Assembly (NCBI GenBank): GCA_030614715.1
Contig: JAUWTM010000012.1
Span: 1 to 46,165 of the forward strand
Reading direction: 5' to 3'
From: Planctomycetota bacterium
GTDB taxonomy: Bacteria; JAJVIF01; JAPKYR01
DNA length: 46,165 bases
Shown: positions 1-46,165 of the stretch, one piece after another
Layout of the letters: every line of letters starts with the position of its first letter
Numbering within the stretch: the first letter of the stretch is position 1
Translations under genes and position numbers: made by a program
Notes under the pieces: generated by a model
Told to the model about the DNA's origin: nothing
The model's database searches: none
The model's input: only the letters and a program-made list of their open reading frames with translations

Positions 1-38
1 GGAGGGTGGACGCACTGCCTTGCGGTGCTACGGGATTT
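1..38 (-). repeat. REP2 element, copy a (window edge)
   Basis: Read on the minus strand, GTAG (28-31) is followed by an imperfect hairpin at 12-28. The outer stem is GCAC/GTGC, then one mismatch, an inner GC/GC pair and a 3-nt loop. The same layout and nearly the same sequence recur at 41941-41971 and 42008-42036. It lies directly downstream of the stop codon of the gene at 28-858 and may extend beyond the window. Confidence 0.7.
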
Positions 39-858
39 TTATCAATGCTGAATATTTACTGAACGCTTCCGCCCATCCACCGATACCAGGTGCGTATATT
101 GTGGTCCCGCTCTCCCAGCGCTTTCCCGGATTCAACTGACGTGCCCAGTCGAGCCCTTTAGTGATATTACTGATACCTCCCATGATAAATGACGGTGCAG
201 GTTTGTTATCGATGATATCGAGATTGCATACCTCGTCGATCTCCTCTGGTTCCTTGAGTATCACGAGGTAGCGACGCTCATCGCTGAATATCCAGCCCCT
301 GGCTTCACTCTCGAATTCAACCGGTACGGGAATTCTTCCCCGTGACTTCTCCACTCTTGAAAGCCTGTCCTTGATCGAACTCAGCTTTTCGCCCGGAAGC
401 CTTCCCGGGTAAGATTCAGGATCGAATTCATCGTCGATCTTCATCAGACGCCAGTATCCCCAGTACTGCCACCACGTGGCTGGTGGAGACCACGTGGGAC
501 CTATCCGGAATCGGTCGAACATGATTGGCACATTGCCGGGGTTCGATATCGACACACTTTCTTCCAGACGTATGGGATTATCAGTGAGGTTGTAACGCAG
601 CCTGACTTCTATATCGCCGATAGTACCTTCCATAACGAGCTCTTGTTCATTGATCTCCCATGAGGTTTCCTGGAGTGCAATGTGAGAGCACGGAGATTTG
701 TCTGTGGCTGAGAGCATTGCGAAAATACGTCCCGACATCCATGAGATGTCAGTTTCATAGTCAGTGAACTCCAGGAACGGGCCTGACGCGATGGGTTCAA
801 GGCTCAGCTTGACCGTACCGAGAGTGAGTTGAACCGGACGGATGCGTTCCATCATCAA
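28..858 (-). CDS. Conserved-looking hypothetical protein in a nucleotide-sugar operon
   Basis: A 276-aa protein that I do not recognise. It has no signal peptide or membrane segment. The composition is beta-rich, with a Trp/Tyr-rich stretch near residues 125-140 (WWQYWGYWRLM) and a charged middle part. Such aromatic patches are common in carbohydrate-binding beta-sandwich proteins, but that is only an impression. It is the last gene of a three-gene minus-strand operon, 20 bp after the UDP-sugar dehydrogenase and following the SDR epimerase, so a role in sugar or glycan handling is the contextual guess. The start is ambiguous among three consecutive Met codons at 858, 855 and 852. A REP2 repeat abuts its stop. 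Confidence 0.6.
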   Translation of the reverse strand: MMMERIRPVQLTLGTVKLSLEPIASGPFLEFTDYETDISWMSGRIFAMLSATDKSPCSHIALQETSWEINEQELVMEGTIGDIEVRLRYNLTDNPIRLEESVSISNPGNVPIMFDRFRIGPTWSPPATWWQYWGYWRLMKIDDEFDPESYPGRLPGEKLSSIKDRLSRVEKSRGRIPVPVEFESEARGWIFSDERRYLVILKEPEEIDEVCNLDIIDNKPAPSFIMGGISNITKGLDWARQLNPGKRWESGTTIYAPGIGGWAEAFSKYSALIKIP

Positions 859-878
859 CTCCTGAATCTGCGCTACTC

Positions 879-2267
879 CTACAGCAAACTTACCTTGTCC
901 TTATATTCCGCAAACGCAAGAGATACGCCTCGAGTGTCGAAAAATTTCCTGCTTTTACCGATTATCTGTTTCCAGTCGTAATCGTCATGATTAACGAGGC
1001 ACAGGACGAGATCGGCACCTTCGATTAACTCATCGGTCAGAGCTGTCGATTCAAGTGCGATTGTGTGATCCAGTACCGGTGCCACGTCCTCGGTCCGTTT
1101 GCCCAGCTCGATCTTCGGCACGTACGGATCGTTATAGGTCACGTCCGCATCGTGATGAAGAAGGAGCTCGATAACACGAAGGGCAGGGGAATTACGGGCA
1201 TCGTCGCAGTTCGGCTTGAAAGTAGCTCCCAGGGCGAGTATTTTCGCACCGTTGACCGCTACTCCCCCACGATTCAGCACACGTGTGATTCTCTGGAGCA
1301 CCCAGTCGGGCATCCTGAGGTTTGTCTCAGCAGCAAGCTCGATAAATCTCGTGTGGAAATCGTATTCCCGACCCTTCCAATAGAGGTAGTAAGGATCGAC
1401 CGGTATGCAGTGTCCGCCTACGCCGGGTGACGGGTAAAACGGCATGAAACCGAACGGTTTCGTCGATGCCGCATCGATTACCTCCCACAGATTAATGCCC
1501 ATCCTGTGGCAGAGGAATGTAAGCTCGAAAATCAGAGCAATATTTACCGCCCTGAACGTGTTTTCAAGGAGCTTGACCATCTCTGCGACGGTCGGTGATG
1601 AAACCTGCACGACCTTGTCCTCGCCGACGATATGCGCGTAGAGTTTCGCGCAAAGCTCGGTTGACACAGGGCTCATTCCACCGACCACTTTTGGTGTGTT
1701 CGCGATTGTGAAGGTTTTATTTCCGGGGTCCACACGCTCAGGTGAAAAGGTCAGGAAATAATCCTTCCCCTCGACGAAGCCTTTTCCGTCGAGTGACGGT
1801 TTTACGACCTCGACAGTTGTCCCCGGGTAAGTCGTGCTTTCGAGAACGATCAGTTGACCGGGTTTAAGGTGCCTTGAGATGGTTTCAGTTGCTCTTTCGA
1901 TGTAGCTGATGTCCGGTGTCTTATTGCGTGTGAATGGTGTCGGGACACAAATAAAGATAATGTCCGCATTCTCGATCTCGTTCTCGTCTGTCGTAGCACG
2001 GAATTTTCCAGAATCAACGATGGGTTTTATCCTGTCCGATTCGATATCCCCGATGTGGCTGATCCCGGAATTCAGCTTCTCAACAGTGTCCGTGTTTACG
2101 TCGTATCCGATAACATCAAAACTGTCCTCTGCGAAATGCACCCCGAGTGGAAGACCGACGTAGCCGACACCGACCACGATGATTTTAGCGGTGTGGCTGT
2201 CGATTTTCTCCATTAAACCTTTCGCAATTTTATTTTCGAGAATGGCTGTTGATGTTTCCATTGTCAC
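879..2267 (-). CDS. UDP-sugar 6-dehydrogenase (WbpA/TviB-like)
   Basis: A 462-aa NAD-dependent nucleotide-sugar dehydrogenase that oxidises C6 of a UDP-hexose or UDP-N-acetylhexosamine to the uronic acid in the cytoplasm. The N-terminal Rossmann motif GVGYVG lies at residues 33-38. The catalytic Cys is about residue 287 within GVGGHCIPVDPYYLY. The central dimerisation segment and the C-terminal UDP-binding domain are present, so the family length is complete. The GHCIPVDPYYL form is typical of WbpA/TviB-type UDP-GlcNAc/UDP-GalNAc dehydrogenases and differs from the WecC-like enzyme at 21107-22369. Substrate is inferred, not shown. It begins 6 bp after the upstream SDR gene stop, so co-transcription is very likely. 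In-frame Met codons at residues 3 and 19 are alternative starts. Confidence 0.9.
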   Translation of the reverse strand: MTMETSTAILENKIAKGLMEKIDSHTAKIIVVGVGYVGLPLGVHFAEDSFDVIGYDVNTDTVEKLNSGISHIGDIESDRIKPIVDSGKFRATTDENEIENADIIFICVPTPFTRNKTPDISYIERATETISRHLKPGQLIVLESTTYPGTTVEVVKPSLDGKGFVEGKDYFLTFSPERVDPGNKTFTIANTPKVVGGMSPVSTELCAKLYAHIVGEDKVVQVSSPTVAEMVKLLENTFRAVNIALIFELTFLCHRMGINLWEVIDAASTKPFGFMPFYPSPGVGGHCIPVDPYYLYWKGREYDFHTRFIELAAETNLRMPDWVLQRITRVLNRGGVAVNGAKILALGATFKPNCDDARNSPALRVIELLLHHDADVTYNDPYVPKIELGKRTEDVAPVLDHTIALESTALTDELIEGADLVLCLVNHDDYDWKQIIGKSRKFFDTRGVSLAFAEYKDKVSLL

Positions 2268-2273
2268 TCACAT

Positions 2274-3287
2274 CTATCCCGGGGAATTGTTGGCGGATAC
2301 GTAGTGTTCACGGGCCCATTCGATGGTCTTCTCAAGGCCGTCCCGCAACGAAAGTACCGGCTCGAATCCCATCAGGTTCCGGGCTTTCTCGATCGACGGC
2401 ACTCTCCTGTAAATATCCTGGAACGCGGGACCGTATACGTCCTCAAACGATTTGAAATCGAATGCCGGATCATTTCCGATTATTCTGCAGATCTCGTGGG
2501 CAAGGTCCCTGATAGACGTTTCATCGCCTGAGCCGATGTTGAAGACCTCGCCGACCGCATCGGGATGGGTACCGGCAAGGTAAGTTCCCTCAACTGTGTC
2601 GCTTACGTAGGTGAAAGACCGTGTCTGGTTACCGTCACCGTACAGGGTTAACTTTTCACCCTTGAAGGCCTGCGACATAAACCGTGCGATGACCGAGCCG
2701 TATCCTGATTCGTCTATTCTCGGACCGTACGCGTTGAAATATCTGACCGCTGACACCGGGAGTCCCTCGGCTGCGTAAGTCAGTCCCAGATGCTCATCTA
2801 AGGCTTTACTGGCAGCGTAGCTCCATCGCTGGATGTTAGTGGGTCCCAGGACCCTGTCGCCGTCCTCTTTGAACGGAATATCGCGGGAATGTCCGTAGAC
2901 TTCCGACGATGAAGCCAGCACAACGCGGCATTTGTAGCTTGCAGCCGACCTCAGGACGTTCTCTGTACCGCCCACATTGACCTCGATACCTTTTCGGGGG
3001 AATTCGACGACATTTTTAACCCCAACGACCGCCGCCAGGTGGAAAACCAGCTTTGCACCGGAGATCAGTTTGTCTACAAGGTCGGAATCGAGGATCGTTC
3101 CCTCGATGAAGCCACAACCCGGGTTATCGACACAATGTGCGATATTCCCGTGAGAGCCGGTCGAGAGGTCGTCCAGGATAGAAACTTTGTGTCCTTTATC
3201 GAGGAGGAAATCGACAAGGTGGCTGCCGATAAATCCAGCGCCACCAGTGACGAGAACCGGCGTTTTGTCAGGTGTAAGGCTGTTCAT
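2274..3287 (-). CDS. NAD-dependent epimerase/dehydratase (extended SDR, GalE/UDP-glucuronate decarboxylase-like)
   Basis: A 337-aa extended short-chain dehydrogenase acting on nucleotide sugars. The NAD-binding motif GGAGFIG is at residues 15-21. The active site has Ser in ASSSEVYG (about 126-131) and YxxxK as YAASK (Tyr157, Lys161). The C-terminal substrate-binding part is complete. It belongs with UDP-glucose/GlcNAc 4-epimerases and UDP-glucuronate decarboxylases; these cannot be separated by eye. It is first in the operon with the UDP-sugar dehydrogenase, fitting supply of uronic acid or epimerised sugars for a surface polysaccharide. An extended -10 (TG-A-TATAAT, minus strand, 3324-3329) lies 36 nt before the start. 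Confidence 0.88.
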   Translation of the reverse strand: MNSLTPDKTPVLVTGGAGFIGSHLVDFLLDKGHKVSILDDLSTGSHGNIAHCVDNPGCGFIEGTILDSDLVDKLISGAKLVFHLAAVVGVKNVVEFPRKGIEVNVGGTENVLRSAASYKCRVVLASSSEVYGHSRDIPFKEDGDRVLGPTNIQRWSYAASKALDEHLGLTYAAEGLPVSAVRYFNAYGPRIDESGYGSVIARFMSQAFKGEKLTLYGDGNQTRSFTYVSDTVEGTYLAGTHPDAVGEVFNIGSGDETSIRDLAHEICRIIGNDPAFDFKSFEDVYGPAFQDIYRRVPSIEKARNLMGFEPVLSLRDGLEKTIEWAREHYVSANNSPG

Positions 3288-3323
3288 AAGAGTAATCCGC
3301 CGTATGGCTGAACGGTAAGCGTG

Positions 3324-3332
3324 ATTATATCA
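3324..3332 (-). promoter_or_regulatory. Extended -10 promoter for the nucleotide-sugar operon
   Basis: On the minus strand the sequence reads TG-A-TATAAT, a consensus extended -10. It is 36 nt upstream of the ATG at 3287. No convincing -35 is visible, which is usual for extended -10 promoters. Confidence 0.5.
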
Positions 3333-3444
3333 TAACGCATGAAATCTGGATGATTAACCATGTTTGTGTTTGATTAAATTAGATCGTCTAACATTCATTT
3401 ATAACAGTGATACTAATGTAGACAAATTTTCAAGGTGCTAAGAG

Positions 3445-3915
3445 ATGTGCAGAATTATAATATCAACCTTTATTTTTCTACTCCTGACACTGCCGGCGCA
3501 TGCCGATGATGTTCAGACATTCGAGGTTGACCTCACAGTCGGCATTATCTCTGTTTATACCATCAATAACGGTGCTCCTCTTACTTTCACATTTGATGAG
3601 TATGTGGACTTCGGTGTAGCCAACGACATTGGCGATATCAATTACGACCTGACGGTCAACGCGGGGTGGCTGATAAATGGGATAATCCTTGACGGTACCC
3701 AGGGCGGCCAGACTGCCGATGACTGGGATTCCATAAACTGGACACTGACGGTAAATGGAGTGACGATAGATGAGGCCGGGTCCACGACCATTGACAGTGA
3801 TGGATCGCCCGTTTTCAGGGATGATGCACTGTGGCCTGTAACCCTTAATATTCCGTGGTCTGAAAACGCTCAGACACCTGACTGTACGATCGAATTAACC
3901 GCTGTATCTCCCTGA
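3445..3915 (+). CDS. Small exported protein, putative fibre subunit A1
   Basis: A 156-aa protein with a clear Sec signal peptide: MCR, then a hydrophobic run to LPAHA, with predicted cleavage after residue 20. The mature ~136 residues are beta-rich and acidic, with conserved blocks TINNGAPLTFT, YVDFGVAND and GSTTIDSDGS. It is a close paralogue of the next gene (4047-4517), same length, in a 602-bp tandem duplication. It sits upstream of two more small exported proteins, a PapD-like or WxL-binding-like protein and an usher-like barrel, so I infer a secreted structural subunit. No family recognised with certainty; one Cys (near residue 148) in the mature part, so no internal disulfide. Confidence 0.7.
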   Translation: MCRIIISTFIFLLLTLPAHADDVQTFEVDLTVGIISVYTINNGAPLTFTFDEYVDFGVANDIGDINYDLTVNAGWLINGIILDGTQGGQTADDWDSINWTLTVNGVTIDEAGSTTIDSDGSPVFRDDALWPVTLNIPWSENAQTPDCTIELTAVSP

Positions 3916-4046
3916 GTAGTTCTATCGGGTATCATAACCCCAGAAATCCGGATGATTAACCATGTTTGTGATTGCTTAGATTAGATCGTTTAACAAACTT
4001 TTTCCACAGGGATAATATTGTACACAAATTTGTAGGGAGGTTAGAG

Positions 4047-4517
4047 ATGCGTAGAATTATCATCTCATCCTTTATTTTCTTACTCCTGACAATACCGGCG
4101 CATGCCGATGTTATTCAGACGCTCGACGTTGAAATCACAGTCGAGACTATCCTTACTTTTACCATCAATAACGGTGCTCCTCTTACTTTCACATATGATG
4201 AGTATGTGGACTTCGGTGTAGCCAACGACATCGGTGATGTCGATTACGACCTGACGTCCAACCAGGGGTGGGAAGTAAACGGGATAATCCTGGACGGTGT
4301 CCAGAGCGGTCAGACTGCTGATGACTGGGATGGCGTTGCATGGACATTGACAGTTAATGCAGTGACGATTACTGAGGTAGGGTCCACGACCATTGACAGT
4401 GATGGATCCGCTGTTTTCAGGGATGACTCACTGTGGGACGTTACACTCAATATTCCATGGCCCGAGAGCGCTCAGACACCTGACTGCACGATCCAGTTAA
4501 CCGCGGCATCTGTCTGA
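4047..4517 (+). CDS. Small exported protein, putative fibre subunit A2 (tandem paralogue of A1)
   Basis: A 156-aa protein. The reading frame is open further upstream, but the start at 4047 is chosen because it aligns exactly with the paralogue's start, has a strong ribosome-binding site (GGGAGG at 4035-4040) and begins directly with the signal peptide (MRRIII to IPAHA, cleavage after residue 20). The mature part matches A1 in length and in the blocks TINNGAPLTFT, YVDFGVAND and GSTTIDSDGS. Differences concentrate near the mature N-terminus (DVEITVETILTF against DLTVGIISVY). Same inferred role as A1. An imperfect terminator-like hairpin at 4602-4648 separates it from the next genes. Confidence 0.7.
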   Translation: MRRIIISSFIFLLLTIPAHADVIQTLDVEITVETILTFTINNGAPLTFTYDEYVDFGVANDIGDVDYDLTSNQGWEVNGIILDGVQSGQTADDWDGVAWTLTVNAVTITEVGSTTIDSDGSAVFRDDSLWDVTLNIPWPESAQTPDCTIQLTAASV

Positions 4518-4601
4518 GAGATTCTATCGGGCATACTCAGCTTTCCAGGAAGAAGCTGACGAAATAAAGTGTTGGCAAAGACACCTGGGGAGTTTAGTAA
4601 T

Positions 4602-4648
4602 AAAGGTAAGATCTGCCTCGAACGGCTGATCGTATCTTTATTTTAGGC
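4602..4648 (+). terminator. Possible rho-independent terminator after subunit A2
   Basis: An imperfect 11-bp stem (4602-4612 with 4629-4639, one G.T wobble and one mismatch) is followed by TTTATTTT. It would separate the A1/A2 pair from the operon beginning at 4778. Confidence 0.35.
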
Positions 4649-4777
4649 TTGCATTGCAGGGAGATGCGATGTATTGCGGGAACATTGCATCAATATGGCA
4701 AATTTATAAATCCATATTAAATAATAGAAAGGACGTTATACAGGCGAAATATACTTCAATCACTGTGATATTAAGAT

Positions 4778-5290
4778 ATGTATGAGAAGAATGCACGGTG
4801 CGTGAAGGCCCGTTCCTTTATCATTATCTTGATAACCGTATTTTTATCAACACTGGTTATCACTTCCCCGGTATCAGCAGACTCAGAGGACATCACAGGA
4901 TTCACCATGACGGTTACGGAGGTGCGGTCACTTGAAATCTCCGCATCTTCCGCGTTTTTCGTGCCCGGAGTCCGTGAATTGCTGGATGGTGAGTCGTCAC
5001 CGCAGACATGGGTGGCGAGTGTAAGTGCCAATGTCGACTGGGTGCTGACAATCAGGGGGGCTGAGAGCTTCTGGGAGGGTCCCTGGGACAAGCCGGTCAG
5101 TGACATCCTCTGGGAGTATGACGGAAGCGGGTGGCTTGCCCTCAGCACAGAACCGGTTGAGATCAGATCGGGCGGTCCGTCGAATCAGGAGGCCTACCCA
5201 ATCAGCGTTAAGGTTAATCTCGATATCGAGCAGGATATCCCGGGTGAATATTACTACGGATACGTGGTACTGGAACTTTCATCACCATGA
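4778..5290 (+). CDS. Small exported protein, putative fibre subunit B
   Basis: A 170-aa protein from ATG 4778, or 162 aa from the in-frame GTG at 4802, which would put the charged n-region directly before the hydrophobic run. The Sec signal peptide ends at about SPVSA. The mature part is beta-rich with Trp-containing blocks (WVASVSANVDWVL, LLWEYDGSGW-like) and ends in a strand-like motif, GEYYYGYVVLELS. This recalls the last strand of spore-coat-U/Csu-type pilins (G.Y.D.V.V.L), but the resemblance is weak. Its stop overlaps the next start as ATGA. No recognised domain; the fibre-subunit role is inferred from neighbours. Confidence 0.65.
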   Translation: MYEKNARCVKARSFIIILITVFLSTLVITSPVSADSEDITGFTMTVTEVRSLEISASSAFFVPGVRELLDGESSPQTWVASVSANVDWVLTIRGAESFWEGPWDKPVSDILWEYDGSGWLALSTEPVEIRSGGPSNQEAYPISVKVNLDIEQDIPGEYYYGYVVLELSSP

Positions 5291-5763
5291 AAAACAATGC
5301 GACCAGGATAATAACAATCCTTATCATGGCTTCGGTGATCGGATTCCTTTTCTCTGCTGCACCAGCTTACGCGGAACAGGCGGTCACGGTGAGCGACATC
5401 AACCTTGGGCTGGTTGGCGAGGAGGACTTCGCCAACGGTTACGTTTTCCTTCCGAGGGTTCCCGTTTTCTGGGATAGCGATGTGCCATGGCGGTTGACTA
5501 TTCAGTCACTGGGTGCCGATCTTGGAGCCGGCGATGACGGCATGACTGATAAATCACTTTCAGACCTTCTCTGGAAGCTGTCCGACGAAGAAAACTGGCT
5601 ACCTGTTACCCAGGATCCGGAGGAAGTGGAATGGTCCATGGAGTCTGGAACCGGGGTTGTTTATATCGATCTCGTTGTGTTGATCGACTGGCTTTACGAT
5701 TCACCGGGTCAGTACCAGGTGGATCTGACATTCAGAATCGAAATTCTGCCGGAAACGTCCTGA
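5287..5763 (+). CDS. Small exported protein, putative fibre subunit C
   Basis: A 158-aa protein starting in the ATGA overlap with subunit B, so the two are translationally coupled. The signal peptide runs to PAYA with predicted cleavage after residue 29. The mature protein repeats the layout of subunit B: a Trp-containing block with WRLTIQSLG, then SLSDLLWKLSDEENWLPV, then a final strand with GQYQVDLTFRIEI. B and C therefore look like distant paralogues (DVDWVLTIRG and VPWRLTIQS align, as do SDILWEYDGSGWLAL and SDLLWKLSDEENWLP). It is followed after 110 bp by the chaperone-like gene. Structural subunit is the inference; no database family recognised. Confidence 0.65.
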   Translation: MKNNATRIITILIMASVIGFLFSAAPAYAEQAVTVSDINLGLVGEEDFANGYVFLPRVPVFWDSDVPWRLTIQSLGADLGAGDDGMTDKSLSDLLWKLSDEENWLPVTQDPEEVEWSMESGTGVVYIDLVVLIDWLYDSPGQYQVDLTFRIEILPETS

Positions 5764-5873
5764 ATAGTTTTCCGACTGCCATTTATAAACCTGTCAGTCT
5801 GGTGAATGTTCAGCGACGTGTTCCGGCTGCATGGGTAGATGGATATGAGTCATTCGAAATCAGGAGTAGCAAT

Positions 5874-6779
5874 ATGACTGGACCTGCAACAAGCCTTGAC
5901 AGAACCCGAATCCTGCTGATTTTCATCCTGTTGGGAACTGCGCTGCTGACGGCACCCTCAATTGCGCATGCGCAGGGATTCTCAGTCGCCTTCGACAGGG
6001 TTGAGTTTGAAGTGACGTCCGGTGATCTCAAAACGGGAAGCATCTCGGTCACTAACCTGTCGAGTGAACCGACAACCCTGAAAATCTATGCCGGTGACTG
6101 GGTCAGGATCCCCGGAGACCGAACGGGTTATCAATTCGATGATATAACGGGCAACGAATCCCGCTCGTTCCTCGATTGGATGTCATTCACACCCGAGCGA
6201 ATGACCCTTCAACCTGATGAATGGAAGGATGTTCAGTATGAAATCCGTGTTCCGAATGATCCGGGTCTCGAGGGCAGCTACTGGGGGGTAATTTTTATCG
6301 AGGAGACACCGGATGGTATGCCGTTAATTACCCAGGATGATTCAAGTCTTATGGCCGTAGGCATCAATACGGTGTTCCGCTACGCGATCCAGATCTACGT
6401 GACGGTTGTTGGCACCGAAATCAGGGATGTTACCTTCGCGTCGATCGATTTCCAGCAGTCCGAGAGTGGTATTGATGTAACAGCGGCTGTTGAGAACCTT
6501 GGAAATATCTATATGCGTCCGCAGGTATGGCTTGAGGTCAGGGATATTTACGGAGTCATAGTCTACACTGAGGATCACATCAGGCAGACACTGCTTCCGG
6601 AAAGCACCCGCAACTATAATTTCACACTGGATGCCCAGATACTCGATCCCGGCGTATACCTGGTGATGGTTATCGCTGATTACGATGCTCCAACACTTAT
6701 TGCCGCGCAGGGCCGCATCGAAATTACAACAGATCAGGCTGTATCACACCCCGGAGGGGAGAATCTGCTCGAAGAATGA
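5874..6779 (+). CDS. Periplasmic chaperone-like protein (PapD/WxL-binding-like)
   Basis: A 301-aa protein. The frame is open from 5631, but the start at 5874 has AGGAG 7 nt upstream and leads directly into a signal peptide (hydrophobic run to SIAHA, cleavage after residue 33). The first mature strands (FSVAFDRVEFEVTSGD then GSISVTNLSSEPTTLKIYAGDW) match the N-terminal Ig-like fold of periplasmic pilus chaperones and of WxL-interacting (DUF916-type) proteins. The block LQPDEWKDVQYEIRVPND followed by GSYWGVIFIEE has the pattern of PapD-type strands F-G. A second Ig-like half follows (about 190-290). Its stop overlaps the next start (ATGA), so it is coupled to the usher-like gene. Subunit chaperone is the inferred role. 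Confidence 0.6.
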   Translation: MTGPATSLDRTRILLIFILLGTALLTAPSIAHAQGFSVAFDRVEFEVTSGDLKTGSISVTNLSSEPTTLKIYAGDWVRIPGDRTGYQFDDITGNESRSFLDWMSFTPERMTLQPDEWKDVQYEIRVPNDPGLEGSYWGVIFIEETPDGMPLITQDDSSLMAVGINTVFRYAIQIYVTVVGTEIRDVTFASIDFQQSESGIDVTAAVENLGNIYMRPQVWLEVRDIYGVIVYTEDHIRQTLLPESTRNYNFTLDAQILDPGVYLVMVIADYDAPTLIAAQGRIEITTDQAVSHPGGENLLEE

Positions 6780-9586
6780 TGGCATCCAGCACAGGCATAT
6801 TGCATGCATGCCCGAAAACTGGTGTGCATGAGTCCACGGGACGATGGATCAGGCTGATCTGTCTCGCGGCCATTCCTGTGCTGTTATTTTTTGCCCTTGA
6901 AACAAGCCCGGTTTACGCGTCCGCCGGTCTGAACATGGAAATCCTCACGGAGACGGAAATTGAATCTATACCTCGTCAGGTTATTACAGTCAGTGCGAGG
7001 CTGATCAATGAAACTGACGTCTATCATGAATGCCGGGTGTACGGTGAAGCCCAGGTCGGCTGGGAGGTTATCGCTACACCTGAGGTATCCGGAATCGAAC
7101 CCGGTGGATCAGAGGTTATATTCCTGACGATTACACCCCCAGCTCACGTATATGCTGGATCCTATCCAATAAATATCGTAGCGTACTTCGATGACGACCC
7201 GTCTGTGTCGACGCAAGCTGAGATCACGGTGATTGTTCAGCCGGTTCTAACTCTTGAGGTCATTACAACAAGGCTTGGACAGACAATCGCCAGCAATGGT
7301 GACGTGATCGAAAATTCGATCACTGTAATAAACCACGGCAACATGGAAACCCGGGTCAGAATGGAGTTTGAAACTCGTCCGAACTGGGAGATATCAACTG
7401 CCGATGAACTGGAGTTCACACTTGCCCCGGGACTTAGCGAGAGGCTGGTTGTCACTACTCACGTTCCTGTCTCAATTGACAGGTCATATACATACCGCAT
7501 GACAGCAATCGCCCGTACGCTTGAGCCGTATGAAGGTGTCGAAGCAAGATCGACATCCACAACAAATACGATACCGACGGTTGTTTCATCGGGGACGATC
7601 TATGCAAGTCTCGAGGGCACAGTCGAGGCGCAGGTTTCCTTCGATGATGATGGCAATGAGGCTGCAACGATCTCCTTTGAAAACCTCCATGGGGACCTTG
7701 GTGATGGGAGGTCGCTGACGGTTAACGCACGTAACCTGCTTGTAGTCGGGGACAGCTCAGGAACCCTTATACAGAACGAAGATATAAACGTTGAATACCA
7801 TGATAATACGGGTGTGCATGTCCGTGCGGGTGATTTCCCGGTAGACCTTGAGGCTCCACTTGTCGACCGTCACCTGAGAGGCAGGGGAGGAGAGATCATT
7901 GTCAGCAGCGGACAGACAACGTGCCGCCTGTTCCATACAAGGGAGAGGACGTCTACACCGGCAGATAACACCGGTGCCCAGATTATATTCAGGCCAAATG
8001 CTGAGACTGAGTTCCGTCTCACGGGGATGAACGTGGATGATGTGTCTTACGAGGATGGTGATTCCGGAAGGGTCGACCTTCTGAAACGCGTTGGGATCTC
8101 CGCGACATACACCCCGTCGATGGGAATGGAATTTACCGGGGAATTAGCGCATTCGAGTTCAATCGGTTATGGATCACAGGACGCGTGGCGTTTATACGGG
8201 AGGTACAGTAACAATAATTTCGCAGCATCGTGTGAGTGGCTGAGAGCCGGATCGGGATATGTCGGGGGCTGGCACGACACTGAGCTCAGACGTGTGAACG
8301 TTTCATGGCGTCCGGTCGACGATTTCAGGGTCTGGTCCAACTACAGCAGTTCCAGGAACAACCTTGATGAAATACCGTCGATGCAAGGCAACCTATACCG
8401 CAACCTGTCCGGAGGTTTTTCATGGAACCTTGGCGATCTTGGACGTATCAGGGTCTCACACAGGACCAACAGGATATACGACACGATCCTGGACCACTCC
8501 GAATCGCTTTCCAGGGTGATTGTGGCTTCCCTCTCCCATGACTGGGGAGACCTCTCGGCAACCGCATCCTACCAGCACCAGGTAAACGAGGGGCTGACAC
8601 TGGAGGACAGGGCGGTCGACAGGACGCTTCGCTTTGATGTTTACAGCAGGCTGGGCAGGGGCTCATCTGTAAGACTTGGATATGCCACGGGAACCGAGTC
8701 GAGCCAGAACGGGCTGATAAGCAATAATATCGCCGAATACAGCATTGGCAGCTACTTCAGCATTACACAGGATCTGAATTTTTCATTCGATCTCCAGAGA
8801 AACACCGGCAGTCCACTGGGCAACAGAACTTATTTATACAGCACTCTTCACTGGGACCTCGCGCGTGAAAGGGACCTCTACTTCCGATTTCGCCAGTACA
8901 GGACAATAGGTGACAACGAGACAGAGATTCTGGTCGAATATTCAATGCCGATCAGTGTGCCGTTAAGCATGTTCCCGCTGAATGGCGGCCTTGAGGGAAG
9001 GGTTTTCCTGCTGGATGACTCGGATACCGGTATCGCGGACGTTCTCGTGAATCTTGGGAATTTCGAAGCGATGACAGACGACGGGGGTTATTTCGCATTC
9101 CCATCGATTGAGGCTGGGGACGTACTGGTTTCGATAGATGAAGGCACGTTACCGGTCGGGCTGAAACCACAGATCGATCTGCCGGTAATGGTTTCGATCC
9201 GTGCAGGCTCCACATCGAATGTTGAAATCCCGGTGCAGGAAACAGCATCGGTGTCCGGCAAGGTTGTTCTGCTCTCGGACAACCTCATAGGTGGCGAAGA
9301 AACTACACCGCTTGCGGACTATATAATCGAGCTGCTGGGAGAATCGGGCAGCCAATACAGGTATACGGATTCCCATGGACGGTACTCGTTCACTGACCTT
9401 GAGCCGGGATTGTACAAGGCGATAATTCGAACGGACAACCTTCAGGAATACCAGGAAGTGCTGGGCCTGATTGAATATGAAGTCGAGTTAGTGCCGGGGG
9501 ATAATTACACCGAGCTCGATTTCACCATCGGCCTTGTTGAGCGAGAAATTCGGATTGTAATCAGTGCTACCGAAGAGGTCGAATAA
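6776..9586 (+). CDS. Usher-like outer-membrane barrel with NEW3 and CarboxypepD_reg-like domains
   Basis: A 936-aa protein with a long n-region and signal peptide ending near VYA (residue 48). Residues about 70-155 and 160-250 look like two NEW3-type beta-sandwiches (V.N, GWEV, G.S..V...I.PP, AGSYPI.I.A). Residues about 270-735 are alternating short strands with many Tyr/Trp/Arg and tight turns, as in a large outer-membrane beta-barrel. Features such as VHVRAGDFPVDLEAPLVDRHL recall usher-type proteins. Two carboxypeptidase-regulatory-like/SdrD B-like domains follow (about 736-800 and 823-890: GLEGRVFLL...GGYFAFPSIEAG and VSGKVVLL...GRYSFTDLEPGLY). It overlaps the chaperone-like gene by ATGA. 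I infer it exports the small proteins encoded upstream. A classical PF00577 usher with its N-terminal domain is not evident. Confidence 0.55.
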   Translation: MMASSTGILHACPKTGVHESTGRWIRLICLAAIPVLLFFALETSPVYASAGLNMEILTETEIESIPRQVITVSARLINETDVYHECRVYGEAQVGWEVIATPEVSGIEPGGSEVIFLTITPPAHVYAGSYPINIVAYFDDDPSVSTQAEITVIVQPVLTLEVITTRLGQTIASNGDVIENSITVINHGNMETRVRMEFETRPNWEISTADELEFTLAPGLSERLVVTTHVPVSIDRSYTYRMTAIARTLEPYEGVEARSTSTTNTIPTVVSSGTIYASLEGTVEAQVSFDDDGNEAATISFENLHGDLGDGRSLTVNARNLLVVGDSSGTLIQNEDINVEYHDNTGVHVRAGDFPVDLEAPLVDRHLRGRGGEIIVSSGQTTCRLFHTRERTSTPADNTGAQIIFRPNAETEFRLTGMNVDDVSYEDGDSGRVDLLKRVGISATYTPSMGMEFTGELAHSSSIGYGSQDAWRLYGRYSNNNFAASCEWLRAGSGYVGGWHDTELRRVNVSWRPVDDFRVWSNYSSSRNNLDEIPSMQGNLYRNLSGGFSWNLGDLGRIRVSHRTNRIYDTILDHSESLSRVIVASLSHDWGDLSATASYQHQVNEGLTLEDRAVDRTLRFDVYSRLGRGSSVRLGYATGTESSQNGLISNNIAEYSIGSYFSITQDLNFSFDLQRNTGSPLGNRTYLYSTLHWDLARERDLYFRFRQYRTIGDNETEILVEYSMPISVPLSMFPLNGGLEGRVFLLDDSDTGIADVLVNLGNFEAMTDDGGYFAFPSIEAGDVLVSIDEGTLPVGLKPQIDLPVMVSIRAGSTSNVEIPVQETASVSGKVVLLSDNLIGGEETTPLADYIIELLGESGSQYRYTDSHGRYSFTDLEPGLYKAIIRTDNLQEYQEVLGLIEYEVELVPGDNYTELDFTIGLVEREIRIVISATEEVE

Positions 9587-9661
9587 GTACTGAATTACCA
9601 TTTCAGAACCCAATTCTCAGTTTGGCGCCGGTAACATGAGACGAACCGAACGGGCGTGATG

Positions 9662-9667
9662 TATAAT
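9662..9667 (+). promoter_or_regulatory. -10 element (TATAAT) for the amidase gene
   Basis: Consensus TATAAT lies 13 nt before the ATG at 9681, which would leave a 5' leader of only about 5-7 nt. No good -35 is seen. Confidence 0.4.
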
Positions 9668-9680
9668 AACCATCACTCTC

Positions 9681-10517
9681 ATGACAACTGGTGTTCTGAC
9701 AGTCGGGCTTATCCAGCGTGAGATCGTGACCCACGATCCCGCAGGCAACCTCCTTTCCACGATCCACATGATGGAGCCCTGTGTCGCACAGGGAGTCAAT
9801 CTGTTTGTCCTGACAGAGCTCTGGGCAACCGGTCTTGTCGACATCACTGACCAGTCAAGCACGAACCTTGCCGAGAGCGTGGACGGTCCAACCGTCGAAG
9901 CGTTACGGGATTTCTGCAGAAACCATAAGGTGTGGCTACTTGCCGGTACGATAGCCCTGAAAACCAAATCCGGGCTGAAAAATACATCGCTGCTGATCGA
10001 TACCAGCGGCCAGGTAATCCTTGAATACTCGAAGGTGCACATGTTCCGTCCGATGGGTGAGGACTTAGTCTTTGAACCCGGGGACAGGCTTGTTGCAGCC
10101 GACGTAAACGGGATTGGTGTCGGTGTAATCATCTGTTATGACCTGCGATTTCCGGCCCTCACACGCCGCCTGGCGAAAGCCGGCTGCGAGGTAATCCTTG
10201 TTCCAGCGCTGTGGCCCGAGCTGCGGATCAATCACTGGGAAGCACTCCTCAGGGCCCGGGCCATTGAAAACCAGGTATATATGGTCGGTGCGAACGGCCT
10301 TGGATCGCAGCACGGACTGTTCATCCCGGGACATTCGATGATCGTCAGTCCGAACGGGGAATCGCTGAACTCTGCCGAGATGCGTGAGAGCGCAATCGTG
10401 CGCAAGCTGGACATTGCAAAACTCCGTCAGATCAGGAGTGAGATGTGCTTCCTGGATGATGAGGTAGAGATACAGGATGTACACTGGCCCGCAAGGGTGA
10501 ACGAATCCGGGGGGTAG
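9681..10517 (+). CDS. Carbon-nitrogen hydrolase (nitrilase superfamily amidase)
   Basis: A 278-aa cytoplasmic enzyme of full family length. The catalytic triad is readable: Glu46 in VLTELWATG, Lys118 in EYSKVHMF and Cys152 in IICYDLRFP. The sequence DLRFP after the Cys and the spacing match the omega-amidase/Nit2-like branch, which hydrolyses alpha-ketoglutaramate-type or other small amides; the exact substrate cannot be read from sequence. There is no signal peptide. It starts a new plus-strand group after the usher-like gene, with a TATAAT only 13 nt before the ATG and no evident Shine-Dalgarno sequence, so it may be translated from a nearly leaderless mRNA. Confidence 0.88.
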   Translation: MTTGVLTVGLIQREIVTHDPAGNLLSTIHMMEPCVAQGVNLFVLTELWATGLVDITDQSSTNLAESVDGPTVEALRDFCRNHKVWLLAGTIALKTKSGLKNTSLLIDTSGQVILEYSKVHMFRPMGEDLVFEPGDRLVAADVNGIGVGVIICYDLRFPALTRRLAKAGCEVILVPALWPELRINHWEALLRARAIENQVYMVGANGLGSQHGLFIPGHSMIVSPNGESLNSAEMRESAIVRKLDIAKLRQIRSEMCFLDDEVEIQDVHWPARVNESGG

Positions 10518-10556
10518 CCAGTCATATTTCATGAGTACCTTTTATGCACTGGATAT

Positions 10557-10650
10557 GTAGCATGTGCGAAATACGTAGCATGTGCGAAATACGTAGCATG
10601 CGCGTCCCGCGCATGATTACCGGTCACACGTTCGTCTCGAACGTGTAGAC
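10557..10650 (+). repeat. REP1 element with two truncated head copies
   Basis: Two tandem 18-bp heads starting GTAGCATGTGCG (10557-10574 and 10575-10592) precede a full REP1 unit. That unit is GTAG at 10593, hairpin 1 at 10597-10615 (8-bp perfect stem) and hairpin 2 at 10626-10646 (9-bp perfect stem). It lies between the amidase and MoxR genes. Confidence 0.85.
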
Positions 10651-10669
10651 CAGAGACCAAGGAGCCGCC

Positions 10670-11701
10670 ATGAGTCACCCCGATATCGACGCATCCATCC
10701 CCCAGGCCGAAGTTGACGCCTTCAAGGGAGATTACGAAAAAGTTACCAAAGAGGTCGCCAAGGTTATTGTCGGACAGGAGGAAGTGGTCAAGGCGACCCT
10801 GATTGCGATATTTGCCGACGGTCACGCACTTCTCGAGGGTGTCCCGGGCCTTGGCAAGACTCTCCTCATCAGCACGCTCTCGCAAGTCCTGGACCTCCAG
10901 TTCCGCAGGATTCAATTCACTCCGGATCTCATGCCGGCGGACATCGTTGGTACGAATATCATCATGGAACGTCAGGACGGGCAGAAGTATTTCCAGTTTC
11001 AGAAGGGTCCTGTCTTCACGAACATACTCCTTGCCGATGAGATCAACCGGGCGACACCAAAAACCCAGTCAGCGCTTCTGGAAGCCATGCAGGAACGTCA
11101 CGTGACCGCTGCAGGCACCACACATATACTCGACAAGCCATTTTTCACTCTCGCGACACAGAACCCCCTTGAAATGGAAGGAACGTACCCCCTTCCCGAG
11201 GCGCAGCTCGACCGTTTCCTCTTCAAGATCATGGTTCCGTTCCCACCGGCGGATGATCTCGCTGAAATTATAAACAGGACAACCGGGACGCACACAAGTG
11301 ATCCTCAGAAAGTTGTCGACGGTCCCCGTATTCTCCAGATGAAGGAACTGGTCAGGAAAGTCCCTATCGCCCACCACGTCACTCACTACGCGGTCCGTCT
11401 TGTTAACGCGACACATTCAGAGATAGAGGGATGCCCGTCGATCGTGAAAAAGTACGTGCGTGTCGGTTCCAGTCCACGAGGCGCGCAGACACTGGTGCTT
11501 GCCGCCAAGGTGGAAGCCCTCCTGAGCGGCAGATTTAACGTGGCATTCGACGATATCCGTAAGGTGGCAATGCCGGGCCTGCGTCACAGGATCATCCTGA
11601 ATTTTGAGGGTGAAGCCGAGGGGATTGAGACCGATGACGTGGTCGCTGCCTGCATCAAGGAAGTTCCGGTACGTGAAAAGGGACCGCCTGTGGTAGTTTA
11701 G
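10670..11701 (+). CDS. MoxR-family AAA+ ATPase
   Basis: A 343-aa cytoplasmic ATPase. Walker A is GVPGLGKT (residues 57-64) and Walker B is ILLADEIN (about 119-126), followed by NRATPKTQSALLEAMQE, the MoxR signature. Sensor and lid regions are complete (TLATQNPLEMEGTYPLPEAQ). The family acts as a chaperone-like ATPase that remodels or activates partner proteins, usually encoded beside DUF58 and von Willebrand A-domain proteins. None of those partners is adjacent here: the next gene is a patatin phospholipase 27 bp downstream, and a REP1 repeat precedes it. A good ribosome-binding site (AAGGAG at 10659-10664) supports the start. Confidence 0.92.
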   Translation: MSHPDIDASIPQAEVDAFKGDYEKVTKEVAKVIVGQEEVVKATLIAIFADGHALLEGVPGLGKTLLISTLSQVLDLQFRRIQFTPDLMPADIVGTNIIMERQDGQKYFQFQKGPVFTNILLADEINRATPKTQSALLEAMQERHVTAAGTTHILDKPFFTLATQNPLEMEGTYPLPEAQLDRFLFKIMVPFPPADDLAEIINRTTGTHTSDPQKVVDGPRILQMKELVRKVPIAHHVTHYAVRLVNATHSEIEGCPSIVKKYVRVGSSPRGAQTLVLAAKVEALLSGRFNVAFDDIRKVAMPGLRHRIILNFEGEAEGIETDDVVAACIKEVPVREKGPPVVV

Positions 11702-11728
11702 CAACCTGAGAGCTTCCTCGAATCTTAG

Positions 11729-12685
11729 ATGAATTCCAGACCAGAAAAAATCGGACTCGCTCTTGGTTCAGGGGCTGCGCGTGGATGGGCGCATATCGGC
11801 GTTATCAGGGCGTTGAGAGCGCATAACGTACGAATAGATTGTATTGCTGGGACGAGTATCGGCGCGCTGGTCGGTGCCGCGTACGCAGGCGGTGATATCG
11901 ATAACCTTTACAATTTCGTCAAGCAACTCGACTGGAAACAGTTGATTAACTTCTGGGACCCGGTTTTCCCCAAGACAGGATTGATCGACGGCAAGAAGGT
12001 AGCGGATTTCATTCGGGATCATTCAAAAAAAGAGCGGATCGAGGACATGCCGGTACCGTTTAGAACAGTCTCTACGAATATCCTCACAGGCAGGGAGCAT
12101 GTTTTCACCGATGGCGATGTAATCAGCGTCGTCAGGGCAAGCTTGTCGATTCCAGGAATGTTTACACCAATGAAGCACGGTGATATGGTGCTGGTCGACG
12201 GTGCTCTCGTGAATCCGCTGCCAATCAATGTTGTACGCGATATGGGAGCGGATTTCGTGATCGCGGTTGACATCAATTTCGGTACGGAGGCGTTTCATTC
12301 GGAAAGGCTTAAGTGCAGGGATGAACCGGATGCGGGTATCGTTCACGAGGATCTGAAATTTGAAACAGCGTGGGAGCAGAAACTTGCAGAGCTGGGTAAA
12401 AATCTGGCGATTCTGGAATTCAACACGAAAAAACAACTCGATCAATGGGTGAGGAAGGAATCCATACCGAATATTTTTGAGATTCTGATGCAGTCTTATA
12501 ACGTCCTCGAAGTACAGATTACGGAAACCCGCCTGAAAACTGATCCTGCGGATGTTCTGATACGTCCAAAGTTAGCGCATATAGGGCTTCTTGATTTTAA
12601 CTGTGCAGAGGAATCGATTGAGGAGGGGTACAGGAGCACAGTAGAGTTGATTGAGAAACTCCCGGTTGATTCCAGTGGATCATAA
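11729..12685 (+). CDS. Patatin-like phospholipase (RssA-like)
   Basis: A 318-aa Ser-Asp dyad lipid acyl hydrolase. The oxyanion-hole motif GSGAARG is at residues 13-19, the nucleophile elbow GTSIG at 41-45 (Ser43), and the catalytic Asp157 in VDGALVNP. After about residue 200 there is a longer C-terminal extension of about 110 residues with charged helices (EDLKFETAWEQKLAELG) not typical of the minimal RssA core. There is no signal peptide, so it is probably a cytoplasmic or membrane-associated enzyme. It starts 27 bp after the MoxR gene, so co-expression is likely. It ends 2 bp from the stop of the convergent flippase gene. Confidence 0.9.
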   Translation: MNSRPEKIGLALGSGAARGWAHIGVIRALRAHNVRIDCIAGTSIGALVGAAYAGGDIDNLYNFVKQLDWKQLINFWDPVFPKTGLIDGKKVADFIRDHSKKERIEDMPVPFRTVSTNILTGREHVFTDGDVISVVRASLSIPGMFTPMKHGDMVLVDGALVNPLPINVVRDMGADFVIAVDINFGTEAFHSERLKCRDEPDAGIVHEDLKFETAWEQKLAELGKNLAILEFNTKKQLDQWVRKESIPNIFEILMQSYNVLEVQITETRLKTDPADVLIRPKLAHIGLLDFNCAEESIEEGYRSTVELIEKLPVDSSGS

Positions 12686-12687
12686 CC

Positions 12688-14004
12688 TCATCTTTTCAAT
12701 GCCAGTTTCAGACGTTCTGCCACGGTTTTAAAATCCCCGAACTTCACAAACAGTGTATCCCTCACATTAAACCCGTAATTTTTTACGCAGTATCCAAGCA
12801 CCATAGCGAGGAACACGAAATGTGTCGCGAATGAGCTCCATGCCGCTCCGTACATATGGTATTTCGGGATCAGTATTACATTAGCGACAATTTTAATAAT
12901 TACTACAACAGTCGAATAAACAACGACAAATATCGGCAGGCCCCTTCGAGCAAGCTCCGCGGCAAGGATGCTTTCAATTCCGAGAAAGAGAATCCCACCC
13001 AGCAGGATTATCAATGGTCCATGTCCGAGTGTGAATTCCGGACCAAAAATGCCGAGGAACCACTTCCCGATGATCGCGAACAGGATCCATAGAACAACGA
13101 GCAGCAATGCAGTCAGCCTCGCGATCATCATGGTGAATTTCGCTCGTTCATCGAGACCCGTCGTCTCCGATTCCCCGGCCTGCATCAGTTTTGGAAAGAG
13201 CAGCATACCGAAGGTCATCGGGATGAGGTAGACGAGGTCGCTGACGTAGACAACCTGGCGGTATATCCCGGCGGTGCTCTCATCGATGTACGCATTGATG
13301 AAGATGATGTCGCTCCGGATGATGAGAAACGCCATAAGTGCGGCGTAGTAGCTCTTCCAGCCGTAGCCGATCAGGTCACGGAGCGCTTTCCAGTCGATTT
13401 TCAGGTTAAATTGCGACGCCTGCCATGCGAATCCACCGTTCAGGATACCCATCGCGACCGCTGCAGCCACCGTCAACAGTACGATTGCGGGAATCCACTG
13501 TGATTCATCGAGTGCGTAGAATACTACAAATGCCGCGATCAGTGTAAGTCCACGGACGACAGCTTCGATCACGTTGTACTCGGTAATTTTCTGGTGAACG
13601 AGCAGAATCTGCTGGAAGAACAGCGACAGTAACAGCGGCGCGATCGAGATCAGCATTATGTGGTAAAGGCTGGGGTTGATATTCCCCAGGATCCGGGGTG
13701 TTAGTAAACCTGCAATTACAAATCCACCAAACAGAATTATCGAGATCAGGAGCCCGATCGATGTTATTGTCGAAGCTATTGCCTTCGAACGGTCCTTGTC
13801 GAGACCGATGAAATAGATCGCACCGACACCAAGTCCGAGATTTCCGAACTGCACACCGATATTCGCGAAAGTCTGGAGGGTTCCGACTACCCCGATACCG
13901 TCCGCTCCAATTTTTCTCGCGATGAGGATGTTGTACGTAAGCGTGATGACAAGCAGGAAGCCACGGGTAATGAGCGTAATACCCGCCTGCCTGAGGAAGC
14001 TCAC
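12688..14004 (-). CDS. Polysaccharide flippase (Wzx/MATE-like, oligosaccharide exporter)
   Basis: A 438-aa integral membrane protein with about 12 hydrophobic helices and the N-terminal pattern FLRQAGITLITRG..L..ITLTYNILIARKIGADGIG typical of Wzx-type MOP-superfamily exporters. It would flip undecaprenyl-linked repeat units of a surface polysaccharide across the inner membrane. It overlaps the upstream asparagine synthase stop by 4 bp, so the two form an operon. A similar pairing of asparagine-synthase-like proteins with polysaccharide genes is common in exopolysaccharide loci. The polymer cannot be named from this. Confidence 0.88.
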   Translation of the reverse strand: MSFLRQAGITLITRGFLLVITLTYNILIARKIGADGIGVVGTLQTFANIGVQFGNLGLGVGAIYFIGLDKDRSKAIASTITSIGLLISIILFGGFVIAGLLTPRILGNINPSLYHIMLISIAPLLLSLFFQQILLVHQKITEYNVIEAVVRGLTLIAAFVVFYALDESQWIPAIVLLTVAAAVAMGILNGGFAWQASQFNLKIDWKALRDLIGYGWKSYYAALMAFLIIRSDIIFINAYIDESTAGIYRQVVYVSDLVYLIPMTFGMLLFPKLMQAGESETTGLDERAKFTMMIARLTALLLVVLWILFAIIGKWFLGIFGPEFTLGHGPLIILLGGILFLGIESILAAELARRGLPIFVVVYSTVVVIIKIVANVILIPKYHMYGAAWSSFATHFVFLAMVLGYCVKNYGFNVRDTLFVKFGDFKTVAERLKLALKR

Positions 14005-16019
14005 GTCTGTGCCCCCGAGTTCGCCACCCAGTGATCGTACCAGAGTGCGAGGTTGAAAAGCGACCAGATCGGATACGCAAATTCGCGTCCGAGTTTCCTG
14101 TGCTGGTTCAGGAGGTCCAGCCCGCTGTCGAAATCGATCAGGCGCTCATCCCTGAGCTTTGTCGACCTGAACGTGGCCTCGACCTTGTCACCAAGCGACC
14201 CCTTCAACCACTCGGATACGGGTGCACCGAAACCCATCTTCTTGCGGTCGATAATTTCATCCGGTATCAGGCCGCGTACCGCTTCCTTCAGGATGTATTT
14301 CGGGACGTTGTTCTTTACTTTCAGTGCTGACGGGATGTTCATGGAAAATTCGACAAGCTTGTGATCGAGGAATGGAACGCGTGCCTCAATCGAAGTCGAC
14401 ATCGTGATTTTGTCGACACGCATGAGGAGCAATTCGACCAGCCTGAGCTTGAATTCGAGGTAAATCATCCGCTCCATGAAGTCGGCTGATGGTTTCTTTG
14501 TCTTGATCGTCGACAGGTACTCATTCACGACGCCGAAACTGTCGAGTTGGCCGAATCCCGATGGCATCCAATTAACGGGATCGTCTACAGTTTGATTCGA
14601 TTGAATTCTGGACGTCCAGTGTGTCCGGTCCGCAACGATGTCCTGCTTGAATCCTTCCGGGTAGGAGATCGCGCCGCCCCAGAAAAGCTCTCGGTCCTTC
14701 CATGCACGGTACGCATGCTCCTTACGTCCTCTCCACCCCGGCTGTATGGCGCTCATGAGCGAGGTGCCGCCGTAGACCAGTCCACGCGCGAAGTGCGGCA
14801 GCCCCATCAACGGGTTCCAGTACTTCTCGCGCCATCTCATGATCTCCATGTAACCGTCGTAGCCGAAAAACTGCTCGTCCGAGCCCTCTCCGACCTGCAC
14901 GACAATTGTTCCGGCGTCCCTGACGAGTTTGCTGACAAAATAGAGCGGGACACAGACCCAGTCGGCGATGGGTTCGTCCTGCGACACGATCAGCTGGTCG
15001 AGATACCCCTGCATGTCATCTGAGTCGATCAGGACCTCATGGTGATCGGTATTGTAAAGGTCGCGTATTTTTCTCGCGTAGTTCAGCTCGTTGTAATCCG
15101 GTTCGTCCTTGAATCCGACCGTGAATGTTTTCACAGGACGGTCCATGACAGCGTCCATCAGCGCGACGTTGGTCGACGAATCGATGCCACCCGAGAGGAA
15201 TACGCCAAATGGGACGTCCGACATCATGCGCTTTTCAATCGACTGGGCCAGAAGCCGCCTGATCTCGCCCTTAACCCAATTTTCATCGTTGAATCGGTCA
15301 TCCTCAGGCGGAGGCACGATTGCATCCCACCACTGATGTCCGGTGATCCTGTACGGGCGATTGTCATGCTTGAATTCGATCTCGATGTAATGCCCGGCAG
15401 GAATTTTCCCGATGCCTTTGAACATCGTTTGCGGCGCGGGAGTGGTGAGGAATGTCAGGTAGTGATAACAGGCGAGGGGATCGATCCCGGCAGTGATTCC
15501 ACCGTGGGCCATCATCGCCTTAATTTCACTTGCGAAGAAGCAGACGCCGTTCTGGAATGAGTAGTAAAGCGGTTTGATGCCTATCCTGTCCCGTACGAGC
15601 CATGCACGTTTCTTATCAGAATCGTAAAAACAGAACGCGAACATGCCGTCGAATTTGTCCAGTGCGTCCAGACCCCACTCCATCAAGGCATGCATGACCG
15701 TCTCGGAGTCTGCACGTCCAGCAAATTCATGTCCAAGCTCTTTCAGTTCATCCCTGATCGACCCGTGGTTGTACGTCTCACCGTTATAAATGATGTGATA
15801 CCGTCCGCACGGGGAGTGCATCGGCTGAGCACCGGCGTTTGACAGTTCGACAATTGAGAGTCGTGTGAAAGCTAACCCGACATCACGGTTGTCACTCAGC
15901 CAGACACCTTCGTCGTCGGGACCGCGGTGACGGATCGATTCCGCCATCCGCCGTAGGTCGGATTCACGGATGTCGAATCTCTGGCCGGTGTAATTGAGTA
16001 TTCCCGCTATGCCGCACAT
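14001..16019 (-). CDS. asnB: Asparagine synthase (glutamine-hydrolysing), AsnB-type
   Basis: A 672-aa enzyme. The N-terminal Ntn glutaminase domain begins MCGIAGIL, so Cys2 is the nucleophile after Met removal. The synthetase domain carries the PP-loop SGGIDSS near residue 280. The frame is open five codons further upstream, but the start is set at 16019 for two reasons: Cys must be residue 2, and the longer start lies inside the -10 element. The promoter (TTGCAA, 17-bp spacer, TATGAT, minus strand 16030-16058) would then give a nearly leaderless mRNA. In this context, ahead of a flippase gene, it may amidate a sugar uronate or a peptide precursor of the surface polysaccharide and not supply free asparagine; that is inference. 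Confidence 0.9.
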   Translation of the reverse strand: MCGIAGILNYTGQRFDIRESDLRRMAESIRHRGPDDEGVWLSDNRDVGLAFTRLSIVELSNAGAQPMHSPCGRYHIIYNGETYNHGSIRDELKELGHEFAGRADSETVMHALMEWGLDALDKFDGMFAFCFYDSDKKRAWLVRDRIGIKPLYYSFQNGVCFFASEIKAMMAHGGITAGIDPLACYHYLTFLTTPAPQTMFKGIGKIPAGHYIEIEFKHDNRPYRITGHQWWDAIVPPPEDDRFNDENWVKGEIRRLLAQSIEKRMMSDVPFGVFLSGGIDSSTNVALMDAVMDRPVKTFTVGFKDEPDYNELNYARKIRDLYNTDHHEVLIDSDDMQGYLDQLIVSQDEPIADWVCVPLYFVSKLVRDAGTIVVQVGEGSDEQFFGYDGYMEIMRWREKYWNPLMGLPHFARGLVYGGTSLMSAIQPGWRGRKEHAYRAWKDRELFWGGAISYPEGFKQDIVADRTHWTSRIQSNQTVDDPVNWMPSGFGQLDSFGVVNEYLSTIKTKKPSADFMERMIYLEFKLRLVELLLMRVDKITMSTSIEARVPFLDHKLVEFSMNIPSALKVKNNVPKYILKEAVRGLIPDEIIDRKKMGFGAPVSEWLKGSLGDKVEATFRSTKLRDERLIDFDSGLDLLNQHRKLGREFAYPIWSLFNLALWYDHWVANSGAQT

Positions 16020-16029
16020 AATCGGCCAC

Positions 16030-16058
16030 ATCATACGAGGGCCTTATTGGTGTTGCAA
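16030..16058 (-). promoter_or_regulatory. Sigma70-type promoter for the asparagine synthase/flippase operon
   Basis: On the minus strand, -35 TTGCAA (16053-16058), a 17-bp spacer and -10 TATGAT (16030-16035). The -10 ends 10 nt before the ATG at 16019, predicting a 5' leader of only a few nucleotides. No Shine-Dalgarno sequence is present for that ATG. Confidence 0.55.
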
Positions 16059-16080
16059 GTCACATCGAAACCAGATCGGC

Positions 16081-16086
16081 TATAAT
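16081..16086 (+). promoter_or_regulatory. -10 element (TATAAT) for the MFS transporter
   Basis: Consensus TATAAT ends 8 nt before the ATG at 16095, so the transcript is probably leaderless. No -35 at standard spacing is seen. Confidence 0.4.
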
Positions 16087-16094
16087 TCCCGTCA

Positions 16095-17477
16095 ATGCAA
16101 GACAGCACTGAAACCCAGTCAGTTAAGAACGCGGCCCTGCTTGTCGCGGTGCTGGCGTCATTCGTCACGCCGTTCATGGGATCCTCGATCAACATTGCAC
16201 TACCGGCGATCGGAGAGGAATTCCAGATGGACGCGGTCATGCTGGGATGGGTGGCGACATCGTACCTGCTCGCAGCGGCGCTTTTACTTCTGCCGTTCGG
16301 GAAACTGGCGGACATTCATGGACGAAAGAGGATCTTCGCGCTGGGGGTCTGGATCTACACGATCTCATCGCTGCTGTGTGGAGTGGCAACGATGCCGTTC
16401 CTCCTGATTCTCTGGCGGGTGGTTCAGGGATTCGGCAGCGCGATGATGTTCGGGACTGGTGTCGCGATCCTGACATCAGTTTTCCCCGTTGGAGAACGGG
16501 GCAGGGCGCTCGGGATCACGATTGCGTCAGTGTACATCGGGCTTTCGGTGGGTCCGTTTCTGGGCGGCCTGATGACCCAGCATCTGGGATGGCGAAGCAT
16601 TTTCCTGCTTAACGTACCGCTCGGACTTGTGATCATCGCCGCAATAATTCTAAGACTTAAAGGAGAATGGGCAGAGGCGAAGGGTGAAAAATTCGACGTT
16701 GTCGGCTCGATTATCTACGGGATCGGACTGGTCGCATTAATGTACGGGCTTTCCGAACTACCGGGATCGGTCGGAGTAATGCTTACGGGGATCGGATTGC
16801 TGTTAACTGTCGGATTTGTGTTCTGGGAGTTACGGGCAGTGAATCCAATCCTCGACATGAGGTTAATCAGGCGTAATACGGTATTTGCATTTTCGAACCT
16901 GGCAGCCCTGATCAATTACAGCGCGACATTTGCGGTTACATTCCTGCTCAGCCTGTACCTTCAGTATATAAAGGGGCTGGACCCGCAGCCTGCAGGGATC
17001 ATTCTCGTTGCGCAGCCGATAATGATGGCAATCTTTGCACCATATGCCGGGAAGCTCTCCGACCGCATGGAATCCAGGATCGTTGCGTCGATCGGTATGG
17101 GTCTCGCGGTGGTCGGTTTAATCATGCTTATCTTCCTGACCGATCGGACGTCGACAGCATATATAGTAATCAGTCTCATGATTCTGGGAACAGGCTTCGG
17201 GTTGTTTTCATCGCCGAATACGAACGCGATAATGAGTTCAGTCGAGCGCAGGTATTACGGGGTAGCGTCCGCGACCCTTGGAACCATGCGCCTTGTCGGG
17301 CAGATGTTCAGTATGGGGATTGCGATGCTGATATTCGCTTTGATAATCGGGAAAGTGCAGATAACACCTGAATATTACGGAGCGTTTCTTGTGAGTATAC
17401 GTACCGCGTTCATTATTTTCTCTGTGATGTGTTTCTGCGGTGTGTTTGCATCGATGGCAAGGGGCAGAATGAAGTGA
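16095..17477 (+). CDS. MFS transporter, DHA2-type (14 TM drug:H+ antiporter-like)
   Basis: A 460-aa membrane protein with about 14 predicted helices. The motif-A-like loop between helices 2 and 3, GKLADIHGRKRIF, and the helix-1 signature SSINIALPAIGEEF place it in the EmrB/QacA (DHA2) branch of the major facilitator superfamily, proton-driven exporters of hydrophobic compounds. A motif-C-like glycine-rich helix 5 (LGITIASVYIGLSVGPFLGG) is present, as expected for antiporters. It is divergent from the asparagine synthase gene and shares a 75-bp intergenic region with it. Substrate unknown. Confidence 0.9.
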   Translation: MQDSTETQSVKNAALLVAVLASFVTPFMGSSINIALPAIGEEFQMDAVMLGWVATSYLLAAALLLLPFGKLADIHGRKRIFALGVWIYTISSLLCGVATMPFLLILWRVVQGFGSAMMFGTGVAILTSVFPVGERGRALGITIASVYIGLSVGPFLGGLMTQHLGWRSIFLLNVPLGLVIIAAIILRLKGEWAEAKGEKFDVVGSIIYGIGLVALMYGLSELPGSVGVMLTGIGLLLTVGFVFWELRAVNPILDMRLIRRNTVFAFSNLAALINYSATFAVTFLLSLYLQYIKGLDPQPAGIILVAQPIMMAIFAPYAGKLSDRMESRIVASIGMGLAVVGLIMLIFLTDRTSTAYIVISLMILGTGFGLFSSPNTNAIMSSVERRYYGVASATLGTMRLVGQMFSMGIAMLIFALIIGKVQITPEYYGAFLVSIRTAFIIFSVMCFCGVFASMARGRMK

Positions 17478-17580
17478 TTACTAATGTGAATATCAAATTA
17501 GGCTGAGCTTGTGTATGGACGAAGTAGTTCTCTGTTGATACACTTCATTGTCAGACATGGAAAAATCCGAGTGAAGGGCA

Positions 17581-18912
17581 ATGAAGAGAATTGATCCAAA
17601 TGAATTGACAATACCCCGAGTATATTTTACGGAGTTTGATCGCATTACCTATTCGCAGGTTGCCTGGTCACCAGAAGACATTGAACATATAAGGCTTAAT
17701 CTTGAACGAAAAGTGAAGCTGTTTGGTTGTATTAAAGGTGTAGTAATTATCGCGACATCACATCTTTATGAATCGGAACTTGCGCAGGAATTTATCCAGG
17801 ATTATCCCATAGTGCTGGAGGAAGGTATTGTAAAACCTGCCTTGATATCAAAACACCAGACTTTCTCGGATTTCCTGTCTTACAAACGTGAGAAATCCAA
17901 CGAACAGGAAATGTATTCTGGAAAGGATAAGGACGTAATAGATAATATCCTGACCTGCTGTGTTAATGAGGTTGTGTCATGGGATGTCGAATCGACCTCG
18001 AAGTGGTTTGGAAACCGGATCAGGATGGACTTGCAGGATGAAAGGTCAGTACTGAGGCATTCACTCTGTGAAGTGCCCCAGAAAGTATTGGATGGAGTTA
18101 TTGGTCGGCTTGGCGAATTGGCGCAGCCATCGCGAGGCGAGATATATTTAATTGCAAAAGATTCAGGCAATCGCAAGTTATGGGCCAATCTATCTGAGTA
18201 TGCCGACCTGATTTATTATCTGTCAGGAGCCAGGGCTGTTAATTCAGAAGGAGTATTACCCCAGGAGAACCTCCTTGAATTCAGGATTACCGATCTGGGG
18301 TATCGAAAAACGAAGCTGTCTGAATTTGAAATTTTCTATAAAATCCTTGTTGGGATTATCAAGGAAAAAACAAAGAAAATTTTCCCGGTTGAAATTCTGG
18401 ACGCATTAACATTTGAGGAAATCATTGATCTCCGTAGGAGTGTATTGCATGAGGAGTTCATCGAAAAATATAATTCTCTGCTTGAATTGAGCAAGGATAG
18501 AATTGAAATTCTTGATGCTGAGCGTCTGGTCCTGACTTTAAAGGAAATAGAAGAACTCGATCAGGAACTCCACATATTATTTAATAACACCATTGAGAAG
18601 GAACTCAAATATCTAAAAAAGGCTGAAGTCGAATCCAAGGGATTGAAGGTGCTGTCAAATATCGGATCGATTCTTACGTTCTACGGGGCTGTGGAATCTG
18701 TAGTGCAGCTTTCAGTGAATACTCTGTCATTATTAGGTTTCGATCAGCTTATAATGCAGACAGAAGATAAAATTAATGGTTGCCTTTCAGCACTTGATAA
18801 AATGACAGATCGCTCATCGTTGAGCGACAAGCCGATCCTGCTGGATTATATTTCTGAAATCAGTAAACGATACGCTGGGAAATTATATGGGATCCCGAAA
18901 TACTTAAAATAG
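17581..18912 (+). CDS. Hypothetical protein, AT-rich orphan
   Basis: A 443-aa protein that I do not recognise. It is visibly more AT-rich than both neighbours, with many AAA, GAA, ATA and TTA codons, suggesting recent transfer. It has no signal peptide. The first half is mixed alpha/beta; the region 240-345 is strongly helical and charged (EILDAERLVLTLKEIEELD), possibly a coiled coil. Near residues 358-395 two hydrophobic stretches (GSILTFYGAVESVVQLSV, TLSLLGF) could be membrane-associating. It stands alone, 104 bp after the MFS gene and ending 9 bp from the stop of a convergent gene. A defence or toxin-like role is possible for such islands but nothing in the sequence proves it. Confidence 0.65.
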   Translation: MKRIDPNELTIPRVYFTEFDRITYSQVAWSPEDIEHIRLNLERKVKLFGCIKGVVIIATSHLYESELAQEFIQDYPIVLEEGIVKPALISKHQTFSDFLSYKREKSNEQEMYSGKDKDVIDNILTCCVNEVVSWDVESTSKWFGNRIRMDLQDERSVLRHSLCEVPQKVLDGVIGRLGELAQPSRGEIYLIAKDSGNRKLWANLSEYADLIYYLSGARAVNSEGVLPQENLLEFRITDLGYRKTKLSEFEIFYKILVGIIKEKTKKIFPVEILDALTFEEIIDLRRSVLHEEFIEKYNSLLELSKDRIEILDAERLVLTLKEIEELDQELHILFNNTIEKELKYLKKAEVESKGLKVLSNIGSILTFYGAVESVVQLSVNTLSLLGFDQLIMQTEDKINGCLSALDKMTDRSSLSDKPILLDYISEISKRYAGKLYGIPKYLK

Positions 18913-18921
18913 AATCGATCG

Positions 18922-21066
18922 TCACTTCCCCATGAACCCTATCTGCTCATACGCCGCGAAGGTTGCCAGTGTCGTCTCGAGCATGCACGCGAGTTCGATC
19001 GGTGGTCCCGTCTCTCCCCTGAGCCAGTTCGAGAACTCGATAAGCTCTTCCCTGTGACCCTTCTCGGCACCGCGATATTCGATCACCTGCGGGTGCGGTC
19101 CGTTGATTATCAGGTGCCTGTAGTCATCGATCGTGTAGACCCATCCACCCGCGTAGACCTCGACCCTCTCCTTCGGGTGTTCAGGTGCGCCGAGTGCGGT
19201 GTAAGTGATCTGTGCGATCGATCCATCCTCGTAGGTAAGCGAAAGCTGGACGTTGTCGTGCGGGAAGTATTGGTGGTCACCGGGTTTGATCGCCGTGGCC
19301 TTGAGATCTGCGAGAGTTGAGCGGGTCAGCGACGTGCACACGTCGATCATGTGGCATCCTTCGCCGACAATACGTCCTCCACCGGCGGGTCCGTGCGTCC
19401 AGTGGTCTTCCGGCAGGAATCCAGCGTTTACCGTGTAGATTATCAGCAGGGGATGATTACGGTTCGAAGTTTCCTCGCGGACCTTCGCTACAGCCGGGCT
19501 GAAACGACGGTTGAATCCTACAAGGTACGGTGTACCCTTCTCCTTGAGCATTTTGACAAGGGCAAGTGTTTCATCGCGATTGATTCCCATCGGTTTCTCA
19601 CAGAAAACCGCTTTTCCGTGCTCCGCGGCGAGTTTTGTAAGGGGCGCGTGCTGGTCGTGACGCGTGGTAATTATCACCACGTCGATCTCGGGATCCTTAC
19701 AGACCTCTACAGCATCCGATGAGTGTTTCTCGGCCTTGAATCGTTTCGCGCCAGACAACGCGGTAGGTGAGTGGATGTCGCAGACAGTGTGAATCCTGTA
19801 TCTGTCCTCCATGGCCTGGATGTTGGGGAGGTGTACGGCTGTCGCGAAATTCCCTGCGCCGATTATCCCTACGTTCAGAATTCCTTCTTTTTTAGGAGCC
19901 GGGTCGGTAATGTGTGTGATCGTCCGTTTAAGAAAATCCTCTTTTGGCTTGTCGGGGTAGGTCAGAACCACGAGCAGCGGACGGTTTTCCTCATCGGCAA
20001 GCGCCTCATACGCCTTGTCGGCTTCTTCGAGCGGGTACGTGCTGCTTATCAGCGGTGCAATATCGAGTTTATTTTCCGCTACAAGCTTAAGGTACTCCCG
20101 CATGTTACGGTTTTCGGTCCACCTGACGTATCCCAGCGGGTAATCGTGACCATCTTCTTCGTACGACTGGTCGTAGCGTCCGGGGCCGTAGGACGTGGAG
20201 ATCAGCACATCGAGTTCCTTCGGGTAAAGCTTGTTTCGATCAAGGCTGAGACCGACATCGCCCACAACAACAACCCGTCCCTTCCTCCTGCACATGTCGA
20301 GGGCCTGGTTAACAGGGGCATTGGCCGATGTTGCCGCGGTGATAACTACGAAATCCACTCCCGGACCACCCGAAAATTTCTGAGCTTCGATTACCGGGTC
20401 GGTTGTTCCGGCATTAATAACCATGTCGCAGCCGATTTCACTCGCTTCTGTGACACGAACGGGGTCCAGATCGAAACCGATGACACGTATCCCGGCGGCC
20501 TTGAGTATCTGCACAGTGATCTGGCCGAGCAGGCCAAGTCCAATCACAGCCGCGCATTCACCAAACGTGGGATTTGCCCTGCGGACACCCTGCATTGAGA
20601 TCGCACCCAGTGTGACGCTTGCAGCGTGTTCGAAAGAGACGTCATCGGGGATTGGAACCACCAGGTTTCTCGGTACGCAGACGACCTCGGCATGGTTTGC
20701 GTACGCTGCACCCGCCGCGGCGACTCTCTGGCCGGGAGTGATGTCGTCAATGCCCGTGCCGACCTCGATTACGCGTCCTGCGAGTGAGTATCCCGATGGA
20801 TTTCCAGCGTCGAGTTTACCGCGGACAGTATCAAGCGTTGCCTTGAGACCGCGGGTCATGATCATGTCGATGCCGCGCTTGATGAGTTCGGGCTTGCGAC
20901 GGGCTTTGTCGACAATGCTCTCGCCGGATGAGGTCACTGTAGCCATCTCAGTACCAGCGGAGATGCAACTCGCAACTGTCTGTATCAGAACATATCCAGG
21001 TTGCACCGGGGGTGCCGCGACATCCTGGATTTCAACCTGTCCTTTGCGTATGAGGAGTTGTTTCAT
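18922..21066 (-). CDS. Two-domain oxidoreductase: zinc-type alcohol dehydrogenase fused to Gfo/Idh/MocA dehydrogenase
   Basis: A 714-aa fusion. Residues 1-355 are a medium-chain (MDR) dehydrogenase: a GroES-like start (QPGYVLIQTVASCISAGTE) and the nucleotide motif VIGLGLLGQ near 173. The usual structural-zinc Cys cluster is not evident. Residues about 395-714 are a Gfo/Idh/MocA oxidoreductase with VGIIGAGNFATAVHL and the EKP motif in AVFCEKPMGI. This two-domain protein is known from polysaccharide gene clusters, where it probably oxidises or reduces nucleotide sugars; the exact reaction is not established to my knowledge. It lies 40 bp downstream of a UDP-sugar dehydrogenase gene. A TATAAT on the minus strand at 21101-21106 may give it an extra promoter. 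Confidence 0.9.
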   Translation of the reverse strand: MKQLLIRKGQVEIQDVAAPPVQPGYVLIQTVASCISAGTEMATVTSSGESIVDKARRKPELIKRGIDMIMTRGLKATLDTVRGKLDAGNPSGYSLAGRVIEVGTGIDDITPGQRVAAAGAAYANHAEVVCVPRNLVVPIPDDVSFEHAASVTLGAISMQGVRRANPTFGECAAVIGLGLLGQITVQILKAAGIRVIGFDLDPVRVTEASEIGCDMVINAGTTDPVIEAQKFSGGPGVDFVVITAATSANAPVNQALDMCRRKGRVVVVGDVGLSLDRNKLYPKELDVLISTSYGPGRYDQSYEEDGHDYPLGYVRWTENRNMREYLKLVAENKLDIAPLISSTYPLEEADKAYEALADEENRPLLVVLTYPDKPKEDFLKRTITHITDPAPKKEGILNVGIIGAGNFATAVHLPNIQAMEDRYRIHTVCDIHSPTALSGAKRFKAEKHSSDAVEVCKDPEIDVVIITTRHDQHAPLTKLAAEHGKAVFCEKPMGINRDETLALVKMLKEKGTPYLVGFNRRFSPAVAKVREETSNRNHPLLIIYTVNAGFLPEDHWTHGPAGGGRIVGEGCHMIDVCTSLTRSTLADLKATAIKPGDHQYFPHDNVQLSLTYEDGSIAQITYTALGAPEHPKERVEVYAGGWVYTIDDYRHLIINGPHPQVIEYRGAEKGHREELIEFSNWLRGETGPPIELACMLETTLATFAAYEQIGFMGK

Positions 21067-21106
21067 CTAACCTGTCCCACGCTTTATTATTGAGTCCCGG
21101 ATTATA

Positions 21107-22369
21107 CTAATCACCAACCCCTTTTACATGCACTTCGAATCCTGCTTCCCTGTATCGTGCAAGATCGAGAAAGTTACGGGTATCGAAGAGGATACGATTT
21201 CTCATCTTCTTCCCCAATTCCTCCGGTGCGAGGTATTTGAAATCGGAGTGGTCGGTCACTAGTAACAGTAAGTCCGCGTTGCTGATCGCTTCCTCAAGAT
21301 TGCTTAACTCGAAACCTGTCCCATTTTTAACGTGAGGATCGAATATTCTGAGATCGACCCTCTTCGACAGTTTCTCGATAATCCCGAACGCAGGTGATTC
21401 ACGTGTATCGTCCACGTTACCCTTGTAGCTGACTCCGAAAAGCGCCACGCACGGGTCGTCGATTTTCGCTTCCCTGAGGATGTCGATCACTCTTTCCGAT
21501 ACCATTTCAGGCTGTGTGTCGTTTATTGTCCTGGCCATGTTGATCAGTGTTGTCTCTCCCGGGAAGGCGCTCACAAGGAACCACGGGTCGACCGATATGC
21601 AGTGTCCGCCGACTCCCGGTCCGGGAAGATGCAGGTTAACCCTCGGATGCTTGTTCGCCAGCTCGATAACATCCCACGCCGATATATCTATCGCCTCGCA
21701 GATTGCACCGAGTTCATTTGAGAGGGCGATGTTTACGTCCCGGTACGTATTCTCCATGATCTTTGCGAGTTCGGCAGTCGTGCAGTCAGTCAGGTAAACA
21801 GGACCCTCGACAATGCCATCGTAAAGTTCCTTAGTCATCCGGGCTGATTCGGGAGTAATTCCCCCGATAATCCGTGCGTTCTGGATCAGTTCCCTGAGAA
21901 TCTGACCCGGCAGAACCCGCTCCGGGCAATGTGCAAGATGTATGTCCGTTCCGACCTTCCACCCGGCTTCCTTTAATCTGGGAGCGATAAAGTCCCTGCA
22001 TGTCCCGGGGGGTGACGTAGACTCGAGGATTATGAGGTCACCCTTCTTGAGGAGCGGAATGATGCTGTGTGTTGCATCCTCTACATAACTGAGATCGCAG
22101 TAGTTCTCATCGGTAAGAGGTGTCGGGACACAGATGATGTAAACATCTGCTGTTTCAGGTGTAGTAGATGCCCGAAGGTTACCGGAACCAACCGCTGCCT
22201 GCGCAAGTGTAAATAATCCGGGCTCCTCGATGTGAATCTGCCCGGCATTGATTATGTCTACAACTTTACGGTTCACATCGACACCGGTCACCCTGTGCCC
22301 GTGCGTTGCAAACAGGCTTGCGGTCGGCAGCCCGATGTACCCAAGTCCCAGCACGCATAAGGTCTTCAT
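21107..22369 (-). CDS. UDP-N-acetyl-D-mannosaminuronate dehydrogenase-like (WecC-type)
   Basis: A 420-aa nucleotide-sugar dehydrogenase. The NAD motif GLGYIG is at residues 8-13 and the catalytic Cys257 lies in GVGGHCISVDPWFLV. The GHCI.VDPWF form is typical of WecC (UDP-ManNAc to UDP-ManNAcA) and differs from the GHCIPVDPYYL enzyme at 879-2267, so the strain carries two types. Length is normal. It starts with a good ribosome-binding site (GAGGTGA) and a strong sigma70-like promoter at 22395-22423. WecB (UDP-GlcNAc 2-epimerase) is not in the window. It would supply an acidic amino sugar for a surface polysaccharide. Confidence 0.9.
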   Translation of the reverse strand: MKTLCVLGLGYIGLPTASLFATHGHRVTGVDVNRKVVDIINAGQIHIEEPGLFTLAQAAVGSGNLRASTTPETADVYIICVPTPLTDENYCDLSYVEDATHSIIPLLKKGDLIILESTSPPGTCRDFIAPRLKEAGWKVGTDIHLAHCPERVLPGQILRELIQNARIIGGITPESARMTKELYDGIVEGPVYLTDCTTAELAKIMENTYRDVNIALSNELGAICEAIDISAWDVIELANKHPRVNLHLPGPGVGGHCISVDPWFLVSAFPGETTLINMARTINDTQPEMVSERVIDILREAKIDDPCVALFGVSYKGNVDDTRESPAFGIIEKLSKRVDLRIFDPHVKNGTGFELSNLEEAISNADLLLLVTDHSDFKYLAPEELGKKMRNRILFDTRNFLDLARYREAGFEVHVKGVGD

Positions 22370-22394
22370 CTCATCACCTCTCAGACGTCATCGA

Positions 22395-22423
22395 ATTATA
22401 CCGACTACAGCGTGGTTTGTCAG
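22395..22423 (-). promoter_or_regulatory. Strong sigma70-type promoter for the WecC-like gene
   Basis: On the minus strand, -35 CTGACA (22418-22423), an exact 17-bp spacer and -10 TATAAT (22395-22400), followed by 25 nt and the ATG at 22369. Only one -35 base differs from consensus. Confidence 0.7.
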
Positions 22424-22527
22424 ATTTTACTGCCCGATGGTCCGTCAGAATGTTATTGGAAAAAATAATGCCCCTTCACTTATGTAAGGAGCAATGAATG
22501 TCTGGTTAATTTAAAAGTATGAAATTC

Positions 22528-23895
22528 CTAATCAAACAGCCTGACAGCATTGACCATGACGCTCAGGCCGGACAAAATTGTTCCGAGATCGATGGTTTCT
22601 CCCTGGTCCGGGATAAACAGGATATCCCCTGGTTCCATCATTACCGATTGCGGTGATCCGTGCGTTATTGACTCGACAATGTCTACTGTAAAGGTCTCAC
22701 TCTCCTCAAGGGGTGCCTGTGGATCCCTTGGTGGACGGATTATCGTAACGAATCTTAAATGGGCATCCGGATTCGCTCCACCGGCAAGCGTAAGGTAATC
22801 GAGAGGTGTTGAAAGCGGATTATACTCGTACGTTCCGGGTTCCCCGACCTCTCCAAGCACGTAGACATTGATCTCGGCTATTGTAGCATGCAGGTGATCC
22901 CTGTCGTGGAGCGGTATCTGTTCCAGGTCCTCCTCATCGAGCAGGTTCAGATTATAGTAGATCTGGGTCAGCTCTCCGGATTCATCGAAATTCTCAAGCA
23001 CGACACTCGACTTGTTATTCAACAGGCTGGGTTCGCCTGCCATGCGGATTACATCGGCCCATGTCTCACCCGGAAGGACCTCATACAGCCCTGAACGCCT
23101 GAAACCTTCTAGGTTAATTAGTACACCGGGATCCGGTACGTAGACAATGTCGCCGTACCCCATGTAGAAATTCCTGAGGTCAATTTCTCCTTCCAGCGTG
23201 AAGTCGAGTGGATCGACGATCGATACAAGCGGATTGATCTCGTCGAATTTACCCTCTGAAAACAGGTCGAGCGATCATTCGATTAGATTTCGCGATGGTT
23301 CCTCGTGCGAAACCAGTAAGTCCACAGGCTCAGGCAGGGCAGTGCGGCGTTCGCCGGTTACATGCACTATCCGACGGTGGTCCGTCGCCGTTGCAAGCTC
23401 GAATCTCTGCAGGAAGTCGAAAAATGTGGTCGCACCGCTGGCAGTGTAAAAGCCCGGCGTTTCCACATCGCCGTACACATAAAATTTAACCCTTGCCAGC
23501 TGGATAATCCGGATCGTGACCCATGAGTTCCGGTAGTATTCGTCGGTCAGGTCCTGAAGGGTCTGTCTTGCTTCAGTCAGCGTAAAATCCGCCAGTTGTA
23601 CCCGTCCTAGTACCGGGATCGCGACGTAGCCTTCCTCGTCGATCATCGGCTGGTATGACCTGACAACATCGCTGACAATTTCTATATGGATCATGTCGCC
23701 GGGATTGAGGCGGTAGTAGCCAACAAACAGGCTTGCGTCCTCTGAGCCCTCGAATGTGATCGTGCTTGTAATTGGTGTACCTGTTTCGGTCATGGATGCC
23801 CCGGATTCATCTGCCTGGGCGGGCAGGTGAGCGGGAGCAGCCATCAGCAGGGCTGTCAGAATTACCAGGATAAGGTATCGGCTGTGACGCAGCAT
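22528..23895 (-). pseudogene. Wza-like polysaccharide export protein interrupted by an in-frame TGA
   Basis: Two open segments, 23895-23275 and the region down to 22528, are in one frame and separated by a single TGA at 23275-23277. Read through, the product is 455 residues, about the length of a polysaccharide export (Wza/GumB) protein. Visible parts in order: signal peptide to APAHLPAQA; poly_export domain (YRLNPGDMIHIEI ... WVTIRII); SLBB (VKFYVYGDVETPGFY); the TGA; a second and third SLBB (NLEGFRRSGLYEVLPGE; INVYVLGEVGEPGTYEY); and a short C-terminal helix. It follows the Wzc-like gene by 23 bp, the usual partner. CGA or TGG to TGA, or a sequencing error, would explain the stop. An internal Met at 23163 could start only the C-terminal half. 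Confidence 0.85.
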
Positions 23896-23918
23896 GTTTT
23901 TATCCTCAACCTGCCGTC

Positions 23919-26120
23919 TTAATCCAGCAGAAGGGCGGCCAGGATGGGTGTGTTATCCGCTTCAAGGGCATCGATAGCCCTGTAATAATCTACTTTGTAT
24001 TCACGGTTCCTCTGGATTACCAGTACGGCACCGCCGGCCATCGTGTTCCAGCCTCTCTGTGCCGGCAATCGCGAGAAACCCGGCAGGTGGAACAATGTCA
24101 GGCTCGTCTGGGTCTGCAGCGACCTGACCTTGTCGCGCACGAGCTGGTTGGTTACGTAGGAACTGGATGGATCAGAACCCGGAGGCAGCACCAGGATTCG
24201 TTTACCCTCGACCTCCTGCGGTTCTACATCCTTACCGTGCGCGATCTCGGCAATACCGATCGATTCATCGACATCGAAGAATGTCAGGATTTTGCCGTTG
24301 GTCGCAGTATCGACCAGGAGTATCGGGTAAACACCCCGTGACAGCTCCTTGATTATTTTTTCAAGCTGTCCCCTCAGTCTGGGTGTATCCGGACCCGGAC
24401 ACACAAGCGACAGCGATTTCATGCCGCTTCGGAGTGTCGACAGTGCAAGTGTTCCCGCTGCACGCGCTATTTCCTCATCGGTTGCCTTGACCACCTTTGT
24501 TACCGGGCTTCCGTTGAGGAGGTCAAGAAGCTGGTCAGCCCTGCGGATCCGGGGGTCGGTCATTTCGAGAAGGAATGCAAGGAATATTCCAAGGACCAGC
24601 CCGAGTCCCAGTCCCATAGCCAGGTTTTTCTTGATGCTGGGATATATCTGCCGGTCCGGAGCGACTGCGCGGTCAATGATACGATTACCGACCGAGTAAC
24701 TCGCTGTGATCAGGCGTGCTTCGTCAAGACGTTGTGCGAGTAGGCGGTATGCAGCCTCCGATACATCCCTTTCGCGCTCGAGCTCAAGAAGGTCTCTCTC
24801 CACGCCCGGAATGGAGTACATGTTTTGTTCAAGGCCTGAGATTATCCCGCCGAGGTCGCTTCTTTGTCCGATTAATCCCCTTGTGGTCGATGAAATCGCC
24901 CCGAGTATATTTTCACGGACGTTCAGTATCGATTCTCGCTTGGCGATCACCGATGGGTGGCTTTCAGTGTAATCGAGGAGGAGATCGTCGAGCTCAACTG
25001 TCAGCCGTGCATGGTCAGCAGCAAGCTGCGCGATGAGCGGATCGCCCGTAAGGGAAGGGGGGACTGCAAACGAGTCGTCGTTGAGGCTGGATGCCAGACG
25101 GGAATGGACTCCCTGCAATAGTGAGACCCTTAGATCAAGGTCAATTTTCTCCGCTTCACGGGCTGACAGTTCACTTACAGCAAGGCTGGCTTCCTGGGGC
25201 ATCGATACAACACCGAACTGATTTTTATATTCCGCCAGGGCTTCCTCGGCGTCCGTCAGTTCTCCAAGAACCTCGTTCAGACGATCCTCGATTAATGCTG
25301 TCTGCGATGATCCGAGGCCTTCCTTCCATTCCGTGTTACGCCTGTCGTACTCGTCTATCACTGCATTTACTACATCCCGCGCAAGTCCGGGATTCGTGTC
25401 CTTGTACTGGAGCTGGATGAGGTTTGTCCGGGTCGATCCACCAAGCGCCGAGACTCTCAGCATCTCGCGGTAGGTACGAAGGGTATCGTAAAGTCCCCTT
25501 GGCTTGAGCTCGAATTCAGTTCCTGCCGGACCCTTCATGGAAGCGACAGTCAGCGAGAGCTGGTCGGATACGAAAGGATCTCCCTGGTGACCCGTTCCGA
25601 GATCGCCTGATGGCCCGGAGATGCGGTAATTACCGGAATCGTCTGTAAATGTGAGAGTGAACGCCGTGTCGATACTCCCCGATGGGAATTCAGCGTCCAC
25701 TATCCTGATATCCCTGAGCTGTCTCTGCAGGCGGTCTGAGAGCACGAACATCGTTGCTTTCGTCAGCGGTCCTCCATGCGTGGTGTCGGTAATTTTGACC
25801 TGCAGATCGAGGTCGTCAATAACTGACAATGCGATCGACCTGCTTCTGACGATCTCGATCTCGCTGTTGAGGGAGGATGAACCACCACTGAAAGATATCA
25901 ATTCGCTGAGAGCGCCCAATGCCCCGCCCTGTGATGTAATCTGGAAGGACCCGTTGGCCTCGTAGACAGGCGCACCGGCAAGCGCGACGAAGGTCAGGAA
26001 GACCCCGAGGAGCACCATGCAGCCAATTATCAGCTCTCTCCTGGTGGTCAGGAGGCTGAAAAAATCGGCAAGGGAAAATTCCTTTTCGCGTTCAGCCACA
26101 GTTTTGCCATAGGGGTTCAA
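23919..26120 (-). CDS. Wzc-like polysaccharide copolymerase with degenerate kinase domain
   Basis: A 733-aa inner-membrane protein. The first membrane helix (about 30-50) is followed by a Wzz domain, a long helical coiled-coil periplasmic part (about 260-460, with a GNVR-like segment) and a second helix (about 495-515: GLGLGLVLGIFLAFLLEM). The cytoplasmic C-terminal ~200 residues align with BY-kinase domains by landmarks, such as YPILLVDTATNG for the Walker A' region. The P-loop, however, reads SLVCPGPDTPRLRGQ where GEGKST is expected, so the ATP-binding Lys is absent. There is no C-terminal Tyr cluster. I infer it still sets polymer length or gates export with Wza but is not an autokinase. 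Confidence 0.85.
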   Translation of the reverse strand: MNPYGKTVAEREKEFSLADFFSLLTTRRELIIGCMVLLGVFLTFVALAGAPVYEANGSFQITSQGGALGALSELISFSGGSSSLNSEIEIVRSRSIALSVIDDLDLQVKITDTTHGGPLTKATMFVLSDRLQRQLRDIRIVDAEFPSGSIDTAFTLTFTDDSGNYRISGPSGDLGTGHQGDPFVSDQLSLTVASMKGPAGTEFELKPRGLYDTLRTYREMLRVSALGGSTRTNLIQLQYKDTNPGLARDVVNAVIDEYDRRNTEWKEGLGSSQTALIEDRLNEVLGELTDAEEALAEYKNQFGVVSMPQEASLAVSELSAREAEKIDLDLRVSLLQGVHSRLASSLNDDSFAVPPSLTGDPLIAQLAADHARLTVELDDLLLDYTESHPSVIAKRESILNVRENILGAISSTTRGLIGQRSDLGGIISGLEQNMYSIPGVERDLLELERERDVSEAAYRLLAQRLDEARLITASYSVGNRIIDRAVAPDRQIYPSIKKNLAMGLGLGLVLGIFLAFLLEMTDPRIRRADQLLDLLNGSPVTKVVKATDEEIARAAGTLALSTLRSGMKSLSLVCPGPDTPRLRGQLEKIIKELSRGVYPILLVDTATNGKILTFFDVDESIGIAEIAHGKDVEPQEVEGKRILVLPPGSDPSSSYVTNQLVRDKVRSLQTQTSLTLFHLPGFSRLPAQRGWNTMAGGAVLVIQRNREYKVDYYRAIDALEADNTPILAALLLD

Positions 26121-26334
26121 ATCGACGGGATACTACCCCAGCCGTCCTGAACCGGTCAAGGTAACAGAAAGAATAAGGGATTTTCATCCCGGGTTATTTT
26201 TCGACTGAAATATGCTTACATTAAGGGCATATTATTGATTATTGGGGCGTTCATGCGGTTGATTTTCTGGCCTCTGACGGCTAAACTACCGCCATCCGTT
26301 GCCGAAGAGTCATCTCCGGCAGGGGTTGTTTCGT

Positions 26335-26769
26335 ATGCAAACGTACATTCCACCTGATTACATCAGCTTTTCATGGGTGCTGTTTTTCGGCGTTGGCGCC
26401 CTTGCTTTCGCGTGCGTCGGGCTTGGGGTGTCCTGGCTCGTGCGATACAAGCAGCCGGGTGGAAGGAAGTACGAGACATACGAATGTGCCGAGGAGCCGA
26501 TCGGACCCGCATGGATCCGGTTCAACCTGCGGTACTACTATTTCGCACTGTTATTCCTGCTGTTCGATGTTGAAATCGCGTTTTTCTACCCGTGGGCAGT
26601 TGCGTTCCAGTCGATGAAACCGAGATTCAGCCATGCGGCCGGTACTATCGGATTCTTCGAGGAATATAACTTCGGCTTCGCGATCTTTGGAGAAATGCTG
26701 TTTTTCATCTTTCTTCTCACCCTTGCGTGGGCATACGCCTGGCGGAAGGGTTACCTTAAGTGGGAATAG
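26335..26769 (+). CDS. nuoA: NADH-quinone oxidoreductase subunit A
   Basis: A 144-aa membrane subunit of respiratory complex I with three hydrophobic helices. Family landmarks are KYETYECAEEPIGPAW, RFNLRYYYFALLFLLFDVE and the acidic residues of helix 2-3 (DVEIAFFYPW). The frame is open from a TTG at 26299, but the ATG at 26335 (MQTYIPPDY) gives the normal family N-terminus, with CAGGGG about 10 nt upstream. It heads the cluster nuoA, 88-aa gene, nuoB, nuoC with short gaps, so these are co-transcribed. It couples electron transfer from NADH or another donor to proton pumping. Confidence 0.93.
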   Translation: MQTYIPPDYISFSWVLFFGVGALAFACVGLGVSWLVRYKQPGGRKYETYECAEEPIGPAWIRFNLRYYYFALLFLLFDVEIAFFYPWAVAFQSMKPRFSHAAGTIGFFEEYNFGFAIFGEMLFFIFLLTLAWAYAWRKGYLKWE

Positions 26770-26787
26770 CGAATCTGTATTATTAAC

Positions 26788-27054
26788 ATGGAGGAAGAGG
26801 ACTTGGGTTCCGACAACGGTTCCGGACGATTATGGGCTGATATCAAAAGCCTTGTACTAAGCGATAAAATCCATCCGGTCGAGGGATACGAATTTCCGCA
26901 GGAAACCGTAGCCCAGTTCTGGAAGGACGTATTCGAAGAAAAAGGCATTAACGTTTTCGGCATGCAGGAGATCCCGTCGGGTGTGTGTGTGCTTCAGACG
27001 GACTTTCAGCTTCCGGATGATCCACCTGACTGGCTCTTTCAGGCAGAAGAATAA
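26788..27054 (+). CDS. Small acidic protein between nuoA and nuoB
   Basis: An 88-aa soluble acidic protein that I do not recognise. It has no Cys cluster for iron-sulfur binding, no signal peptide and no membrane segment. Motifs: [20 protein letters not shown], then [15 protein letters not shown], and an acidic tail ([12 protein letters not shown]). It starts 18 bp after the nuoA stop and ends 2 bp before the nuoB ATG, so it is clearly part of the operon. nuoA and nuoB are normally adjacent, which makes an extra gene here notable. It could be a lineage-specific assembly or accessory factor; that is inference from position only. Confidence 0.7.
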
Positions 27055-27056
27055 CC

Positions 27057-27545
27057 ATGGGCCTTCTTGAAAAAGAATATAACCCGGGGATTGCCCTGAC
27101 AACGATCGATTCGATCCTGAACTGGGCCAAGCGATCCAGCATCTGGCCGCTTACCTTCGGTATCGCGTGCTGCGCCATCGAGATGATCATCACCGGTAGC
27201 GCAAGGTTCGATATGTCACGTTTCGGAGCAGAGGTTTTCCGGGCGACTCCAAGGCAGGCTGACCTGATGATAGTCTGCGGAACGGTAAACCAGAAAATGG
27301 CGCCCAGGCTCAAACTCCTGTACGACCAGATGCCGGCTCACAAGAAAGTTATCGCGATGGGGTCATGCGCAATTTCCGGCGGCCCTTACGTCAATACTTA
27401 CAACGTGGTGAACGGTGCCGACCTGCTGGTGCCTGTCGATGTGTACGTACCGGGTTGTCCACCCCGTCCCGAAGCACTTCTCGACGGGATCATGAAACTG
27501 CAGGCATTAATCGATAAGGAAACTCTGGCCAGGAAAAAGGCCTGA
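27057..27545 (+). CDS. nuoB: NADH-quinone oxidoreductase subunit B
   Basis: A 162-aa subunit that carries the N2 [4Fe-4S] cluster, the last electron carrier before quinone. All four ligand Cys are present: Cys38 and Cys39 in [10 protein letters not shown], Cys104 in [10 protein letters not shown] and Cys134 in [10 protein letters not shown]. Length and motifs are normal. It begins 2 bp after the preceding 88-aa gene, implying translational coupling, and is followed after 6 bp by nuoC. Confidence 0.96.
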
Positions 27546-27551
27546 TATTAA

Positions 27552-28217
27552 ATGGGGAAGAAAACAAAACCACCGGCTCCTCCACCTGAACCGCCCGAAC
27601 CCGAAGGCGGCAAGCAGTGGAGCGACGTCATGAACTCCATCCTGGACGCAGTGGGCAGGAAATTTCCCGACGTGCAGCGTCGTGACGTCCGAATGGTAAA
27701 TGAACCTGCATTGCTTGTTGATCCTTCCAATGTCGTAGATCTGGCCGGTTTCCTGAAAGACAATGACATTTATTCGTTCAATTACTGCCGCTCGGTGACA
27801 GGCCTTGATAAGGTGGACCGTTTCGAGGTTGTTTACAACCTGACGAGAATGCCTCTGCCAGAAGAGGAACGCGGATTCACAGCTGAAACGATAGCCGTAG
27901 TTGTTGTAATCGGGAACCGTGAGAAGCCTGAAACCCAGACTCTGCTTGACCTCTGGCCCAGTGTGGACCTGCAGGAACGCGAAGTGTACGACCTTGTTGG
28001 CATAGTGTTCTCAGGACATCCTGACCTGCGGCGGGTACTTCTGGACGAGGACTTCGAGGGATTCCCGCTGAGGAAAGATTACCCGCTTATCGGTAAGCTG
28101 GCCGACATGGAAGCTATCGGCGCATACCTTGATGAGCACCAGATAAAGACCATGAAAGAGGCCGAAGGCCTTGAGTTTGATCCAGTAAAAGACGTACCGC
28201 CGAATTACAAGCGGTAA
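27552..28217 (+). CDS. nuoC: NADH-quinone oxidoreductase subunit C
   Basis: A 221-aa peripheral-arm subunit. It has an unusual Pro-rich N-terminal tail (PPAPPPEPPEPEGG, about residues 8-20), absent from most homologues. The rest is standard, with WPSVDLQEREVYDLVGI followed by GHPDLRRVLLDEDFEG and FPLRKDYP, the family signature. It starts 6 bp after the nuoB stop with little Shine-Dalgarno sequence, so it is probably coupled to nuoB. The expected neighbour nuoD is 2.7 kb away, beyond four small barrel genes. It is not fused to NuoD. Confidence 0.94.
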   Translation: MGKKTKPPAPPPEPPEPEGGKQWSDVMNSILDAVGRKFPDVQRRDVRMVNEPALLVDPSNVVDLAGFLKDNDIYSFNYCRSVTGLDKVDRFEVVYNLTRMPLPEEERGFTAETIAVVVVIGNREKPETQTLLDLWPSVDLQEREVYDLVGIVFSGHPDLRRVLLDEDFEGFPLRKDYPLIGKLADMEAIGAYLDEHQIKTMKEAEGLEFDPVKDVPPNYKR

Positions 28218-28351
28218 GGTGTTACAGATTTCATCAGGAATTAATTAGGCTTTATCGGATTAAATCGGTTACAATACGTGATATTAATAACAGCAACGAG
28301 TCAATCTGTACGAGGCTCGTATTATCCTTTACAAGGAGGAGAACCGACAAG

Positions 28352-28813
28352 ATGCGCAAACTACTAGTATTGCTGCTTGCGTTAGGCCTGTTCTTCACTG
28401 CCAGTCCCGCGTTCGCCCAGGACTATGACCTTGAGATGGGATTTTTCTCAATCGGTCTCGGTGGTGGATTCGGTGACGACTACGATCCAGGTCCGTTCGT
28501 ATTAAGTGGTAAGTACTGGGATCCCCAGTGGGAACTCGGTGCGGACGTGTATTGGAGTGGCGACACTGAGGACGAGTACGACCAGATCGGTATGGTATGG
28601 CTTGCCTATCGCTACGATCTGAGCGTAAACGACGACAGTGCAACCTACGTAGGTATCGGTGGCGCTGGAATTTTCCAGGAATATGCATTCGGTAACCAGT
28701 TCGGACCCATTGGTCTGGTAGGCTGGGATTCCGATGTATGGGGTGCCGAGCTCAAGTGGGCATTCTTTGATCCCTCGATCATTTCCGCCGTCATCTATTA
28801 CCACTTCGAGTAG
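28352..28813 (+). CDS. Small outer-membrane beta-barrel protein, family A1
   Basis: A 153-aa protein with a Sec signal peptide (MRKLLV to SPAFA) and about 130 mature residues of alternating strands. It ends IYYHFE; the terminal aromatic strand resembles the C-terminal signature recognised by the BAM machinery. Size fits an 8-stranded barrel (OmpA/OmpX-like or PagP-like in shape). Good ribosome-binding site (AAGGAGGAG). Closely related to the next gene: GLGGGFGD, LSGKYWD, DQIGMVWLAYR and WGAELKWAFFDPS are shared. It is followed by a strong terminator at 28893-28921. No function recognised. Confidence 0.72.
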   Translation: MRKLLVLLLALGLFFTASPAFAQDYDLEMGFFSIGLGGGFGDDYDPGPFVLSGKYWDPQWELGADVYWSGDTEDEYDQIGMVWLAYRYDLSVNDDSATYVGIGGAGIFQEYAFGNQFGPIGLVGWDSDVWGAELKWAFFDPSIISAVIYYHFE

Positions 28814-28892
28814 CTCGTGATATCACGGGTACAGGTTGAAGCCGTCCGGGAATATCCTGGGAGTCTTCGATCTGCATGAACTCAGATAATCC

Positions 28893-28921
28893 GGCCGGTA
28901 CTACCCGGCCTTTCTAGTTTT
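28893..28921 (+). terminator. Rho-independent terminator after barrel gene A1
   Basis: Perfect 6-bp GC stem GGCCGG (28893-28898) with CCGGCC (28905-28910), 6-nt loop, followed by TTTCTAGTTTT. It would end the nuoABC plus barrel A1 transcript. Confidence 0.75.
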
Positions 28922-29064
28922 AGGCAGATTCCAATCCATGGAACTTCGTCAATTCAGTCTTTTAATCAGATTTTATTGGTATTAATCTCTCAAATCGAAT
29001 AAAATACGCCCTGACTGAACTGTTACAGTAAATATTCAGTCATCCTTGTGGAGGACAGAGAGCA

Positions 29065-29523
29065 TTGAAAAAATACCTTCTCATTCTGGCTTCACTTTTA
29101 ATCCTGGCGATCCCATCCCCCCTGTACGCTTTAGACCTTGGGCTCGATTTCGACGGGAACTTCTCCGTTGGGCTCGGGGGAGGTTTCGGGGACAACGATG
29201 TCGGTCCGGGCGTGCTGAGCGGAAAATACTGGGACGACTGGCTTGAGATCGGTGGCGAGATTTACTACGACGGTGATCAGGAAGACGAGATCGACCAGCT
29301 TGGGCTTCTCTGGCTGATCTACCGTCATAACCTCCACGTCGAAGAGAACAACACTCCGTGGCTTGGTGTTGGTATCGGTGAGACCCTGGATGCGAATTCG
29401 TATGAAAAGTCCTTCGGCTTTATCGGGGCTATGGGCTGGGAAGGCCGACGGTGGGGCATGGAGCTGAAGTGGGGCTACTTCGATCCTTCACTTTATTCAT
29501 TTGTTGTCTACTATCATTTCTAG
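29065..29523 (+). CDS. Small outer-membrane beta-barrel protein, family A2
   Basis: A 152-aa paralogue of the gene at 28352-28813, with signal peptide (MKKYLLIL to PLYA) and C-terminus VVYYHF ending in Phe, as outer-membrane barrels do. It uses a TTG start at 29065, supported by GGAGG at 29050-29054 and by alignment with the paralogue's signal peptide. Shared blocks are FSVGLGGGFGD, VLSGKYWDDW, DQLGLLWLIYR and ELKWGYFDPS. It comes after a terminator, so it probably has its own promoter in the 28921-29050 gap. Role unknown. Confidence 0.72.
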   Translation: MKKYLLILASLLILAIPSPLYALDLGLDFDGNFSVGLGGGFGDNDVGPGVLSGKYWDDWLEIGGEIYYDGDQEDEIDQLGLLWLIYRHNLHVEENNTPWLGVGIGETLDANSYEKSFGFIGAMGWEGRRWGMELKWGYFDPSLYSFVVYYHF

Positions 29524-29610
29524 CATGTAATTAAGAACCGCACGGCAGTGCTCTGGGATTTTAATGCTGTAAGTTTGAACAGTAAATTTCCAAAAAAGAG
29601 GGTGTATGAG

Positions 29611-30096
29611 ATGTTCAAACGTCTATCGATCCTGCTTGGTATCAGTTTAATCCTCATTTTGCTCCCATCACCTGTACTCGCAAATGACATGGATTTCATG
29701 GATGGATTTGCTCTTGGTGCCGGGTTCAGCCAGGGGACTGAAAATGCTGCTGATGAATCCTTCGCGTTCAGTATCAAGACCCAGGGCCATCGGTGGCAGT
29801 ACGGCGTGGATTTCTGCATGAGCGAGGACAGGGGCGGAATCGGCGACAACAACTTCGCTTTCCTGTGGGCGGCATGGACCGAGGAGTTTCAGCGTCCTGA
29901 ATGGCAGGATTACGGTATCTATGCCGGCGCGGGAGCGGGATTCCTTCTGCTCTCGGATGACCTGACCGAATGGCCGGTCGGACCTTTCGTAATGCTGGGC
30001 TGGGACCTGTCGTCCCAGGCTGGCCTTGAGGGTAAGGTCGGCTGGTTCGGCGAGGAAATGTGGGGTACGGCGATGTTCTACTGGTATTTCGAATAA
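29611..30096 (+). CDS. Small outer-membrane beta-barrel protein, family B1
   Basis: A 161-aa protein. The start at 29611 (MFKRLSI) gives a normal signal peptide (to SPVLA); an upstream in-frame ATG would only add a non-signal leader. The mature part has GLGAG-like strands, CMSEDRGGIGDNNFAFLW and a terminal MFYWYFE. It pairs with the next gene (30109-30594), sharing NQ/SQGTENAADESFA, MSEDxGGxGDNNF and AGWF/VGWFG. A and B pairs are distantly related to each other by layout (signal, G-rich first strand, terminal aromatic strand). A possible outer-membrane barrel of unknown function. Confidence 0.7.
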   Translation: MFKRLSILLGISLILILLPSPVLANDMDFMDGFALGAGFSQGTENAADESFAFSIKTQGHRWQYGVDFCMSEDRGGIGDNNFAFLWAAWTEEFQRPEWQDYGIYAGAGAGFLLLSDDLTEWPVGPFVMLGWDLSSQAGLEGKVGWFGEEMWGTAMFYWYFE

Positions 30097-30108
30097 CTGG
30101 AGAGACAC

Positions 30109-30594
30109 ATGGTTAGAGTTTACGTGCTGCTGATCGCAATTCTTTTTATTGCAGGATTGCTGGTTCCGGCTGCCGCGAGTGCAGAGCTGGAATACCATCA
30201 CAACGGACTGGCTATTGGCGTCGGTATTAACCAGGCGACCCAGAATGAAGCCAATGAATCCTTCGCTGCGAGCATCAAGTACCGGAGGTACCACTGGGAA
30301 GCAGGTTTTGACGCCTGTATGTCCGAGGACTTCGGCGGTGTTGGGGATAACAACTTCGGTGTTGCCTGGCTTGCTTACATCGAGGAATTCAACAGGCCCG
30401 CCGACTCAACGTATGGCCTGTACGCCGGGCTTGGCGCAGGGCTTTTTATCCTGGAGGATGAATTTATCGATCAGTCAGTGGGTCCCCTGGCTGTAGCTGG
30501 CTGGGACTGGGGAGATGAAACCGGATCGGAACTGAAGGCAGGCTGGTTCGGAGATAGCTTCTGGGCATCGCTGATAGTGTACTGGTACTTTTAA
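30109..30594 (+). CDS. Small outer-membrane beta-barrel protein, family B2
   Basis: A 161-aa paralogue of the preceding gene, 12 bp downstream of it, so co-transcribed. Signal peptide ends near PAAASA. The mature protein shares NQATQNEANESFAASI, CMSEDFGGVGDNNFGVAWL and a C-terminus VYWYF ending in Phe. One Cys is conserved in both B proteins (in DACMSED/DFCMSED). Likely a small outer-membrane barrel; function unknown. The tandem pair and the A pair together make four such genes inserted between nuoC and nuoD. Confidence 0.7.
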   Translation: MVRVYVLLIAILFIAGLLVPAAASAELEYHHNGLAIGVGINQATQNEANESFAASIKYRRYHWEAGFDACMSEDFGGVGDNNFGVAWLAYIEEFNRPADSTYGLYAGLGAGLFILEDEFIDQSVGPLAVAGWDWGDETGSELKAGWFGDSFWASLIVYWYF

Positions 30595-30701
30595 AACAGG
30601 AAAAAGCGATAACAGGAATACGAGCTTTTTTCACCCTGATTAATTATATCGATCAGTAATTTTAGGTGCGCGACCGTGCGTTTTGCGCTATCATGCTCAC
30701 T

Positions 30702-30724
30702 TCAGGACAGCCATCCTGAGATTT
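30702..30724 (+). terminator. Possible weak terminator before the micro-ORF/nuoD unit
   Basis: Stem TCAGGA (30702-30707) with TCCTGA (30714-30719), 6-nt loop, followed by GATTTTG. The stem is short and the U-run weak, so it may be an attenuator, or not functional. Confidence 0.3.
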
Positions 30725-30767
30725 TGTGTTGCACCTGCAGGCATAAAGGGGTCCTGACGGAGTATCG

Positions 30768-30863
30768 ATGCAATTTTCAAATCAGATGATCGCGCTCATT
30801 CTTGTATTCCTTGCGCTGATGTCTGTAATGGTACTCTGGTTCGTTAGAAAAAGAAGTAAATAG
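30768..30863 (+). CDS. 31-aa single-pass membrane micro-protein upstream of nuoD
   Basis: A short ORF of 31 codons starting at ATG 30768 with GGAG 5 nt upstream and stopping at TAG 30861-30863, 21 bp before the nuoD start. It has a hydrophobic run of about 18 residues (IALILVFLALMSVMVLWF) after a polar start and ends with positive residues (VRKRSK), the layout of a one-helix inner-membrane peptide with cytoplasmic C-terminus by the positive-inside rule. Its good ribosome-binding site and tight spacing support real translation. It may be a complex I accessory peptide or a leader; no family recognised. Confidence 0.5.
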   Translation: MQFSNQMIALILVFLALMSVMVLWFVRKRSK

Positions 30864-30884
30864 CCCGGACAAGGTGATCGTTTA

Positions 30885-32036
30885 ATGGCTTTTTCATTGA
30901 CACCAACCCAGCTGAAACAACGTACCGAGATGGATACCGATGATTTCTGGCTTAACATGGGTCCGCAGCACCCGTCCACTCACGGTGTCCTCAGGGTTCT
31001 CCTGAGAATGAACGGTGAAATTATCAGGGAGGCAATACCGTATTTCGGCTACCTGCATCGGTGCTTTTCCAAGAAAGCCGAATCACTGAAATACCCGCAG
31101 GTTGTTCCGTACACGGATCGCTGGGACTACCTGGCTTCGATGGCTAACAACATGAGCTACTGCCTGGCTGTCGAGAAGCTCATGGGACTTGAGATTCCCC
31201 GTCGGGCTGACCTCATCCGCGTACTGGCCCTGGAACTTCAGCGAATCGCATCCCACCTTCTGTGGCTTGCATCCTTCGCGAACGACCTCGGTTCCTCAAC
31301 CATGCTCATGTACACGATGCGTGAGAGGGAGAAGATTGTCGATATCTTCGAGATGATGTGCGGCGCACGCCTGACATACCACTTCATCCGCATCGGCGGC
31401 GTCATGACCGATTGGGACGATCGGATGGATGAGGCAACACGCCTGGTCATGGAGGAAATGCCGAGACGCATTACTGAATACGAGGACCTGCTTACCGGTA
31501 ACGAGATCTTCAGGATGAGGGTCGAGGATATCGGTTATTTCAAACCTGAGGACGCGATCGCCTACGGCGCGACCGGTCCATGGCTTCGCGGTTCGGGCAT
31601 TCCATACGATCTCAGGCGGATCGAGCCGTATTCGCTTTACCCTGAGATGGATTTCCAGGTGCAGACCTCTGAGAAATGCGATGTTGTCGGACGGTACGAT
31701 GTGCGTATGAGCGAGATGTATGAGTCGGTCAGTATCGTGAACCAGTGCCTCGATAAACTTGCGGACGAGGGTCCCGGTGATTTCATCGCTCCCGACCTGC
31801 CGCGCGTGATAAAACCCCCTGCAGGGGAAGTGTACGCCGCGACTGAAAGCCCCCGCGGTGAACTGGGCCTCTATATCGTCAGCAACGGAACTGCAATACC
31901 CTACAGGGTACAGTGTCGCGCCCCCAGCTATGTTAATTTAACCAGCCTGGGCTATGTCAGTTCGGGTCATATGATCGCCGACTTCGTAGCGATTCTGGGG
32001 AGCATGGATATAGTTCTGGGTGAAGTGGACAGGTAA
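30885..32036 (+). CDS. nuoD: NADH-quinone oxidoreductase subunit D
   Basis: A 383-aa subunit of the quinone-binding arm of complex I (49-kDa homologue). Near the N-terminus is NMGPQHPSTHGVLR, and RIASHLLWLA plus GATGPWLRGSG follow. The C-terminal RAPSYVNL and ...DFVAILGSMDIVLGEVDR are the usual ends of the family. Length is standard and it is not fused to NuoC. It stands at the end of the plus-strand nuo block but separated from nuoC by four barrel genes and terminators. nuoE-N are not in the window. A repeat/GxxExxY cassette starts within 3 bp of its stop. Confidence 0.95.
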   Translation: MAFSLTPTQLKQRTEMDTDDFWLNMGPQHPSTHGVLRVLLRMNGEIIREAIPYFGYLHRCFSKKAESLKYPQVVPYTDRWDYLASMANNMSYCLAVEKLMGLEIPRRADLIRVLALELQRIASHLLWLASFANDLGSSTMLMYTMREREKIVDIFEMMCGARLTYHFIRIGGVMTDWDDRMDEATRLVMEEMPRRITEYEDLLTGNEIFRMRVEDIGYFKPEDAIAYGATGPWLRGSGIPYDLRRIEPYSLYPEMDFQVQTSEKCDVVGRYDVRMSEMYESVSIVNQCLDKLADEGPGDFIAPDLPRVIKPPAGEVYAATESPRGELGLYIVSNGTAIPYRVQCRAPSYVNLTSLGYVSSGHMIADFVAILGSMDIVLGEVDR

Positions 32037-32037
32037 G

Positions 32038-32172
32038 AGAAGAAGCACCACAGAGGCACAGAGACACAGAGTTGAAGAAAGAAGAAGCACCACAGAGACA
32101 CAGAGTTGAAGAAAGAAGAAGCACCACAGAGACACAGAGTTGAAGAAAGAAGAAGCACCACAGAGGCACAGA
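32038..32172 (+). repeat. 34-bp tandem repeat array upstream of the GxxExxY gene
   Basis: The core GCACCACAGAG recurs at 32045, 32087, 32121 and 32155, so spacings are 42, 34 and 34 bp. Units share GTTGAAGAAAGAAGAA linkers; the first unit carries 8 extra bases. All units are on the plus strand. The six-frame translations of this array are low-complexity and not genes. Confidence 0.9.
32045..32069 (+). repeat. Left arm of a 25-bp inverted repeat flanking the GxxExxY gene
   Basis: This 25-bp segment is the exact reverse complement of 32665-32689. Both arms have a purine-rich AGAGAAGAA-like outer flank. The pair encloses the GxxExxY gene and little else. Confidence 0.9.
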
Positions 32173-32195
32173 GATAAGATAGGAGGGAATCGACG

Positions 32196-32600
32196 ATGCA
32201 GGAATTTCTGGAGATAGATGCAACGTAGAAAAAATACGATCCTCTCACTGGCAAAGTAATAGGCTGTGCAATTGAGGTACACAAAGCATTAGGTCCGGGT
32301 TTGCTGGAATCAACTTACGAAGAATGCCTTGCATATGAATTGGATCACGCCGGTTTTACATTTCAAAGACAGGTTCCGCAGTCGATTTACTATAAAGACA
32401 TTGCACTCGATGCAGGTTATCGGTTGGATATAGTTATTGAGGGGAAGTTGATTCTGGAATTGAAGTCTGTCTCTTCAATATTACCAATACACGAAGCTCA
32501 ATTGCTTACATACATGAAATTAAGTGGTATAAGCACAGGCTTACTTCTGAATTTTAACGTTGCTGTATTGCGTGAAGGCATTAAACGTCTGGTCCTGTAA
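32196..32600 (+). pseudogene. GxxExxY protein (PD-(D/E)XK-like) with an in-frame TAG
   Basis: The GxxExxY family (PF13366) is clear: GCAIEVHKALGPG, then ESTYEECLAYEL, and the nuclease-like core RLDIVIEGKL..ELK, matching D-x(n)-ExK of the PD-(D/E)XK fold. The gene starts at ATG 32196 with a strong ribosome-binding site (AGGAGGG at 32181-32187) but has an in-frame TAG at 32226-32228, codon 11. After the TAG the same frame is open to 32600. Without readthrough, the first in-frame standard start is TTG at 32301, which would lose the conserved GxxxEVHKxLGPG segment. Read through, the length is 134 residues, typical of the family. Function is not established; nuclease activity is inferred from the fold. 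Confidence 0.8.
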
Positions 32601-32664
32601 TATCTCACCCTGCATGTAATTTCTTATTTATTGATTCTATCCCTTTGAGTTTTTTTTATCTAAT

Positions 32665-32689
32665 CTGTGTCTCTGTGCCTCTGTGGTGC
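32665..32689 (-). repeat. Right arm of the 25-bp inverted repeat flanking the GxxExxY gene
   Basis: Exact reverse complement of 32045-32069. It lies between the end of the GxxExxY gene and the stop of the convergent hydrolase gene (32706). Confidence 0.9.
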
Positions 32690-32705
32690 CTCTTCCTCTC
32701 AGTAT

Positions 32706-33746
32706 CTAGTATTCCAGCAGGCTTGCTTCCACGACGTATATGTACATCGCTTCGTCAAGATAGTCCAGTGTTTCGAACTGGTACTCGTTTGAAGTGTCGG
32801 TATTTAACAGGACATTCGGCTCATTGTTGTTCATCCGGGCGTAAGAGCAGTTGCCCGTGAGTGCTTCGTTTACCATATTGAACGCGTGATCGACATAGAA
32901 GTAATCGAACGCGTGGTCCTCCACCGACTGCACACGGATGTAAGGAGCCTTTATGCAGGGCTGATATGTTATAGCCTCTCGAGTGCTCCAGAATTCGTCA
33001 TCCGACGTTGTATGACCGCCCCAGATATTCACCCACAGCCAGTCGTTGTTCTGTGTAGCCTCGTACCTGTCGCTGGCACCTTCGAGATCAACCCAGAATC
33101 TCACAGGGAGGTCAGGATACGTTCCAAGTGTACTTGCCGTGACAGTTGCTCCGAACGAGGACGAGACAACACCCACTTCGTTATTCAGCACTGACGGCTG
33201 GGCGGCTAAAAACTCGATTACAGTTTTCAGGTCCTCCCGATGTACAGGGCCGCCGTAGTCCTCCTCGCCACCGGAGTATCCCCGACCCTGAAAATCGATG
33301 TCTGCGACAATGAAACCGGTCGCGGCCCAGTGTTTTGCACCCGCCCGTCGCCAGGGTACGTGCCAGACCTCACCGGATTGTGACCCTCCGGGGACAAGTA
33401 CAAGCGCGTGACAGGGTCGCTCCGGGCATGCCCATTCCGGCCTGTGAATATTCACATGGATCTGGTTGCCATTCGAGCTTTCCAGGAAGGTCTCCTCGTG
33501 GACAATTTTATGAGGCTCGAAAGTGTCCGGATACCAGGAATATTCTGATGGGGGATCAGTCGACCTGCGCACATTGATTGTCTGCCAGGTCGAATTCCAC
33601 GTTGACCATCCACCGGGAGGGTCATAGAAGTCACCAGCACACGCTGGATCTTCAGATGCATCCGGAGTCACCATGCCGGGTGATGCCCCGGTACATCCGG
33701 TAATAAGTACGACCACTAATATCAGGATGTACGATAACCTGCGCAT
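32706..33746 (-). CDS. Lipoprotein alpha/beta hydrolase
   Basis: A 346-aa exported lipoprotein: the signal peptide ends in LITGC, with the lipid-bearing Cys at residue 18. The hydrolase core starts near residue 95. The oxyanion region is LVLVPGGSQSG (115-125). The nucleophile is in VSSSFGA, where S197 fits the Sm-x-Ser-x-Sm pattern but with Ser at the position usually Gly. An Asp/His pair may come from RVQSVEDHAFD near 275. This is a secreted esterase/peptidase-type fold of the prolyl-oligopeptidase/dienelactone-hydrolase group; substrate unknown. Its stop is just past the right arm of the GxxExxY cassette, and a REP1 repeat lies upstream of its start. Confidence 0.82.
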   Translation of the reverse strand: MRRLSYILILVVVLITGCTGASPGMVTPDASEDPACAGDFYDPPGGWSTWNSTWQTINVRRSTDPPSEYSWYPDTFEPHKIVHEETFLESSNGNQIHVNIHRPEWACPERPCHALVLVPGGSQSGEVWHVPWRRAGAKHWAATGFIVADIDFQGRGYSGGEEDYGGPVHREDLKTVIEFLAAQPSVLNNEVGVVSSSFGATVTASTLGTYPDLPVRFWVDLEGASDRYEATQNNDWLWVNIWGGHTTSDDEFWSTREAITYQPCIKAPYIRVQSVEDHAFDYFYVDHAFNMVNEALTGNCSYARMNNNEPNVLLNTDTSNEYQFETLDYLDEAMYIYVVEASLLEY

Positions 33747-33787
33747 GTCTTCACTGAAATAATATCACGAAAAAACGACTTGAATTT

Positions 33788-33875
33788 GTAGTATCCGAAT
33801 GTAGTATCCGAATGTAGCATGTGCGTCCCGCGCATGATTGCCTGTCACATGACCGTCACGGTCATGCTCTTCTCC
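33788..33875 (+). repeat. REP1 element with two truncated head copies
   Basis: Two tandem 13-bp heads (GTAGTATCCGAAT at 33788-33800 and 33801-33813) precede a full unit: GTAG at 33814, hairpin 1 at 33818-33836 and hairpin 2 at 33848-33866 (perfect 8-bp stem, 3-nt loop). It lies between two minus-strand genes, just downstream of the large lipoprotein's stop. Confidence 0.85.
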
Positions 33876-33882
33876 AATACTC

Positions 33883-36800
33883 TCAATAAAGCTCCCAGAT
33901 TCTAATTCCCCCAGCAGCATCGTTCTCATAATAATAACCATTATGAAGCAGCACGTCGTTTGGCTTGATTGCATAAGATACGTCGTACAGATCGCCGTAG
34001 AATTGCGGATCATCCGGCGGCCAGATCCAGAATACCGGCGGTGGTTCCGTGTAATACGGCTGAATAATCGCGAACTGCTCTCCGATTGCAAGATACTGAC
34101 CGTGCGGTGCATCCGGGTGCGGTACTGATGTTACCAGTGTGGGTGTCTGTGGCAGTGAGATATCGACAATTTCAAGGGCACTGCCCGTGGCAATATACAG
34201 GTAGTTTCCATCAATTTCATACTCACGCACCGATTCAACAGGAGAATAGACAGTTACAAACACGGGATTAAGCGGGTTGGAAATCAGGTAAATATGGATG
34301 CCGTCAGATGCCTTGATGTACATGTAATTGTCGTCAAACAAGAATCCATGCGGCTGGGCGGTCATCAGGAAGGAATTGATGTTCAGCATCGCTGGCCAGA
34401 CGCTGAGATCGTAGATATCCACGTTGTTGTTAATGTACCCCAGGTACAGTGCATCCGCGGTCATGCCGAAGCCAGTGATGGTCGTGCCGTTATTAAAATC
34501 TGTGATGTTTGTAAGGTTGGCAGGATCTGAACAGTCCACAGTATATACGGCAACACTGGAAATCAGGCAAACCATTTTATCCCCGAGGACTTCCACATGA
34601 TACAAGTCATTGCCCACAGCCAGCTCGTCAACAACAAACGCAGAACCGGGGTCGGAGACATCAACGCTTTTCACCCTATTATAGGCACCACCGCCTTCTG
34701 CGGTGTAGAGGTAATCGCCCTGAGCAGCCCAGTCCGATACCCAGCCCAGTCCGACCTCATCCCCGCAACCGCCTATATTCAGGGGATTGGTCACATTATA
34801 ACCGCTGATTCCACCCGATCCCTGAGCCAGCATCAGCCATGAGCCCATGGTGGCCATGTCATAAACATACATTCCACCTATACTTACCCCATTTACATTT
34901 GCGGGAGTTGCGGGGACTGAAACATCAATTACCTGCAGCGTATAGTTATAATCGATGTAATAAAGGTAGTTTCCATCAGCACTTAGATTCGATGCCTTGT
35001 TGGGAAGAATGAGATCACCCTGGTACACCGGGGTACCTCCGACAAGCTGCATCACTATTATATAATCTGATGCACCGGAAAAGTACGAAATGTAAATGAA
35101 CTCCCCATCGGTCTCAAATTCATGGATACTTGTGGTTGCACCCCAGTTCGTACTGATTGGGGCAGGGATTGCTGATTTGTCAGTTATGTTATATGCCGCG
35201 ATGGTTGGTGCTGGAATCGTCATTCTGGTTATCAGGTAGTAATCAGGTCCCGGATCAGCGTAGACAAAACCGAGTTCGTAAACAGCTTCCGATGGTGCCA
35301 GATCAGAATGGAAAACAGGCATGTTAGGATATGTTGCGATGTCGTAGATCTTAATGAGGTCAGTGGTCATTGTACTCAAAGCCACATACAGGTAATCATC
35401 TTCCGCCAGCAATGTATTAACGAACCAGGTCTGTGTTCCCAGGCCGGTTTCTGTGATAACTGGATTCTGGGGATCTGTAACATCGATATGACCGATTGTA
35501 TTTTCGTCAGCCACCGCTTTTCGATAATAATAAATATCCGGCCATGCCAGGGTAGGATCAATTTGCATATCGACCGGAGTGTAACTGACAAACTGGTGGC
35601 TATTGCATTCGGTCCACTCGTAAATCCACAGCCCGTTATCATTGGCCGCATACACGTAATCACCATGAGTCTCGATCCACTTCGGATACAGGTACAGACC
35701 CTCAGGAGTGACAAGGGTGGGACTCGACGGGGTAACATCCTCCAGTGTGATCTCCGGGATAATCGCGTACAAAAATGCCTCGTCCGCGGTCTGGGTCAGT
35801 ACTCTAAGATAATATACTCCCGGCATGACACCTTCCGCTTCGAGATCTATAAACGCACCACCACTAGAAACGGTTTCTTCTGTGATGAGTATTTCTGACT
35901 CATCGTACAATGCGAACTTAGTCGGTTCCGGATTGCAGTAAAGACGTACTTCACCAGACACTATGTTCCCGACCGGTATTGTCATCTTGAAGAAGTCACG
36001 GTAATCGCTGGGTGCGCACATCTGATCTATGGTCGGGGAATTCAGGTCGAGATCGAAAGCCTCGCTGAAGTCGTTATTCGTGTCCGCTGTGCAATCCGGG
36101 TCGGTAACCTCGAGGGTAATTGCCTGGTAGGACGCAATACTCTCCTCCGGAGCGGGTGCGCCTGCCTGTTTATATTCTGAACCATCCGATGAGAGCACCT
36201 CAGCAACTGCAAGTAGCTCCCCGGGACCTGAAGGTCCACCTGTACCGCCAACGAGGGAGGAATAACGAGCCTTGTCAGCTGTTTGATTCAGGAAGGTTGC
36301 GGTATCAATACCGGACGGCAGCCCGGGAACAGCAATGTTAACGGATGAGATCTCAGTTACGATATCTCCTGCATCCTGACCCTGCCAGTCATGCACATTT
36401 ATCTGGAACTGGACGATTCCTCCGCTGGTGCCTGATTCTGTATCGTAATACAGGCTGTTAGCCGTCTGTTGGAGAACCACACGATACGCCTCAGGCTGGT
36501 TTGCTTCCATCGGGAAGTTGTCAGGAACTTCCGTAGGTGGATTTGGCGCAGGCAAAGCCCATGCGCAGTCGACCGCGTAGCCGTACACCACCTGTGGTCC
36601 GGGGTCCATCGGGAACCTGATGTAATACCGTCTGGAGTTACTCTCACCGGCTTTGAATACTGCACGGCCTTCATCGCTGTCGAGAGGTTCGCTTGAGACA
36701 TACACAAGTCCATCGAGCAATTCGAGCTTATCGGCGAAAAGTTTGTAGGGATTCACCATTGCTGTCAGCTGCGGACCTGTTGCGTTTGCCAGTAATCCGT

Positions 36801-37326
36801 CCGTATAGCCGAACATCCCGGGTGTGGTGAACTCAGTCGGATTCCACCACCTTGTGTAACCGTCGGCATTCTCTAGACGGGTCTCATCAGCATCGGAGAA
36901 CAACAGTGCTCCTACAGCCAGTGAGCCGGGAGCCATCAGGATGCCCTTGACGTCGAATCCCGCGAACTGGGGTTTCGTCGCGAACGGATGGCTGAGGGTT
37001 ACGTCGAACACAAATAACCCATTGGGAGGGTCGTGTTCCGACGGAACTCCGACAGCAGAAACACCCATTGTCGCATTCAGGATACCTGTCAGGTTGAAAT
37101 GCCACTGGTTTGACCGGAGGGGAATTACGTCTATCTCGGCGCTTCCGGTATTTATGGAGAACTGGTAATAACCCATCAGGTTGTGGGATTGGGAAGATTG
37201 TTGTGTACCTACGGTATCCGGGACGGTTTGCTGATCGACGTCAGGGGATGCCGGATTTCCCTGGCAGCCGGTCAACAGTGCGAAAGTAATAAGTATACTC
37301 AACAGGGGAAATAGTGTCCTGCCCAT
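33883..37326 (-). CDS. Large lipoprotein with LVIVD-type beta-propeller repeats
   Basis: A 1147-aa outer lipoprotein. The start is set at 37326 because GGAGG lies 8 nt upstream and the signal peptide then ends at TGC (lipid Cys at residue 21); the frame is open 14 codons further. Residues about 50-400 form a module shared with the lipoprotein at 42204-45137 (DGYTRWWNPTEF, NPYKLFADKL, RRYYIRFP, YGYAVDCAW). Residues about 555-1147 are many ~40-50-aa LVIVD-like repeats (e.g. VIDVSVPATPANVN, DVTDPQNPV, EIVDISLPQTPT), which form beta-propellers. A short adhesin-type role is plausible but unproven. An extended -10 (TG-C-TATAAT, minus strand, 37372-37377) lies upstream. Confidence 0.75.
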   Translation of the reverse strand: MGRTLFPLLSILITFALLTGCQGNPASPDVDQQTVPDTVGTQQSSQSHNLMGYYQFSINTGSAEIDVIPLRSNQWHFNLTGILNATMGVSAVGVPSEHDPPNGLFVFDVTLSHPFATKPQFAGFDVKGILMAPGSLAVGALLFSDADETRLENADGYTRWWNPTEFTTPGMFGYTDGLLANATGPQLTAMVNPYKLFADKLELLDGLVYVSSEPLDSDEGRAVFKAGESNSRRYYIRFPMDPGPQVVYGYAVDCAWALPAPNPPTEVPDNFPMEANQPEAYRVVLQQTANSLYYDTESGTSGGIVQFQINVHDWQGQDAGDIVTEISSVNIAVPGLPSGIDTATFLNQTADKARYSSLVGGTGGPSGPGELLAVAEVLSSDGSEYKQAGAPAPEESIASYQAITLEVTDPDCTADTNNDFSEAFDLDLNSPTIDQMCAPSDYRDFFKMTIPVGNIVSGEVRLYCNPEPTKFALYDESEILITEETVSSGGAFIDLEAEGVMPGVYYLRVLTQTADEAFLYAIIPEITLEDVTPSSPTLVTPEGLYLYPKWIETHGDYVYAANDNGLWIYEWTECNSHQFVSYTPVDMQIDPTLAWPDIYYYRKAVADENTIGHIDVTDPQNPVITETGLGTQTWFVNTLLAEDDYLYVALSTMTTDLIKIYDIATYPNMPVFHSDLAPSEAVYELGFVYADPGPDYYLITRMTIPAPTIAAYNITDKSAIPAPISTNWGATTSIHEFETDGEFIYISYFSGASDYIIVMQLVGGTPVYQGDLILPNKASNLSADGNYLYYIDYNYTLQVIDVSVPATPANVNGVSIGGMYVYDMATMGSWLMLAQGSGGISGYNVTNPLNIGGCGDEVGLGWVSDWAAQGDYLYTAEGGGAYNRVKSVDVSDPGSAFVVDELAVGNDLYHVEVLGDKMVCLISSVAVYTVDCSDPANLTNITDFNNGTTITGFGMTADALYLGYINNNVDIYDLSVWPAMLNINSFLMTAQPHGFLFDDNYMYIKASDGIHIYLISNPLNPVFVTVYSPVESVREYEIDGNYLYIATGSALEIVDISLPQTPTLVTSVPHPDAPHGQYLAIGEQFAIIQPYYTEPPPVFWIWPPDDPQFYGDLYDVSYAIKPNDVLLHNGYYYENDAAGGIRIWELY

Positions 37327-37482
37327 GGTCAATGCCTCCGATGTGGACTCCCACCCAATGTTAATCAATTTATTATAGCAACATTTTCATGCAATCGCTG
37401 ATTTAATCACATATAGAGCAACAATTAGCCGCAATGAAACACTGCATGTGCTGCAGTATCCTGACTTTCCTCTATTAATCCA

Positions 37483-38103
37483 TCACCTTGAAAATATGGC
37501 TTCCCTGCCGGTGTGCACCTGCTGGTGCTGCTTGCGGGTCGACTTGTACTGGCTGGGATCAACATAAGGTTTCAGCAGCATCAGGTATGCCCTGTAAACC
37601 TCAATCGACCGTCTATCACAGGCCAGACGTGCTTCCTTCAGCTTGTCCCTGGCTCTCTCGAATGCCTTAAACCACTGCTTCCATTCGATCAGTTCATCGA
37701 TTTTAGCGTCGTGCCACTCGTTCAGGATGTCCATAGGCCAGCTTGTGACCTCCAGGACCCGGTCAACTACCGAATCACTGAACGGTGTCACGTTTCCATC
37801 GCCCTGTTTCCTCCTGCGCTCGATGCCATCCAGGTATAAGGACCTCTCGATCAGGTCGAAGAAATTCTTGAGGACACTGTTTCTCCTGACGTAACTCTGT
37901 GCGAAGTGCCATTCGGACCACCAGAGATAGTGGGTTGCTCCGGGTGCAAAAATAAACCCGATTATCCAGCGTGTCGGGTTTCCGTGCATGCGTCCAGCGA
38001 TCTCGCCCTGAAAATAGACGGTAGCAAGGTTGACTATGCAAAGTATCAGGAGGAACTGTCCGAGGCCTTCAGAATACATGATGTTTTGAGCGAATTCCGG
38101 CAT
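37483..38103 (-). CDS. Hypothetical membrane protein
   Basis: A 206-aa protein that I do not recognise. Two hydrophobic segments near residues 15-35 (LLILCIVNLATVYFQ) and 45-62 (WIIGFIFAPGATHYLWW) suggest two membrane helices. The remaining ~140 residues are soluble, charged and helical (KAFERARDKLKEARL). It lies alone between the large lipoprotein and the divergent rmlD-like gene. The start at 38103 has a weak ribosome-binding site; an in-frame Met at residue 9 is an alternative. Confidence 0.6.
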   Translation of the reverse strand: MPEFAQNIMYSEGLGQFLLILCIVNLATVYFQGEIAGRMHGNPTRWIIGFIFAPGATHYLWWSEWHFAQSYVRRNSVLKNFFDLIERSLYLDGIERRRKQGDGNVTPFSDSVVDRVLEVTSWPMDILNEWHDAKIDELIEWKQWFKAFERARDKLKEARLACDRRSIEVYRAYLMLLKPYVDPSQYKSTRKQHQQVHTGREAIFSR

Positions 38104-38182
38104 CGTCCCGCACTATGGTCCTGCATCCTTAGTAGATTATACCGTATTTACACAATTTCACTGATTCAAATGTCTGGAATTT

Positions 38183-38190
38183 GTTATAAT
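38183..38190 (+). promoter_or_regulatory. Extended -10 promoter upstream of the rmlD-like gene
   Basis: TG-T-TATAAT (TATAAT at 38185-38190), 47 nt before the ATG at 38238. No good -35 at standard spacing. Confidence 0.45.
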
Positions 38191-38237
38191 CCACCTTCAT
38201 TGGTAACGCTTAAAGGCCTGTTCAGTCAGGAGGATAA

Positions 38238-39206
38238 ATGAACCCTGAGAGCAAGAAGAAAGAGCCGACCCCCTCCAGCATCGAAGATCTCACGTTCGAG
38301 CGTGCCCCAACACTCGATCCGTTGAATATGAACACTGGAGGACCCCGAAAAACTGTTCTCATAACCGGACATCTCGGTCAGCTTGGCCAGGCTCTTATGG
38401 AACTCCTCAAGCCGGACTACCGGGTCGCTGGTGTTGATATCGATGAGGTCGACATCACCAAGGCGGAGGAGGTCGCGGGCTCGTTTTACCTTCATCAGCC
38501 CGATATCGTCATCCATACCGCGGCGATGACCGATGTGGATGGTTGCGAGATCGATCCTGAGGCTGCAATCAGGGTCAACGCCATCGGAACGCAGAATCTT
38601 GTTATCGCGGCGGAGGAGTTTAACTCAACATTCGTTTATCTGTCGACCGATTATGTCTTTCCCGGGACGGCTACATCGCCGTATATGGAGTGCGACCCAA
38701 CCGGTCCGCTGTCATGGTATGGCAGGAGCAAGCTTCTCGGTGAGAACTACGTGAGGAGTATGCTGCTCAGGTATTTTATTATCCGCACAAGCTGGCTCGT
38801 TGGGGAAAAAGGCCGGAATTTTGTAAAGATAATGCTTAAACTTTCACAGGACCGTGATGAATTAACGGTTGTGTCCGACCAGCTGGGCTGTCCGACCTTT
38901 GCGTCGGACCTTGCAGTGGCCATTCGCAATATGATCGAAACCCCGTATTTCGGGACTTATCACGTCACGAATACCGGAGAAACCACGTGGTATGACTTCG
39001 CAGTCAAGATACTCAAGGAGGCTGGAATCGACACGCCAGTGCGGGCGATAACAACCGCTGAACTCGGGCGTCCCGCACCACGACCGGCCTACAGCGTGTT
39101 GTCGGGAGTGCTGTACAACGCAAGGGGATTCGCCCCAATGCCGTCCTGGGAGGAAAGTTTAGGCCAGTACTTAAACAAGCTTGGAGATTCATGGAAGGAT
39201 ACTTGA
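38238..39206 (+). CDS. rfbD: dTDP-4-dehydrorhamnose reductase-like (RmlD/RfbD)
   Basis: A 322-aa SDR-family reductase for the last step of dTDP-L-rhamnose synthesis or a related dTDP-sugar. The cofactor motif GHLGQLGQ is near residues 43-50, YxxxK is YGRSK (about 160), and the RmlD block GxxNFVKxMLxL and QLGCPTFASDLA are present. It has an N-terminal extension of about 35 residues before the Rossmann start, which is longer than usual, though the ribosome-binding site (AGGAGG, 4 nt before the ATG) supports it. No other rml genes are in the window. Its stop overlaps a possible promoter for the next gene. Confidence 0.88.
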   Translation: MNPESKKKEPTPSSIEDLTFERAPTLDPLNMNTGGPRKTVLITGHLGQLGQALMELLKPDYRVAGVDIDEVDITKAEEVAGSFYLHQPDIVIHTAAMTDVDGCEIDPEAAIRVNAIGTQNLVIAAEEFNSTFVYLSTDYVFPGTATSPYMECDPTGPLSWYGRSKLLGENYVRSMLLRYFIIRTSWLVGEKGRNFVKIMLKLSQDRDELTVVSDQLGCPTFASDLAVAIRNMIETPYFGTYHVTNTGETTWYDFAVKILKEAGIDTPVRAITTAELGRPAPRPAYSVLSGVLYNARGFAPMPSWEESLGQYLNKLGDSWKDT

Positions 39207-39231
39207 CAATACTTGCATAATGTGCTAATTT
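39203..39231 (+). promoter_or_regulatory. Promoter upstream of the YabE-like gene
   Basis: -35 TTGACA (39203-39208, exact consensus), 17-bp spacer and an extended -10 TG-C-TAATTT (39226-39231). It overlaps the rmlD stop codon. The -10 hexamer itself is a poor match. Confidence 0.45.
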
Positions 39232-39239
39232 TCGGCACT

Positions 39240-39265
39240 CGCGCTAGCAAACAGCGCGTTTTTTT
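39240..39265 (+). terminator. Terminator or attenuator between rmlD and the YabE-like gene
   Basis: Stem CGCGC (39240-39244) with GCGCG (39254-39258), 9-nt loop, followed by seven T. It can end the rmlD transcript, but it also lies 9 nt downstream of the -10 at 39226 and 30 nt before the ATG at 39296, so it could act as an attenuator. Confidence 0.65.
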
Positions 39266-39295
39266 AAGGGCTGGGTTCGGGCGAAGGAAAAAGAT

Positions 39296-40330
39296 ATGGG
39301 TACTGTACCATTACCTAACTGGCTGAAAATACAGGGAGCCGAGAGGTTTATCCCGGCTATCTGCATTGCCGCCTCACTTCTAGGGGCGGGTTTCGTTTTT
39401 ATGGGGGGTTCGTTCGGAATCATCCCCGAACGTCAGGTTACGCTTGAGACCCAGGGTTTCAGCGACAACTATTTCACTTCAGCGCGCACTGTCGGTGACT
39501 TCCTGGAAGAGATCGACATCCGGATTTCAGAATTTGATTCAGTCGTTCCCGCATCCGGCACGCCTGTAAGGCCGGGAATGGTTATCACGTACTCGCGCGC
39601 CAAGCGTGTCATGATCGCCGATGCCGGGATTGAGCCCTTCGAGGTCATGTGCTCAGGCAGGACAGTCTGCGACCTACTCACACAGGTGGGAATCGGCATC
39701 AGGCCGCTGGACAGGGTTGTCCCGCCACCGGATGCTGTCCTTGAAAACGGCATGGAAGTGAATATCACCCGTGTCGAGGTGCTGGACTTCACCGTCGAGC
39801 GAGAAATCGAGCCTGAATTGGTAATTGAGCCCGATCCGGACCTTCCCCGTGGCCACATGGAGGAAGTTAACCCCGGAGTACCGGGAATAGCAGAAGACAT
39901 CACACGTATTTTCATACGTAACGGCGAGGAGACCGCCAGGGTCGATATCGGAAGTCGCGTGGTTTCAGAGCCCCAGGACCGGGTCGCGAGGGTAGGGGTC
40001 CGTTCCGCTCCGCCTCTGGCATCGAGAAGTGGTGTACACAGGGATGTCATGGAGATGGATGCAACCGGATATGATCCCGGACCGCTTTCATGTGCTCCCT
40101 TCGCCGACGGTCTCACCGCGACAGGGCATATCGCAGGATTCGGTGTCTGTGCTGTCGATCCGAACGTTATACCTCTCGGAACAGAGGTCTGGGTCGAGGG
40201 CTACGGCTACGCGCTGGCATGCGATACCGGTGGAGCCATACGTGGTAACAGGATTGACATGTGTTTCAACACACGTTCCGAGGCTCTCAGGTGGGGCCGT
40301 AGAAACGTCCTGGTTTACATCCTCGACTGA
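39296..40330 (+). CDS. YabE-like protein: DUF348, G5 and 3D domains
   Basis: A 344-aa exported protein. A membrane/signal segment lies at residues about 20-40 (IPAICIAASLLGAGFVFMG). Two DUF348-type segments follow (about 47-100: VTLETQGFSDNYFTSARTVGDFLEEI and 105-165), then a G5-like region (about 175-235), then a 3D domain at the C-terminus (about 250-344). The 3D motifs are readable: MDATGYDPG, GVCAVDPNVIPLGTEVWVEG and the Asp of ACDTGGAIRGNRIDMCF. This architecture is known from YabE/Rpf-like cell-wall proteins of Firmicutes and acts on or near peptidoglycan. It is unexpected beside Gram-negative-type genes, although 3D-domain lytic transglycosylases do occur there. Confidence 0.85.
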   Translation: MGTVPLPNWLKIQGAERFIPAICIAASLLGAGFVFMGGSFGIIPERQVTLETQGFSDNYFTSARTVGDFLEEIDIRISEFDSVVPASGTPVRPGMVITYSRAKRVMIADAGIEPFEVMCSGRTVCDLLTQVGIGIRPLDRVVPPPDAVLENGMEVNITRVEVLDFTVEREIEPELVIEPDPDLPRGHMEEVNPGVPGIAEDITRIFIRNGEETARVDIGSRVVSEPQDRVARVGVRSAPPLASRSGVHRDVMEMDATGYDPGPLSCAPFADGLTATGHIAGFGVCAVDPNVIPLGTEVWVEGYGYALACDTGGAIRGNRIDMCFNTRSEALRWGRRNVLVYILD

Positions 40331-40365
40331 CATTTCACAGTAGAAAAATTATATTGGTCCAATGT

Positions 40366-40423
40366 CGTCCTCAAGCACACGACGACGTTAACTTTCCCTT
40401 TATTCAACCGGTGCTTGAGGACG
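40366..40423 (+). repeat. 13-bp inverted repeat downstream of the YabE-like gene
   Basis: CGTCCTCAAGCAC (40366-40378) is the exact reverse complement of 40411-40423, loop 32 nt. It has no U-run and does not match the REP families. The rest of the 40331-40614 gap shows nothing else I can support except the promoter listed at 40576. Confidence 0.55.
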
Positions 40424-40575
40424 TCTTACAGTACTACATCCACATCAACCATCCCCCCAATAAAACAGAAAAACTATGCCGCCCGCACGCGCCACGTTAT
40501 GCTTGAAGCTTACTTCACGGTCGAGGCGCTTGCGGGTGTTTCGGATTATGGACAAGCTCTCATATTCTTTCCTCT

Positions 40576-40605
40576 TTGACTCGACCCCCCTTCGCATCGT
40601 AAAAT
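40576..40605 (+). promoter_or_regulatory. Sigma70-type promoter for the flavin reductase-like gene
   Basis: -35 TTGACT (40576-40581), 18-bp spacer and -10 TAAAAT (40600-40605). The -10 ends 9 nt before the GTG start, predicting a leaderless transcript. Confidence 0.55.
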
Positions 40606-40614
40606 GCATTCACT

Positions 40615-41307
40615 GTGACCGATCTCTACCCGGCAAAAATTCTGGATAAGAAACACCTCGCGGAAGCACAGGTCCTTCTGGCGATCGACGTACCCCGCGA
40701 AGTGTGGTCCGGGCACATCTACCATTCCCAGTACGTAAGCCTTGTCCTCCCCGATATGGAGCCGTGGCACGGGACAATCGCCTGCCGTCCCGGATACGAA
40801 TCCCTCGAGATCCATGTGAAGGATGTCGGTGAAAGGTCTGCCCGAATTTCAGCCCTGGAACCCGGTGATGAGCTCCAGGTGACGACACCGATGGGTGACG
40901 GATTCCCGATCCTAGGTCACCGCAGCGTGAACGTAATTCTGGGTGCAGCAGGTGTTGCTATATGCGCAATGCGTCCTCTTATCCAGGAAATCATGCTTGC
41001 ACGTGGCGACTGGCGACGTGTGATGCTCTTCTACGGGGAGCGTACGGCCGACAGGTTCTCATACATCGATGAACGCCAGGACTGGAAAGAGATGAACATC
41101 GAGATTTTCCTTACAGCCAGCCAGCCGTCGCTCGGAACGTCGTGGATGGGCCAGTCGGGATACGTTCAGGACTACCTGCTTGAATTATGGCCTGATGTCG
41201 GGGACACAGTAGCGTTCGTCGCCGGCAAGGACGATATGGTGACCGACTTTACGCATGCCCTGTATCGTCTGGGTATGCCGCCTAACTCGATTATGTTGAA
41301 TATCTGA
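40615..41307 (+). CDS. Ferredoxin/flavin reductase-like protein (FNR superfamily)
   Basis: A 230-aa soluble protein with a GTG start. The N-terminal beta-barrel carries the FAD/FMN-binding region (RSARISALEPGDELQVTTPMGDGF). The C-terminal NAD(P) domain begins VNVILGAAGVAICAMRPLI, matching the GGTGIAP-type motif of this superfamily, and includes LFYGERTADRFSY. There is no Cys cluster for a 2Fe-2S centre, unlike PyrK. It lacks the usual RxYS flavin motif in textbook form, so the flavin is inferred. Partner is unknown; the HD-domain gene 38 bp downstream may be co-transcribed. Confidence 0.75.
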   Translation: MTDLYPAKILDKKHLAEAQVLLAIDVPREVWSGHIYHSQYVSLVLPDMEPWHGTIACRPGYESLEIHVKDVGERSARISALEPGDELQVTTPMGDGFPILGHRSVNVILGAAGVAICAMRPLIQEIMLARGDWRRVMLFYGERTADRFSYIDERQDWKEMNIEIFLTASQPSLGTSWMGQSGYVQDYLLELWPDVGDTVAFVAGKDDMVTDFTHALYRLGMPPNSIMLNI

Positions 41308-41345
41308 TCATCTGCAGGATACAAGGCGAAGAAAGGAGTGGACCA

Positions 41346-41921
41346 ATGACAGATCATCCGATTCCATCGAGAGACGCAGCGTACGATACCCTCTGTGAGT
41401 TCACTAAAAATGCAAATCTGGTCAAGCACGGGCTTGCCGTTGAATTATCCATGCGTGCTCTCGCCCGTCATTTCGGCGAAGATGAGGAAAAGTGGGCGAC
41501 TGTCGGGATAATGCACGATTTCGACTACGAAAAGTACCCGACTGTCCCCGAGCACGCGAACGAGGGAGCGAAAATCCTTCGTGAACGCGGCTGGCCGGAG
41601 GAAATCGTCAAGGCGATACAGGGACATGCATCGTATACGGGCGTCCCGCGTGACACGCTCATGGCAAAAGCCCTTTTTGCGGTCGATGAGCTGTCCGGAT
41701 TTATGATCGGGTGTGCGCTGGTACGTCCGGATAAATCCTTCAGGGAGATGAAGGTAAAATCCGTTAAGAAAAAGCTCAAGGACAAGGCGTTCTGCAGGGC
41801 AGTCAATCGTGATGAGGTCAGGGAGGGGGCAGCGGAGCTCGAATGGGAGCTTGAGGATCTGATTAAATTCCTGATCGACGAGCTCGCGAAGGTCGAGGAT
41901 CAACTCGGTCTTGGGGGCTGA
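41346..41921 (+). CDS. HD-domain metal-dependent hydrolase
   Basis: A 191-aa protein with an HD phosphohydrolase core: an early His (VKHGLAVELSM), the HD pair in GIMHDFDYEKYP, His in EHANEGAKIL and GHASYTG, and the last Asp in FAVDELSG. Such proteins hydrolyse phosphate esters of nucleotides or related molecules; the substrate here is unknown. The C-terminal ~60 residues are charged and helical, possibly for oligomerisation. It follows the flavin reductase-like gene by 38 bp and is followed by the REP2 pair. Confidence 0.8.
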   Translation: MTDHPIPSRDAAYDTLCEFTKNANLVKHGLAVELSMRALARHFGEDEEKWATVGIMHDFDYEKYPTVPEHANEGAKILRERGWPEEIVKAIQGHASYTGVPRDTLMAKALFAVDELSGFMIGCALVRPDKSFREMKVKSVKKKLKDKAFCRAVNRDEVREGAAELEWELEDLIKFLIDELAKVEDQLGLGG

Positions 41922-41940
41922 AATATTTCGAAATTAAGAA

Positions 41941-41971
41941 TCCCGTAGCACAGCACGGCAGTGCGTCTGAC
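41941..41971 (+). repeat. REP2 element, copy b
   Basis: GTAG (41945-41948) followed by a hairpin at 41948-41964: outer stem GCAC/GTGC, A.A mismatch, inner GC/GC, loop ACG. It forms an inverted pair with copy c. Confidence 0.85.
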
Positions 41972-42007
41972 ATTCGGATTATTGAACGTGCATCCGTATT
42001 GGAAGGC

Positions 42008-42036
42008 TGGACGCACTGCCGTGCTGTGCTACGGGT
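42008..42036 (-). repeat. REP2 element, copy c (inverted)
   Basis: Reverse-complement copy: hairpin 42013-42029 and CTAC (42029-42032). With copy b, about 45 bp away, it forms a BIME-like inverted pair. Confidence 0.85.
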
Positions 42037-42108
42037 CCGGATTAATTTAAAATGAAATTGTTAATATCTTTTTTCAAACCTTTTAAGGACAGATAAACTC
42101 CTATACCT

Positions 42109-42203
42109 TATAATGTAATCGATACTATACCGACTCTAAATAGGTAGCGGTGTCCATCGCCATCGGGCAAATCCCGTTGGCTTAAATTCCTGCGGAGGCT
42201 TTT
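42109..42203 (+). promoter_or_regulatory. -10 element and structured 5' leader of the SBBP lipoprotein gene
   Basis: TATAAT at 42109-42114 is followed by a leader of about 83 nt. The leader holds a hairpin whose arms are CCATCGGG and CCCGTTGG (one mismatch) around a CAAAT loop, before GGAGG and the ATG. The gap 42037-42108 shows nothing else. Confidence 0.4.
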
Positions 42204-45137
42204 ATGAATCGCTGGACAATTCTGTTCGTACTGATCTCAATCCTTACCCTGGGCTGTTCCGGAGGTGGAGGTGGAAGTGCTGCATCCAACCCGATAGCAC
42301 CGCCTTCAGGTGATCCATACGAACTGAGCCAGTCGAGGACCCTCGGCGGTACACATGTCTGGGGTTATTACGACATCCACATTGATCTCGAAACAGCGGA
42401 TGTCGAAGCTGTCAACAGCCGTAACACGATGTTTACCGCCAACGTGACCAATTTCCTCAACGGGATTCCCCCGAGGCTTGGTTTCGATATCAAGGACATT
42501 ATTGTCGAAGCGGAATACACAGAAGTCGACATCGATGTAAGCCTGATTCATCCCTTCCCGGGCATGACCCAGTACAACGGATACGACGTACGCGGTGTTT
42601 TCATGGGAAACGGCTCAGCATCGCTGAACAACGGCGTGATTTATCCTGTACGCGGGGAGGACCAGTACATGCTTGCCGACCCGGTCGGCGGTAACGGTGC
42701 TCCGGACGGCTACACACGATGGTTCAACATCACTGAGTTCAGCGAGGGTGGATTGCCTCTCGTGAATTACACTCCCGGCGACCTGGCAACGCCGGGATTC
42801 GACGGTTCTGCGACACTATGCCCGTACAAGTACTTCGCCGATGGTCTCGATCCAGTTCAGGATATTTTTGGTTTCCTCGCCTTCACAGACGGTAACGGTA
42901 CATTCACTGCAGGGGCAACAAATACGAGGAATTACTACCTCCGGTTTCCATCAGCGACGAGTATTGAATACGGTTACGCGGTGATCGCCAACTGGGACGG
43001 CGAGGATAGTCATCCGGCCAATGCCCCTGAAGCACAGGCATGCATGGCGTATTACACGGGCGACGTATATTACATAGATGAGACTGACAACGGCGGAAAT
43101 CTCATTCTCGATATCGATGTCTTCATGTGGGAAGCCGCAACCGGTGGTCCGCCTGAGCATGAAATTATCATTGAATCGACCGTTCTGAGCTTACCTCAGT
43201 ATTTCGACGGCGGCTCTCTGGGCACGTCCGGTGGTGAAAATATTTCGACCTACCACGTTGAGATTCCAGCTGATAACGTAACCAGCACTACTGGCAACGA
43301 GTTCTGGGTGATAATACAACTCGACGATTACAACTACGCCAACGACTTCGGTTCCCCGAACCTTGCACAAAATGATCCGCTCGCAGCGTACTTCAGGTTT
43401 GATCTCGAAGTATCCGGAACGCCGTCGAACACACCTCCCAATGTGACAGGCATCGAGGACGAGGAGGGTTCAGGCAGTTACCAGCAACTGGTGACGGTCA
43501 ACGACGTAAAGGAATACTGGGCGATCTTCGATGATCCCGACACCGGTCAATCGCATACATTCATATGGTACGTAAACGCCGACGGGACAGGCACTCCCGA
43601 GCCGGCTGATGAAGTCACTCTCCCAATCGACTGGGGGACGTATGGCCCCGGTGAGTGGGATATCTACGTCGATGTAAACGATGGCTTTGACACGTCGCAG
43701 GGCGGACCGTATGACCTTACCGTTACTGATGAGACCGGCAGCGTGATCACATTCGGCGGGACCGGCACGGAATACGTCCTTGGATTCTGTGTCGATGATA
43801 ACGGTGCCAAATTATCAGGTGGTTATTTTTACAGTGATGGAAATCTCGATCCTGACGGTAACGCTCCGATTACCTCTGTCGGTGGCGGGGATATGTGGCT
43901 CAACAAGATCGACGCGTCGGGTGATTTCGAATGGGGATACTCGTGGGGAGATGCTCCAAACCACGATTATTTCTGGGGAATCGTCACCGATGACGATGAC
44001 AACATTTACGCGTGCGGTCACTTCACGGGTACTGTAGATTTCGATCCGGATCCCGTCGACGAGGATATCCATGTCGCGTCGAGTGATAACGGACGTCTCG
44101 ATGCCTGTCTCATGAAATTCGACACTGACGGGAATTACATCTGGGGTGAGTCCTGGGGCGGTACGCAGGACGTAACCGCATTCGATCTCGAAATCTACAA
44201 CGATACTTACTTATACATCACAGGTTATTTCTTCGGAACTGCCGACATCGATCCCACATCGGGTACTGATACATATGTCGCATCATCAAGCAGCGGAAAT
44301 GTCACTGACGGCTATATTATTAAACTCGACCTCGACGGTAACTACGAGTGGGGCAGGGCGTACGGTGCAGGTGGAACAACATACAGCTTTAACATTGCGG
44401 TAGACGGTTCCGGAAATCCGATAGCAACCGGAAATTTCTACGATACGGTCGATCTCGATCCGAGCACGGGCAACGATCCGCATACGGCCTATTCATCGGG
44501 CACGTACGATGCCTTCCTCGTGAAACTCGATGGGTCCGGTAACTACGAATGGGGAATTTCCTTCGGCGGTGATTCCTGGGACAAGATCAACGACCTGATC
44601 GCTGATTCTTCTGGCAACGTCTACGGAACCGGTGGTTACTCTTCAACAACGTGTGACTTCGACCCCGGTGCCGGGGACGCAACCGAGACCAACAACGGCA
44701 GTTATGATGGTTTCACGATCAAGTTCAATTCCAGCGGTGTTTTCCAGTGGGTGGACATCTTCGGTGAACCGGACCACGACAACACGTGGGGAATTGTCAT
44801 TGACAGCTCGGGTGATCTTCTCATGACGGGGCACTTCAAAGGCACGATGGATTTCAATCCCGGCTCAGGAACGGACAGCCATACCGCTGTTGGCGAAGCT
44901 GACGCATACGTGGTGAAACTGGACACCGACGGTGTTTACATCTGGGGAAGCACCTGGGGTGGAACCGGATTCGAGAACGGCTATGCGGTCGATGTGGGTC
45001 CGACTGGTTTCATACATGTAACGGGTCGATTCGACGGTCTTGTCGATTTCAACCCGGGCCCGGGAGTAGAGAACCGGACATCAAACGGCGGCTATGACAC
45101 TTTTATTAACCTGCTGCTCCCCAACGGCGGCTGGTAG
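42204..45137 (+). CDS. Lipoprotein with shared N-terminal module and SBBP-type propeller repeats
   Basis: A 977-aa lipoprotein: the signal peptide ends LTLGC with the lipid Cys at residue 18, then a Gly/Ser linker. Residues about 45-420 are homologous to the same region of the lipoprotein at 33883-37326 (WGYYDIHID, DGYTRWFNITEF, YFADGLD, NYYLRFPS, YGYAVIANW). Residues about 515-977 hold about six ~70-aa SBBP-like repeats with WGxSWGG, FxGTVDFDP and DAYVVKLD-type motifs, which build a beta-propeller-like fold. The start is supported by GGAGG close upstream and a TATAAT near 42109. Role unknown; the repeats suggest a surface-exposed binding protein. Confidence 0.8.
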   Translation: MNRWTILFVLISILTLGCSGGGGGSAASNPIAPPSGDPYELSQSRTLGGTHVWGYYDIHIDLETADVEAVNSRNTMFTANVTNFLNGIPPRLGFDIKDIIVEAEYTEVDIDVSLIHPFPGMTQYNGYDVRGVFMGNGSASLNNGVIYPVRGEDQYMLADPVGGNGAPDGYTRWFNITEFSEGGLPLVNYTPGDLATPGFDGSATLCPYKYFADGLDPVQDIFGFLAFTDGNGTFTAGATNTRNYYLRFPSATSIEYGYAVIANWDGEDSHPANAPEAQACMAYYTGDVYYIDETDNGGNLILDIDVFMWEAATGGPPEHEIIIESTVLSLPQYFDGGSLGTSGGENISTYHVEIPADNVTSTTGNEFWVIIQLDDYNYANDFGSPNLAQNDPLAAYFRFDLEVSGTPSNTPPNVTGIEDEEGSGSYQQLVTVNDVKEYWAIFDDPDTGQSHTFIWYVNADGTGTPEPADEVTLPIDWGTYGPGEWDIYVDVNDGFDTSQGGPYDLTVTDETGSVITFGGTGTEYVLGFCVDDNGAKLSGGYFYSDGNLDPDGNAPITSVGGGDMWLNKIDASGDFEWGYSWGDAPNHDYFWGIVTDDDDNIYACGHFTGTVDFDPDPVDEDIHVASSDNGRLDACLMKFDTDGNYIWGESWGGTQDVTAFDLEIYNDTYLYITGYFFGTADIDPTSGTDTYVASSSSGNVTDGYIIKLDLDGNYEWGRAYGAGGTTYSFNIAVDGSGNPIATGNFYDTVDLDPSTGNDPHTAYSSGTYDAFLVKLDGSGNYEWGISFGGDSWDKINDLIADSSGNVYGTGGYSSTTCDFDPGAGDATETNNGSYDGFTIKFNSSGVFQWVDIFGEPDHDNTWGIVIDSSGDLLMTGHFKGTMDFNPGSGTDSHTAVGEADAYVVKLDTDGVYIWGSTWGGTGFENGYAVDVGPTGFIHVTGRFDGLVDFNPGPGVENRTSNGGYDTFINLLLPNGGW

Positions 45138-45178
45138 GGTGTCACTGCAGGGAAGCCCTCCTATAATTTACATTTAAT

Positions 45179-45238
45179 CCCCATCTGCGGGACGCAAATG
45201 AGACAGGTAATCATGCACGAGACGCGCATGCTACAACT
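45179..45238 (-). repeat. REP1 element, left flank of the RAYT gene (inverted)
   Basis: Hairpin 2 at 45182-45200 (8-bp stem with one mismatch), hairpin 1 at 45212-45230 and CTAC (GTAG on the minus strand) at 45231-45234. A 47-bp stretch (45191-45237) recurs exactly at 46119-46165. Confidence 0.9.
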
Positions 45239-45258
45239 GAAACAGATACATTATTTTT

Positions 45259-45320
45259 GTAGCATGTGCGTCTCGCGCATGATTACCTGTCACACGGTCG
45301 TCCCGACCGTGCTTCTCCTC
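45259..45320 (+). repeat. REP1 element, plus orientation, upstream of the RAYT gene
   Basis: GTAG (45259-45262), hairpin 1 at 45263-45281 and hairpin 2 at 45293-45311 (perfect 8-bp stem, TCC loop). It is inverted relative to the copy at 45179, giving a BIME-like pair. Confidence 0.9.
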
Positions 45321-45422
45321 TACTAAATCCTATTATTTTCAAAATTTCCGATTTTTTATGTCAGCTTTGGGCTTCCACAGCCGTTTTACAGGTACCGGAG
45401 TTCATGTCCCGAAGGTGACCAG

Positions 45423-46088
45423 TTGGATACAAAATCAGAGCTACTCATCCCCATGACTTTTATGACAAAGGAAGATTTCGAGTTGGTCCAGCGTCGTAAA
45501 GGAGCCTACCTTCCTCACTGGACTGTGGAAGGTGCTATCTACCATGTGTCATTCAGACTGCAGGATGCAATTCCTACCCAAGTCAGGCAGGAGCTTCTTG
45601 AGGAACGTCAGAAGATCCTGACCCGTACAAAAGATCCAGCGTCGCATCTGACTAAATATGAGAAATACCGCCTGGTGAGCCTGTATTCTGACAAGATAGA
45701 ACGGTATCTGGACGCAGGCCATGGGGAATGCTTTCTCAGGGAGAGATCGATAGCTGACCTGGTAGCGAATGCGTTAAAATATTTTGTGTGTAAGCGCTAT
45801 AACCTCTTTGCGTGGTGCGTTATGCCTAACCATGTACACGCAATGGTGCAACCTGCGCCTGAATTCAAACTTCCAGATATACTACATTCATGGAAATCCT
45901 ACACGGCGCACGAAGCAAACAAGATGCTCGGGAGGAGTGGTAAATTCTGGCAGCAGGAGTATTACGATCGTATGATGCGCAGCGAGGAATCGCTGACGAA
46001 TAATATAGAATATGTCTATTTGAATCCGGATAAAGCTGGACTATTTAATTGGCCCTGGAGATGGAAGAGAGAGGATGTATTTTCATAA
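45423..46088 (+). CDS. REP-associated tyrosine transposase (RAYT, Transposase_17-like)
   Basis: A 221-aa single-strand-specific transposase-like protein of the Y1 (HUH) group. The HUH motif is His-Val-His in VMPNHVHAM, and the RAYT block FWQQEYYDRMMRSEESLTNNIEYVYLNPDKAGL includes candidate catalytic Tyr residues. Length fits the family. A TTG start at 45423 has GAAGGTG just upstream; ATG at 45453 or 45462 are alternatives. The gene is enclosed by REP1 repeats, with a 47-bp direct repeat on both sides, the known arrangement for RAYT genes that act on GTAG-hairpin REP elements. Confidence 0.85.
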   Translation: MDTKSELLIPMTFMTKEDFELVQRRKGAYLPHWTVEGAIYHVSFRLQDAIPTQVRQELLEERQKILTRTKDPASHLTKYEKYRLVSLYSDKIERYLDAGHGECFLRERSIADLVANALKYFVCKRYNLFAWCVMPNHVHAMVQPAPEFKLPDILHSWKSYTAHEANKMLGRSGKFWQQEYYDRMMRSEESLTNNIEYVYLNPDKAGLFNWPWRWKREDVFS

Positions 46089-46108
46089 AAGGTAGCAGCG
46101 ATATTACG

Positions 46109-46165
46109 TCATTTGCGAGACGCAAATGAGACAGGTAATCATGCACGAGACGCGCATGCTACAAC
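46109..46165 (-). repeat. REP1 element, right flank of the RAYT gene (inverted, continues past the window edge)
   Basis: Hairpin 2 at 46109-46129 (perfect 9-bp stem, AGA loop), hairpin 1 at 46140-46158 and CTAC at 46159-46162. 46119-46165 is identical to 45191-45237. Confidence 0.9.

Follow-up and report, generated by a model that had tools for sequence, protein, structure and literature searches.

Six genes lie on the forward strand in the first part of the window, by which the whole analysed stretch of 46,165 nucleotides is meant. A sequence-only reading had claimed a set of six open reading frames (ORFs), and all six are present:

3445-3915, + strand: subunit A1, an ORF of 156 aa with a signal peptide, tandem paralogue of A2
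4047-4517, + strand: subunit A2, an ORF of 156 aa with a signal peptide, tandem paralogue of A1
4778-5290, + strand: subunit B, an ORF of 170 aa with a signal peptide
5287-5763, + strand: subunit C, an ORF of 158 aa with a signal peptide, its start overlapping the stop of B (ATGA)
5874-6779, + strand: predicted periplasmic chaperone of 301 aa with two Ig-like domains, from profile homology
6776-9586, + strand: predicted outer-membrane usher of 936 aa, from AlphaFold2, Foldseek, the C-terminal domain profile and Pfam, its start overlapping the chaperone stop

The start of A2 is placed at the ATG at 4047, while the program-listed ORF opens at TTG 3972; the listed chaperone ORF also opens upstream, at 5631. 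The ATGA overlaps coupling B to C (5287-5290) and the chaperone to the usher (6776-6779), which the same reading had pointed out, are both real in the sequence. Two Omp85 matches mark the host as diderm.

The four small signal-peptide proteins had been described as two tandem and two distant paralogues, and the comparisons agree. A1 and A2 share 76.8% identity over 155 aa, and their duplication takes in the upstream leader (3331-3909 against 3933-4511, 81.9% match), while B and C are distant paralogues (hhalign 95.8%, E 8e-9). A1-like proteins stand at the equivalent place in loci L008/L065 and L009/L064, and A1 is the putative major subunit. No sequence link was found by hhalign between A1/A2 and B/C, A1/A2 showed no tie to any other family tested, A1 had no sequence link to known pilins, and the subunits had no profile link to FimA or the SCPU pilins. 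C is connected with the subunits of other lineages (hhalign 79.3%, E 1.6e-5). An iterative family seeded with B, which may include drift, recruits 148 of 1026 ORFs, and 131 of these recruits are small secreted ORFs pre-listed as chaperone neighbours. With the rows of the window, L064 and L065 taken out of the family profile, six B/C genes are the top six of 71 ORFs, at E from 4.4e-6 to 0.65.

The pilins of chaperone-usher systems have an incomplete Ig fold with an N-terminal donor strand. A pilin-like fold, proposed as a check, was found in a related subunit (L131, AlphaFold2 pLDDT 94). Chaperone-usher pilins make up 13 of its 15 best Foldseek matches in the PDB, at weak E-values of 0.0085-0.023, all above 0.001, and the best one comes from the CsuC-CsuA/B complex. 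Two further results were set aside. The 99.7% match of set nC to A10 is no evidence because A10 contains the window's C, and the PDB profile matches of A7 to designed trefoils and UNC-13 were dropped as chance.

Known ushers consist of a 24-strand barrel with an inserted plug and two C-terminal domains. The AlphaFold2 model of the 936-aa protein (mean pLDDT 85.5) places a large barrel between a pair of Ig domains and two domains at the C-terminus. The signal helix (24-39) is followed by the Ig/NEW3-like part at about 50-250, the barrel at about 256-734 and the C-terminal domains at about 736-833 and 850-920. There are 27 strand elements across 256-734, a number from which the strand count of the closed barrel may differ, and pLDDT is at least 90 in 30 of the 47 ten-residue blocks over 261-730. 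When the model was compared with the PDB by Foldseek, the best nine of 1467 matches were all FimD or PapC (E 9e-17 to 3.3e-12), and the best non-usher barrels were LptD (4.7e-8) and BtuB (7.5e-7). The TM-scores of the usher matches are low (0.30-0.34 over the whole chain), and that of the FimD pore (0.43) is no better than that of BtuB (0.38-0.42). Directly below the nine ushers stand Ig-rich axonemal proteins, from 5.5e-11, so part of the ranking is due to the Ig domains and to the order of the domains. Of the PF00577-like barrel proposed for checking, the barrel fold and the usher top matches are there, but PF00577 itself has no match in the window, the genome or the ushers of twelve relatives. 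At the level of sequence, a barrel-only profile of the window group is weakly related to chaperone-usher ushers (24%; 1.7% against the archaic-type set), and the usher compared with K-12 ushers alone gives 11% (25% untrimmed). The combination of barrel and two C-terminal domains that defines the usher fold is found in the model, in the top Foldseek matches and in the homology of the C-terminal domains.

In known systems, the usher N-terminal domain binds the chaperone-subunit complexes. This canonical domain is absent here, as residues 50-252 compared with whole chaperone-usher ushers give 0.5%. NEW3-like Ig domains stand in its place, as had been supposed, and both Pfam (NEW3-like E 1.5e-4, FixG_C-like 1.7e-3, both below the curated cut-off) and AlphaFold2 bear this out. 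At the other end, Pfam finds CarboxypepD_reg (2.1e-8, above cut-off) and SdrD_B (8.2e-6, below it). The view that SdrD B-like domains replaced the C-terminal ones has to be given up; these domains are instead colinear with and profile-homologous to known usher C-terminal domains (95.5%, E 1.6e-8). Several PDB profile matches of A3 were dropped, among them the glucocorticoid receptor, taken as chance, and NOMO2 (E 5.6e-6), which is matched through the C-terminal domains (profile positions 730-877). The most unusual feature of the usher is the missing plug. Barrel strands in the model are never more than 12 residues apart, and the plug profile search does not list the window usher.

A bridge to the known ushers is provided by locus L013, whose usher adjoins a chaperone of the new family. 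A barrel-only profile of six archaic-type ushers and FimD finds this usher as the best of 1038 proteins (E 7.6e-13, next 0.03). It has a plug-like stretch at 267-362 (E 3.5e-4, next 0.083) and is also related to the window-type barrel (hhalign 78%, E 1.8e-5, reversed 0.3%; hmmsearch 1.4e-4). PF00577 is not listed for it at E up to 1.

The chaperone family matches a pool of chaperone-usher chaperones (six from K-12 and six archaic-type, signal peptides removed) over most of its length, with a profile-profile score of 99.0% (E 5.1e-18; reversed control 0.1-0.4%), and with the K-12 chaperones alone the score is only 3.8-5.2%. Both the chaperone and the usher links appear once archaic-type sequences are added to the K-12 set. 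Of the proposed PapD-like character, the homology stands, but PapD_N has no Pfam match among the window proteins or in the genome. At E ≤0.1, the Pfam model that matches the chaperones most often is the general fn3_5 (16/37). Across 37 aligned rows, R169 is invariant and Y170 and Q173 are nearly so, and the G1 strand of FimC aligns on residues about 163-178 of the window chaperone. The G1 donor strand is expected at residues about 160-178. The two-Ig-domain architecture of the PapD type is supported by the profile homology, and strand donation is a prediction. The chaperones of two relatives, G134 and G179, are matched by the family profile (2.1e-6 and 7.8e-5) and also lie above the PapD_N cut-off; in G134, a match of the new usher profile lies beside the chaperone (289103-289570), and PF00577 has no match in it. 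In a tree that omits WxLIP, chaperone ORFs of at least 480 aa and those with a profile E of 1e-8 or worse, a branch separates the new family from the 12 chaperone-usher chaperones (support 98/86, 56 vs 12 rows).

The only credible PDB matches of the chaperone profile were unexpected: EfmWxLIP1 chains of Gram-positive origin (9i25, E 1e-8). Among the family members, WxLIP_HBD (best 3.9e-9) and WxLIP_PGBD (best 2.1e-6) match 15/37 and 11/37 at E ≤0.1, the window chaperone's own matches being far below cut-off. In PMC10599100, an AlphaFold2 model places a hairpin strand of WxLIP inside WxL, completing it. Such findings, together with W-x-L strings seen by eye in the small subunits, could indicate a diderm WxL/WxLIP surface complex, a static assembly holding WxL-like domains at the wall or surface, in which the barrel is an anchor or porin and not a fibre secretion pore. 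However, the WxL model PF13731 has no match in the window subunits or the genome, and two WxL proteins from G258 have no profile link to the subunits. The fold of the large partner is that of an usher, the chaperone family matches chaperone-usher chaperones too, over most of its length, and by eye the window chaperone has no C-terminal membrane helix. The static complex is therefore considered unlikely.

Alternatively, chaperone-usher parts could be re-used for the export of single adhesins or surface proteins, the barrel releasing or displaying them with no chain growth. The window usher has neither a plug nor the canonical N-terminal domain, so the control of assembly may differ, and most subunits of the family are single domains. 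On the other hand, there are several subunit genes in each locus, and the subunit domain is C-terminal in 7 of 11 family proteins longer than 255 aa (domain E ≤1e-5). Since multiple subunit genes and two-domain proteins fit a graded polymer better than single-protein export, this possibility is rated as very improbable.

The gene order had also been suggested as a check, and it is conserved. Among the best 80 of 176 loci from a chaperone-motif scan, an usher-like gene occurs in all 80, and 77 pass the strict next-gene rule; the chaperone-usher order is kept in 17 of 20 further contexts. Because this adjacency recurs in relatives, the locus is more than chance. That an ordinary porin of large size, decorated with Ig domains, merely neighbours unrelated secreted beta-sandwich proteins, as the promiscuity of NEW3 and CarboxypepD_reg domains might suggest, is already disfavoured by this conservation and the Foldseek ranking of ushers, and it is hardly credible. 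The whole-usher profile tally that would favour it (234/386 genomes positive) was discarded, since many listed matches cover only CarboxypepD_reg- or NEW3-type stretches.

Many bacterial phyla have close relatives of the gene set, and some of the hosts belong to cultured environmental genera. Among named genomes the set is found in Chryseobacterium, Draconibacterium, Maribellus and Thermus, and among metagenome-assembled genomes in those labelled Acetomicrobium, Acidobacteriota, Gemmatimonadaceae, Krumholzibacteriota, Spirochaetales, Aminicenantes and Armatimonadetes. Of six proteins from these sets, none scores above an NCBIfam cut-off, and tblastn with a Chryseobacterium usher and the window chaperone gave no copies in 72,556 plasmid records.

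The locus is thus very probably a remote chaperone-usher branch, whose window members escape PF00577 and PapD_N, and this judgement includes the mechanism described below. The idea of a distant or new type had come from the earlier reading, and most of its proposed checks came out in favour (barrel fold, chaperone homology, fold of a related subunit, gene order). The fold, the chaperone and usher homology, the conserved gene set and the absence of the plug are results of computation. Donor-strand chemistry, subunit roles, fibre formation and adhesion are what we infer for such a system. A1, A2, B and C would pass through Sec as subunits with an incomplete Ig-like fold, and each would be completed by the G1 strand (about 160-178) of the 301-aa chaperone in donor-strand complementation. 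The chaperone-subunit complex would dock on the 936-aa usher, where the two N-terminal Ig domains may stand in for the missing usher N-terminal domain. Donor-strand exchange would then join the subunits, which would leave through the large plug-less barrel. The role of CTD1/CTD2 would fall to the two C-terminal domains. The product would be a surface fibre, probably adhesive, in which the tandem A1/A2 would build the main shaft and B/C would serve as tip, adaptor or anchor.

The chaperone-usher pathway comprises six known clades. There is about an even chance that the loci form a seventh, unnamed branch under about a dozen phylum-level labels that is perhaps commoner in the sampled genomes than the PF00577/PapD_N systems and has a chaperone uniting PapD with the Gram-positive WxLIP in a single family. 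If so, donor-strand chaperoning of surface proteins would be older than outer-membrane ushers and not confined to them, and neither a plug nor the canonical N-terminal domain would be indispensable to an usher. Such a connection may tie the poorly understood Gram-positive WxL surface proteins to a well-understood assembly mechanism, and the cultured hosts offer a chance to study the gating of a plug-less usher.

Three known systems resemble the locus. The WxL/WxLIP (DUF916-DUF3324) proteins of Lactobacillales and Bacillales share remote homology with the chaperone family over both WxLIP domains. Their clusters are described from firmicutes as comprising WxL proteins, small and large, together with WxLIP, with no usher mentioned, unlike the window; WxLIP is there given a terminal membrane helix, which the window chaperone lacks by eye, and the window subunits are not WxL by Pfam. 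FimD and PapC of type 1 and P pili, the best nine structural matches, share the barrel followed by two C-terminal domains, whereas the window usher has neither plug insert nor usher N-terminal domain and a K-12-only sequence link of 11%. The archaic (sigma) systems, e.g., Csu of Acinetobacter (CsuC/CsuD/CsuA/B), likewise encode subunits, a chaperone of two Ig domains and an usher; PMC4654587 gives their range as alpha- to delta-proteobacteria, Cyanobacteria and Deinococcus-Thermus. The window differs from them in having no PF00577, PapD_N or SCPU matches and a plug-less usher with two Ig domains instead of the N-terminal domain. In common with them are the homologous usher C-terminal domains, the best fold match of the related subunit in CsuC-CsuA/B, and a chaperone family linked to archaic-type chaperones at 99% by profile, yet placed on its own side of the tree branch (98/86).

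The locus consists of six genes, encoding four putative secreted subunits (A1, A2, B and C), a 301-aa chaperone and a 936-aa usher. The gene positions of the sequence-only reading hold, apart from two starts, which are corrected to 4047 (A2) and 5874 (chaperone), and the ATGA overlaps that it described are real features of the sequence.

3445-9586, + strand: the six genes of the locus
3331-3909 and 3933-4511: the A1/A2 duplication, 81.9% over 579 bases, gap-free
3990-4018: promoter-like site, of a kind no more frequent than in shuffles
9681-14004: genes 3′ of the locus, unrelated according to Pfam (carbon-nitrogen hydrolase, MoxR-type AAA ATPase, patatin, polysaccharide biosynthesis protein)

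A1 and A2 are tandem copies which also share their leader. The duplicated unit reaches at least 114 bases into the leader 5′ of each start, and so each copy may have its own promoter. B and C are distant paralogues. The genome of the window (87% complete) holds a single match to the 936-aa protein, and the Pfam models detected no PF00577 usher, PapD_N chaperone or WxL protein in it. Omp85 proteins were found, which points to a host that probably has an outer membrane.

The chaperone gave only weak Pfam matches, to WxLIP, a Gram-positive surface protein. Among 37 related chaperones, at E up to 0.1, WxLIP_PGBD matched 15 (best 2.1e-6), WxLIP_HBD 11 (best 3.9e-9) and the general fn3_5 model 16; PapD_N was absent from the best 25 of 29 families. 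When the 37-row profile was compared with the PDB, chains of the solved WxLIP structure EfmWxLIP1 were matched along most of their length, with E 1e-8, and the next match stood at 0.11. Against a pool of chaperone-usher (CU) chaperones (six from E. coli K-12 and six archaic-type, signal peptides removed), the score was 99.0% for the 11-row profile (E 5.1e-18 over 217 columns) and 97.0% for the 37-row profile (E 1.2e-10), with reversed controls at 0.2-0.4%; against the K-12 chaperones alone, the values were 3.8-5.2%. These hhalign E-values, as those for the usher and the subunits, refer to single comparisons. The G1 strand of FimC aligns to residues ~163-178 of the window chaperone, a segment with an invariant R169 and a nearly invariant Y170 and Q173. 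In a maximum-likelihood tree, from which WxLIP itself was left out, 56 rows of the new family lie on one side of a branch and 12 CU rows on the other, with support of 98/86 and recovery in 96% of 200 bootstrap trees. In another genome (G258), two tandem proteins above the Pfam WxL cut-off (PF13731) are located at 92-1547 of contig C659, and a WxLIP-like chaperone stands at a contig end; neither adjoins an usher within the stretches viewed.

The AlphaFold2 model of the window usher, built from 44 sequences (mean pLDDT 85.5, pTM 0.62), contains two Ig-like domains (~50-250), a region of 27 strand elements (within 256-734) and a pair of C-terminal domains. Within 261-730, 30 of the 47 ten-residue blocks have a pLDDT of at least 90. 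The best nine of 1467 Foldseek matches in the PDB are FimD or PapC (E 9e-17 to 3.3e-12). They are followed by Ig-rich axonemal proteins from 5.5e-11, with a query TM of 0.10-0.16, and then by more PapC chains; the best non-usher barrels are LptD (4.7e-8) and then BtuB (7.5e-7). TM-scores are low, at ~0.3 over the chain; the FimD pore by itself reaches 0.43, a value close to that of BtuB. These low scores indicate that part of this model-based ranking comes from the Ig domains and the domain order. The C-terminal domains have profile matches to their counterparts in CU ushers (95.5%, E 1.6e-8; reversed control 0.6%), and the barrel matches CU ushers weakly, at 24%, and the archaic-type set at 1.7%. 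The longest gap between barrel strands is 12 residues, which indicates that the window usher, as modelled, has no plug domain. Among six related ushers (L013, L049, L052, L054, L055, L058), the ends differ by lineage: the N-terminus carries secretin-like T2SS-T3SS_pil_N, Cu_amine_oxidN1 (as in L013) or TPR domains and the C-terminus can carry TPR, while the C-terminal domains of SdrD_B/CarboxypepD_reg type are constant.

The barrel is linked to CU ushers through the locus L013, whose genome is related to that of the window at the domain level only. Its usher was the best of 1038 proteins against a profile built from the barrels alone of six archaic-type ushers and FimD (E 7.6e-13; next 0.03), and its residues 267-362 are plug-like (E 3.5e-4; next 0.083). 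It is also linked to the window-type barrel by hhalign (78%, E 1.8e-5; 0.3% when reversed) and by hmmsearch (1.4e-4). Pfam PF00577 gave no match to it at E up to 1. At the level of sequence, this usher is a bridge between CU ushers and the window-type barrel. In L013 (5660-9489; G031, C73), which is an intermediate locus, the new-family chaperone adjoins this usher with its CU-like barrel and plug.

The PapD_N matches in two genomes (G134, G179) coincide with places matched by the new-family profile. In G134 (C2, 289103-292403), such a chaperone, passing PapD_N, lies beside a match to the new usher profile, and the genome has no PF00577 match; this locus is possibly another intermediate. In G357 (C75, 1-17756), new-type chaperones at 2609 and 7923 and an usher-like C-terminus at 1-1638, cut by the edge of the stretch, lie less than 18 kb from an archaic CU operon at 13574-17756 (SCPU, PapD_N, SCPU, PF00577). 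Both kinds occur together in this single genome.

The predicted fold of a related subunit (L131) from the same class, obtained from 50 sequences, has a pLDDT of 94.1. By profile, window C is linked to the subunits of other lineages at 79% (E 1.6e-5) and B weakly, at 25%; A1 and A2 have no such link. The window's own subunits are all single-domain. Among 11 subunit-family proteins longer than 255 aa, seven end in the subunit domain (domain E up to 1e-5), three have weaker C-terminal matches, and one (L061) has none. Six of the seven carry an extra N-terminal region, a layout like that of two-domain tip adhesins. The seventh, a 348-aa protein of Chryseobacterium tagetis (L138, 11454-12500), consists of two successive, fused subunit domains, and this natural two-subunit chain is useful for testing donor-strand exchange.

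Given the homology of the chaperone and the usher and the fold of the related subunit, the mechanism that would fit best combines periplasmic donor-strand complementation with donor-strand exchange at the usher; we infer this mechanism for the window locus. The N-terminal Ig domains of the usher are the likely docking site, since there is no other replacement for the usher N-terminal domain.

The usher search was positive in 5 of 60 genomes, including the window's own, and the order of subunits, chaperone and usher is the same in the next relatives (L008/L065, L009/L064, L012/L131 and L013). The chaperone profile was positive in 59 of 386 genomes. In 17 of 20 contexts from its best matches, an usher-profile match lies on the locus (weakest 8e-7). 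L061 has a 932-aa protein in the usher's place, matched by the wider usher profile only; L062 is interrupted by a contig end, and a second contig end of the same genome carries the remaining chaperone part, then an usher; L051, one of the 20, has no usher-profile match on the locus. Among the remaining genomes, contexts were viewed for G258, G357 and those from the 60-genome search. Since only some of the 59 were seen in context, this figure counts chaperones and not whole systems.

In named genomes, a scan by the chaperone motif alone returned 189 stretches, of which 176 were confirmed and the best 80 kept. In 77 of these 80, the usher follows the chaperone on the same strand with a gap of -50 to 700 bases. 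The remaining three loci also have an usher-profile match, with a 59-base overlap (L081), the usher upstream (L083) or a chaperone ORF uncalled by the script (L093). Many of the 80 are from Chryseobacterium or Prolixibacteraceae; Thermus, Acetomicrobium and Rhodothermia also occur, as do MAGs labelled Acidobacteriota, Gemmatimonadaceae, Krumholzibacteriota, Spirochaetales, Aminicenantes, Armatimonadetes, Chlorobiota, Clostridiales and Planctomycetota. We take these labels to represent about a dozen phyla, and MAG labels can be wrong. In one Acidobacteriota MAG (L073, 2515-5374), the usher is split into two ORFs of 264 and 708 aa, either because the gene is broken or through a sequencing error.

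The 59 of 386 genomes positive for the chaperone profile stand against 8 of 386 for PF00577 and 8 of 270 for PapD_N (7 over cut-off in each case); this contrast is rough, since at least two of the 59 (G357, G312) include an ordinary CU chaperone adjoining a PF00577 usher. NCBIfam gave nothing above cut-off for the window's six proteins or six relatives. Among the literature matches listed, in a coverage outside which most subscription papers and preprints lie, no title or abstract opening concerned this branch or a link between WxLIP and CU systems. WxLIP is described, with an AF2 model of a WxLIP strand in WxL, in PMC10599100. Of two further sources, one recognises six CU clades (PMC9452303) and the other places the archaic clade in proteobacteria, Cyanobacteria and Deinococcus-Thermus (PMC4654587). 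The locus is filed as a remote branch of the CU superfamily, outside the recognised clades, which we infer to work like a CU system.
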